This document shows positions 1-43,067 of a stretch of 43,067 nucleotides of DNA, piece after piece. Numbering within the stretch: the first letter of the stretch is position 1; every line of letters starts with the position of its first letter. Source of the DNA: a virus; IMG/VR virus record IMGVR_UViG_3300042396_000168, positions 1-43,067 of that record; one strand, written 5' to 3'. Both the position numbers and the translations under genes were made by a program. The notes beneath the pieces were generated by a model, which saw nothing but the letters and a program-made list of their open reading frames with translations, was not told the DNA's origin and ran no database searches.

Positions 1-119
1 GGATACTTCTCTGATACGTACTTTTCTTTCAATAATTGCCAACTGTTTGTGATAATCCAAGGTGGTAATCTACCCTCCGCTTGTAATCGTTTACGTTCTA
101 AACTTAACTCTCTATACAT
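1..119 (-). CDS. nrdA: Ribonucleotide reductase large subunit, N-terminal fragment (runs off the window)
   Basis: An open frame starts at an ATG at 119-117 and continues past the window edge; about 39 residues are visible, including MYRELSLERKRLQAEGRLPP followed by a W-rich stretch. This ERxxLQxxGxxPxW pattern matches the N-terminus of phage class I ribonucleotide reductase alpha chains, which reduce ribonucleotides to deoxyribonucleotides. The start overlaps the last 8 bases of nrdB, whose TAG stop lies within ATGTATAGA, so the subunits look translationally coupled. No catalytic residues are in view; the call rests on the short N-terminal motif and the adjacent nrdB. Confidence 0.72.
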   Translation of the reverse strand, partial: MYRELSLERKRLQAEGRLPPWIITNSWQLLKEKYVSEKY

Positions 120-1110
120 TTTTTGGTGTCCATGTAAATTTGGCTTCTGCCCAATCCCTACGATAATCATTGCCTTGCGCAATGAAAGTGTCATGTAATG
201 TACTTGATTCAATATCTAAATAAAACCAATCAGCAATCGGATTATATTTAGGTTCAAAGATAGCTGGATAACCTAATCTCTCTAGGCATATATCTAATCT
301 AGATTGTACGAAGTTTTCAAGCATTAATGCATTAATACCAGGAATATCTCCTTTGTCAAAGATTTTCTTGATAATCTGTTTCTCATGTTCAAACAAGATC
401 CATGCAGTAATCTCTAATTCATTAGCTAGCTTTTCATGTGATAAGTATTCTTCAGCTTCTATTGCTTCATGATATAGAGTGTTAAACAAATAAGCACCAG
501 CTTGACTATGAATGTTCTCATCGATGGCCGAGAAATTAATTCCAGCATTGATGTTTTGAAACTTGTTCTTGCCATTGTTGTTAAAATGTTTAAGGAAAGC
601 AAAACTAGAGTAAAGAATAGCACCTTCAATCATACTAAATACGCCTACTGATTTTAATTTATCATAGGTTGTTTCTGATTGTGTAGCTACCTTTTCTAAC
701 CATTCCATTCTATCTTTAAGAATAGGATCATCTAAATACGCTAGATAGAATTCAGGATTATCTAATCCTAATAGCTCATTAATCTTGTTGTAGAATGGTG
801 CATGAATGTTTAGTTCAAACATTGCAAATACTGAAGCCATCCTTTGAACGTCTGGGCGTGGAAAATGCTTGCATATATAATCACGCCAATAGTTATTTCC
901 AACATTAACTTCGTAATGTACAAACAGTAAGAGTACACTAACAATGCCATGATACTCAGCTTCTGTGCAATTTGTTCGTAATTCATGTATATCTTTCTCC
1001 ACCTCTACTTCATCAGCAGTCCATAGAATAGATGTTTGTTCTTCAGCAAAATTAATCAATGCTGGGTAATCAGTACCGTAACACTCTCTTTCTTCGAGTA
1101 TCTGTGCCAT
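112..1110 (-). CDS. nrdB: Ribonucleotide reductase small (beta) subunit, class I
   Basis: This 332-residue protein is the radical-generating subunit that pairs with NrdA for dNTP synthesis. Visible signatures are E67 (HYEVNVGNNYW), E99 and H103 followed by Y107 (FELNIHAPFY), E162 (SMIEGAILY) and E198/H201 (IDENIH). This is the expected set of carboxylate and histidine metal ligands with a tyrosine in the radical position. The first E-to-H spacing is three residues rather than the two usual in bacterial NrdB, so the exact ligand assignment is inferred. The ATG at 1110 directly abuts the TAA of the primase-helicase (1113-1111), and nrdA overlaps its end. In lytic phages this gene supplies dNTPs for rapid replication. 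Confidence 0.92.
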   Translation of the reverse strand: MAQILEERECYGTDYPALINFAEEQTSILWTADEVEVEKDIHELRTNCTEAEYHGIVSVLLLFVHYEVNVGNNYWRDYICKHFPRPDVQRMASVFAMFELNIHAPFYNKINELLGLDNPEFYLAYLDDPILKDRMEWLEKVATQSETTYDKLKSVGVFSMIEGAILYSSFAFLKHFNNNGKNKFQNINAGINFSAIDENIHSQAGAYLFNTLYHEAIEAEEYLSHEKLANELEITAWILFEHEKQIIKKIFDKGDIPGINALMLENFVQSRLDICLERLGYPAIFEPKYNPIADWFYLDIESSTLHDTFIAQGNDYRRDWAEAKFTWTPKNV

Positions 1111-2730
1111 TTAAATCTCCACAAAGTCGTCTGGTTGCATAAAGATCGATGCTTCTAATCTACCTGTTGGATAGTCATAGTCAACACCTGGCACATTACC
1201 AGTTAGACCTGTAAACCTACTTTTTAATACTCTCATCTTAATGTGATTCCTAATTCTATCATCATCGTTTGACATATCACGAGCAAATGCTATAATATCA
1301 TTCGAGATTTGTTTAATCGAGCCTGAGCCTTTAATATCATCTAACGAAGGCAGTTGACCTTCTTCAAATGACGTTTTACCTGTAGGCGTCTTTCTTAAAT
1401 GTGATACTAGTCCAATCCAAACAGGATACCTCTTACATAGTCGTAACAAGTCATTCATTGTTTTGTCAATAGCTTCGTTACCAGTTAAACCATCGACACC
1501 TTCTGATACTAGAATTGTAATATGGTCAATGAATAAATATTTACAGCCAGACAATGCCATATATTCTAGTTTTTCAAATAATGTAGAATCTTCCATTGAG
1601 CCTTGATGATCAAGAACCATAATTCTATCATCACCAAATACAGCTCTAAAGCCTGCTTCTAATTCACTTTCTGTTAATTCTCTGAAAGATGGATTTACAT
1701 TCAAAGGAATACCAGCAAGCTTACGTGTTGTTTCTGCAGGTGCCTCTTCAAGCGCTACTATACCTACCATCTCTTTAGTGGTATCTATAATATGCCATAC
1801 AATTTCTCTCAATATAGTTGACTTACCTGAGCCAGTGCCGGATGTGAACAACACAATCTCGTTCTCACGCATTCCTTTAGTTTTAGCATTCAATGCATCT
1901 AAGCATGGAGGATATGGTATAGATTCAATATCATTATATGCTTTTAAAGCTTCCCATAATTCATCTCTACCTAAGATACCAACAGGTGTATATTTAGATG
2001 CTTCCCAAATAGCTACTAATAGCTGTTGTCCCCCTTTTTCTAGTAACATCTGACTTGCATCTTTTACAGGCAATTTAGCCAGTCTAACTTTATCTGCACC
2101 GACATATTTAATTGCATCAGCTTTAGCCTTTTCACCAGCTTCATCATTGTCTAGGCACAATACTACGGTATCAAAACCTCTAATCCAATCTCTGTGTGTA
2201 AGTAAAGTCTTAACATTAGATGCAGAAGGAATCGATACTACAGGATATATTTTGCCATACTTATCCAGTGAGGCTTGAGCAACAGCCATTGCATCTAATT
2301 CACCTTCTGTTACAATCAACCTTTTGCCACCACTTGTAAATTTATCCATTCCAAATAGTGTTGTTGGTTTACCAATACATGAGAATGTTTTAGGTAATTT
2401 ACGGACTTTATAAATGCCTTCTCCATATGGATAGTAATGTGTATCAACTTCACCATCCTCATTAAACGAAGAACGAACATTAAAGAATTCAGCTACTTCT
2501 TTTGATATCTTTCTTTCTTTAAAACCAACAGATTTAAATTTCTCTATATCTATTGTATACGACTTTTTAGGCTTTTCCACTTGGGTGAACTCCTTAGTTT
2601 TATACTCAGGGTTGGCTGGAAACCATGTTTGACAACTAAAACATGTGGCTGTCAGATTCTCGTATATCTGCAGGGCATCTGATGAACCACATTGATTACA
2701 CGGTTGATTATGAACAATTATCTTACCCAT
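1111..2730 (-). CDS. T7 gp4-type bifunctional DNA primase-helicase
   Basis: The 539-residue protein combines primer synthesis and DnaB-family unwinding in one chain. An N-terminal zinc-binding domain has C11, C14, C30 and C33. A TOPRIM primase domain shows E142 (VTEGELDA) and D194/D196 (LDNDEAG). The RecA-like helicase carries the Walker A motif GTGSGKST at about 298-305, a catalytic glutamate in ALEEAPAET and a Walker B-like strand YLFIDHITIL. Length and domain order match T7 gp4 and related phage proteins. The start overlaps the end of the upstream GIY-YIG gene by 8 bases, and the stop abuts nrdB, placing it in the replication operon. No internal start for a helicase-only form was established. 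Confidence 0.95.
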   Translation of the reverse strand: MGKIIVHNQPCNQCGSSDALQIYENLTATCFSCQTWFPANPEYKTKEFTQVEKPKKSYTIDIEKFKSVGFKERKISKEVAEFFNVRSSFNEDGEVDTHYYPYGEGIYKVRKLPKTFSCIGKPTTLFGMDKFTSGGKRLIVTEGELDAMAVAQASLDKYGKIYPVVSIPSASNVKTLLTHRDWIRGFDTVVLCLDNDEAGEKAKADAIKYVGADKVRLAKLPVKDASQMLLEKGGQQLLVAIWEASKYTPVGILGRDELWEALKAYNDIESIPYPPCLDALNAKTKGMRENEIVLFTSGTGSGKSTILREIVWHIIDTTKEMVGIVALEEAPAETTRKLAGIPLNVNPSFRELTESELEAGFRAVFGDDRIMVLDHQGSMEDSTLFEKLEYMALSGCKYLFIDHITILVSEGVDGLTGNEAIDKTMNDLLRLCKRYPVWIGLVSHLRKTPTGKTSFEEGQLPSLDDIKGSGSIKQISNDIIAFARDMSNDDDRIRNHIKMRVLKSRFTGLTGNVPGVDYDYPTGRLEASIFMQPDDFVEI

Positions 2731-3238
2731 CTTTATTCCAGTTGGTTAATATGTTTTGGTCTGCATGTACGATTGTATATAATCTTTCTCTATGGTCTGC
2801 AGAGACATTTTCTTTAACATCCCATGAGACTTTTTCAATTTGTTTATTGTACCATTTCAGCGATACGGGTGTTTCAACATGACATAATGACCATGTTTCT
2901 GCCCATGCTAGGCTGCCCTTTGTAGTATATTCTTCAATGACAATAAACTTAAACTCTTTCTTTGGTCTGCTCTCGAAGTGAGATGCAAGACAGTTAGAGC
3001 TACTCTTGTATCTACGCCAATCAGACTCCTGTCCATAAGTAGCTTTACCATATGACCTGTAGTTCTTTTTGCCAAGATAGAATCTATCCAAGACCGTATC
3101 GTATATAACATAGATGAATCCCACATATTTCTTATTCCCCTCGTTCATCTGTCTGTGAAAACACCAGTGACCATTATCAAACTTGCTTATTGGCTCACTT
3201 AGTGTGTGTGCAATCTTCCCTTTAAATTCTGCCATCAT
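2723..3238 (-). CDS. GIY-YIG nuclease-like protein
   Basis: This 171-residue protein has a degenerate GIY-YIG core: GFIYVI at about residues 40-45, YLGKK at about 54-58, then an SDWRRYKSSS block typical of phage GIY-YIG proteins (SDWxxYxxSS). The glutamate in AWAETW is a candidate metal ligand. GIY-YIG enzymes cleave DNA using one divalent metal. The gene sits between the flap exonuclease and the primase-helicase, close to where T7 carries its unrelated endonuclease I. A role in junction resolution or host DNA degradation is therefore plausible but inferred; a free-standing homing nuclease is the alternative. Its ATG overlaps the exonuclease stop by 4 bases. Confidence 0.7.
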   Translation of the reverse strand: MMAEFKGKIAHTLSEPISKFDNGHWCFHRQMNEGNKKYVGFIYVIYDTVLDRFYLGKKNYRSYGKATYGQESDWRRYKSSSNCLASHFESRPKKEFKFIVIEEYTTKGSLAWAETWSLCHVETPVSLKWYNKQIEKVSWDVKENVSADHRERLYTIVHADQNILTNWNKDG

Positions 3239-4026
3239 CCATCTCTAATCTCCTGCGCTATTGGCCAATTGTCAAAACTAAAATAATCATCATAAGTGTT
3301 TTGTATATTAATTAATTTGGCATTAGCTAATAAATATTCTGCCCATTCATCTCCGTTGGCTTTGATATATTCTTCAACTACTGCCATTTGAAACTCTTCA
3401 TCTGTAGTGCAATGTGCTAAAGCTTTCTTAGCCTTTACTGGACCCGTTTTCCATATACCAGGAATATTATCAGTAGCATCACCTTTAAGTACCTGCTCAT
3501 AGAAATTTCTTTTAGCATCAAGTTCTGACACTTCTATAGTCTCTCTACTTCTAATATTATAATGCTTTCCTGGTATCATCAATAAGTCTTTATCGATAGA
3601 ACATATGATATAATCTACATTATGCGCTTTACATTCATTTGCCCATATACGCAAGAGATCATCAGCTTCTCTACCATCTGCAGCTACAGCAACTTCTTGC
3701 ATTACTGCCATCTTTCTTACAAATGGTACAAACAAATTAGGTTGTCCAACTGCTCGATGTTTCTTATATTCAGAGTAAATATCATCTCTATAGTTGCCTT
3801 CACCTTTAACTGCCATACAGTAATCATCAGCAAAAGTTTCTTCCATAATAACATCGAGCATTCTTTGAAAGTTATTCCAAATGTTTTTACGATATTCTGT
3901 ATCTTGTTCTAATGTAAATTCTTGAGGTATTACATTACCTTCATCATCTAAGTATGTAACACCGTCAGACCTATTATAGCAACAGTTATGTGCTAAGATA
4001 TCTCCATCAATCAACGCTATCAGCAT
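3235..4026 (-). CDS. 5'-3' exonuclease / flap endonuclease (FEN family)
   Basis: A 263-residue FEN-family nuclease comparable to T5 D15 or the T7 gp6 role, removing RNA primers and degrading DNA from 5' ends. Acidic metal-site motifs appear in order: IDGDILAH (D7, D9), GREADDLL, CSIDKDLLMIPG and KGDATDNIPG. The last begins the helix-3-turn-helix DNA-binding region (KGDxxDNIPG), followed by KTGPVKAKKAL. The gene overlaps the MazG-like gene by 20 bases upstream and the GIY-YIG gene by 4 bases downstream, so it is part of the replication operon. Confidence 0.92.
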   Translation of the reverse strand: MLIALIDGDILAHNCCYNRSDGVTYLDDEGNVIPQEFTLEQDTEYRKNIWNNFQRMLDVIMEETFADDYCMAVKGEGNYRDDIYSEYKKHRAVGQPNLFVPFVRKMAVMQEVAVAADGREADDLLRIWANECKAHNVDYIICSIDKDLLMIPGKHYNIRSRETIEVSELDAKRNFYEQVLKGDATDNIPGIWKTGPVKAKKALAHCTTDEEFQMAVVEEYIKANGDEWAEYLLANAKLINIQNTYDDYFSFDNWPIAQEIRDG

Positions 4027-4312
4027 CTAAGACTCCCATCTCTTGAGAAAGTTTCATTCTTAAAAGTGTTCTATCAATTTTATCACGTATATCGGGTACT
4101 CTTTCACAATTTAATCTGATACTGCATTCTGAAGCTAATAATATTAAAATTGCTTGTACATCAGATAATTCTGATTTAAGCTTTTCTTTGTTTGTTTTAT
4201 CATATAATTCATATTTGTGATCAAGGGTAAATCTTAAGCATTTTGAAGCTTCCTGTGCTGCTTCTGAGAGTTCTTCCATTAAACATACAAGCAAATATTG
4301 TTCTTTATTCAT
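4007..4312 (-). CDS. MazG-like nucleotide pyrophosphohydrolase
   Basis: A 101-residue all-alpha protein with the MazG/dUTPase-like metal signature: EELSEAAQE (ExxE) near residues 13-21, then ELSDVQ (ExxD) near 49-54. Family members hydrolyse (d)NTPs to (d)NMPs and PPi; phage versions are proposed to clean nucleotide pools or alter ppGpp signalling. The substrate cannot be read from sequence. It overlaps the 2OG oxygenase gene by 8 bases and the exonuclease gene by 20 bases, indicating co-expression with replication enzymes. Confidence 0.72.
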   Translation of the reverse strand: MNKEQYLLVCLMEELSEAAQEASKCLRFTLDHKYELYDKTNKEKLKSELSDVQAILILLASECSIRLNCERVPDIRDKIDRTLLRMKLSQEMGVLDADSVD

Positions 4313-4898
4313 TGATTTCTCTCATAAATTTAACTACGACAATACGACCATCTTTTTGATCCTTACCATAAGACTCCCATGGAAACCTTCCATGAAATAA
4401 TCTTGAATCATAGACGATCATTGAGTTAGCTTTGGCATAATATCGGTCTCTAATTTCCCATAGATTATCATCTTCTGTAAATACATAATAATCCTCATCT
4501 ATTGCACAGTGCCCATGTTGTGGATGATCAAAGAAAGCTGTTCCAGAAGTATCACTAGTTTCTAAATAAAACAGTGCGGCTACTTGTGGTTGTTGATCAA
4601 GAACTTTACTATCTGAATGGACTCTAAATACTGTATCATGCATTTTAGTATTTAATCTTACGAAAGAATAAATATCTTTTAAAGGTTTTCCCCACGCATC
4701 CGAAGCTACTTTATTAAAAATATTATTAATACTTTCAGGTACTTCCTTGAAATACATTGGTGTATTATCTTCTCTAATCAAGCATTTGAAATTACTCCTT
4801 CTGCAGTATGAATTTAAATCTTTAAACTCTAATTTGGTTAGTACATTTTCAACTTTAATGAATTTCGTACCAATCATTTCCGATTTTTCCACTTCCAT
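4305..4898 (-). CDS. 2-oxoglutarate/Fe(II)-dependent oxygenase
   Basis: From the chosen ATG at 4898 the protein has 197 residues with a jelly-roll dioxygenase signature: H94-S-D96 (RVHSDS), distal H169 (DSRLFHGR) and R185 (GRIVVVKF) to bind 2-oxoglutarate. This is the full HxD...H...R set, so an active Fe(II) enzyme is likely. Start choice: the open frame reaches 4937, but the ATG at 4898 follows GGAG at good spacing; an ATG at 4877 is also possible. It overlaps the DNA polymerase end by 44 bases. The substrate is unknown. The replication context suggests a nucleotide, DNA or host-protein target, but prolyl-hydroxylase-like phage enzymes have the same fold. Confidence 0.82.
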   Translation of the reverse strand: MEVEKSEMIGTKFIKVENVLTKLEFKDLNSYCRRSNFKCLIREDNTPMYFKEVPESINNIFNKVASDAWGKPLKDIYSFVRLNTKMHDTVFRVHSDSKVLDQQPQVAALFYLETSDTSGTAFFDHPQHGHCAIDEDYYVFTEDDNLWEIRDRYYAKANSMIVYDSRLFHGRFPWESYGKDQKDGRIVVVKFMREINE

Positions 4899-6723
4899 CC
4901 ATAATCTCCACACCAAATAGTTTAGGGCCATCTGCAAAAGCTTGTTTACCTATTTCAGCAGCACGCTCTGCATATTCTTCAGGTACCATAAAATCAATCT
5001 CATCATGCATCATAATTAATGGTTGATAGGGAATTCCTGCAAGCTCGAGTCGCTCCATTGCAAGCATGCAAGCTGCACCGCATGTAATCTTTTCTGCTGA
5101 CTGTAACAGATAAACAAGAAGCTTATGAAAACTATCAACATACACACGGGTGCCTGCCAAACTAGGTATATATCCGTCTCCCTTTTTCTTTGTGTTTCCA
5201 TATATTTTCTCCAATTTTTCACTTAAATCTTTAAACCCTGGGACAGCTTTAATAAATCCACTCTTAAGCTTTTTACCTTTAGCATCATCTTGTGAGCCAA
5301 AAATATATGACCAAAGTTTACCGCCACTAGCACCGAACAAGAATGCATATAGGATTCTCTTAGCATTTGCTCGTGGTACAATATGATTCATCTTAAGATC
5401 TTTCTTTAAGATCTCTGTTAAGATATCTGCATTAAATTGATGTATATCGCCATTAAGTAACGTATCAATAAATGTAGGATCATTTAAATAATGCGCTAAA
5501 CCACGTGCTTGATTGCCTGATGAATCACAACCTACTAGTTTCCAACCAGGTTTGCATGAGAATAGTTCTCTCATTTCTCTACCCCAAGGAGAATCTCCTG
5601 AAGGTACATTAACAATAATTGAATGTCTAGCACGCATACTTGGTGTACCGATTGTCATACAATCGCCATGCAGATTACCATTCTCATCAACGTTCTTTAA
5701 CCATGTTGTTAAAATACCGCATCTTGCCTTAACAGTTAAAAAGTCTTTATATAACTTACCATCACCACCTAAGAATTCTAAACTATCTTCAGTAATTTTT
5801 GGTGTAGTCTTTTCTTTCTTACCTGTAATAGGATCAGCTTTATAATTCCAATCATTAGGAACCCAGCCATGTCTATATAAGAATACTTTTACGTCCGTAA
5901 CGGAATCAAGACTAAGTGGTTCAATAGTAATCCTACAATACTCCCCATCAACCACCCTATCGTCAGGATCAAACCCACTCCAAGGATCCACATCAAACCA
6001 TCTTGCGGTGTGTACATCATAACTCCCATCTTTCTTATATTTAGGCTTCTTAGCTTCAACTACACCAAGCTTCTTATCTACAGCTACTACTTTAAGACCA
6101 AGCTTAGAATTTAGTGCTTCATATGTTTTATCCATTTCAGCTTGTAGTCTATCATATAGCACATGCGCTTTTTCTAAATCAAATGGCCATCCGCCTAAAT
6201 TAGCTTCAGCACACCATTTACTTACAGCATGTTCAACCCTAAGATATTCTTTAACTTTGGGCGCTTTTTCAGATAACTCTATTAATTCCTGCTTTAGAAT
6301 CTCTAATACTTTAACGTTTAATGAAACGTCATTATCGCAATATTCACCCATTCTTTCTGAATATTGAGTCCAATCTTCAAACTCTTGTTTAGGAAAGTCT
6401 AGATATTCGCCCCAACGTTTTAAACCGTGACCATCACTACCAAACCTCCTATAGTCTAACACCTGCGATAGTATTAAAGTATCAACTACTTTTACTGATT
6501 TAGGTAATTCATAATTAAACAATTTCTTTAATACTGCCAAGTCATATCCAATTATATTATGCCCTATGACTTGTCGGGCGTTGTTAAATAAATGTATCCA
6601 ATGCATATCTCCTTGTAAGAATCTCATTCGTTTATTTGCACTTACATCATGTACAACCATGATCCACATTTGTGTAACGTCTTTTAATAAACCGTCTGTT
6701 TCAATATCGAATACATAATTCAT
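4855..6723 (-). CDS. Family A DNA polymerase with 3'-5' exonuclease (T7 gp5-like)
   Basis: The replicative polymerase, 622 residues from the ATG at 6723. Exonuclease motifs are D6/E8 (FDIETDG), GHNIIGYDL and YCDNDVSL. Polymerase motif A is at D400 (CDSSGNQARGLAHY), the O helix has R451, K455, Y459 and F463 (RANAKRILYAFLFG), and motif C is HDE at 573-575. The residue at the steric-gate glutamate position is Q405, which is unusual. The tyrosine at 459 matches T7 Tyr526, the position linked to dideoxynucleotide acceptance. A GTG at 6747 would add 8 residues but lies inside a terminator hairpin, so the ATG preceded by GGAAA was chosen. No 5'-3' nuclease domain is present; that activity is the separate gene at 3235-4026. 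Confidence 0.95.
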   Translation of the reverse strand: MNYVFDIETDGLLKDVTQMWIMVVHDVSANKRMRFLQGDMHWIHLFNNARQVIGHNIIGYDLAVLKKLFNYELPKSVKVVDTLILSQVLDYRRFGSDGHGLKRWGEYLDFPKQEFEDWTQYSERMGEYCDNDVSLNVKVLEILKQELIELSEKAPKVKEYLRVEHAVSKWCAEANLGGWPFDLEKAHVLYDRLQAEMDKTYEALNSKLGLKVVAVDKKLGVVEAKKPKYKKDGSYDVHTARWFDVDPWSGFDPDDRVVDGEYCRITIEPLSLDSVTDVKVFLYRHGWVPNDWNYKADPITGKKEKTTPKITEDSLEFLGGDGKLYKDFLTVKARCGILTTWLKNVDENGNLHGDCMTIGTPSMRARHSIIVNVPSGDSPWGREMRELFSCKPGWKLVGCDSSGNQARGLAHYLNDPTFIDTLLNGDIHQFNADILTEILKKDLKMNHIVPRANAKRILYAFLFGASGGKLWSYIFGSQDDAKGKKLKSGFIKAVPGFKDLSEKLEKIYGNTKKKGDGYIPSLAGTRVYVDSFHKLLVYLLQSAEKITCGAACMLAMERLELAGIPYQPLIMMHDEIDFMVPEEYAERAAEIGKQAFADGPKLFGVEIMDGSGKIGNDWYEIH

Positions 6724-6734
6724 ATATAATTTCC

Positions 6735-6767
6735 AAATAAAAGGCACCCCATTGTTAGTGAGGTGCC
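6735..6767 (-). terminator. Rho-independent terminator between the DUF3310 gene and DNA polymerase
   Basis: The minus strand reads GGCACC, a 13-base loop, GGTGCC, then TTTTATTT. The arms are 6762-6767 and 6743-6748. It begins just below the stop of the gene ending at 6775 and ends just above the polymerase start, so it probably reduces read-through into the polymerase operon. Confidence 0.7.
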
Positions 6768-6774
6768 GATTGTG

Positions 6775-7473
6775 TTATAGGATGCTTTCTACTTCTCCAA
6801 CCTTTATCGGTCTGCCGGCCTTTTTATAGGCGATTAGGTACTTTAAGTACCATAAAGCTTTTTGGAGTTCTTGAAGAGAATCATCCTTTTGACCATTACG
6901 GTCTAAGTATTTTCTTATTTGAAGTTCAACAGCCGCTTCAAACTTGATTGGATCTCTAAGAGTAGGTATTCTGCTCATAGTATCCAACCATTGTAATTCT
7001 TCTACGTAGCCCTTGTAATGCGCAGGGTCTACAGGTGTATTTTCTTTTTGAATATAGTCCATTAGAAACCTATCGAATTGTTCTTCATTATAGAATGTGT
7101 GAATAAGTTTATCATTAACAATAAACTCTGCAATTAAATGATCATTTTCTAAATTATATTCAGTTGTATCTCTTACATTTTTACTTAGATATTCATCAAT
7201 ATCAAATTTTCCAATTAGGTTACCATCGTAATAAAATTCAATATTACTCTGTTCTTTTTTAACCCAATGTTTTCTTTCTATTTGTGCATACCAAGCATCT
7301 AAATCATCTTCTGATTTAATATAAGTCATTCCTAGTAGTGGCATATTATCTGTTTCAGCTCTGATAATATATCCATTATTTAAGAATGAACGCATATTTT
7401 CTAATTCATTTTCATTAATGAATCTTACTAATCTGCCGTCTTTAAATATTTTATAAGTGTAACTTGGTTTCAT
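6775..7473 (-). CDS. Unknown protein with C-terminal DUF3310-like domain
   Basis: A 232-residue protein from the ATG at 7473, which follows AAGGGG at about 6 bases; the longer open frame to 7557 would overlap the upstream gene by 74 bases and is less likely. The C-terminal 70 residues carry a DUF3310-like pattern: PVDPAHYKGYVEELQW, then RKYLDRNGQKDDSLQELQKA and WYLKYLIAYK. DUF3310 proteins are common in phage replication regions and have no known function. The N-terminal 150 residues have repeated beta-rich IxxFxxGxLI-like segments (for example YKIFKDGRLVRF, IEFYYDGNLIGKF and AEFIVNDKLIHTF) and are not recognised. Confidence 0.7.
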   Translation of the reverse strand: MKPSYTYKIFKDGRLVRFINENELENMRSFLNNGYIIRAETDNMPLLGMTYIKSEDDLDAWYAQIERKHWVKKEQSNIEFYYDGNLIGKFDIDEYLSKNVRDTTEYNLENDHLIAEFIVNDKLIHTFYNEEQFDRFLMDYIQKENTPVDPAHYKGYVEELQWLDTMSRIPTLRDPIKFEAAVELQIRKYLDRNGQKDDSLQELQKALWYLKYLIAYKKAGRPIKVGEVESIL

Positions 7474-7483
7474 ATAAGACCCC

Positions 7484-7975
7484 TTAGAATACGTCATCTT
7501 CAGTTTCATTACTGCTGAACTCACGTTCATAGTCTGTTTCACCGAAATCGTCTTCACTAAGGCGTGGAGTATATACTATATGCTTTGTTAGCTGTACTGT
7601 CATAAGAGTAAAGCCTTTCTTAGTAACGCCCATTGGGTCTTTATATTCATATTCAAAGACACGAATATTACCAATAGAGCCATTCCCAATTGTATTAGGA
7701 TCGATAGGTCTTAACTTACCGTCAATCAATTTCACAGGTTCATTTGGTGTACCATCTGATTTAATAGATTTCTTTTTCAGATTAGCTCTGAAATAGGTAT
7801 CACCATCATCTGGAACGATAGCTTTAACAGTCAGCCCAATAGCTTCCCATTCTTTCTTTTTCTCTTTGTCGGTAGTCCGAATTTGGAGTTCCCATGTAGG
7901 ATTTTCTTTATTAAACTTGCCATTTGGTTTACCAAGTTTAGCGAAATAAATTTCTACGTCATATAACTTTGCCAT
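7484..7975 (-). CDS. Putative single-stranded DNA-binding protein
   Basis: From the ATG at 7975 (preceded by a purine-rich AAAGAGAGAA) the product has 163 residues. It is beta-rich and basic in the core (YFRANLKKKSIKS) and ends in a strongly acidic tail with a terminal aromatic residue (SSNETEDDVF). That architecture matches phage single-stranded DNA-binding proteins such as T7 gp2.5, where the acidic tail contacts polymerase and helicase. Its place just ahead of DNA polymerase fits. The family is inferred from composition, size and context rather than a clear motif. A longer frame to 8032 would start inside the hairpin at 8019-8044 and is rejected. Confidence 0.6.
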   Translation of the reverse strand: MAKLYDVEIYFAKLGKPNGKFNKENPTWELQIRTTDKEKKKEWEAIGLTVKAIVPDDGDTYFRANLKKKSIKSDGTPNEPVKLIDGKLRPIDPNTIGNGSIGNIRVFEYEYKDPMGVTKKGFTLMTVQLTKHIVYTPRLSEDDFGETDYEREFSSNETEDDVF

Positions 7976-8018
7976 TGCTGTTCTCTCTTTTGATTTTTGA
8001 ATTAGGGTTAATTTAACG

Positions 8019-8044
8019 GGGTCTCTAATCATTTATAGAGACCC
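8019..8044 (-). promoter_or_regulatory. Stable hairpin upstream of the ssDNA-binding gene (terminator or processing site)
   Basis: A perfect 9-base stem GGGTCTCTA/TAGAGACCC (8019-8027 with 8036-8044) with an 8-base loop lies between two genes. No U-tract follows on the minus strand; it is followed by a second small palindrome, GTTAAATTAAC. It could be a weak terminator, an RNase III site or a protective 5' stem for the downstream message. Confidence 0.5.
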
Positions 8045-8051
8045 ACATTTA

Positions 8052-8450
8052 TTACGAAAGGTCTACTGACTCTTGTACATTCTCATTTACACGAGCAAGT
8101 GAATCAGGAATGAACCATACATGACCACCAGTATTGCTAGTAATAATATGAATTTCAAACCAATCCGAATCTGGAATTTTTTGAGCTATATCAAAAGATC
8201 CAGGATCTAGAGCAAGATTAGTCTCTTTAAAGACACCTCTGTCATCTAATCCCATGAATTTAACTTGTAAGAAATCGCCAAAGCTTTCTAGGATATGTAT
8301 GTTACCTCCAAATTCATGTACATATCCTGCAGCATCATGCGTAGTCTTTACAATAGGCTCAAGCTTATCCCACAATGGTTTCCAGTGAGGGTGTGTTTTC
8401 TTGCCATCAAAGAATTCTCTGACATGTGAATTTTGTTTGAATGTAATCAT
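8052..8450 (-). CDS. Unknown conserved-looking phage protein
   Basis: A 132-residue protein from the ATG at 8450. This start overlaps the stop of the preceding 49-residue gene as ATGA and has GGAG upstream, so it is preferred over the ATG at 8462. The C-terminal half contains DWFEIHIITSNTGGHVWFIP, a beta-rich block that looks like a conserved domain core, but I cannot assign a family. Six bases above the stem of the 8019-8044 hairpin, it is the last gene before the ssDNA-binding/replication block. Confidence 0.65.
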   Translation of the reverse strand: MITFKQNSHVREFFDGKKTHPHWKPLWDKLEPIVKTTHDAAGYVHEFGGNIHILESFGDFLQVKFMGLDDRGVFKETNLALDPGSFDIAQKIPDSDWFEIHIITSNTGGHVWFIPDSLARVNENVQESVDLS

Positions 8451-8596
8451 TGTTTGCTCCATTTAGAAAACATATCTATGTATCGGTCAATTGTTTTAGC
8501 AGTCTCGTCATAACCGTCTTGGCCTGTGCCAATAAATGCTCTTAACAGTTTCAATAGTGTTAGCAATTCTGCAATCTCTTCTGTGAGTAATTTCAT
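8447..8596 (-). CDS. Small unknown protein, 49 residues
   Basis: Found by reading the gap between larger genes. The minus strand reads ATGAAATTACTC to a TGA at 8449-8447, giving MKLLTEEIAELLTLLKLLRA... and ending SKWSKQ. The start overlaps the stop of the upstream gene as ATGA (8596-8593), and the stop overlaps the next start the same way, so it is locked into a coupled chain. The leucine-rich amphipathic N-terminus suggests a helix or coiled coil. No function can be assigned. Confidence 0.72.
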   Translation of the reverse strand: MKLLTEEIAELLTLLKLLRAFIGTGQDGYDETAKTIDRYIDMFSKWSKQ

Positions 8597-8931
8597 TTTT
8601 GTGTCTCAGCCTCTTTCAGTAATGCATCAAGTTTCAAGTCAAGCAGGTGTTTAACCTTGACAGCCATTTCAGACTGTACAACTTCTTGACCGTAGTGAGC
8701 TGCAGCTATCGTGTATAGCGTGCGGGAGTTAGGAATAAAACAGCTGAAAAATAACATAGCAAAGCTTGTAAATGCGATATTTCTAAATATACGTATAGAT
8801 GTATCACTCTCTTCACTATGGCCAATAATCCATCCTAGTGGTCCCGCCACTATCCCAATACAGCCTAATAATGTAAGGAATGCACTTAATTTATCGCTTA
8901 CATTTGCCAGGTATATAAATAATTCAATCAT
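8593..8931 (-). CDS. Two-span membrane protein, possible holin or membrane-active protein
   Basis: A 112-residue protein with two hydrophobic segments (about residues 16-37, LSAFLTLLGCIGIVAGPLGW onward, and 50-66, IAFTSFAMLFFSCFIP), then a charged helical tail with YTIAAAHYGQEVV and LDLKLDALLKEAETQK. The pattern IP(N/S)xxTxYxxAAxxxGxE recurs in small phage membrane proteins. It lies in a cluster with the endolysin and other tiny membrane proteins, so a lysis role is possible, but a separate holin-like gene exists at 17495-17677. Its stop forms an ATGA overlap with the next gene. Confidence 0.65.
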   Translation of the reverse strand: MIELFIYLANVSDKLSAFLTLLGCIGIVAGPLGWIIGHSEESDTSIRIFRNIAFTSFAMLFFSCFIPNSRTLYTIAAAHYGQEVVQSEMAVKVKHLLDLKLDALLKEAETQK

Positions 8932-9115
8932 TCCGTATTTCCTGCTTTGCAGTTTTTAATTGTCTTTCCCAATTAGCTAGGTAAGGCTCAATAGCTTCTT
9001 TATCCCATGTGGCATCAGCTGCATGATTAGGTAATCTTCCTGAATACAAAGCCATACCTAATTGCATCTGTGTGATACCTAATCGAATCATTACATCTCT
9101 AGTGCTTACTTTCAT
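8924..9115 (-). CDS. Small helix-turn-helix (MerR/excisionase-like) protein
   Basis: A 63-residue protein from the ATG at 9115 (an ATG at 9127 adds four residues). It has an N-terminal MKVSTRDVMIRLGITQMQLG helix-turn-helix-like segment, then a TWDKEAIEPYLANW block like the wing and anchoring helix of AlpA/MerR-type DNA-binding domains. No effector or nuclease domain is present, so a small DNA-binding regulator is the best guess. It overlaps the genes on both sides. Confidence 0.55.
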   Translation of the reverse strand: MKVSTRDVMIRLGITQMQLGMALYSGRLPNHAADATWDKEAIEPYLANWERQLKTAKQEIRND

Positions 9116-9278
9116 TTTTAATCCCATGAATAATTATAATGGTTTCTAACTCTGCAATTCTCTGTTGAAGTACAGCATTTTGTTCAAATTGATCTTTCGC
9201 TACTTTATACCAATGTACATTCTTATACATTACAAAAAAGAGCGAAGCCCATAAAGCCATATCACCGTAAGACATCAT
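9099..9278 (-). CDS. Small membrane protein with coiled coil; spanin-like candidate
   Basis: A 59-residue protein from the ATG at 9278, chosen because GAGG lies upstream and the longer form would need a TTG at 9293. It has a short hydrophobic N-terminal segment (MALWASLFFVMY), then a charged helix with heptad spacing (DQFEQNAVLQQRIAELE). An N-terminal anchor plus periplasmic coiled coil is the plan of inner-membrane spanins, and the endolysin lies about 0.5 kb upstream. This is an inference from architecture only, and the protein is shorter than most Rz proteins. Confidence 0.5.
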   Translation of the reverse strand: MMSYGDMALWASLFFVMYKNVHWYKVAKDQFEQNAVLQQRIAELETIIIIHGIKNESKH

Positions 9279-9411
9279 TAATTTTGTCCTCAACTATCTT
9301 TATTAAGTCAATACCAATCAATCGAAAAGGTATGTATAAAATGTATATCAATACAAATAAAGGTATTAATACTGTAAGTGAAAACATTGTCTTCCATATA
9401 TCTTTTAACAT
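9262..9411 (-). CDS. Small membrane protein, 49 residues
   Basis: Read directly from the gap. ATG at 9411-9409 gives MLKDIWKTMFSLTVLIPLFV, then LIYILYIPFRLIGI and a charged end, stopping at TGA 9264-9262. There is one long transmembrane segment. The start shares a base with the stop of the upstream gene (TAATG) and has GGGG upstream; the end overlaps the next gene by 17 bases. It belongs to the tiny membrane-gene chain near the endolysin; function unknown. Confidence 0.68.
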   Translation of the reverse strand: MLKDIWKTMFSLTVLIPLFVLIYILYIPFRLIGIDLIKIVEDKINDVLR

Positions 9412-9677
9412 TATTGCCCCATTACTTTTAGTTGATTGTAATTTAAAACAGCTAAACCACCTACAACAGCTTTCATATTGAGTGCTGCATACTCCTCTCC
9501 AGCTAAATAAGCTGTTTTGTACATATGATCAATATTGTCGTCTATTAACGCTCTATCAAGCATATTTTTGTTTCGTGGAGTAAATGAATCATCATTCCAC
9601 TGGTCGCATACGTAATCTTCAAAATCACATATTTCTAAATTTAATACATAGTTAATCGTACTCAGAATATTATCCAT
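9411..9677 (-). CDS. Unknown 88-residue protein
   Basis: An acidic, helical protein (DNILSTINYVLNLEICDFED at the N-terminus) without recognisable motifs. It has a good ribosome site (CTAGGAGAACCAAATG) and its stop is part of a TAATG junction with the next gene. It lies directly below the endolysin, but nothing in the sequence says it acts in lysis. Confidence 0.6.
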   Translation of the reverse strand: MDNILSTINYVLNLEICDFEDYVCDQWNDDSFTPRNKNMLDRALIDDNIDHMYKTAYLAGEEYAALNMKAVVGGLAVLNYNQLKVMGQ

Positions 9678-9686
9678 TTGGTTCTC

Positions 9687-10061
9687 CTAGAAAAATAATA
9701 AATCGCCAATTTTTACCATTTTAACTTTTGTTCTAAAGCGCTTGCCTAAAGGCACATTATTAAAATGCTTATAGCCTTCTGTTAATTTGGTCGTTCTGAG
9801 ATTTCTGAATAACATTTTTCGCGCCAATTCATATTGCTTATCCAACACGTCTCTGTCGGCTTTACGCTTAGGGTGGGGTGTTTTCATACCATGTCGTGCC
9901 CATGTAAATAGTCCTGGATCTCTTTGAATCACATGACATAAATCTTCACCTGGACGGGCGTGTTCAATTAATACTTGACCTACGCCTAGCATAGTATCAA
10001 CTGGTTGGTTTCTTGCCTCGAAATACATTACAGCTACGAGACAACCTATTGATGTTAACAT
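9687..10061 (-). CDS. Cell wall hydrolase, SleB-like (candidate endolysin)
   Basis: A 124-residue protein with the SleB/Hydrolase_2 signature: YFEARNQP with candidate catalytic E15, then LGVGQVLIEHAR, CHVIQRDPGLFTWARHG and a late GYKHFNN. Family members are lytic transglycosylase-type peptidoglycan hydrolases, and several Gram-negative phages use them as endolysins. There is no clear signal peptide; the N-terminus LTSIGCLVAVMY is only mildly hydrophobic. The start has AAAAGGAGCAAAGTATG, and that Shine-Dalgarno lies within a small inverted repeat (10066-10070 with 10082-10086), which might modulate translation. Confidence 0.78.
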   Translation of the reverse strand: MLTSIGCLVAVMYFEARNQPVDTMLGVGQVLIEHARPGEDLCHVIQRDPGLFTWARHGMKTPHPKRKADRDVLDKQYELARKMLFRNLRTTKLTEGYKHFNNVPLGKRFRTKVKMVKIGDLLFF

Positions 10062-10116
10062 ACTTTGCTCCTTTTCATTTTGAGCAGTTTAAAGCTTACT
10101 CAGGCTTTACAACTAA

Positions 10117-10593
10117 TTAATCCCAGTATTGAGATACAAAATCAAGATGTGTAGCTGGTGCCAACTTAGCTAATGACCATGATGTGTAGTTACCATTAGG
10201 AAATGCTACACGAACATTTACATTGATATCATATGGCATGCTATCAATATTTATTACAAACTGTGATGTTTTACATGCACCTGAAACGCTGTAGCTTAAG
10301 CCGAATACTACACCAACATCATTAGAGCTTGTGTTACGCGCAAATGGGCTATGGTCTCCTAATATTTTCCAAATTTCTGCGGAGATGAATCTGTTGATAA
10401 CAAATAAATCTTTATCAGAAATAAGGAATTTCTTAGGTCTCCGTGGAGCTTCCAATTCAGCTTTCAAATTATTTAACAGCATACTAATGAGGCCATCGTT
10501 AGCCAATGCTGCAGAAGTACGTGAGATACCTGAGTTCCCTTTAGAGATTGAAGTAATTTTGTGAAATGATGGTGCTTTCTTTTCGATGATCAT
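10117..10593 (-). CDS. Unknown 158-residue protein
   Basis: A real gene by its strong ribosome site (AAAGGAGAATAAGTATG) and its two-base spacing to the upstream gene. The N-terminal half is basic and helical (LISMLLNNLKAELEAPRRPK) and the C-terminal half beta-rich (SQFVINIDSMPYDINVNVRV). I do not recognise the family. It heads the run leading to the endolysin. Confidence 0.6.
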   Translation of the reverse strand: MIIEKKAPSFHKITSISKGNSGISRTSAALANDGLISMLLNNLKAELEAPRRPKKFLISDKDLFVINRFISAEIWKILGDHSPFARNTSSNDVGVVFGLSYSVSGACKTSQFVINIDSMPYDINVNVRVAFPNGNYTSWSLAKLAPATHLDFVSQYWD

Positions 10594-10595
10594 AC

Positions 10596-10967
10596 TTATT
10601 CTCCTTTGTAGAGTTCAATTTTAAATACAAATATTTCAGGCGGTAAAAGTTCGCCAACAGCGTCAGCGCCAGCAAGCATTTCAGAATACGACAGAGATTC
10701 ATCTGTAATCATCTCAAACTCATCTCCGCAATGAACATACACATGATTTACATCAGCATCTAAACACATTGCTTCAGACAGATGTCCATCTGAAATAGTA
10801 AAGTAAGTATTAACCAGGCTGATGTCATAGTCATTGATTTTTATCCAATCACTATTAAATTCAATATGCTTAAGGGGATGCCCCATGTAATACTGGGCAG
10901 TGAGTAATTTCTTACGGAGTTCAGCTCTATCATCGGTTACAGCTGAAATGTACTCTTTGACTGACAT
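10596..10967 (-). CDS. Unknown 123-residue acidic protein
   Basis: A beta-rich acidic protein with no motif I recognise (for example NDYDISLVNTYFTISDGH and DVNHVYVHCGDEFEMI). It is separated by only two bases from the genes on both sides and has AAGGATTAATCATG as its start region. Function unknown. Confidence 0.58.
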   Translation of the reverse strand: MSVKEYISAVTDDRAELRKKLLTAQYYMGHPLKHIEFNSDWIKINDYDISLVNTYFTISDGHLSEAMCLDADVNHVYVHCGDEFEMITDESLSYSEMLAGADAVGELLPPEIFVFKIELYKGE

Positions 10968-10969
10968 GA

Positions 10970-11170
10970 TTAATCCTTATATAAAATAAATACAGTAGCG
11001 GAAGGGTGATAAGAAGGTGTACCAGGAATACATACAACATCGGTTAAAAACCAATTATCATTAAGAAGGTCTTCTAATGCGCTATAATCTTCTTTACAAT
11101 TTTCAGCTAATTTCAAAATCTTATTACGAGTCTTTCTCTCAGGCTGTTTAATCATTGTTACATTACTCAT
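10970..11170 (-). CDS. Unknown 66-residue protein
   Basis: A small basic-then-acidic protein (QPERKTRNKILKLAENCKED at the N-terminus), preceded by a strong AGAGGTGAGATATG. The end TPSYHPSATVFILYKD looks like a beta hairpin. No family recognised; co-transcribed with its neighbours. Confidence 0.55.
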   Translation of the reverse strand: MSNVTMIKQPERKTRNKILKLAENCKEDYSALEDLLNDNWFLTDVVCIPGTPSYHPSATVFILYKD

Positions 11171-11179
11171 ATCTCACCT

Positions 11180-11311
11180 CTAGTAATAAATTAAAGTTTT
11201 CTCGAAAACCTCTAAAAGACTTTCATTGCTTAGCCTGACTAATGTAAAATTTACTTCACCAGCATCTTCAAGATCTATATACCATTTTGAAGATAATATT
11301 CTATCAATCAT
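11180..11311 (-). CDS. Small unknown protein, 43 residues (47 with upstream ATG)
   Basis: Read from the gap below the HTH gene. ATG at 11311 forms a TAATG junction with the upstream stop and gives MIDRILSSKWYIDLEDAGEV..., ending VFEKTLIYY, with TAG at 11182-11180. An in-frame ATG at 11323 would add four residues. The Shine-Dalgarno of the following gene overlaps its stop region. No function can be assigned. Confidence 0.55.
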   Translation of the reverse strand: MIDRILSSKWYIDLEDAGEVNFTLVRLSNESLLEVFEKTLIYY

Positions 11312-11604
11312 TAAATTGCGCATGTATTAAACCCATACCATTTGCCCACAGGATTAAGAGGGACCGAGAGAAACTTACACATTGGATTTGTAATCTCGAT
11401 TGGTTCTCTATCTTTCTTTTTATAATTGTGCATACATGCTTTTAAGTCAATGCCACTATAAATATAAGTAACACTTCCATTTTTGTTTTTAATCATACCG
11501 ACAGGATCTGCTTCACTACGCATAATTCTGTTTCTAACTGTGTTAGATGTAACTCCAACTTTTTCTGCATACTCATGTATTGTGTACTGTTGTGGCGCTG
11601 TCAT
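11311..11604 (-). CDS. Helix-turn-helix DNA-binding protein
   Basis: A 97-residue protein with an N-terminal MerR-like helix-turn-helix (YTIHEYAEKVGVTSNTVRNR), followed by a positively charged wing (KNKNGSVTYIY, then HNYKKKDREP). It is a likely transcriptional regulator or DNA-bending protein; no effector domain is visible. It directly follows the phage RNA polymerase gene, with AGGAG upstream inside the polymerase 3' end, so a role in timing middle transcription is possible but inferred. Confidence 0.6.
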   Translation of the reverse strand: MTAPQQYTIHEYAEKVGVTSNTVRNRIMRSEADPVGMIKNKNGSVTYIYSGIDLKACMHNYKKKDREPIEITNPMCKFLSVPLNPVGKWYGFNTCAI

Positions 11605-11612
11605 ATAAACTC

Positions 11613-12292
11613 CTATGCGAAAGCATATTCGCTTTCTAGAATTAAATTAATATCAAGATCACCCATCTCAAGATAAGTAAGATCTCCGTCAATATCATCC
11701 ATTATTGGATACAATGGATTTTCTTTATAAAGCTCTACGAAAGTTTCTCGTACAATTCTATATAGATTTGGCATGTCAGCAAATAAACATCCATAGCTGT
11801 CATGAATAGTCGTGATAGTGAAATCACAACGATGTGTAGTAAGCGCCAAGTGTGCTGCATCTAAACTATGAATAACATTAGGTGCTGCTCCTTGAGACTG
11901 CTTACCTTTACTAGGAACTACATCTTCAATGAAACATATTGCTAATTGAAATGTGTTCTCATAATAACCTGTAGATTTACGTGGTCCAATTGGTGGCCCA
12001 TATTGCACATAAATCTTTTTAACTTTACCTTCTGTGTAGTTTTGAACTACAGGAAAGTTTACTACTGGAACATTCCATGATAAGAATTCTTCAATCTTCT
12101 CACAGTTTCTTCCAGCATGTTCAAATATATTTAAAAGACGCATTGGCTTTTCTAATGATGCTTTACAGTCTTCAAATACTAACCGGCCTAGCCATGCACC
12201 CCATTTATGTTCCATGTGGAGCAGTAGCTCAATGCCATGTTTCTTAGCATCTAAGATTTGTTGTTCACCGAGCCCATAACTACTACCCCCGT
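11613..12292 (-). CDS. T7-like RNA polymerase, exon 2 (C-terminal part)
   Basis: Exon 2 runs from the 3' splice site at 12292 to the stop at 11613 and encodes residues 514 (completed codon) to 739 of the spliced polymerase. It starts YGGSSYGLGEQQ, so the catalytic Tyr514 (T7 Tyr639) is formed at the junction. It includes NVIHSLDAAHL, the second catalytic aspartate D678 in IHDSYG (T7 Asp812), and ends EYAFA like the T7 FAFA foot. The in-frame ATG at 12215 begins a 200-residue frame on its own, but residues needed for fingers and palm continuity lie upstream, so independent use is unlikely. Confidence 0.93.
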
Positions 12293-13043
12293 CATTATCT
12301 TCAGCAAGAATCGTTAATCCTTACCCGTAAATTTAGTTTAGTTTTGTTATAAATTAGATTGTAAACTCGCCATACAATTCTAATGATTTTTGTCTTACAC
12401 ATTCTGCAGCTTCTTCGGCAGTTTTAAATAAGCCGAGGTATAATTTCTTTCCTCTATAACCAAGTCTTGCTTGAAATTTACCACTAGGTGTACTTAAAAC
12501 TCCTTTATAACCTGTAGTATTATTTTTAGGTGTTTTAGTATTAATTGCATTTTGAGATTGCGTAGCTAATCTTAAATTCTCGATTCTATTATTTAAAGGA
12601 TTTATATCTATATGATCTATTGTCATACCATCTGGAATTGGACCATTATGCCATTCCCAGATAACTCTATGGACCATATATGTCTTTTGCTTGTGCTCAA
12701 ATTGCTTATAGCCAGAACTGTTAATTGAGCCTACATGTTTATGCTGATTGTTACTATACAATCGAATTAATTCACCATCTTTATAATCATAAAATTCTTT
12801 CCAATACATTATATTTCTCCGAAATAACTAAATTTACTGCTGCATATCACTATGCAGATGAGACTATATCATCACATCTCTAAGAGTGTGGAATGCGCTT
12901 CCCAGGGACTTCCCCGGTACATAATAGTCGTTACACCTTCATCTGAACCATATCTCCCGACAGTATTCAGTAGCTTGGCTCGGTATTGTCTATGGCGAAT
13001 AGAGTTCCACCGAATTCACATTCTTTTATTTCCGCTAGGATTA
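12293..13043 (-). ncRNA. Group I self-splicing intron in the RNA polymerase gene
   Basis: A 751-base intron with several matching group I hallmarks. The 5' exon ends TTCCGT (last base 13044) and pairs with intron GCGGAA to form P1 with the required U-G at the splice site. The intron ends in G (12293). The core has a Q-like element ATACCGAGCCAAGC (about 12973-12988), and P7 is formed by GACTA (12925-12929) with TAGTC (12862-12866). A P9-like hairpin CTGCAT/ATGCAG lies at 12840-12857. The HNH gene is inserted after the core, leaving 61 bases at the 3' end. Removal joins 1540 + 680 bases into exactly 740 in-frame codons, which confirms the boundaries. Confidence 0.92.
12354..12809 (-). CDS. HNH homing endonuclease with AP2 domain (intron-encoded)
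   Basis: A 151-residue protein. The HNH core is HRVIWEWHNGPIPDG then IDHIDINPLNNRIENLR, with the two-histidine DH region and the closing asparagines. The C-terminal AP2 DNA-binding domain reads TGYKGVLSTPSGKFQARL then KKLYLGLFKTAEEAA. Such enzymes nick or cut intronless alleles so that repair copies the intron. It has its own ribosome site (GGAGAAATATAATG) and lies wholly within the group I intron downstream of its catalytic core, so expression need not block folding. Its target should be the uninterrupted polymerase motif-B codons. Confidence 0.93.
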   Translation of the reverse strand: MYWKEFYDYKDGELIRLYSNNQHKHVGSINSSGYKQFEHKQKTYMVHRVIWEWHNGPIPDGMTIDHIDINPLNNRIENLRLATQSQNAINTKTPKNNTTGYKGVLSTPSGKFQARLGYRGKKLYLGLFKTAEEAAECVRQKSLELYGEFTI

Positions 13044-14583
13044 ACGGAAGTGTCATTGTATTACGTTTAACAATCTTACGTCTTTGTTTAGAATCTTTAA
13101 TTCTGTTCCAGAACACTGGTGCTGCAATAGAACCAATATCTGACCATTGTTGTTTGTAGGCTTTTATTTGCGCTACTAGTTGATTTCTAACATCTGATTT
13201 AGGCTCAGAAGCAGTAATCTTTTTCTTTAGTTTAATTAATCCATCTATAAAATCTTCACATTGTAAGATTAAATCTGCAGGCATCCGTGCTATATCATGT
13301 GCTATTTTATTCCATACATGTTCTGCAACGTATGCATATAAGTCTCCAGGTAACTCTAGTGGAACTAAATTAACATATGGTGCTGTTACTTCATCTCGTG
13401 TTAAAGCAGATAAGTGTTGTGAGCCATTAGTTGAACCGTCAATAAAACATTCAACATGTGATTCATACTCTAAATATCTTGGGCCAAGCTTTAGTGAATT
13501 CTTCAATTCAATACATGCTGATAAGAATTGCCACGGTTTATCTCCTGCCATCCAGCCTTGATTTACTTTTGGACTCTCTGCATATGATAATAAAATCTCT
13601 TGGTTGTCTAATACCCATTGATATCGATCTTTAAGATTTATTTTATCTGTTTTAGCGCCATCTTCGCGACCTGAAGAACCTGCCCAATTACTAGCAATTG
13701 ATACACATAACCAAAAGAAACCTTCTTCTCCAATAGCTTTCTTATCTTGACGCATTAAGAGACCTTTAGCAATATCACTAGACTGCTCATGTAGATATGC
13801 TGTTGTAGGGTACTTACGACCTCTGAAATCAAGATAATACATATGATAAAATATGGTGTCCATAAATTTATCTGCTATTGACAGGATAGCCTTTGTTTCT
13901 CGAAGCTTAGTGGCTTTAGCTTGCGGGTTCTGTTGTTCCCATATATCACTGAAAGCATCAGTGTGATTATTCAAAGCCCATTTAGCTACTGTGTAAACTT
14001 CTTTATTTATCTGCCAGCCTGTAGATAAACTTTTATTTATAGCATCAAATACTATTGGATGGGTATCAGGCGTCAGAATACCGGGAACATCCTTATTTCC
14101 TGTCTTAACTAACACTTGTCCTGTAGGATGTTTAAATTCAGTGTAAGATTCGTATGGCACTAATGAAGGTAGTTTACCTTTTGCACCCTCACGGCTTACT
14201 GTTTCCCATAACGCCTGTATCGCAGCATCATCTACTACTTCTACAACATATGTAGCATGCCCATTTCCAGCTGATCCAAGAATAGATCTGAGCATACCAA
14301 GCTCTTCAAATGAATATAGAATGAAAGCACCTGTCTTAGCTGCAACAGATGAATCTTTCTTCATACCTTTTCGGACTGAATGCCCAATGATACTTATTAC
14401 TTCTACCATCAAGATTTGTTTATTTACTGCACCTCTTTTAGGACGTGTGTATAAATATAGATTAGATATTATTACATCTAATATACTTTCTAATTCAATT
14501 TCTTTAAGAAACTTAAGAGGACTCTGAGGAGCAATTTCTAATTGCATTCTACGTGTTAATGATTGCTTCAATCTATTTCGCAT
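13044..14583 (-). CDS. T7-like single-subunit RNA polymerase, exon 1 (N-terminal part)
   Basis: Exon 1 encodes residues 1-513 plus the first base of codon 514. Signatures are YLDFRGRKYP near 250-259 (T7 MDWRGR), D382 in DGSTNGSQH (T7 Asp537), and K506 with RNTMTLP (T7 Lys631). Spliced to 11613-12292 it gives 739 residues, shorter than T7 (883), with the deficit mostly in the N-terminal promoter-recognition domain. Unspliced translation would run 25 codons into the intron and stop at 12967. The start has TTTAGGACTAATATG. The enzyme would transcribe middle and late genes from phage-specific promoters. Confidence 0.94.
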
Positions 14584-14596
14584 ATTAGTCCTAAAG

Positions 14597-14646
14597 AAAA
14601 AAATAAGTGAGTACCTCTAGAAATTCCAAAAAGGAATCCCTAGAGG
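14597..14646 (-). terminator. Long hairpin upstream of the RNA polymerase gene
   Basis: A 14-pair stem (14614-14627 with 14633-14646, two G-U pairs) around a five-base loop begins 6 bases after the stop of the gene ending at 14652. A seven-T run follows on the minus strand after a 10-base gap (14603-14597). The gap makes it a non-classical terminator; an RNase III processing site that separates early messages from polymerase mRNA is an alternative, as known in T7. Confidence 0.62.
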
Positions 14647-14651
14647 CGAAT

Positions 14652-14810
14652 TTAACGTCTTCTTCGATTATAGACGTATTTTGTTTCTAATGTATTAGTA
14701 TCTGAAGCTATAGCAATAGCTGATACAGCAATACCAGTAAAAGCAGGTAATGAATAATTTATTGCTACAATTCCGACTGCAGCTTTACATAAAGATTTTA
14801 ATATTTTCAT
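14652..14810 (-). CDS. Small membrane protein with tetra-arginine tail, 52 residues
   Basis: From the ATG at 14810 (preceded by GGAGATTT) the product is MKILKSLCKAAVGIVAINYS..., with a hydrophobic stretch SLPAFTGIAVSAIAIA and a C-terminal NRRRR. It has one or two membrane segments with the basic tail likely cytoplasmic by the positive-inside rule. The longer frame to 14840 overlaps the upstream gene and is less likely. It is the last early gene before the hairpin and RNA polymerase; function unknown. Confidence 0.6.
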   Translation of the reverse strand: MKILKSLCKAAVGIVAINYSLPAFTGIAVSAIAIASDTNTLETKYVYNRRRR

Positions 14811-14842
14811 AAATCTCCATGCTGCTCTAGTCGGAATCACCG

Positions 14843-15208
14843 CTAGATAGAATATTTCATTTTTACCTGATGGTGTTCAGCTATCGCTAGCATTTTATCA
14901 AAAGTTTTAGATTTAATAATAATTTCAGTTTTACTAGTTGGGCAGTAAATTTTCACTTTCTTACCCCAACCTGGATCATCCATAACTACTAAAGTTGTAA
15001 GATCAAGCTTTACACTTTGCTCTTTCCATGAAGACATTTCTTTAGATTTCTTAGATTCAGTTCTCACTTCACCTTCTACCCATATTTCTGTGGGATCAGA
15101 TGTAGTTAAAGTTCCCTGAAAATTAGCGCGTTCTAAAGCTCTTCTTTGAGACTTTTCAGTTTCAGCAACTGCCGCTCCTGCGCATACTACTAATAATAAT
15201 GGTAACAT
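14843..15208 (-). CDS. Secreted or membrane-anchored early protein, 121 residues
   Basis: The N-terminus MLPLLLVVCAGAAVAETEKS looks like a short signal peptide with an AVA cleavage motif; a lipoprotein reading at VVCAG is also conceivable. The rest is lysine-rich and beta-like (TLVVMDDPGWGKKVKIY then TEIIIKSKTF). An exported early phage protein might act in the envelope, for example in superinfection exclusion, but that is speculation from location alone. The start is preceded by the TCCAAGAGGA leader shared with two other genes here. Confidence 0.62.
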   Translation of the reverse strand: MLPLLLVVCAGAAVAETEKSQRRALERANFQGTLTTSDPTEIWVEGEVRTESKKSKEMSSWKEQSVKLDLTTLVVMDDPGWGKKVKIYCPTSKTEIIIKSKTFDKMLAIAEHHQVKMKYSI

Positions 15209-15215
15209 ATTGAGC

Positions 15216-15225
15216 TCCTCTTGGA
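15216..15225 (-). promoter_or_regulatory. Shared translation leader TCCAAGAGGA, copy 1
   Basis: This 10-base sequence occurs 7-8 bases before three early gene starts (15208, 15449, 15948). It contains an AGAGGA Shine-Dalgarno core plus a conserved TCCA extension. Confidence 0.55.
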
Positions 15226-15266
15226 ATATTATAGGCAGTTTTAGACATACCTAGGTCTTTTATTTG

Positions 15267-15449
15267 TTAAAGGTAGGTTAGTTGATTTTCCGCATTTACT
15301 GCATACACAGTTACGTGTATTCCACGAAAGTTTGCAGCTTCTAAAGCTGCTGTTATTGGTGCGCTGTGCGCTAGTGCTTCTTCAGCACTCGAGAAGTTTA
15401 ATGAGCATCTCAACTCATCATTTGCTGTTTCCAGCATGTATGTAAACAT
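15267..15449 (-). CDS. Small unknown early protein, 60 residues (76 with the upstream start)
   Basis: From the ATG at 15449, preceded by the shared TCCAAGAGGA leader, the product is MFTYMLETANDELRCSLNFS..., with an alpha/beta pattern (AEEALAHSAPITAALEAANF then GIHVTVYAV). An upstream in-frame ATG at 15497 also has AGAGG upstream but lies in the loop of the 5' hairpin next to the promoter-like motif, so it may be occluded. The first gene after that motif. Function unknown. Confidence 0.58.
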   Translation of the reverse strand: MFTYMLETANDELRCSLNFSSAEEALAHSAPITAALEAANFRGIHVTVYAVNAENQLTYL

Positions 15450-15456
15450 TTTATTT

Positions 15457-15466
15457 TCCTCTTGGA
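15457..15466 (-). promoter_or_regulatory. Shared translation leader TCCAAGAGGA, copy 2
   Basis: Identical 10-mer placed 7 bases before the ATG at 15449; supports that start over the longer frame. Confidence 0.55.
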
Positions 15467-15476
15467 TTAAGTTGTG

Positions 15477-15508
15477 AGGTACCTTATTGTACTTCATATA
15501 AGATACCT
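15477..15508 (-). promoter_or_regulatory. Inverted repeat / 5' hairpin joined to promoter-like motif A
   Basis: AGGTATCTTAT (15508-15498) and ATAAGGTACCT (15487-15477) form an 11-pair RNA stem (one U-G; a twelfth pair is possible) with a 10-base loop that contains an ATG. The upstream arm is part of the conserved promoter-like motif. It could be a transcript-protecting 5' stem, a translation switch for the ATG at 15497, or an operator. Confidence 0.55.
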
Positions 15509-15519
15509 CTTTTTCCGCA
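15494..15519 (-). promoter_or_regulatory. Promoter-like motif A
   Basis: A 26-base minus-strand motif, TGCGGAAA then a 5-base variable core, then GGTATCTTATATGA with its leading bases, matches copy B at 16676-16701 in 23 of 26 positions. Both copies lie between genes or at a gene start in the early block and are followed by hairpins. It may be an early host promoter (a TATGAA -10-like element 16 bases after TTGCGG) or a phage polymerase promoter; two copies cannot decide. Confidence 0.55.
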
Positions 15520-15520
15520 A

Positions 15521-15682
15521 TTATTTATAGTCGTATTGACCGACTTTTAGGCCATGAGCTTTACGTTTCTTAGCCATTTTATATTCGCGTGTTGCACGAA
15601 TATCAGCCTGAGTAATTTCATACATCACCCATGCAAGTCCAAAACCTGCCCATAAAAAAGCATAGATCAGAAATAGATTCAT
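15521..15682 (-). CDS. Small single-span membrane protein, 53 residues
   Basis: Read directly from the gap. ATG at 15682 overlaps the upstream stop as ATGA and has AGAAGGAGAATCGCT before it. The product starts MNLFLIYAFLWAGFGLAWVM (one transmembrane segment), followed by a basic cytoplasmic-type tail with EYKMAKKRKAHG, ending QYDYK at TAA 15523-15521. Motif A begins two bases below its stop. Function unknown. Confidence 0.72.
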   Translation of the reverse strand: MNLFLIYAFLWAGFGLAWVMYEITQADIRATREYKMAKKRKAHGLKVGQYDYK

Positions 15683-15948
15683 AGCGATTCTCCTTCTAAT
15701 AACTCATCAAAGCTTTCTTCATCCCACTCACCTAGATGATAATACTCACATATATTATCCCATATTAAAGGAATTTCAAATGTTTCTTTTGAGCTTAAGA
15801 TTACCAACCCTACTGTGTGTTCATCAACCAAATAGAGCGTAATTCCCGCTCCCGGATGCACATAATTAAAGTATTTAATACCACCAATATCTTGACGCTC
15901 TCTTACCCAGAACGAATTTAATTTATTTATTGCTTTAAGTTTTTTCAT
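15679..15948 (-). CDS. Unknown early protein, 89 residues
   Basis: The ATG at 15948 is chosen because the shared TCCAAGAGGA leader lies 8 bases upstream; the frame could extend to 15972. The protein is aromatic and acidic toward its end (YYHLGEWDEESFDELLEGES) with a beta-rich core (GITLYLVDEHTVGLVIL). The acidic C-terminus is reminiscent of small phage inhibitors that mimic nucleic acid, but that is only a composition remark. Confidence 0.6.
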   Translation of the reverse strand: MKKLKAINKLNSFWVRERQDIGGIKYFNYVHPGAGITLYLVDEHTVGLVILSSKETFEIPLIWDNICEYYHLGEWDEESFDELLEGESL

Positions 15949-15956
15949 TGTAAATT

Positions 15957-15966
15957 TCCTCTTGGA
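15957..15966 (-). promoter_or_regulatory. Shared translation leader TCCAAGAGGA, copy 3
   Basis: Identical 10-mer 8 bases before the ATG at 15948, directly after the terminator at 15971-16000. Confidence 0.55.
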
Positions 15967-15970
15967 ATGC

Positions 15971-16000
15971 AAATAAAAGGGATGCTCCGAAGAACATCCC
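15971..16000 (-). terminator. Rho-independent terminator with UUCG tetraloop
   Basis: The minus strand GGGATGTTC-TTCG-GAGCATCCC makes a 9-pair stem (one U-G) closed by C(UUCG)G and followed by TTTTATTT. It starts five bases after the stop codon of the gene ending at 16006. Very strong match to an intrinsic terminator. Confidence 0.88.
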
Positions 16001-16005
16001 TGTTG

Positions 16006-16308
16006 TTAAAGTACCAGTAATCCTGACTGGAATAAGTGCCCTTCACATAAGACACATAATTTGTAATCTTCCTCGTTGATTAAATCGAGGATTAATGCAA
16101 GGGATTCAACCCTATCACCACTCCATTCAACATCATTCCATGAATATTGAATGTTTGCACCAATCTTAATTCGTGCATCTGCTCCTTCAAGCAGTGTTGA
16201 ATAATTGAAGTATTCCTCTGCATCTACTGTATCAAAATCCCAAGGAATTTGGGAATGAATAGAACTGTCTAAAGTTCTATTGATTAAAAACATAACTGTA
16301 GCCTTCAT
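16006..16308 (-). CDS. Unknown early protein, 100 residues
   Basis: An acidic protein (for example DVEWSGDRVESLALILDLIN) with no recognised motif. Its start overlaps the upstream 63-residue gene by four bases, and it ends at a UUCG-loop terminator, so it closes the first early transcription unit. Candidate host-interaction protein by position only. Confidence 0.6.
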   Translation of the reverse strand: MKATVMFLINRTLDSSIHSQIPWDFDTVDAEEYFNYSTLLEGADARIKIGANIQYSWNDVEWSGDRVESLALILDLINEEDYKLCVLCEGHLFQSGLLVL

Positions 16309-16496
16309 TTTGTTCCCCTAACTTTTTTAAATATTCTGCGTTGTTTATTATTTACCAATAGTAGTAATTTATCGAAATCACGCTCTGAAAGTGACTTGAT
16401 ATCTTTCTCAAACGAAGGATCATCGATTTTGGTTTTTGGTGTATAGGTAACTTCACTCACCCTCACCTTACAAGCACCGCCTCTAATTGTACTCAT
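16305..16496 (-). CDS. Unknown early protein, 63 residues
   Basis: A small basic protein ending NKQRRIFKKVRGTK, with a helical middle (FEKDIKSLSERDFDKLLLLV). Its start overlaps the stop of the 48-residue gene above (ATGA), and its end overlaps the next gene. No family recognised. Confidence 0.6.
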   Translation of the reverse strand: MSTIRGGACKVRVSEVTYTPKTKIDDPSFEKDIKSLSERDFDKLLLLVNNKQRRIFKKVRGTK

Positions 16497-16639
16497 TTCT
16501 TACCTCCTTTTAAAGCAGCTTCTAAAAAGTAACTAAAAGGAATGGGCGGCTTGTCTTTGCCGAGTACTTTCTTATTCCAATCTTGTTTCTCTCTTTGTTT
16601 GCTGAAGGTAGTTTCTGTAACGCCTGTTATTTTTCTCAT
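16493..16639 (-). CDS. First early gene: small basic unknown protein, 48 residues
   Basis: Read directly from the gap. ATG at 16639 is preceded by CTAAGGAGAATCCT, a near-ideal ribosome site. The product is MRKITGVTETTFSKQREKQD..., with GKDKPPIPFSYF and a LEAALKGGKK end. The stop overlaps the next start as ATGA. It is the first gene after promoter-like motif B, so it is probably among the earliest and strongest expressed products. Function unknown. Confidence 0.72.
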   Translation of the reverse strand: MRKITGVTETTFSKQREKQDWNKKVLGKDKPPIPFSYFLEAALKGGKK

Positions 16640-16656
16640 AGGATTCTCCTTAGTTA

Positions 16657-16678
16657 TAATAATCGATATTGATTATCA
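16657..16678 (-). promoter_or_regulatory. 5' hairpin after promoter-like motif B
   Basis: TGATAATC and GATTATTA on the minus strand pair over 8 positions (one G-U) with a 6-base loop, immediately downstream of motif B and upstream of the AAGGAG ribosome site of the first early gene. It mirrors the hairpin after motif A. Confidence 0.45.
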
Positions 16679-16701
16679 TATAAGATACCATTATTTCCGC
16701 A
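16676..16701 (-). promoter_or_regulatory. Promoter-like motif B
   Basis: The 26-base partner of motif A (15494-15519), identical at 23 positions. It lies about 40 bases upstream of the first early gene. It contains TATGAT, 16 bases after ATGCGG, so a host sigma70-type promoter is possible; a phage polymerase promoter is the alternative. Confidence 0.58.
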
Positions 16702-16756
16702 TATTCCCTTTAAGATTTTAATACTAAAGAATAACAGATAACGGACTACGTCCTAG

Positions 16757-16790
16757 GGGTTAATTGAGGGGGACGTCTGAAGGGTTAATT
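16757..16790 (-). repeat. Pair of imperfect AATTAACCC direct repeats
   Basis: AATTAACCC occurs at 16782-16790 and 16757-16765, each followed within a few bases by a GACGT block (AGACGT, GGACGT), with a 25-base period. A third AATTAACCC lies at 8005-8013 upstream of the ssDNA-binding gene. Possible operator, iteron or phage promoter core. Confidence 0.45.
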
Positions 16791-17000
16791 CAACGGGTTC
16801 AGTGTCAAAAGTTTCGCACGCAGTGGCGCAGAACCGCCCGTTCTGGCACCAGAAACTGGGGTACACGGCACGCGGCTGGCACGCTGATCCCTCAGTGATG
16901 CCCACCACGCACGCGCCACACACACGCCCAGATTTCACGCCCACCAAAATTCGTGCAGAAACTGCCCCTCTTGTCGCGGAAAATTTTGGCATGGCCATCA

Positions 17001-17456
17001 TCAGGGATGCTCGTCCAAATGCCACGTAGCTACGTATCCGATCCTACTCCAGCCCTGTTTTTCGAGAATTCTGGTAAACACGTTTTTCTCGTCAGCATTA
17101 CTTCCGCCTGATATGATACAGTTAATATTTCTTCGTCTTGCTTCTTCAATAAGTTCTTCATGTAATAATATTACAGCTTTGACAGCTTTTGTTCCTGTTA
17201 AATCAGAAGCAAAGAAACATTGTTGCAGTACAGGATCTTTGATACATTCATTTCTCCTAACGTCAGCAAGTAGCCATGCTCTTATCTTTCCACCTACTTC
17301 AACAACTCTTAAAAAACCTCTTAATGCTATTATGCGTTTCATTGAATATAATGATGTTTCATAATCTGCTCTGATTAATTCAGGTTGCGCAAATTTCATA
17401 TATATTTTGACGCAATCATCTAATTCTCTGTTATGTGTAATTCTTCGTATAATCAT
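17001..17456 (-). CDS. GNAT-family acetyltransferase-like protein
   Basis: A 151-residue protein with GNAT topology: beta-alpha start MIIRRITHNRELDDCVKIY, central strands GFLRVVEVGGKIRAWLLADV, a CoA-site-like turn FFASDLTGTKAVKAVILLHE in place of the usual RxxGxG, then INCIISGGSN and a final GYVATWHL strand. The degenerate loop lowers confidence in catalysis. Phages carry such genes near virion genes, but the target is unknown. A UUCG terminator lies directly upstream, so it has a separate transcript or depends on read-through; it is the last gene before the GC-rich island. Confidence 0.68.
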   Translation of the reverse strand: MIIRRITHNRELDDCVKIYMKFAQPELIRADYETSLYSMKRIIALRGFLRVVEVGGKIRAWLLADVRRNECIKDPVLQQCFFASDLTGTKAVKAVILLHEELIEEARRRNINCIISGGSNADEKNVFTRILEKQGWSRIGYVATWHLDEHP

Positions 17457-17460
17457 ATAT

Positions 17461-17486
17461 AAAAGGCCCCAACCGAAGTCAGGGCC
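17461..17486 (-). terminator. Rho-independent terminator with UUCG tetraloop after the holin
   Basis: The minus strand GGCCCTGAC-TTCG-GTTGGGGCC forms a 9-pair stem (two G-U) with a UUCG loop followed by TTTTATAT. It lies between the holin stop and the GNAT start and probably ends the long late transcript. Confidence 0.88.
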
Positions 17487-17494
17487 GTTCCCCT

Positions 17495-17677
17495 TTATTC
17501 AGGATCCTTGGATGTTACATGTCCGCCACCTAAGATGGCAACAGATAACGCTAATATACCGTCCATTTGTTCTGGTGTTAGTTCGACTATTTTAAAGGCA
17601 CTTAATGATGCCAAGGTAGAGGAAATAATACCAAACCAAGTAGATGGTTCTTTTAATCGTGCAAATAAATATTTCAT
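17495..17677 (-). CDS. Holin-like small membrane protein
   Basis: From the ATG at 17677 (AAGGAATTTTTAATG), 60 residues: MKYLFARLKEPSTWFGIISS, then a hydrophobic region and a second segment GILALSVAILGGGHV. The LKEPSTWxG motif with two membrane spans is typical of a phage holin family that forms inner-membrane lesions to release endolysin. It shares one base with the S8 protease stop (TAATG). The endolysin lies about 7.5 kb away, so the lysis genes are not in one cassette. The frame extends to 17716, but that start lacks support. Confidence 0.72.
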   Translation of the reverse strand: MKYLFARLKEPSTWFGIISSTLASLSAFKIVELTPEQMDGILALSVAILGGGHVTSKDPE

Positions 17678-18882
17678 TAAAAATTCCTTACATTTAAAAT
17701 TCCACCCGATACACACATACTCGTTAAAGCAGGAACTTTGGTAACGTTGGCAAGAATAGCCTCTTTAATCTGAGCAGCAGTTGCTGCGGGATACTTAGCT
17801 TTATACAAAGCTATAGCTCCAGTAACGCAAGGCGCGGAAAACGATGTGCCACTCGCTGTTGTGAAGGATGAAACCATATCTGCGTCCGATCGATAGCCAG
17901 TTGTTGTATAAATGTTTTCTCCAGGCGCAAACAAGTCTACAGATTTCCATCCATAGTTTGAAAACGTTGACATTGCCCCTGCTGCGTTTGTTGAACCAAC
18001 ATTTATAAGGTTCTCTGACACACAACTTCCAGGGTACGCTGGTGTGGCCTCAACATCTTGACCACTATTTCCTGCTGCTGCTACAAATAAAATATCTTGA
18101 GCGTCAAACATTGCTGCCTCTTCTACAAAAGAATTTGAAGAGCCTTCATATGACAGATTAACTGCTACAACATTAACGCCAAGCGTTTTTAATTCTTTGA
18201 AGTATCGAATTGCCAGTGCGCAATCAAAACTATTAAACCCCGTACCATAAGGCTTAACTACGTTTGCTTGAATAATACGAATATTCCAACAAACTCCCGC
18301 AACACCTGTGCCATTAGCACCATCTGCGCCAATAATTCCTGAACAGTAAGTTCCGTGCAATTGACTAGAACTTCCGGACTTAGGGCTATCAAATGTAACA
18401 TTATTATTACAGGCAAAATTCCATCCGTAATAATCATTCTTTTTCCCATTACCATTTCCATCAGTTCCGCTGACTAAAGATTCATTAGGCACTTGTCCCA
18501 AATTCTTTATCAGATCCGGATGCAAAAAACATCCGCTGTCAATTACACCTACATATATTGAGTCTGAACCTACGTTTCCATTTGCCCAAGCTACATCTGC
18601 TCCAATACCCGCAGTTGTCGTTGATTTTAAATGCCATTGGCTGGCTGTGTAACCAGGATCAACTGATACAAGGGCATTCTTATAGAGAGTTGGTTGTTCT
18701 ATCCTTATAACGTAAGGGCTATTTAAGAGAATTTCCTCTACTTCAGTAAAATTTTCCATAGGTGTAGACACTACAACAACTGTTTCACTGAATATTTCAT
18801 CCTCTCGCCCTTGAATTGCATTTAGCAAACTGTATCTAACATCTGATGGCGTGTCTTCTTTAAACATTATACCTATTTGCAT
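17677..18882 (-). CDS. Subtilisin-like serine protease (S8 family)
   Basis: A complete 401-residue subtilase with catalytic D115 (GVIDSGCFLHPDL), H176 (LHGTYCSGI), oxyanion N272 (AAAGNSG) and S347 (SGTSFSAP). Residues 1-65 look like an inhibitor I9-type propeptide (LLNAI...VVVVSTP...VIRIEQP), suggesting autocatalytic maturation. There is no signal peptide, so export would need lysis or packaging in the virion. It sits between virion proteins and the holin, with a TAATG link to the holin. Possible roles are virion-bound protease acting on host surface protein, tail maturation, or release. All catalytic residues are intact, so decay is unlikely. Confidence 0.93.
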   Translation of the reverse strand: MQIGIMFKEDTPSDVRYSLLNAIQGREDEIFSETVVVVSTPMENFTEVEEILLNSPYVIRIEQPTLYKNALVSVDPGYTASQWHLKSTTTAGIGADVAWANGNVGSDSIYVGVIDSGCFLHPDLIKNLGQVPNESLVSGTDGNGNGKKNDYYGWNFACNNNVTFDSPKSGSSSQLHGTYCSGIIGADGANGTGVAGVCWNIRIIQANVVKPYGTGFNSFDCALAIRYFKELKTLGVNVVAVNLSYEGSSNSFVEEAAMFDAQDILFVAAAGNSGQDVEATPAYPGSCVSENLINVGSTNAAGAMSTFSNYGWKSVDLFAPGENIYTTTGYRSDADMVSSFTTASGTSFSAPCVTGAIALYKAKYPAATAAQIKEAILANVTKVPALTSMCVSGGILNVRNF

Positions 18883-18890
18883 ATAATTAC

Positions 18891-19928
18891 CTAATTATTG
18901 TATGTATTCAGTGTTTTTGTTACGTAGTTCTTCCAATTTTCTGCCCTAAGAGAAATATAAATATTTTTCCCCGTAGGTATATTGGTAATGCCACTCAGAG
19001 AGTTGCCTTCTACAGCAGTGTACACGTATTGTGTGCCGAAGTATGTAGGGGCACCTACATACTCCCAAATAAAAATAGTAGTTTGAGCCGCGCCTACAGC
19101 GCCTGTCCAACTTATCGTTCGATTTGTTGGAGTACCGCTTAAGGAGATAGTGTCAATCGCAGTTGGGGGTGTAGTGATCGTATCTGAGGGTGTCCATACT
19201 GTTGTAGATGCGGTATTACTCCCAGCTGTATTGCTTACATATCCAAGGATCCAATACTTTTTATTAGGCAAGGCATCAAATACCCAACCCCAAGGCACGT
19301 TCAATAACGATGTCCGTGAGTCTATAAAAGTAAGACTGCCCATGTCCCTGTAGAGTGATACAGATTGGTAAGTTGGCAAACCTGTGACGGGTGAAGCTAC
19401 CGGTGTTAACGTACCACCGATTGTTGCAATAGTAGGAGTTATCGCAAAACTAGGCACCCCAGGTACAGTAGGCACATAACCTACTGTAATAATCTGTGTG
19501 GAGTATGTCATAGAACCATCAGTGGCACAAACTATTACCACTACAACTTGTCTAGAACCGTTAGTCAAACCAGCAAATGTTACTGAGCCTGAAGTATTAT
19601 ATTCAGATACCCCTGTAACGGTACCTATTATATCACCTGTATACGCAATAGAATATATATGGAAATACGAAGCAGCCCCAGCTGATACTGGAACACTCAC
19701 AGTAATAGCTGTAGGTTGAGAAGTATTGACACTTACTGTATAAGAAACAGTGGAGCCTCCTCCTCTACCATAAGCATCAAACATACTCAGCCATCCAGTA
19801 GAAAATCCTACAAGATTTCTGAATGCTGCCCCATTAAAGGATAGTAATGTATTACTTGCAACGCCTAATTGAGTATTTACATCACTGGCGGAAAGCTTGC
19901 CACGTCTCGGATTCGGGATTAATACCAT
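18891..19928 (-). CDS. Beta-rich virion/fibre protein with Ig- or Fn3-like domains
   Basis: A 345-residue Ser/Thr/Gly-rich protein. The N-terminus (PRRGKLSASDVNTQLGVASN) resembles short attachment segments found on phage structural proteins. Then come two or three beta-sandwich-like units (VSYTVSVNTSQPTAITVSVP; TPPTAIDTISLSGTPTNRTI, followed by SWTG). Likely a tail or capsid decoration or fibre component that binds carbohydrate or cell surface. It overlaps the 64-residue gene by 47 bases. Confidence 0.68.
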   Translation of the reverse strand: MVLIPNPRRGKLSASDVNTQLGVASNTLLSFNGAAFRNLVGFSTGWLSMFDAYGRGGGSTVSYTVSVNTSQPTAITVSVPVSAGAASYFHIYSIAYTGDIIGTVTGVSEYNTSGSVTFAGLTNGSRQVVVVIVCATDGSMTYSTQIITVGYVPTVPGVPSFAITPTIATIGGTLTPVASPVTGLPTYQSVSLYRDMGSLTFIDSRTSLLNVPWGWVFDALPNKKYWILGYVSNTAGSNTASTTVWTPSDTITTPPTAIDTISLSGTPTNRTISWTGAVGAAQTTIFIWEYVGAPTYFGTQYVYTAVEGNSLSGITNIPTGKNIYISLRAENWKNYVTKTLNTYNN

Positions 19929-20076
19929 GTAGTGCCACCTTAACAGCTTCTGCTGTTATTCCATTTTGATCGGTAATTGAATCACGCGCGTGCGTCTCAA
20001 CCATGATTTGAATTTCTCGCATACGCTCCTGTGCAGCTTCATCCATTCTTATTTGTAATGCTTCTTCAAGCGTCAT
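19882..20076 (-). CDS. Small helical protein, 64 residues, between fibre genes
   Basis: A charged helical protein (MTLEEALQIRMDEAAQERMR) overlapping the fibre stop by four bases and the next gene by 47 bases. Its position between fibre genes suggests a structural linker, chaperone or attachment factor, but no family is recognised. Confidence 0.58.
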   Translation of the reverse strand: MTLEEALQIRMDEAAQERMREIQIMVETHARDSITDQNGITAEAVKVALHGINPESETWQAFRQ

Positions 20077-22205
20077 TTCTCTAAATCCTCTATTCGTTTA
20101 GTTAAAGTATCAATAAGATCTTGTTGTGTCTTTGCCACTTCAATTAGCAAAGGAATTACCTTGCGGTAATCAACCCCTAAGAACCCATCCTCCTTTTCAT
20201 GGACAGCTTGCGGCAGCACTTCTTGAATTTCTTGTGCAATAACACCGACATCATGTTGCTTGAAAAGTTCTTTATTCTGCTTATCGTAGTAATCTTGATT
20301 CCATGTAAATGTGTATCCAGATATTTTACTAAGCTTTTCTAAAGGGTTTTCAATCTTAACAATATTGTGTTTCCATCTTCTATCAGAGCCATCATACGCT
20401 GTGACGTTACCATTAGTGGTTATGTTTCCAAGGCATGTGATAGCATCAGTACCATTACAGAGTGTTACAGCTTGAGTACTGTTTGAGAAATAGCTCTTAG
20501 CACCTGTTGCGTTTACTGCATGTGTTGTTGTAGCTAAATCAACCTGTATAGATACAGCTGCTGTAGATACGCTAATCTTAGCGCCATATACAGTTGAACC
20601 GGTCTTGTAACCAAGAATAACATTAACATCCTCATAATCAAGAGTGACATATCCAGCAGCAAATAGTTTAACAACCTCTGTAGCTACGCCAGTACCAGCA
20701 TTTGTAAACCAGCCAGATGTGCCTATTTCCATTGAAATATCATTAGTAGTGTTAGTACTTCCACTATCTTTGTAAGCACCGGAGCCTCTGAACATTGACT
20801 GGTAGCTAAGACCTGATTTTTTGATAGCCGTGGGATAGCTTGCACGTCTCAAAACATATGCTTGGTAGCATCTGCCAAACAAATTAGTGTTGCCACTTAC
20901 AGCAGCAACGCTACTATCATCAGCGTATACAATTGCGTCTATTTGAGATGCTACGGAACGATCTCCTCCACTAAATACTACTTTAGTAGGCGCTGTTCCA
21001 CTATAACATCTAAATTCATTTGTTGCTACTGAATCAATTACTTCATTAATAGTTAACCGCTCGCCCGTATCCGCAGCTGACGTCAATGAGCCTGTATATG
21101 TACTGATGGCTTGTAAGGTATCTACTTTAAGATAACTTAAATAAGGTGTACCCCATGTAGTATCTCCAGCAGCTGTATTAATTCCATCACATTGCCATTG
21201 CATTTTAATTGTAGTACCATTTACTGTAACAGGCGATTGATACCATGTGTCTACTGCAGTTCCTGATGACGTAATAGTGCTATAATTTCCAGTAGGTTGT
21301 CCAGGTTGAGTGTTTGTCGCAGCTCCTCGATACACACGAACTGCAGAATCGCCGGTATCACCTTTTGTCCCTAGTGGACTCCAAGTATAATCACTAGCTG
21401 TTGTAGATTCGATAGCTGTAGTTTTATTTGTAGCAATACCTATAAATTTTTTATCAGTAGGGCTATCGCTCAATCCAGCGCCATTTGCGTCATCTGCATA
21501 TTTAATCCACATATAGCTTGAATCGCCTTTTACACCTTTATCTCCTTTAAATAAACTCCATACATAATCTGAATATGATGATGAGGCTGTAGAACTTATT
21601 TTATTAGCAGCTATACCAACATATAAGCTAGAAGTTAAAGGAGTACTAGAAATATTTGTCCCCGTTGCGTCATCTGCATATTTAATCCACGTATACGAAG
21701 GATCACCTTTTGCGCCTCTTGCAGCTAATAATTTCCAATAAGAATTGGTTACGATTACAGATCCATCTCCGGGTGGTGCATTAATTGCAGCGGCTAAATG
21801 CGTAATATTGCATGACCAACTGTCACCATTTGCGTTTGTTACAATATCACCCTTTTGATAGGTAGCACCCAATGTCCATGGGCCTGAGAAATTATTCTTA
21901 GTTGCGCCATCGTCTACTCCAATATCAGTACCCTTCTTTACCGTAGTAGAAATCTCTACCCAGCCTTCCGTAGGGTACTTATGATAAACTTTTAATATAT
22001 TAGGTGTTTCACTTGAATCCACCCATTGTTGCCCTTCTGCAGGATTAGCTGGCGGAACCGTGTTGACAATGGTAGGCGCATCTGTAACAATCCAAGTACT
22101 ACCTGTCCATAACGCAGTTGCACCAGCAGGAATAGTAACCCCCAGATCAGTAACAGCTGCTCCCGTGTTTTTCCAGCTCTCTCCAGCTGATATATATTCC
22201 GTCAT
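20073..22205 (-). CDS. Tail fibre with collagen-like spacers and C-terminal S74 intramolecular chaperone
   Basis: 710 residues from the ATG at 22205 (AAGGTGTAACATG). The middle has two copies of a WIKYADDA...GIAxNK...DYxWS module separated by collagen-like GAKGDPS / KGDKGVKGDSS / KGDTGDS turns. The C-terminus is a peptidase S74 chaperone: GSDRRWKHNI with Ser607/Lys612 as the likely dyad, then GVIAQEIQEVLPQAV and LGVDYRKVIPLLIEV. S74 domains help trimerise fibres and then cut themselves off; cleavage before Ser607 would release about 104 residues. Likely a receptor-binding fibre on the tail tip. Confidence 0.9.
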   Translation of the reverse strand: MTEYISAGESWKNTGAAVTDLGVTIPAGATALWTGSTWIVTDAPTIVNTVPPANPAEGQQWVDSSETPNILKVYHKYPTEGWVEISTTVKKGTDIGVDDGATKNNFSGPWTLGATYQKGDIVTNANGDSWSCNITHLAAAINAPPGDGSVIVTNSYWKLLAARGAKGDPSYTWIKYADDATGTNISSTPLTSSLYVGIAANKISSTASSSYSDYVWSLFKGDKGVKGDSSYMWIKYADDANGAGLSDSPTDKKFIGIATNKTTAIESTTASDYTWSPLGTKGDTGDSAVRVYRGAATNTQPGQPTGNYSTITSSGTAVDTWYQSPVTVNGTTIKMQWQCDGINTAAGDTTWGTPYLSYLKVDTLQAISTYTGSLTSAADTGERLTINEVIDSVATNEFRCYSGTAPTKVVFSGGDRSVASQIDAIVYADDSSVAAVSGNTNLFGRCYQAYVLRRASYPTAIKKSGLSYQSMFRGSGAYKDSGSTNTTNDISMEIGTSGWFTNAGTGVATEVVKLFAAGYVTLDYEDVNVILGYKTGSTVYGAKISVSTAAVSIQVDLATTTHAVNATGAKSYFSNSTQAVTLCNGTDAITCLGNITTNGNVTAYDGSDRRWKHNIVKIENPLEKLSKISGYTFTWNQDYYDKQNKELFKQHDVGVIAQEIQEVLPQAVHEKEDGFLGVDYRKVIPLLIEVAKTQQDLIDTLTKRIEDLEK
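21485..21690 (-). repeat. In-gene duplication: two WIKYADDA modules 180 bases apart
   Basis: An identical 26-base segment occurs at 21485-21510 and 21665-21690, exactly 60 codons apart, each encoding the start of the WIKYADDA module. It marks an in-frame tandem module duplication in the fibre. Confidence 0.8.
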
Positions 22206-22206
22206 G

Positions 22207-25200
22207 TTACACCTTATTAGGAATTGTTGAAGATTCAATCAAGCGTTTACTTGTTAAGTTAGTTGCTTCAGTCACCCAAGGATCCGAAGTTGTCTTGCGT
22301 GTATAAAATTTAAATACAGTTGAAACACTACCAGTTTTAGGTAAAGCATAATATAAATATTTCTTTAATGTAGGATGTGAACTTGTAGTAGGTATAGTAG
22401 TACCGTATTCTGTAGTAGCACTATTACTTGTTTTTGCAAGATCATGCAACTCCTGCCATTTGCCATCTCTTGCAATATACAAACGCCTTAAAGTAGGGCC
22501 CGTATCTTCAAAGAAGAAATTACCTTCTAGTGGGCTTACACTTATATTTTGTGCACCACCCGCCCATGCTCCAAGCGTCATAGAGATAACTCGCCCACCA
22601 CTCAAGGGCACCCATAGACTTGATGCAGCATCCCATGTGACGGATTCGCCACCTGCCACACCCGACACAACGCTTGATGAAGTATTTCGCCAAATAAAGC
22701 CTATCTCGTTACGAGGCTCTGTAGCACTGGCGTACTCTTTTCTTTTAAATCCTGCCGACTCTTTTGCAATTATTTCAGCTTCTGTTAATGTATACCAACT
22801 TGTACCGTCATACATTGCTTGTCTAAATGGATAAGCTCCATTTTGAGGTAACGCATTAAGTGTATTGTCTATATTTAACCAATAATCGCCTTTCTTAGGA
22901 TTTTGAGGCGCTGCAATAGATGCGGTATCACTTCTAGTATATTTCAGATTAGTACTAGAACATCTGCGATAACCTGAATATTTAAATGGGTAGCCAGCCT
23001 TCCAATACCCTCCGCTAGGACTTCCAGATTTATCTGTTTTAGCCTGAGCATTATAAATTGTATCACTCAGAATACGATATGGTATAACAACAACATTGTA
23101 GTAGTATGCAGGATCTAGGTCAGTAAATGTAAACGACCTTTCAGTCTGCAGCAGACTGACAAAAGTGCCAGCTAATTGCTTATCCATATTTGGCAATGGA
23201 GTTGCACCTGCGCCATCCGTATTTATCTTAGTTTTCCATAATGAAACAATAAACCCGTCAATTTTTGTTTCGTCAGCAGATAGATAACTCCAAGATGCTG
23301 TAGCATCCGTTTTATTAGAGATATTACCAGCTAATGTTAAGTTTTCATTAGACGTCAAAGGAATTACTGTCGTAATATCAGCTACGCTACCTTTATTCCC
23401 ATTATTAAAATCAACTATTTTTTGTTTTATAGACACAAGCCCATCAGCAGTTTGGACATAACCATCAAATTCTGCGTAAGTCATTGGTTGATATAAAGAA
23501 CCATTAGCGCGACTTCTGGCTACTGCCCCTAGGCATACCCATATTTTATTCCCGTCTTTTGTCGCAGATGTTACATAATTTGCAGCAATACTATCTGTAG
23601 TATTTAAGGCAGTCTTCATTTTTACCTTAAATGAATCTTGTGTAGCCTTTAAACCAACCGTTCTATAAGGTACAATGAAATGCGTTCTAAACATTGTAGG
23701 TCGTGCATCTATGAATTTATAATAAAATGCTGCAGGCGTTTCATCAAGATCTTCTTTTGTAATATATACTGCATTTGAATCTAAAAATACTTTTGAGGCG
23801 GTCATATCAGATATAGCTACATCCGTAGCACTTGTAGCTTCATATATTGCAAATCCGTCTATATCCGCTAAAGCGCCTGAATACGCAAATTGCAATAGGA
23901 TATCTACATTACCAGAAGGTTGTAAATTACTGTAACTCAATAGCATATCAGTAACAGGTGTAGTTAGTGCAGTATCAACGGCATTATTACCCTTATCATA
24001 ATCATCGCCAATACTCGTTAATTTAGACGCTAATATGACCTTATCACCATATTTTAAATCTACATTAATTGCGTATCTGTCTGTTGACTTAGATAATGCC
24101 TCATTAGCGTGACTTCTTGCAATTGGAGATACTGCTTGGTACATAGTTTTATTTAAATAACATGTAACGTCTTGTTCTAAAGTGTTAAATACAGAAAGAG
24201 TGATATATCTGAATGCATAGATAAATGCACAAGTGTATTCGTCCGTTCCTAAATCAGGAATAGTGAATGAGTTTACGCTTGGCCCGACTGTAAATACATT
24301 AGTAAATTCATGTAATTGTTTATAAGTAGGTGTAGCCTGCGAGGTAGCAGTACTAGAGAAATAAGCGATTACAAAGCCATTTATCTTTGTAACATCACCA
24401 GGATACGTCCAATGTATTGTACCATTAGACTTACCCATTGTTTTTGCAGTAGAATACGTAATAGCAGTACCTGCAAAAACAGGAGAAGGAATTGCCGAAG
24501 CATCTGAGGTTAATAAAGATGCTGCTGTTCTAGCTGCTTTTATTATATCTGCAGATTCATCTGACGCAAAATCTTTATACAAGGTTTGAGTTACAGTCTG
24601 AGTAGTTACAACACCTCCTGGATCTTTAATTTTGACAGTAAATATAACAGTTGCTGTCATATAATCGGGTGCCATTCCTGTGTAATCTTTTGTGTAGCAG
24701 GTTTTCAAATTAGGTAAAACATTGATTACTGGTGTCCCTAATTTTATATTTGTTGCTACAGCTGTTACACTATATCTACTGTTACTAATACCTGCACTTG
24801 AGACATCTGTTGCGCTATATGTGAGCTGTTCAGCACCGTAAAATACATCTAAACTAGTGCCAGAATTACTCATTTGCACTGTCCCATCTATATTTACCGG
24901 AAGCATCTGATATGGATTTTCCAATACACATTGTGTATTAGTAGCGCCTAGCTTAAGCTGGTACACCATTACGAAATCTGTAGATATCATATCAAGCTGA
25001 TTATCTACCGTATATAATTCTACTCTCACATTTACAGGATTTCCTACGTATGTCGCCGGTGGCGAATATGTAAGTAGATTGCCTACGACATTACCTACTT
25101 GTAATACATTGTCTACATAAAATTTAAATGAAAAATCAGAAATTGTAGCATCACTTACTCTTGCTGTAAATACAATATTATCATTTGCTGTTACTTTGGT

Positions 25201-28200
25201 ACCGTCTGCTTTATAAATTATATATTTTTTGTCTGAGGTCAAGCTTATAGCGTATGCAATAGTGCCACCCGCAATCTCTAATCTTCTCTCACTCTCTTCA
25301 CCAATGCCAAATATGTCCCTACCTGTTACTGTATACCAATATTTTTGATCCGGTAATACGCTATAATAAAGATAATTTGATTTAACAGCCTTAGTCGCAA
25401 TTGGATTTGTTGCTGTTTCAGAGGCATATTGTTTAAAGATATACTCAATAATATCTCTATCACTAGAGGAATCAATCGCTTTTAAATAAACAGACTTATA
25501 AGAACCTTCTGTTTCCAATGTAAATTTACTCGGAGCCTTATTTTCTATTGTTGCTTCTAATGCAGAATCAGTATGAATACCTTCAACATCTACTGCATAA
25601 ATTTCTATTTTAAATTTCCGTGTGAATGATTCAAATATCTTTTTATTTAATTCTGCATTTATTTTAAATGAATTCCCACGAGTAGTTGTCGTCAAGGGTG
25701 GTTTAACTACAGAATGAACTACTGTACCATCCATTTTAAGAATTCTTACTAAATATTCCTTAAGGCCAGACGGATCTTTAAGTGTTTCTGCGCTACATTC
25801 CCATGATATTTCTGCATCTTCACCTTCAAAATAAGTACCTACTACATTATTAATTTTAAGATTTTCAGGAGGCAACACAGACACCGTACTCAATACTACA
25901 TCAATACCGCCATTATAAGTTGCTATTAATTTATTATTTAATAAATCTGAACGGGTATTTGTAGTCTTTATTATATTAGAAGTACTACTTGTATCTAAGT
26001 AAAGATATAATGGGAATTGAGTTGCTGCAATAGAACCGGCTGGAATTTCTTTAAGAAATTTACCGTCTATATTTAAACTACAAGCAGTCCAGCTTAAAGT
26101 GTTTGGTAATGCGCCTGTAACAATTAAATTAGGAAAATTGTATATTCTTCGAACTAATAAAATCGCTTGAGTTTGGCTAGTATACGCCCAATCTGAAAAT
26201 GAACCATTTGAAAATACTGCACGTACTGCAAAGATAACATTTGTTGCGCTTATCTTGGGTAATGTGAAGGAAGTAGTTGTCGATTGGCCAATTACATTAA
26301 ACACGGGGATGGAGTTTGTATTTGCCAATGTCACACTAGAAACTGTTTCGCCATTAAGATCATACATATATATCATATAGTATTTAACACTTGCAGCCGT
26401 CACTTCTGCCCATGTAAGCGTACCACTTGAACTTTCTAAACTCTTTTTTGCAAAGTCAAAATATACCCATGAAGGCCCGGATTTGCTTACGAAATTAGGT
26501 GTCTTTGGAGTAGTTACTTCATCGTTTTTCTCAGTCCATGCTAACTGGTCATAATTAAAATGTTGAGCAACAATTTCACATGTACTCTCTTCGCCTATCT
26601 TAACATTGTTAACACGGAAATAAGTAGATGTATTTCCACTTGTTAATAGGTTTAAAGTCTCACTTTCAATTTTTATAAAGTCGCCAGGTTCTAAATAAAT
26701 ATCTCTTAATACATATTTAAATTTTATAGTATAAGATGATCTGCTAGTTTTTACAAGTTCCTCAGCTCTTGCTGAAGCATGGTACCTATCAGTTATACCA
26801 TCAGCAAAGATCTCTAATTCTAGATCTAACTGATTATCTTCTGCTTTATATTCTAAATATTTATTATTTGTTGCAACATCACGATATACTGAGCTATACG
26901 CAAAATCTCTAGTTGTCCAAAATACTCTATTACTCTTATACAATTTAACAGCAACACCTTTATCATTATAGTCTTTTGGCTTATAACCATCTACGTTTCT
27001 AGCGTTTATAATAACTTTATACCATTTATCTTCAACCGGACTGCCAAAAGAAAGTGATTCGATTTTCTTAGTATTTTTACCAGTCTCAGCTTTTGTACAT
27101 GTATACGAATGTTTTATAGTGCCGTCTGAGTTTTTGATAGTAATGTCCATCTCACTGTCAACTGCCATTTCTAACGTAAAATTAGCACTTGAATCAGCAA
27201 TTATATCTTCTTTCTTAATAATAATAATGTATTCTAGTGTGGTCGGTGAAGTGTCTCCAGACCAAACAGCATAATTATTTAAGAATCGGCCATATGCATG
27301 ATCTTCATTCCAACTGAAATCAGCTTCAGGGTATTTAAAGCCTCCAACGCCTCTTAAGATATCATATCCAAATTTTGAAGGCCAACTTACAGAGTCTTCT
27401 TTAAAATCTTCAGCTTCGTTATGGAATTTAACAATGCAATGATTTAAACGTTCAGAAGCGGAAGGCCATGTTACTTCTACATCTTGATCTAATACCAAAT
27501 CGTTATCGGTTATAGTAGTTGCTACTTGTATCCATTCATTACCGCCAACAGCGCTTGTAAATGTGTTAGTTGTAGCATCTCTGAAATTTGGATATTGTAA
27601 GCTTAATTTATATTTACCGCCTGCCCAAATAAGTCTAGCATCAGCCATTGTAGCTAAAATTGCTTCAATATTATCTCTAACACTTTTCTTAGTGTCAATC
27701 ATCATATTGCATTCATATAACGCAAGGTCTCTTGAAGTTGCACTAGATGATCTATCTGTCGGTTTCCATATCTTTCCACCGACTGCTACATTCTTCTGAA
27801 CAATAGTTGAACAAACTGTAGCGGCTTTATAAAAACTTTGCGCATCAACTTCTGTATCAAAATCTACCCCTGCGCCATAATCTGCACTTAATAAATAATC
27901 CAATAGACATAGAGCTGGATTATTACTGTAAACTTTATCTGTTGATAATTGATAAGTCGGAGTGAGATAATGAATTAACTTCCCTTTAACTAAAAATTGT
28001 AAAGTCGGAACACTAGTGAATTGCGGATCGTCTCTGTCTAATCTGAATACCGCAGAAATATAAGTTAATCCAGTAAAAGTGGCTTTCGCTCTATTCGGGA
28101 AATTTTTTGCTATTGTTTCATCTGCGCAATTAAAACCTCTATTATTTGGAGCAATTTTATAATGCATGTCAATTCTAAACGCTGAACGAGGTGCGTCCTT

Positions 28201-28869
28201 ATCATCCCATCTAGTTTTAGAAGGATCTTCATCTGCTGTATAAAAATTTGAAGCAGGCACTGAACCATAAGTGCCTAATGCAGGGTCATCGATATATCTG
28301 GAATCATCAATAATTACATCAACAATATCATAAATTTCACCAACACATAACGCTTGTTGGAAAAATAAGAATTGGTTTCTATGCCCTTTAATGTGGCTCA
28401 CATCTAATTGATTAAGATTATTAACACTAGCATTACTATAGATGTAGTCAACAACTATATATTGGTAAGACCCATCGGCATTTTTCAAAGGAACACCGTC
28501 ACGGTCTCTTACAACTTTAGTCAAATCGACTGTACCCTCAGGTGTCATTTCTTTTGCTTGAACATTCTGAGAGTATAACTCGTAATCAGCTCCTGAGCCT
28601 GATGCCCATGTCTTATTACTATTAGGGCCAGCCATATGAAATTCGCTACTAGTGTCATTAAAGACTCTTATTCCACCTACTTTAGCACGTCCGTAAACAA
28701 CAGGTAGACTGTCTGGCTTGCCATCAACTACCATTTCATACCCTTTACGCGCTTCTGCAGCGCTATTGTCAGGAGTTGGCGGTTTCTTTGCAGAAGTCAA
28801 TTGCCAAATCATTTGAGCTACAGTAGCTAGAAATGCAATTACCGTTAAAACTTGTGTAGTTATTACCAT
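22207..28869 (-). CDS. Tail tip / host-specificity protein (lambda J-like position)
   Basis: From the ATG at 28869 (TAATG junction; GGGGCAAAACA upstream) the protein has 2220 residues. An N-terminal hydrophobic segment (VITTQVLTVIAFLATVAQMI) precedes the conserved phrase GKPDSLPVVYGRAKVGGIRV, typical of large tail-tip proteins. Residues to about 850 look like the hub region; thereafter many Fn3-like beta units repeat (LTWAEVTAASVKYYMIY; FPLYLYLDTSS), and the C-terminus has fibre-like KGDYWLNIDN and GFIWRNTSSS pieces. Gene order after the tape measure and two small tip genes matches lambda H-M-L-K-I-J. It likely recognises the host and anchors the fibre encoded next. Confidence 0.85.
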   Translation of the reverse strand: MVITTQVLTVIAFLATVAQMIWQLTSAKKPPTPDNSAAEARKGYEMVVDGKPDSLPVVYGRAKVGGIRVFNDTSSEFHMAGPNSNKTWASGSGADYELYSQNVQAKEMTPEGTVDLTKVVRDRDGVPLKNADGSYQYIVVDYIYSNASVNNLNQLDVSHIKGHRNQFLFFQQALCVGEIYDIVDVIIDDSRYIDDPALGTYGSVPASNFYTADEDPSKTRWDDKDAPRSAFRIDMHYKIAPNNRGFNCADETIAKNFPNRAKATFTGLTYISAVFRLDRDDPQFTSVPTLQFLVKGKLIHYLTPTYQLSTDKVYSNNPALCLLDYLLSADYGAGVDFDTEVDAQSFYKAATVCSTIVQKNVAVGGKIWKPTDRSSSATSRDLALYECNMMIDTKKSVRDNIEAILATMADARLIWAGGKYKLSLQYPNFRDATTNTFTSAVGGNEWIQVATTITDNDLVLDQDVEVTWPSASERLNHCIVKFHNEAEDFKEDSVSWPSKFGYDILRGVGGFKYPEADFSWNEDHAYGRFLNNYAVWSGDTSPTTLEYIIIIKKEDIIADSSANFTLEMAVDSEMDITIKNSDGTIKHSYTCTKAETGKNTKKIESLSFGSPVEDKWYKVIINARNVDGYKPKDYNDKGVAVKLYKSNRVFWTTRDFAYSSVYRDVATNNKYLEYKAEDNQLDLELEIFADGITDRYHASARAEELVKTSRSSYTIKFKYVLRDIYLEPGDFIKIESETLNLLTSGNTSTYFRVNNVKIGEESTCEIVAQHFNYDQLAWTEKNDEVTTPKTPNFVSKSGPSWVYFDFAKKSLESSSGTLTWAEVTAASVKYYMIYMYDLNGETVSSVTLANTNSIPVFNVIGQSTTTSFTLPKISATNVIFAVRAVFSNGSFSDWAYTSQTQAILLVRRIYNFPNLIVTGALPNTLSWTACSLNIDGKFLKEIPAGSIAATQFPLYLYLDTSSTSNIIKTTNTRSDLLNNKLIATYNGGIDVVLSTVSVLPPENLKINNVVGTYFEGEDAEISWECSAETLKDPSGLKEYLVRILKMDGTVVHSVVKPPLTTTTRGNSFKINAELNKKIFESFTRKFKIEIYAVDVEGIHTDSALEATIENKAPSKFTLETEGSYKSVYLKAIDSSSDRDIIEYIFKQYASETATNPIATKAVKSNYLYYSVLPDQKYWYTVTGRDIFGIGEESERRLEIAGGTIAYAISLTSDKKYIIYKADGTKVTANDNIVFTARVSDATISDFSFKFYVDNVLQVGNVVGNLLTYSPPATYVGNPVNVRVELYTVDNQLDMISTDFVMVYQLKLGATNTQCVLENPYQMLPVNIDGTVQMSNSGTSLDVFYGAEQLTYSATDVSSAGISNSRYSVTAVATNIKLGTPVINVLPNLKTCYTKDYTGMAPDYMTATVIFTVKIKDPGGVVTTQTVTQTLYKDFASDESADIIKAARTAASLLTSDASAIPSPVFAGTAITYSTAKTMGKSNGTIHWTYPGDVTKINGFVIAYFSSTATSQATPTYKQLHEFTNVFTVGPSVNSFTIPDLGTDEYTCAFIYAFRYITLSVFNTLEQDVTCYLNKTMYQAVSPIARSHANEALSKSTDRYAINVDLKYGDKVILASKLTSIGDDYDKGNNAVDTALTTPVTDMLLSYSNLQPSGNVDILLQFAYSGALADIDGFAIYEATSATDVAISDMTASKVFLDSNAVYITKEDLDETPAAFYYKFIDARPTMFRTHFIVPYRTVGLKATQDSFKVKMKTALNTTDSIAANYVTSATKDGNKIWVCLGAVARSRANGSLYQPMTYAEFDGYVQTADGLVSIKQKIVDFNNGNKGSVADITTVIPLTSNENLTLAGNISNKTDATASWSYLSADETKIDGFIVSLWKTKINTDGAGATPLPNMDKQLAGTFVSLLQTERSFTFTDLDPAYYYNVVVIPYRILSDTIYNAQAKTDKSGSPSGGYWKAGYPFKYSGYRRCSSTNLKYTRSDTASIAAPQNPKKGDYWLNIDNTLNALPQNGAYPFRQAMYDGTSWYTLTEAEIIAKESAGFKRKEYASATEPRNEIGFIWRNTSSSVVSGVAGGESVTWDAASSLWVPLSGGRVISMTLGAWAGGAQNISVSPLEGNFFFEDTGPTLRRLYIARDGKWQELHDLAKTSNSATTEYGTTIPTTSSHPTLKKYLYYALPKTGSVSTVFKFYTRKTTSDPWVTEATNLTSKRLIESSTIPNKV

Positions 28870-29504
28870 TATGTTTTGCCCCATTTTAATGTTATAGCTG
28901 TTGCGCCTTCATAAATAGTGTCGCAACAAGTATCAGATGGATTATTTTTACGTATATTATCTTTACTAGTATATGTAGATTTCTTCATATCTAAATTGCG
29001 CATAGGACTAGAACCTGTAATTTGAATTAATCTTTCACCTAAGCCGCCTGCTTTTACTGTCATTCCTAAAGATTCTACACGGCCTTTATAGGCTACAACA
29101 GTGTCATCTATATTCAGAAAGGGCTTGCCAAGGTTAGATCCCGCTGCTGTTCTTCTATCCACTAATCCTACTCTACATTCTATTAAGCAACCAATAAGAT
29201 TATTTGCAATATCTTCTTTTCTTGTAAATAAAGGATCCGCAAATACAATCTTATATTGCTCTCTATCAACATTAGTAGAAGCTTGTGGAGGGTCTACACT
29301 TACTAACGTTCCGTCAGATTTATAAAAGTGCTCTGCTAACGGTACTTCATTATTCCCAACAGTTTTTGTTAATTGAATATCTGCATAAAAACTAGTAGTA
29401 TTATACAATAAAGTTCCATTCACTTCAATTACTTTTATCATATAAAAAGCTTCAATAGTATCCAGTTTCAAGCAGTAATTAATATTCTGACTAAATTGTA
29501 TCAT
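28869..29504 (-). CDS. Minor tail / tail hub protein
   Basis: A 211-residue beta-rich protein ending PSDTCCDTIYEGATAITLKW, a phrase like the C-terminal ends of tail-hub proteins of the DUF2163 type (weak match). It fits the position of lambda L/M between tape measure and tip. TAATG overlaps at both ends show tight coupling with the two neighbouring tip genes. Confidence 0.6.
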   Translation of the reverse strand: MIQFSQNINYCLKLDTIEAFYMIKVIEVNGTLLYNTTSFYADIQLTKTVGNNEVPLAEHFYKSDGTLVSVDPPQASTNVDREQYKIVFADPLFTRKEDIANNLIGCLIECRVGLVDRRTAAGSNLGKPFLNIDDTVVAYKGRVESLGMTVKAGGLGERLIQITGSSPMRNLDMKKSTYTSKDNIRKNNPSDTCCDTIYEGATAITLKWGKT

Positions 29505-30130
29505 TACACCGCCTCTATAAATTTGACAATACCGTTATCCATTAGTATACCATCTTCATACACCATCCCTCTTACAACATCCGTATCATAACGAACGCGC
29601 ATTAAGACATCATCTTTATATTTCACTTGGGTAGCTGCTGTAACCGCAGTTCTAAGTTGCGGATGTATATTTGCAACAGATGTAGATGTACTACTCAAAA
29701 CAAGATCAGAAGTTAACATAAAGACTTTACCAACATTGCCGAAATTAATAAATGTGCCTTTAGGAATTACTCTCCCATTTTGATCAGGCGTTGCTGCTAT
29801 TGTAACTTGTGTACTAAATACTGCCGCATTTGCAGCAGTGTAAATATCTGCAATTGCTGTTAAATTTGCTTTAGCACCTACGTTTTGAGGTGTTGTGATT
29901 GTAAGTATTTCTGAATACCCTTTTGTTATTAGATTCACCATTAAGTCATTTGCAGTAGTGCTCTGGGGAGCTAGCTTAGCGTCTAACTCCCATCTTTGCA
30001 CTGCTCTTTGATATGTAAATCGTCTTAATGAAAGGGTATCTGAAACAAACATTGGTACATTGCTTCTAAGTGTTAGTGGTGCAGCAAACTTAGCAATCAA
30101 CTTACCGTTTTCCCAGATACCGTATGCCAT
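29504..30130 (-). CDS. Distal tail-like protein
   Basis: A 208-residue protein immediately after the tape measure (TAATG junction). The QRWELDAKLAPQSTTANDLM segment and overall beta-rich pattern resemble distal tail or tip-ring proteins, and the position matches Dit/lambda M. The assignment is mostly contextual. Confidence 0.58.
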   Translation of the reverse strand: MAYGIWENGKLIAKFAAPLTLRSNVPMFVSDTLSLRRFTYQRAVQRWELDAKLAPQSTTANDLMVNLITKGYSEILTITTPQNVGAKANLTAIADIYTAANAAVFSTQVTIAATPDQNGRVIPKGTFINFGNVGKVFMLTSDLVLSSTSTSVANIHPQLRTAVTAATQVKYKDDVLMRVRYDTDVVRGMVYEDGILMDNGIVKFIEAV

Positions 30131-33100
30131 TATCTTCTATATCCTTTTTCTTTATTTTGCGAATTGACGCCATCAGCGATGCTAGGCATCATCTTATAGA
30201 TTTCTTGCTTAGTTTGTCGCGAAATGTCGCCCGTTATATTTAAATTAATTACTTGTTGATTTTTATTCATAGCACCAGATGTAGATGCTAGCTTTGTATT
30301 TCCAGAGATTGGCTTTGTCATTATTGGCGCAGCAGCGTCTACAATACCGCCTGTAGCAAAAGTTGGTACTCTACCACTATTGATCTGGTGTAATAAGTCT
30401 CTATGTCTTGCAGTAGCTGCAGCATTAATGACAAATTCACCATGTGAAAGCATAGCTGGAATAGAGTCAGACGTACCAGTCCCAGGCCCACTTACTTGAC
30501 CACCTGCGGCAAAAGAAAATCCTAAATCTTTGCTTGAGAACATATTATTCAGTGCTGCTCCGCCTGCTGCGCCTAAAGGATTAGCTTCACCACCCCAAAG
30601 ATTTTTAAACAGATCACTAAATCCGCTCCCTACATTACCAAACAATTTGCCAAAAGGCCCATCACTTTTAAATAGATTACCAAACATGCCAAAGAATTGA
30701 GACAACATCCCCATTCCACCAGCTGCCCCAATACCGCCTGCGGCTGGTGCTGGACCCGCTGCCATAGTAGCTACAGAAGAGCCAATACTCATTAATGAAC
30801 TGGCTGAGCTTAATAATGATCCTAAGAAATGATGTTGTACTTTTCCACCATTGATTGCATGCAACATTGGAAGATTCTTTGCCGTTGCTTTGGCATTTAC
30901 AATGAATTCTCCATTAGACAACATCGTAGGTATTGAGTCGGATGTAGCCGTACCTGCACCAGTTATTTGACCACCTGTTGCAGCTCCGCCAATACTCCCA
31001 AACCATTTACCTATTCCACTGAGCATTCCTAAGAAGCCACTGCCAGCACCACCTTCGGTTGCAAAAGATCCCCACATATTTTTGAGACCACCAAACAAAC
31101 CACCACTGCCATCTTTTCCACCTAATAAGTCAGTAAAGCTAGTCCATATAGAACCACCTGTACCTTCTTTACTAAAGAATTTAGAGAATGAGTCAGATAT
31201 CGAATCTAAAAAGCCTTGTTGATCCGGTAACCCACCAATCTTATCCGCTAGTGGAGCCGCACCGCCCATTGTTCCTGCACCTGGAAGAGGTGTAAGCTCT
31301 GGTGTCGAACCATAACCGCTTGTGTCTGCGATGCCCTGAGTAATAGCCGAAGGAGCGTTTACATCTACAGCAGATGCCATATCCGTCAAAGGATATGCCA
31401 AATCAGTACCGTCAGCAGTATAACCATTTGATACGCCATTAGCATTTACAGTATTAATATCAAATACACCTTTTACAGAGTCTGCTATAGGTGTGCCGCC
31501 AATACCGCCAATGAGTCTATTTACAGCAGCGTCAAATCTAATCGTAGCTTCGTCGAATCTTACTTCAGGTGTTTTGTCAACATCATCAACCTTAGTCATA
31601 TCACCCCACCAGCTACTAATTCCGCCAGTGAATTTATCCCATGTCATATTACCTGTGAAAATATCCTTAAGACCAGTACCCATTCCGCTAAATGTAGCAG
31701 AAGTTAATTTACCTGTCTTTTCAAGCATTTTAGTGATACTGCCGCCTTTACCCATTTCTAATGAATTCATCATAGAATTAGTAAACATTTCCGCTAATTG
31801 ATCTTTTAAACCTGTTTTAAGTTTATCTGTAAACGTTTGAAAAGGAGTTTTGTCATTATCTGTTTGGCCTAATAACATACCTTTAAAGGCATCTTTGACT
31901 GTGCTAGTTGTATTAGCGGCAAATATCTTACCAGCCTCTCTTGCGAGATTTACAGCTCTTTCTGCCAAGTCCGAATTAAAATCATCTAACGCATCTATAT
32001 ATTTATCCCTTGCAGCAACTAACTTATCCGTGGGTAAATTATTTACTATTGCATCTGCAATCTTCTCTGAGGTATCGCTAGCAGCTTTTGCAATAGTGCT
32101 GTATTTAAATTTTTCCGCTTCAGTCGCATATAAGGCATTTTGCTCTGAAATCCCATTTAAAGATATAGCCGCAGTAAGACCTTTGGTATTTTTAGTGAAA
32201 TTAAAAGCATTTGATTTAATTAAATTGTCTCTAATTACTTTATTACGTTCACTTTTATAAATATCATCAGTTGCATCTAAGCCTTTCTTTAACTTATTTG
32301 TTATTTCGTTATCAGCATCATATATCGTATTTGACAATGTTAATAAATCATTTTGTAAAGTAGTAGATGTTTTTGCAATATCTTGGATTGATAAACCAAA
32401 CTTCTCTCTATCATCCAATAGCTGTCTAGAAGTAGGGTCATTCAAAACACTCTGAGCACTTTTATTCAAGGTGCTTTCATTAATTGTATTTAAATCCCCT
32501 AAAGCCTTTATTGCAGGCGCAAGATTTTCGGCAGGAATAAACTTACTAATGTTTTCAGATGCAATAGGTTTATTTGTAATAAGCGACTCTTTTGCAGTAT
32601 TGACAAAATCAGTTAATATTGAAGGATAGTATTCTTCAAAAGATTTTTTGACTTCACCAGCGGGTTCCATTTTTACCATAGGTTTGTCAGGAAACGCTTT
32701 AAGAGGCAGTTTATTCAATACATCGCTAATCATTGTATTGGCTGTAACATCCCATTTAGGCATATATTCTGTTTTAGATTTTTCAACAGGATACCTGGAT
32801 TTACCATCAAGAGATTTTTCGTAATCAAGATATTTAGACGTTTTCTTTTCAAAATCTAATCCTGACAATGAATTAAACATACTATACGCAGGTGTTGCAA
32901 ACTTAGAGAGAATTCCTGAATACATTTGCGTTCTAGCAATAGGCTCAACTTCACCTATTCCAACCTTGTCAGGAGGAGTTGGATATGTGTAGGCTTGATA
33001 ACTTCTAGGGGTTTCAACTGCAGGTGTCGGTAATTCTGGGATTCGTCTAAAAGACTTGTCACTAAGCTTTTTCAACATTGAATCTACATAAAAAGATTCC

Positions 33101-36100
33101 TCAGCGTATCCACCTTTTTGTAATTTAGTGAAATATTCTTCAGCTGTTTTAGAACCCATTGCTGGTTTGTATTTACCGTAATTACCTTCTGATATCAATT
33201 TCACATAATCTTCACCTGAAGCCTCTGGTGAATTGTAAGAACGCCATAATCTACCATTACCAGATTGGTATTTATTTCCACGATATATTTCAGAAGCTGA
33301 GATATTAAACAAATTATTAGCATTTTTAAAAATACCACTAGTTTGCTGTGTAGTCTCCATATCCGATTGCGCTTTAATCCAATTTGGATCTACATTCAAT
33401 GCCTTACCTACATCGATAAATATTTTATCTAAATTATTTGTACTCTTATATGAAGTAGGCGTTGAACTTGGTGTTTGCGCATTAGGTGTTGAGCTTGGTA
33501 TTTGCGTATTAGGCTTTGAAATAGTGTTGTTTAAGATGTCAATACTACCTCTTAACAAATCGACACTTGTTGTCAACTTGTCCATAGGCTCTCCAACTTG
33601 GCCTTTAAGATCTTTCATGCCCATTTCTAAGAACATTTCATTTATTTTATTAAAGACTTCGTTTAAGTTAGACTTGTCCGGCATTAATTTGCCAATTACA
33701 CTAACCATATCTTGAGACAATAAATTTTCAGATATTGCTTTATTCAACATATCTATTTTAGATGTATCCGCTATCATCCCAGCGCGTTGCGTATTAGGTA
33801 ATGCGCCAAAATTTCTTTCAGATAGATTGAAATTAGAATAAACCTTTTTAATTAAATCTAATCCTTCAGTAACACCTGTTTGCAAACTATTTTTGATTTT
33901 AGCTGAAACATCAACAATCATAGAAATAAAAGAAGCTTGTTTTGTCAGATTCTTTAAATCTTCTGAAAGCGCACTAGCCAAGCTTATATCACTATCAGCC
34001 AAAGCTTCTGAAAGCTTTAATTTCAAAGTATTAGCTGCATTCATTATTCTGTCTAATTTAAAATTAAATATATCTTCAACTTTAAATGAAGTGCCTAATG
34101 TTTCGTTCATTGAAGATACATTATCAGAATACGAACGGGTAGCTGCTGAGACACGTTCCAATGCTCTATTTAATTCTAATATTCTATTGTATTCTTTAAC
34201 GAATGCTTCATCACCTTCAATATATTGTAATCCAGATTTGATAATATTTAAAGTATTATTCAAGCTAGCTGCAAGCGTTCTTGTAGTCGCTGAAAGCCCT
34301 CTTCCTGAGTTACCTAAAGGCGCAATAGCAGATTCTCTTTCACTTCCGCTTATTGTAGTGCTTTTAATTTCAACTGTGGCATTAAATAATGATTTGCGTT
34401 TACTAAATAACTCTTCAAGACGTGCTTTGTAATCTTCAACATGATTTATATCAATCTTATTAATATCTGCTTCTACACCTTTTATTTGTATTGCGAGAGC
34501 AAGTACGTTCTCTAGTGCAGTAGTACTGGTGTTTGCTAAATTTGTGCCTCCAAGACCTTCAATATTGCTAAGTAATGATTCGGCACTGTTTGAGAATGCA
34601 GTTAGGCTATCATTAGTTTTAGCAATTTTTGCGTCTAATTCGGCTACGTATGCTACTGGCTTTTTAGTTTCTAAAGCAAATTGTCTAGCCTGTGCTAATG
34701 ATTCTTTCTGATATTGTAAATAGGTATAAGCCTCTTCTCCAAGATTTTTATAACTCATTACAGTAGAATCTGTAAGCGATTGTGCAATTTGAAAGTTACG
34801 AGAATCAACATTAGAGTAGATAGTATCTAAAGCCTTCTTATTCAACGTATACGTTTGATAAGGTAGCAATTGATTTGCACGTTCTTGTTTTGCAACATCT
34901 GCTCTATATTTTCTTAGCTTCTCAGTATTTTCTTTTTCCTTGGCTAGATATTCTGGATTTGTAATTGTTTCTTGCACATCTAAACCAGGATTTCTAACCG
35001 TGTATTTAGGCATTAACAAAGGATTTAAAACAGGTTCTCTTACTACTCTATTTGCTTCTTCTCGGAGTTTTAGTAAATCAGCTCTGTTTTTATCTAAATC
35101 TTTTAAAGCCGCAATATTATCCGTTTTACCTAAGGCATCTGCGGAAAATAAATTAGCTTTTTGAAATTTATCTCGAATTTCAAATCTTAAATCATATAAA
35201 GAATTTGCAGTATCATCTATTATTGCTTTAGCCTTAGCTGCTGCATTTGACATATTAACAAAGATATTAGAACGCTCAGTATCATTTTTTGCAAATTGCA
35301 ATGTATCGTATAAATCAGTTATAGAGCTGGTATACGATTTAATTTCATCGGTACGCCCTAAGATATCTGTTTCTTTTACATCGATGCCCGCAGTTTTAAG
35401 AGGACTTACAATATCCTTGCCAATACTTGCTTGATATTCTTTAGCTTTTCTATTCTGCGCCATTGCAAGAATTTGTTGTGCAATTAATTGATCTCTAATT
35501 TCAAAATTCTTTTGAATATCATCAACTAATTTTTGCGTTCCAGAGCCTTCTTTTAACTTATAAGTAACAGTTTTAGTACCTGGTGTGCGCAATGGGTTGA
35601 AGGAATCCCAAAAACTTACTGAGCGCTCATACATAGACTTATCACTAATGTTTTGAGCACCGTATTGTTTTTCAGTTAAATCCCTAGCATTTAAATTTAA
35701 AGACACTTGTCTTTTCTTAAGAAGATTAACTTGCTCGGCTGTTACACGTAAAGTTTGATCTATCTGGTTTTGAATACCAGGATCAGTATATTCAGCTTTG
35801 CCCAAACTTAATGCTAATTTAGAACCCACCATTAATCGTCTAAATAACCATTTAGATTGCTCGATAGAATTTTCTACAGTATATTCTTGAGTTCTTTTCT
35901 TAATATCTTCATAAGGCGCCAAGGGCTTGTTCAACTCCCGCATGACATTTAAAGGATAACCTATTTCCGCTCCTCTAAAATCTGGCATCCGATAGCCACC
36001 TTCTTCCGTTTTAGAATAAGTTGTTGGATATACTAATGACTCTAAAGCTGCTGTAATTTCTCCAGTACCCTTGCCCGGTAATACACCATTAAGTGTTTGA

Positions 36101-39100
36101 ATTTTATCAACTGCTTTTTGTAATTTATCACCTGACCACATTTTAAGTGAATCGGCATTAGTTGGCGCGGGTAAAAATGTAAGATCAGTAAATTGCGCAA
36201 CCAAATCTTCAACATTAGATTGACTTGCAATTACAGCTTTCTTTGCTATGGCATTTAGATCTCTAGCATTCCCTGTAACTTCTGCAATTGTCGCGCTTGA
36301 TGCAATACCTTTTGCAGTTATTTCATCTATATACTTTTTAGAAGCTTCATTAGTTCTAGAAATACTTTCTTCGTATTGATCTTTTAATTGGCCTGTCAAA
36401 CGTTCTCTATCTATTGTTCGTGCATCGTATTCCAGAGGTTGATTTAATTGAGCAACAATTCTAGCAGAGCTTTCTTTTAATCCTGTTTTAGCATCAGTAT
36501 TTTCTATTTTAAATCCAGCCCAATTAAGCATAGCCATTGAAACTTTCTTAATGGATTTTGCTAAAGTGCTATTTTCATTAAATAAGTAATCAATACCCAT
36601 TACTATTATTGAGCCAAATAAGAATACTTTACCTATTAATCTTTCACCAATAGCTCTAAAGATATTTTTCAGAATATCAATAACACTACCTGCAATAGAC
36701 ATACCGGCCATAGCTCCAAGACCACCTACCATGCCTGCAGTCTCATTACTTGCACCAAAGGATGTAGCAATTTTAGCGGCACCTAAACCTCCTGCGCCTG
36801 CAGCTAACGTATAACCAAGCATAGTTGGTAATGCACCACTGAATCTTCCGATAATTCCGTACGGAGACTGACCAGATAGCGCTCTGTCTGCGCGGCTTGC
36901 AGCAATAGATTCTGCTGTCGGAACTGGCACATATGCTCTGCGTTGAGCTTTGCTCATTGACTGCCATTCGTTATCAATAACTCTTTGTGAAACAGAAGGT
37001 CTTTTACTCATCTCTGAATATCTATAAGATCCTTTAGTGGGCGCTAAAGTTCCTGTGAGAGCTGCAATTTCTTCTTGTGTCATTCTTGAAGTTGCTGCCA
37101 GCTCACTAATATATTTCATATTACGATAAGATTCAATAGAGGTCGGAGCAATAGGCATTGGACCCGGAGCAGCTGCAATATTTTGCAATCTTTGTTGAGA
37201 TGTCATACCTGCGTATGTTTCAGCTCTTTGCTTCCAAGGATTCAAGATTGTCTTTTCAAATTCAGCAAGATTATTCATATGTGTAACTTGCATTAAACCT
37301 TTTCTAACACCTAAATACGCCATTATTAATGGTATAATCATTGGTATAATTGGCACGTCCATATTTGTAAATGGAATAGGTGCATTTCCTAAGTAGTCAG
37401 CACGCATTCCCATATATGTAGGTGTAGACTTATCTTTGCTATCTCTGGCATTTGCAATAAGAGTGATCAACGGAAAGAATGTAGAAATCATCATTAATGC
37501 TCTAGAAAGCAAAATAGATTTCTTTCCTAGCTCATTGAAAACTGAAACTACTCTTACTAAGGCTTTTGTAGTAGTTACCATTGAAGTGTAAAGACTTGCA
37601 AATTGGTTAAGTGCTTCTACACGGACTTTAGAACTAATAGCGTTATCTCTGTATTGATTGGCAAAAGTTGTAACCGCTTGGTTTGATCTTGTTAGAAATT
37701 CTGTAACAGTAGGTGATTTAAATGTGGCATATCCTAAATAATCTGGACGCATAGGAGATGGTTTTGACATCGCTGACATAGCTCTTTCATAAGGGCTATA
37801 CGTTTGCCAACCACGGCCTTCTCGGTAATCAAGCATTGGCTTAAGAATACCACCTGTTGCATCTGCCATTGTTCTGGCAAGAGCCATCGGACTTGGAATA
37901 TACGGGCGTGCCTTCATTCCTAGTTCGCCAGTAGAGTACATGTCAGTATATTTCCAAAGCTTAGCACGATTAGCTTCGGCAAGAGGATTTATACCTGCAA
38001 TGATTGGCATGACTTTTTCAATTATTGCTTGTGCGCCTGTTGTTTTTACGAGCTTAAGCATCGCATCTGCAGCACCAATAGCAATAACTGGACCCCATCC
38101 CATGAAGTTTTTAGCCATAATAGAGCCTAGCGTATAACCAAGCCATTTACCTATTACAAGGCCTCTGTTTTTCCACATGGCCATTCCGGTTAAAGTCTGG
38201 TCAAACCAAACAGGCGCTGTTACAAATTCGAATAAAACTTTTGTAAACAGACTGAAACCTTTGCCTACTGCGCTCATTGCATTAGCAAAAGTTTCTCGCA
38301 TAAATGCAACTCTGTCAAATTCTGTTATTAATTTCTTTATTTTACCTACAGGTGATTTTAAGACAGTCATTGCCGCAATACCAATTGTAGCAATTGAACC
38401 TAAGATCATTTCCGCATTTGTTAGAGAAGCATCAGTATTAATAGCAAATGTGTTTACAGCATTTTGCGCCATTTCAGAAGGCTTATTTAACATTTCTTGT
38501 GCGCTTTCTTTATATGATTTTTCTGGCCCTTTGGTTGCGCCAGTATCGGCATGCGCTAATGCCCCAATTAACAGAGCTGATAATCCTGCAATACCTGCAA
38601 GCATTTTAGGGTTAAATATTTTATCCATCCATTTAATAGCTTTTATTTTAGTCGTGCCTTTGTTCCATGCGTCTTCTATTGATATGAACATTTTACCAAT
38701 TCTTGTAGCTGGATCTGCTGGTGCTGCAAATAAAAGTCTTTCAAAGAAAGATGTTTTAACACCTGAAATAGAACCTGGATCAAATGCAGACAATAAGCGC
38801 ATTCTTGCGCCTTCCATAACAGTGCTCAAATAGCGTGGTATTGTCGTGTCCCAGAGACCTCTTAAACCACCATTTGCGTTAAATGATGTTCTTATTTTTC
38901 CTATTAAATCTAATCGGCTAAAATAATCTTTCAATGGATTTAAAACTTTAGCTTCAAATGTACTAAAACTTTGTTCTCCAAATAACATCATCCCAATTAA
39001 ACCGCCTTCAAAATAAGAATGGCCTATTGGATTGTCTCTAAAGATTCCATCAAAAGCGCCTGCCATGTCAGCCATTCCTGCTAACATAGCCATATTTTGA

Positions 39101-42039
39101 ACACGATTAGTATCGTTAAAATATGCCTTAGAAGTTCTTGAAACAAATTCTGTAGTAGGATTTCTGCCTTTCCCGGTAGGTGAGTAAGTGCCAGTAAAGA
39201 ATTCTCTCACTTTTCCGGATTTACTTACTATTCTATCAATACTTTTTGAAAAGAATCCTAATTCGCTAATAATGCTTAAAATCTTCGGGCCGAAAAGGAC
39301 AGCTGTTATTAGACCGCCTAATCCTTTTAAACCTACTAAACTAGCAATAGATGTCATTAATTTACCAATCCATCCAATTATAGGTAGGTTTTCAATAAAA
39401 GAAGTAGTAAATGAAGAAATCATTGCTAATAGTTCTGAAATCAAATCTGAGAAAGAACCTTTAGTTTTACCAAAGAAGCTTGCAACAGATTTTCCTAAAT
39501 ATTCGCCTATCTTTTGGCCTAATGATGCATCAAAATAAACATCAGTAATTTCAATACCAAATGAAAATAATTTTGTAGTGGCTAACCCTGCAAAGATATT
39601 CCGTAACATCCCTGCTGGACTTAAGAAAGCAAATGTAGCTGCCATTACAGCTGCCATCAATGTTCCTATTTGCAATGCTATGACTTTAACTGAGCTAACA
39701 AGATTTTTCTTTAATTCAGTTAAATATCCATTATTATCTTTTAAAATAGCTCTAAACGGGTTATTTAATGTTTTACTATTAAATGCTGTTAAGATTGTAG
39801 AAAATACATCGCTAGATAGCTGTTCTAAAAAGCCAACTAACTTACTTAATGTGGGACTTAATTTATAAATTGTCTCATTAAAATCTTCAAATACTTTACC
39901 AAATTGTATTTGATTGATTGAATTCAAAGAATCTTTGACAAAGAAAAACATTTTAGCAAATAATTCAATCGTATATGCACTAAATTTATTTAACCCAGAG
40001 CCTGCTGTATTCCACAGACCTTGTGAAGAGTCTACAATAGCGCTAATCGTGTCTGTCCACCAAGAATTTCCAATTACGGCATCATAAATTTTAAAGAATA
40101 CATTTATTACTGCAACACCAAAACTCTTAATAACGTCTAATGATGCCTCTAGTTTATTTGTTTGAACCAACACGCCATCAAATAGTTTATTAAAATCCTC
40201 CATTATTTTGCTATTTTGGAGATTAACTTTAATGGTGTTTATCCACGTTTCTATTACATCAGTTATATTATTTAGGGCATTTAATAGTAAATTTATATTA
40301 TTAGTGTTAAACAGCATGTCTGCTAGATTTACGCTTACAAATTCAATACCGCTAAGCATGTCGCTTATAGCTTTATTTATCTTATCTGTGAAAGTAGTAT
40401 TCGTTAAACCTTTAAAAATACTTTTTGCAAGTGCATCTGGTAAATACAAACTTAAAAACCATTGTAAAGGTTTAAAAGAATTATTTAGTGTTCCAACAGA
40501 GCTTGTTAAAATATAATCACCGAGACCATTTATCATATTACCAAATGGTTGTAAAAGGCCACCAATAATACTTGATAATTTTTGGCTTATAGATCTTGTG
40601 TCGCCAAAAATAAAATCTAAAGGAGATTTAATTTTAAGCATTTTGCCTAATTTGCTAGACAGATCTCCTAGTAGATACATAGAATCTGCAACTAGCAATT
40701 TTATATTTCCAATAAGTACGCTGCGTAATCCTTCGAAATGAAAAATATCACTAATAGCTTGATAGAAGGTATCCGCCATATGCTTCATAATAATCAATAC
40801 TGCATTATTACTTATTACTTGCAATGTCGTAATAAATTGGGTAAACCCCGCCATTTGACGTCTTGCACGTACTTCAAAGACTGTATAAAAACTATCCATT
40901 GAATTTAAGAAGATAGCTTTAAATATATTAAAACGCCCTTCCCATGTTTTTCCAAAAGATCTATCACCAAAAATATTTTCAAGTGATTCACCTTTGGCAT
41001 ACAAATCTCTAACTAGCTGACTCACCAAAGATGTAACGGTTATTTTAACATTGGAAAAGATACGTATAAAATTCTTCGTTATATCTAATTTATTAAATAG
41101 TAATTCTAATTTTACACCGAAAAGTGCCAGTACTGCGTATAATGGATTTAATGCTGTAGCATTAAATGACATTAAATTTGCCTTTAATAAAGAAAATTTT
41201 GCACCTAGTAATTCTGCGTCTAATTGTGCCTTATTTAACTTATTAGACATATTTTGAAATATCGTTGCTATATCTCTAGATAGTCCCGCACCTCTATTAA
41301 AACTATCTAGAACATTTTCTATATTTTCTTTAAGTGCTGCCAATGCTTTAGACATAGAAGGGATTATTAGTTTAAATTCCTTACTAATAGCACCGGCTTG
41401 ATCTTTTATTGCTTGCATTACAACATTTGATGTTAAAAATCCTTCTGCAGCTAATTTTCTCATATTGCCCAAAGACACTTTTAAACTATCTGCAATAGCA
41501 ATGGCAATTCGTGGTGTTTGCTCCATCACAGAGCGCAACTCATCGCCTCTTAGCGCACCTGCTGAGAGACCTTGACCTAATTGTACAATAGCTGCTGTAG
41601 TAGCTTCTGCAGATGAACCTGAAATAGCTATGGCTTCTTGTAAAGATTTAGTCGTAGCTAACAAAGAACTCATTGATTCATTAGAATTACGCATAGATCT
41701 CCCAAGTACCCCAAATAGCGTTGCGGTATCTTGATATGTCCCATATGTTTCTAAAGCTATTTTCTTAAGTTCTCTTTGCGCTAGTGCCAAGTCTTGTGTT
41801 CTACCCGTCACTAACGCAATGCTATTTTCTAATCCTTGAAATTTAGAAGATATTTCGTTTAATCCATTAAATGCTGCCGTGATTGACAATGCAGAACCAA
41901 GACCTACAAAAGCTGTTTTTAGATTTTGTCCAAGGGAATTTGCGTTATTGCTTAATTCTTTTAGGGATCTATTAATTTCTTCTAGATCCCTCTGGGCCTT
42001 CTCTGCCCTTGCTTCGACATCAATTACAATGCCTGACAT
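30130..42039 (-). CDS. Tail tape measure protein, 3969 residues, with internal glucosaminidase domain
   Basis: The scaffold that sets tail length and is ejected on infection. The N-terminus has a coiled coil (ARAEKAQRDLEEINRSLKEL) and a tape-measure domain (about 80-260; LGQGLSAGALRGDELRSVME). The middle has many hydrophobic segments (for example MLAGIAGLSALLIGALAHA; IPMIIPLIMAYLGV). A glucosaminidase/FlgJ-like domain spans about 2865-3000, with candidate catalytic Glu2895 (QSDMETTQQ) and NLFNISA, preceded by a PSSTP linker. Two C-terminal GTxTSDSIPxMLSxGEF modules lie about 160 residues apart. At roughly 1.5 angstroms per residue the tail would be near 0.6 micrometres. The start has AGGAGTTTTACTATG. 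Confidence 0.95.
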   Translation of the reverse strand: MSGIVIDVEARAEKAQRDLEEINRSLKELSNNANSLGQNLKTAFVGLGSALSITAAFNGLNEISSKFQGLENSIALVTGRTQDLALAQRELKKIALETYGTYQDTATLFGVLGRSMRNSNESMSSLLATTKSLQEAIAISGSSAEATTAAIVQLGQGLSAGALRGDELRSVMEQTPRIAIAIADSLKVSLGNMRKLAAEGFLTSNVVMQAIKDQAGAISKEFKLIIPSMSKALAALKENIENVLDSFNRGAGLSRDIATIFQNMSNKLNKAQLDAELLGAKFSLLKANLMSFNATALNPLYAVLALFGVKLELLFNKLDITKNFIRIFSNVKITVTSLVSQLVRDLYAKGESLENIFGDRSFGKTWEGRFNIFKAIFLNSMDSFYTVFEVRARRQMAGFTQFITTLQVISNNAVLIIMKHMADTFYQAISDIFHFEGLRSVLIGNIKLLVADSMYLLGDLSSKLGKMLKIKSPLDFIFGDTRSISQKLSSIIGGLLQPFGNMINGLGDYILTSSVGTLNNSFKPLQWFLSLYLPDALAKSIFKGLTNTTFTDKINKAISDMLSGIEFVSVNLADMLFNTNNINLLLNALNNITDVIETWINTIKVNLQNSKIMEDFNKLFDGVLVQTNKLEASLDVIKSFGVAVINVFFKIYDAVIGNSWWTDTISAIVDSSQGLWNTAGSGLNKFSAYTIELFAKMFFFVKDSLNSINQIQFGKVFEDFNETIYKLSPTLSKLVGFLEQLSSDVFSTILTAFNSKTLNNPFRAILKDNNGYLTELKKNLVSSVKVIALQIGTLMAAVMAATFAFLSPAGMLRNIFAGLATTKLFSFGIEITDVYFDASLGQKIGEYLGKSVASFFGKTKGSFSDLISELLAMISSFTTSFIENLPIIGWIGKLMTSIASLVGLKGLGGLITAVLFGPKILSIISELGFFSKSIDRIVSKSGKVREFFTGTYSPTGKGRNPTTEFVSRTSKAYFNDTNRVQNMAMLAGMADMAGAFDGIFRDNPIGHSYFEGGLIGMMLFGEQSFSTFEAKVLNPLKDYFSRLDLIGKIRTSFNANGGLRGLWDTTIPRYLSTVMEGARMRLLSAFDPGSISGVKTSFFERLLFAAPADPATRIGKMFISIEDAWNKGTTKIKAIKWMDKIFNPKMLAGIAGLSALLIGALAHADTGATKGPEKSYKESAQEMLNKPSEMAQNAVNTFAINTDASLTNAEMILGSIATIGIAAMTVLKSPVGKIKKLITEFDRVAFMRETFANAMSAVGKGFSLFTKVLFEFVTAPVWFDQTLTGMAMWKNRGLVIGKWLGYTLGSIMAKNFMGWGPVIAIGAADAMLKLVKTTGAQAIIEKVMPIIAGINPLAEANRAKLWKYTDMYSTGELGMKARPYIPSPMALARTMADATGGILKPMLDYREGRGWQTYSPYERAMSAMSKPSPMRPDYLGYATFKSPTVTEFLTRSNQAVTTFANQYRDNAISSKVRVEALNQFASLYTSMVTTTKALVRVVSVFNELGKKSILLSRALMMISTFFPLITLIANARDSKDKSTPTYMGMRADYLGNAPIPFTNMDVPIIPMIIPLIMAYLGVRKGLMQVTHMNNLAEFEKTILNPWKQRAETYAGMTSQQRLQNIAAAPGPMPIAPTSIESYRNMKYISELAATSRMTQEEIAALTGTLAPTKGSYRYSEMSKRPSVSQRVIDNEWQSMSKAQRRAYVPVPTAESIAASRADRALSGQSPYGIIGRFSGALPTMLGYTLAAGAGGLGAAKIATSFGASNETAGMVGGLGAMAGMSIAGSVIDILKNIFRAIGERLIGKVFLFGSIIVMGIDYLFNENSTLAKSIKKVSMAMLNWAGFKIENTDAKTGLKESSARIVAQLNQPLEYDARTIDRERLTGQLKDQYEESISRTNEASKKYIDEITAKGIASSATIAEVTGNARDLNAIAKKAVIASQSNVEDLVAQFTDLTFLPAPTNADSLKMWSGDKLQKAVDKIQTLNGVLPGKGTGEITAALESLVYPTTYSKTEEGGYRMPDFRGAEIGYPLNVMRELNKPLAPYEDIKKRTQEYTVENSIEQSKWLFRRLMVGSKLALSLGKAEYTDPGIQNQIDQTLRVTAEQVNLLKKRQVSLNLNARDLTEKQYGAQNISDKSMYERSVSFWDSFNPLRTPGTKTVTYKLKEGSGTQKLVDDIQKNFEIRDQLIAQQILAMAQNRKAKEYQASIGKDIVSPLKTAGIDVKETDILGRTDEIKSYTSSITDLYDTLQFAKNDTERSNIFVNMSNAAAKAKAIIDDTANSLYDLRFEIRDKFQKANLFSADALGKTDNIAALKDLDKNRADLLKLREEANRVVREPVLNPLLMPKYTVRNPGLDVQETITNPEYLAKEKENTEKLRKYRADVAKQERANQLLPYQTYTLNKKALDTIYSNVDSRNFQIAQSLTDSTVMSYKNLGEEAYTYLQYQKESLAQARQFALETKKPVAYVAELDAKIAKTNDSLTAFSNSAESLLSNIEGLGGTNLANTSTTALENVLALAIQIKGVEADINKIDINHVEDYKARLEELFSKRKSLFNATVEIKSTTISGSERESAIAPLGNSGRGLSATTRTLAASLNNTLNIIKSGLQYIEGDEAFVKEYNRILELNRALERVSAATRSYSDNVSSMNETLGTSFKVEDIFNFKLDRIMNAANTLKLKLSEALADSDISLASALSEDLKNLTKQASFISMIVDVSAKIKNSLQTGVTEGLDLIKKVYSNFNLSERNFGALPNTQRAGMIADTSKIDMLNKAISENLLSQDMVSVIGKLMPDKSNLNEVFNKINEMFLEMGMKDLKGQVGEPMDKLTTSVDLLRGSIDILNNTISKPNTQIPSSTPNAQTPSSTPTSYKSTNNLDKIFIDVGKALNVDPNWIKAQSDMETTQQTSGIFKNANNLFNISASEIYRGNKYQSGNGRLWRSYNSPEASGEDYVKLISEGNYGKYKPAMGSKTAEEYFTKLQKGGYAEESFYVDSMLKKLSDKSFRRIPELPTPAVETPRSYQAYTYPTPPDKVGIGEVEPIARTQMYSGILSKFATPAYSMFNSLSGLDFEKKTSKYLDYEKSLDGKSRYPVEKSKTEYMPKWDVTANTMISDVLNKLPLKAFPDKPMVKMEPAGEVKKSFEEYYPSILTDFVNTAKESLITNKPIASENISKFIPAENLAPAIKALGDLNTINESTLNKSAQSVLNDPTSRQLLDDREKFGLSIQDIAKTSTTLQNDLLTLSNTIYDADNEITNKLKKGLDATDDIYKSERNKVIRDNLIKSNAFNFTKNTKGLTAAISLNGISEQNALYATEAEKFKYSTIAKAASDTSEKIADAIVNNLPTDKLVAARDKYIDALDDFNSDLAERAVNLAREAGKIFAANTTSTVKDAFKGMLLGQTDNDKTPFQTFTDKLKTGLKDQLAEMFTNSMMNSLEMGKGGSITKMLEKTGKLTSATFSGMGTGLKDIFTGNMTWDKFTGGISSWWGDMTKVDDVDKTPEVRFDEATIRFDAAVNRLIGGIGGTPIADSVKGVFDINTVNANGVSNGYTADGTDLAYPLTDMASAVDVNAPSAITQGIADTSGYGSTPELTPLPGAGTMGGAAPLADKIGGLPDQQGFLDSISDSFSKFFSKEGTGGSIWTSFTDLLGGKDGSGGLFGGLKNMWGSFATEGGAGSGFLGMLSGIGKWFGSIGGAATGGQITGAGTATSDSIPTMLSNGEFIVNAKATAKNLPMLHAINGGKVQHHFLGSLLSSASSLMSIGSSVATMAAGPAPAAGGIGAAGGMGMLSQFFGMFGNLFKSDGPFGKLFGNVGSGFSDLFKNLWGGEANPLGAAGGAALNNMFSSKDLGFSFAAGGQVSGPGTGTSDSIPAMLSHGEFVINAAATARHRDLLHQINSGRVPTFATGGIVDAAAPIMTKPISGNTKLASTSGAMNKNQQVINLNITGDISRQTKQEIYKMMPSIADGVNSQNKEKGYRR
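33035..33445 (-). other. Glucosaminidase (peptidoglycan hydrolase) domain inside the tape measure
   Basis: The region encoding residues about 2865-3000 contains NVDPNWIKAQSDMETTQQ, NLFNISASEIYRG, SPEASGEDYVKLI and KLQKGGYAEESFYVDSMLKK. These match the order of motifs in FlgJ-type/glucosaminidase domains (AQAxxES, NLFGIK, FY..Y.xxV). It likely opens the cell wall locally during DNA entry. Confidence 0.8.
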
Positions 42040-42055
42040 AGTAAAACTCCTATAA

Positions 42056-42086
42056 AAAACCCCAAAGAATTAATCGTTCTTTGGGG
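42056..42086 (-). terminator. Strong rho-independent terminator ahead of the tape measure gene
   Basis: The minus strand CCCCAAAGAA, short loop, TTCTTTGGGG then TTTTTT is a 10-pair perfect stem with a U-tract. It lies between the gp10-like gene stop and the tape measure ribosome site. It probably lowers tape measure and tip expression relative to upstream tail genes, unless antiterminated. Confidence 0.88.
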
Positions 42087-42094
42087 TATATTGT

Positions 42095-42388
42095 TTATTC
42101 AGGCGTTACAATAACACCATTAGGTTGTACCTCTGAAAATGATAATAATGTTTTTTCTATAAAGTGAGAAGGTGCTTGAGCACTAGACCCCGCGTTTAAT
42201 TCATCTATATACTCTACATTATTTATTATCTTACCATTTTCAGTATGCCATCCGTCTCTTGCACGACCTGTATCAACTGGTGTTGCTGCTTTTAATGCTG
42301 ATACCAATTTAACAAGTTCTATATCTTTTTTATTCTCTTTCAACTTATCAAATTCCTTTAATAAGTTAATAGTAATTTTAGCAGCCAT
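42095..42388 (-). CDS. HK97 gp10-like tail protein
   Basis: A 97-residue protein with the family pattern ATPVDTGRARDGW, IINNVEYIDELNAGSSAQAP and SHFIEKTL. HK97 gp10-like proteins act in head-tail joining or tail completion. Here the gene lies between the chaperones and the tape measure, a little later than usual. The start shares one base with the stop of the T-frame chaperone (TAATG); a terminator follows. Confidence 0.8.
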   Translation of the reverse strand: MAAKITINLLKEFDKLKENKKDIELVKLVSALKAATPVDTGRARDGWHTENGKIINNVEYIDELNAGSSAQAPSHFIEKTLLSFSEVQPNGVIVTPE

Positions 42389-42720
42389 TATTTAAGTCCA
42401 AATAAATTTTCGCCACCAGAGGCTTTTGCTAATTGTTGGAAGAATCCAGAACGTTTGAAACTATTAGGATCAAATTCATCTTCTTCCTTTTCTCTGTTAG
42501 ATTTGGGATTGTAAATAGCATCTAATGAAGTAAAAAGTTGCCAAGGTTTTTCTTTAACACCTTGTACTTGAATTAATTTAGCTGCCCTATCGTCTGCACG
42601 CCACTCTATTGGTCTTTGTTCTAAATAACTAAACCATCCTAATAACTCTTCATAAGTCATTTCTTCGTAGATTTTATACACTGGCATTTTGAGATGAAAA
42701 GCTAATTCAAATATTGGCAA
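42388..42720 (-). CDS. Tail assembly chaperone T-domain (made as a -1 frameshift fusion)
   Basis: The frame encodes FELAFHLKMPVYKIYEEMTY, ELLGWFSYLEQRP and KEKPWQLF, the pattern of lambda T-like or DUF4035 chaperone parts. Its best stand-alone start is a TTG at 42720 without a good ribosome site. Instead, a GGGAAAG slip in the upstream G frame would join 105 G residues to 117 T-frame residues, giving a 222-residue GT protein. In lambda, G and GT bind the tape measure before tail tube assembly. Confidence 0.82.
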   Translation of the reverse strand: MPIFELAFHLKMPVYKIYEEMTYEELLGWFSYLEQRPIEWRADDRAAKLIQVQGVKEKPWQLFTSLDAIYNPKSNREKEEDEFDPNSFKRSGFFQQLAKASGGENLFGLK

Positions 42721-42731
42721 TTCTTCTGCAC

Positions 42732-43055
42732 TTAAGCTGACTTTCCCGCGTCTTGACCTTGACCGAGACCCGAATATTTCATAATTTCATTAGAAAGTTT
42801 TGATAACTCATCCATAGGGAAGCTATCAAAATCTGAATCGTCAAGATCAGTACCACCTTCAACAGCTGAACGAACAACTGATTTCAGTAATTCTAAACCT
42901 GCATTTTCATCTTTTTCAGCGTCTTTAGCTTTGTTTTGAATTTCTAAAACTTCTGAAACAGATAATTTAGAAATCTTAACATCACTGCCTAAGAATTTAA
43001 CTGTTTTAGTCATACGTTGACCAACAAGTGCTTTAATACCTTTTGCTTCTGACAT
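42732..43055 (-). CDS. Tail assembly chaperone G
   Basis: A 107-residue acidic protein (GIKALVGQRMTKTVKFLGSD; LELLKSVVRSAVEGGTDLDD) ending GLGQGQDAGKSA. Size, composition and place two genes before the tape measure fit phage chaperone G. The stop is two codons after the GGGAAAG slippery site, so most ribosomes make G and some make the GT fusion. The start is preceded by AAGGTAAGTAACATG. Confidence 0.82.
   Translation of the reverse strand: MSEAKGIKALVGQRMTKTVKFLGSDVKISKLSVSEVLEIQNKAKDAEKDENAGLELLKSVVRSAVEGGTDLDDSDFDSFPMDELSKLSNEIMKYSGLGQGQDAGKSA
42741..42747 (-). promoter_or_regulatory. Programmed -1 ribosomal frameshift site GGGAAAG (G to GT)
   Basis: The zero frame reads G GGA AAG; a -1 slip gives GGG AAA G, and reading continues as GTC AGC TTA AGT into the T frame without a stop. 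This is the same heptamer used by lambda G/GT. Frames, spacing to the G stop and downstream product all agree. Confidence 0.9.
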
Positions 43056-43067
43056 GTTACTTACCTT

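Follow-up and report, generated by a model that had tools for sequence, protein, structure and literature searches.

The RNA polymerase gene and its two exons

The stretch of DNA analysed here, hereafter called the window, comprises all 43,067 nucleotides of the viral record IMGVR_UViG_3300042396_000168. On its minus strand, an RNA polymerase gene extends over 14583-11613, with an interruption at 13043-12293. The 5' exon (13044..14583, minus strand, 1540 nt) encodes residues 1-513 and supplies the first base of the Tyr514 codon; it is defined by the PF00940 match of the spliced protein, by alignment with T7 RNA polymerase and by being contiguous in alleles that lack the insert (empty alleles). 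The 3' exon (11613..12292, minus strand, 680 nt) extends from the remainder of the Tyr514 codon to the stop codon, as indicated by the spliced frame, PF00940 and the T7 alignment. When joined, the two exons form an open frame of exactly the 740 codons counted in the first-pass annotation, including the single terminal stop and without internal stops. The product of 739 residues is a single-subunit (T7-like) RNA polymerase (PF00940, E 2e-65), and the T7 alignment identifies all the active-site motifs in it: DxxGR (DFRGR), motif A (IDGS), motif B (KRNTMTLPYG) and motif C (HDSYG).

The ligated mRNA would read CCG TAC GGG, which places the intron inside the codon for the equivalent of T7 Tyr639. 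A phmmer search against T7 RNA polymerase pairs Y514 with Tyr639 ('MTLPYGG' with 'MTLAYGS'), the residue that the first-pass annotation had assigned to the restored tyrosine. According to the ORF list and its translation, the reading frame of the unspliced mRNA (12967..14583, minus strand) encodes a truncated polymerase of 538 aa that ends 25 codons inside the intron, and it lacks the end of motif B as well as motif C. Because of these losses, we can soundly infer that polymerase activity would depend on splicing. As the first-pass annotation proposed, middle/late timing may in turn depend on it.

Judged by its RNA polymerase, the nearest named phage is DSS3_VP1 (Naomviridae; 35% identity), and the window combines genes of long-tailed phages with a single-subunit RNA polymerase. 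DSS3_VP1 has been reported to have deoxyuridine DNA (PMC12697855). Among the other genes of the window, 30130-42039 encodes a very large tail tape measure protein of 3969 aa, which implies an unusually long tail. A SegE-like GIY-YIG endonuclease gene, the second homing-type gene in the window, is located at 2723-3238 between the helicase-primase and exonuclease genes. Two relatives of the window, L063 (G009) and L069 (G019), and the roseophage DSS3_VP1 (MN602266, 5201-5417) also have group I introns inside or close to their large terminase genes.

Borders of the intron

The group I intron (12293..13043, minus strand) has a size of 751 nt, starts with TAATCC and ends with ATAATG, its terminal G being 12293. 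Scanning IMG/VR with the spliced protein yielded both filled and empty alleles. In nine contigs (L002-L008, L011 and L015), whose polymerases are about 93% identical to that of the window, an uninterrupted CCN TAT GGN spans the insertion point, and precisely the intron is missing. These natural empty alleles prove the exact junction, 13044/12292, and with it the earlier proposal that the intron splits the codon of the catalytic tyrosine. Other IMG/VR contigs carry an insert at exactly the same base (L009, L010, L014, L061, L121, L127, L140, L141, L172 and L174). The intron measures 751 nt in L009, L010 and L017, 744 nt in L014 and 720 nt in L061, and intron and flanks are almost identical in the window, L009, L010 and L017. 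Near residue 300 (around 5882-5891), the 5' exon of L017 is frameshifted, with a short overlap, and this reflects either an assembly error or a broken allele.

Ribozyme match and fold

In the covariance-model search that had been suggested as a check on the intron, RF00028 matched 12840-13053 on the minus strand with 58.7 bits, against a gathering score of 50 (E 3.6e-14 in a search of 951 bases and 3.9e-16 in a search of the whole record). The matched region corresponds to the ribozyme core from P1 through P9 (12840..13053). We wrote out the group I fold, including the P3/P7 pseudoknot, and scored covariation over ten introns, nine from the Tyr codon and one from L018. In this alignment 97.5% of cells are paired and 24 of the 49 pairs show compensatory changes; none of 500 shuffled controls scored as high, and slid versions pair in only 34-47%.

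P1 is formed by the end of the 5' exon, UUCCGU (13044..13049), and the internal guide sequence GCGGAA (13030..13035), both on the minus strand. Exon and guide covary: a G-C pair becomes A-U in L121, where the Pro codon is CCA, and a C-G pair becomes U-A in L174. The U-G pair at the 5' splice site is present in all ten introns. In P3 (5' strand 13017..13023, partner 12891-12897), four of the seven pairs have changed on both sides. The 5' strand of P7, GACTA (12925..12929), and its partner TAGTC (12862-12866) are paired in all ten introns, and since they are invariant, P7 is conserved but lies outside the covariation support. The terminal G is fixed in the window by the empty alleles; it is also present in the relatives, where T|...G was a requirement when the junctions were refined. 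P1, P7 and the terminal G are thus as they had been described from the sequence, and the covariation supports the predicted ribozyme fold, including P1. In the ten-intron alignment, the interval between P7 and P3' contains a stem (helix 7) that varies and shows compensatory changes; additional stems in this interval are typical of group IA introns, a candidate subgroup.

It could be argued that the insert is a disrupted pseudogene or the product of an assembly error, particularly because the initial scan of the whole window against Rfam (cmscan, E<=1) did not list the intron. That miss is evidently a filter effect, as the scans of the region and of the record exceeded the curated threshold. 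Moreover, the same insert occurs at the same base in independent contigs, the matching filled and empty alleles refute such an origin, the ribozyme pairs are compensatory, and both exons are open and conserved. We therefore consider it next to impossible that the insert is anything other than an intron.

The intron endonuclease and the alleles at the tyrosine codon

The intron contains an intact ORF (12354..12809, minus strand) for a putative HNH_3 endonuclease of 151 aa with an AP2-like C-terminus, preceded by a plausible ribosome binding site, GGAG (12817-12820, minus strand). The HNH_3 match is full (PF13392, E 1e-21), in agreement with the HNH homing enzyme that had been proposed. In the PDB, it weakly matches AP2/ERF proteins as well as 1u3e, an HNH homing endonuclease. 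The locus thus combines an endonuclease ORF of a known class with close relatives in which the very same base either carries the intron or is uninterrupted, as is characteristic of homing introns.

The intron at the Tyr codon is scattered over a tree of 65 polymerases, occurring in ten rows with nine changes of state; the intron after residue 507 (see below) occurs in six rows with six changes. This is a quick tree, and the changes may be gains or losses. Two pairs of contigs, L129/L130 and L162/L163, have nearly identical polymerases and yet differ by an intron. The states seen at the Tyr codon are empty, with an intact ORF, with an eroded ORF (411 nt in L127 and 510 nt in L141) and without an ORF (L121, a 256-nt intron). 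Taken together, these alleles appear to represent all stages of a homing cycle. In addition, for about 60 nt the flanks of the window resemble those of L014 rather than those of its nearest kin: 4 of the 7 informative bases there are donor-like, as opposed to 25 of 316 in the rest (Fisher p 0.0015, with four window sizes looked at). This is only suggestive of a co-conversion footprint.

Alternatively, the intron might be a relic of old vertical inheritance, able to splice but no longer moved by its endonuclease. Vertical descent would give the near-identical intron and flanks shared by the window, L009, L010 and L017, and the ORF is eroded in other copies. However, the window has an intact ORF whose HNH_3 match is full, close relatives are without the intron, and nine changes among ten carriers were counted on the tree, though losses are as possible as gains. 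On balance, a relic seems improbable to us.

How constrained the site is

The first-pass annotation considered the insertion site to be nearly mutation-proof. At the level of the protein this holds, the residues there being invariant; the DNA, however, varies synonymously. Compared with the window, the empty alleles have 6-7 synonymous differences in the 30 bases upstream and 7-10 in the 30 bases downstream. Only 14 of the 61 alleles without the Tyr-codon intron have a G at the wobble position of the Pro codon, the base that takes part in P1, and the codon of this preceding residue is CCG in 8 of the 10 intron carriers, compared with those 14 of 61. Since synonymous bases at the site vary, "mutation-proof" is too strong a description of it.

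Other insertion sites in the polymerase gene family

A scan with an alignment of the 3' exon as query yielded at least 80 loci, and a survey of gaps followed by refinement of the junctions was carried out on 74 distinct relatives. Seven insertion sites were found among them: 247|248, 254|255, 383|384, 387|388, 507|508, within 514, and 522|523. In the T7 alignment, all seven fall into three active-site regions: DxxGR together with the position just before it, motif A, and motif B. The sites are strongly conserved, with a mean entropy of 0.36 against 1.21 for random positions of the protein (permutation p 2e-5 for the seven sites; p = 6e-5 or 0.003 when one site per motif is kept). Of the records with an interrupted gene, all but that of L118 gave RF00028 matches above the threshold.

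The most complex case is L172 (contig 3300019867_000001, 104 kb; 94137-104241), which has four introns in its polymerase gene and whose spliced frame encodes an open protein of 742 residues. The exon between its introns at 507 and 514 is only 19 nt long, AATGTTATGGTTCTTCCGT. The fourth intron, at 514, has no separate RF00028 listing and is assigned by its sequence and its fit to the alignment; nine RF00028 matches are listed in this record in all.

The endonucleases encoded at one site (514, 507, 383 or 247) are 50-100% identical to each other, while those of different sites are at most 45% identical among the best matches listed. Each repeatedly used site therefore appears to have its own endonuclease lineage. 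In L018, the ribozyme core is 85% like that of the window, but the endonuclease is akin to those of sites 247 and 383; this combination indicates that core and endonuclease have separate histories. The L018 intron interrupts DFR|GR, and here, too, the exon reads ACTTCCGT.

These sequence comparisons indicate that the polymerase gene is an intron hotspot that has been invaded repeatedly at active-site codons, with at least seven sites in the family. The intron at the Tyr codon is one of several related introns that use active-site codons of this gene.

Introns were also observed in a very divergent single-subunit RNA polymerase gene (PF00940, E 2.8e-7 on the last large exon) of L081, L083 and L076 (IMGVR 3300049594_000091, 3300034166_000186 and 3300043786_000041), which contains up to four RF00028 introns. 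Some of them adjoin motif A (DA|SSSG in L083, missing in L081) and motif B, and the sets vary by contig. In L081, an ORF at 4815-8489 for a Mu F-like head protein contains a Hint/intein-like insert (PT-HINT, E 0.024, below the cut-off) and is continuous with the sequence running into the divergent polymerase.

Discussion

We conclude that the insert is very probably (at a probability of roughly 95%) a mobile phage group I intron that resides in an RNA polymerase gene and spreads by the ordinary homing mechanism. According to this interpretation, the pre-mRNA of the polymerase would fold at 12840-13053, and the guide GCGGAA would pair with the last bases of the 5' exon, UUCCGU. Guanosine would attack after U13044, the freed exon would then attack after G12293, and the ligated mRNA, CCG TAC GGG, would restore Tyr514 (T7 Tyr639). 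When a relative without the intron co-infects, the HNH protein of the intron would cut or nick its uninterrupted codon, and the intron would be copied across during repair. From the sequences we infer splicing in the cell, the activity of the endonuclease and the loss of polymerase activity when the RNA stays unspliced.

Intron-borne endonucleases in phage polymerase genes are already known, from PhiPA3 and the N4-like phage ZC08. In PhiPA3, the HNH endonuclease gp210 is encoded in a group I intron of an RNA polymerase beta-subunit gene (PMC11620839). As in the window, a group I intron with an HNH gene lies in a phage RNA polymerase gene, beside conserved residues, and is missing in a close relative. 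The polymerase of PhiPA3 is multisubunit, however, whereas that of the window is T7-like and single-subunit, with the insertion inside the Tyr639-equivalent codon and at least seven sites in the gene. In ZC08, an HNH endonuclease is located inside the RNAP2 gene (PMC5418858). It is likewise a homing endonuclease gene in a gene of the single-subunit polymerase family and is missing in a sister phage, but the section consulted describes an endonuclease insertion, without an intron fold, a junction or a catalytic codon.

The endonuclease of the window might also do harm to rival phages that lack the intron by damaging their polymerase gene, as gp210 of PhiPA3 does to PhiKZ. This published case likewise concerns an HNH enzyme encoded by an intron within the RNA polymerase gene of a phage (PMC11620839), and competitors with empty alleles exist. 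On the other hand, ordinary homing accounts for everything observed, and the wobble differences may already shield the empty alleles, so that we regard such an additional role as conceivable but doubtful.

The same architecture, an intron with an HNH endonuclease, is known from a polymerase gene of a T7-like phage, that of a DNA polymerase there and of an RNA polymerase here. Genes with several group I introns occur in Staphylococcus phage Twort, where one gene reportedly contains two. Twort thus resembles the present family in having more than one self-splicing intron per phage gene, and differs in that up to four are found here in one polymerase gene (L172), with an exon of 19 nt. In an open-access search of the literature, we found no intron in a single-subunit RNA polymerase gene beyond the endonuclease insertion of ZC08, and none at these sites. 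Named phages with similar intron cores have them in or near DNA polymerase and other genes, and among the matches listed none is annotated in an RNA polymerase gene. The apparently split RNA polymerase genes of Providencia PSTRCR_120 and Salmonella LPST153 were considered as intron cases and rejected, as they have no intron-sized insert. The RNA polymerase split of N4 (gp15/gp16) was also rejected as the trace of a former intron, since the end of gp15 falls near residue 287 of the window polymerase, which is at no intron site.

A more far-reaching, and in our view unlikely, scenario is that in this phage group the single-subunit RNA polymerase gene is a standing battleground. Several homing introns would compete there, every one of them bound to its own active-site codon, with up to four stacked in one gene. 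By carrying an intron, a phage would both attack co-infecting relatives and be immune to them, at the very gene that governs their transcription, and splicing of the polymerase mRNA would delay the infection programme.

Few enzymes have been studied as thoroughly as the T7-like RNA polymerase, and yet our open-access search found no report of group I introns at these sites in its phage genes. One practical consequence is that, in uncultured phages, polymerase genes will be wrongly annotated as truncated. The occurrence of empty, full, eroded and ORF-less alleles at a single codon makes the homing cycle open to study in nature, and the allele set connects the choice among synonymous codons with the ability of P1 to form there.
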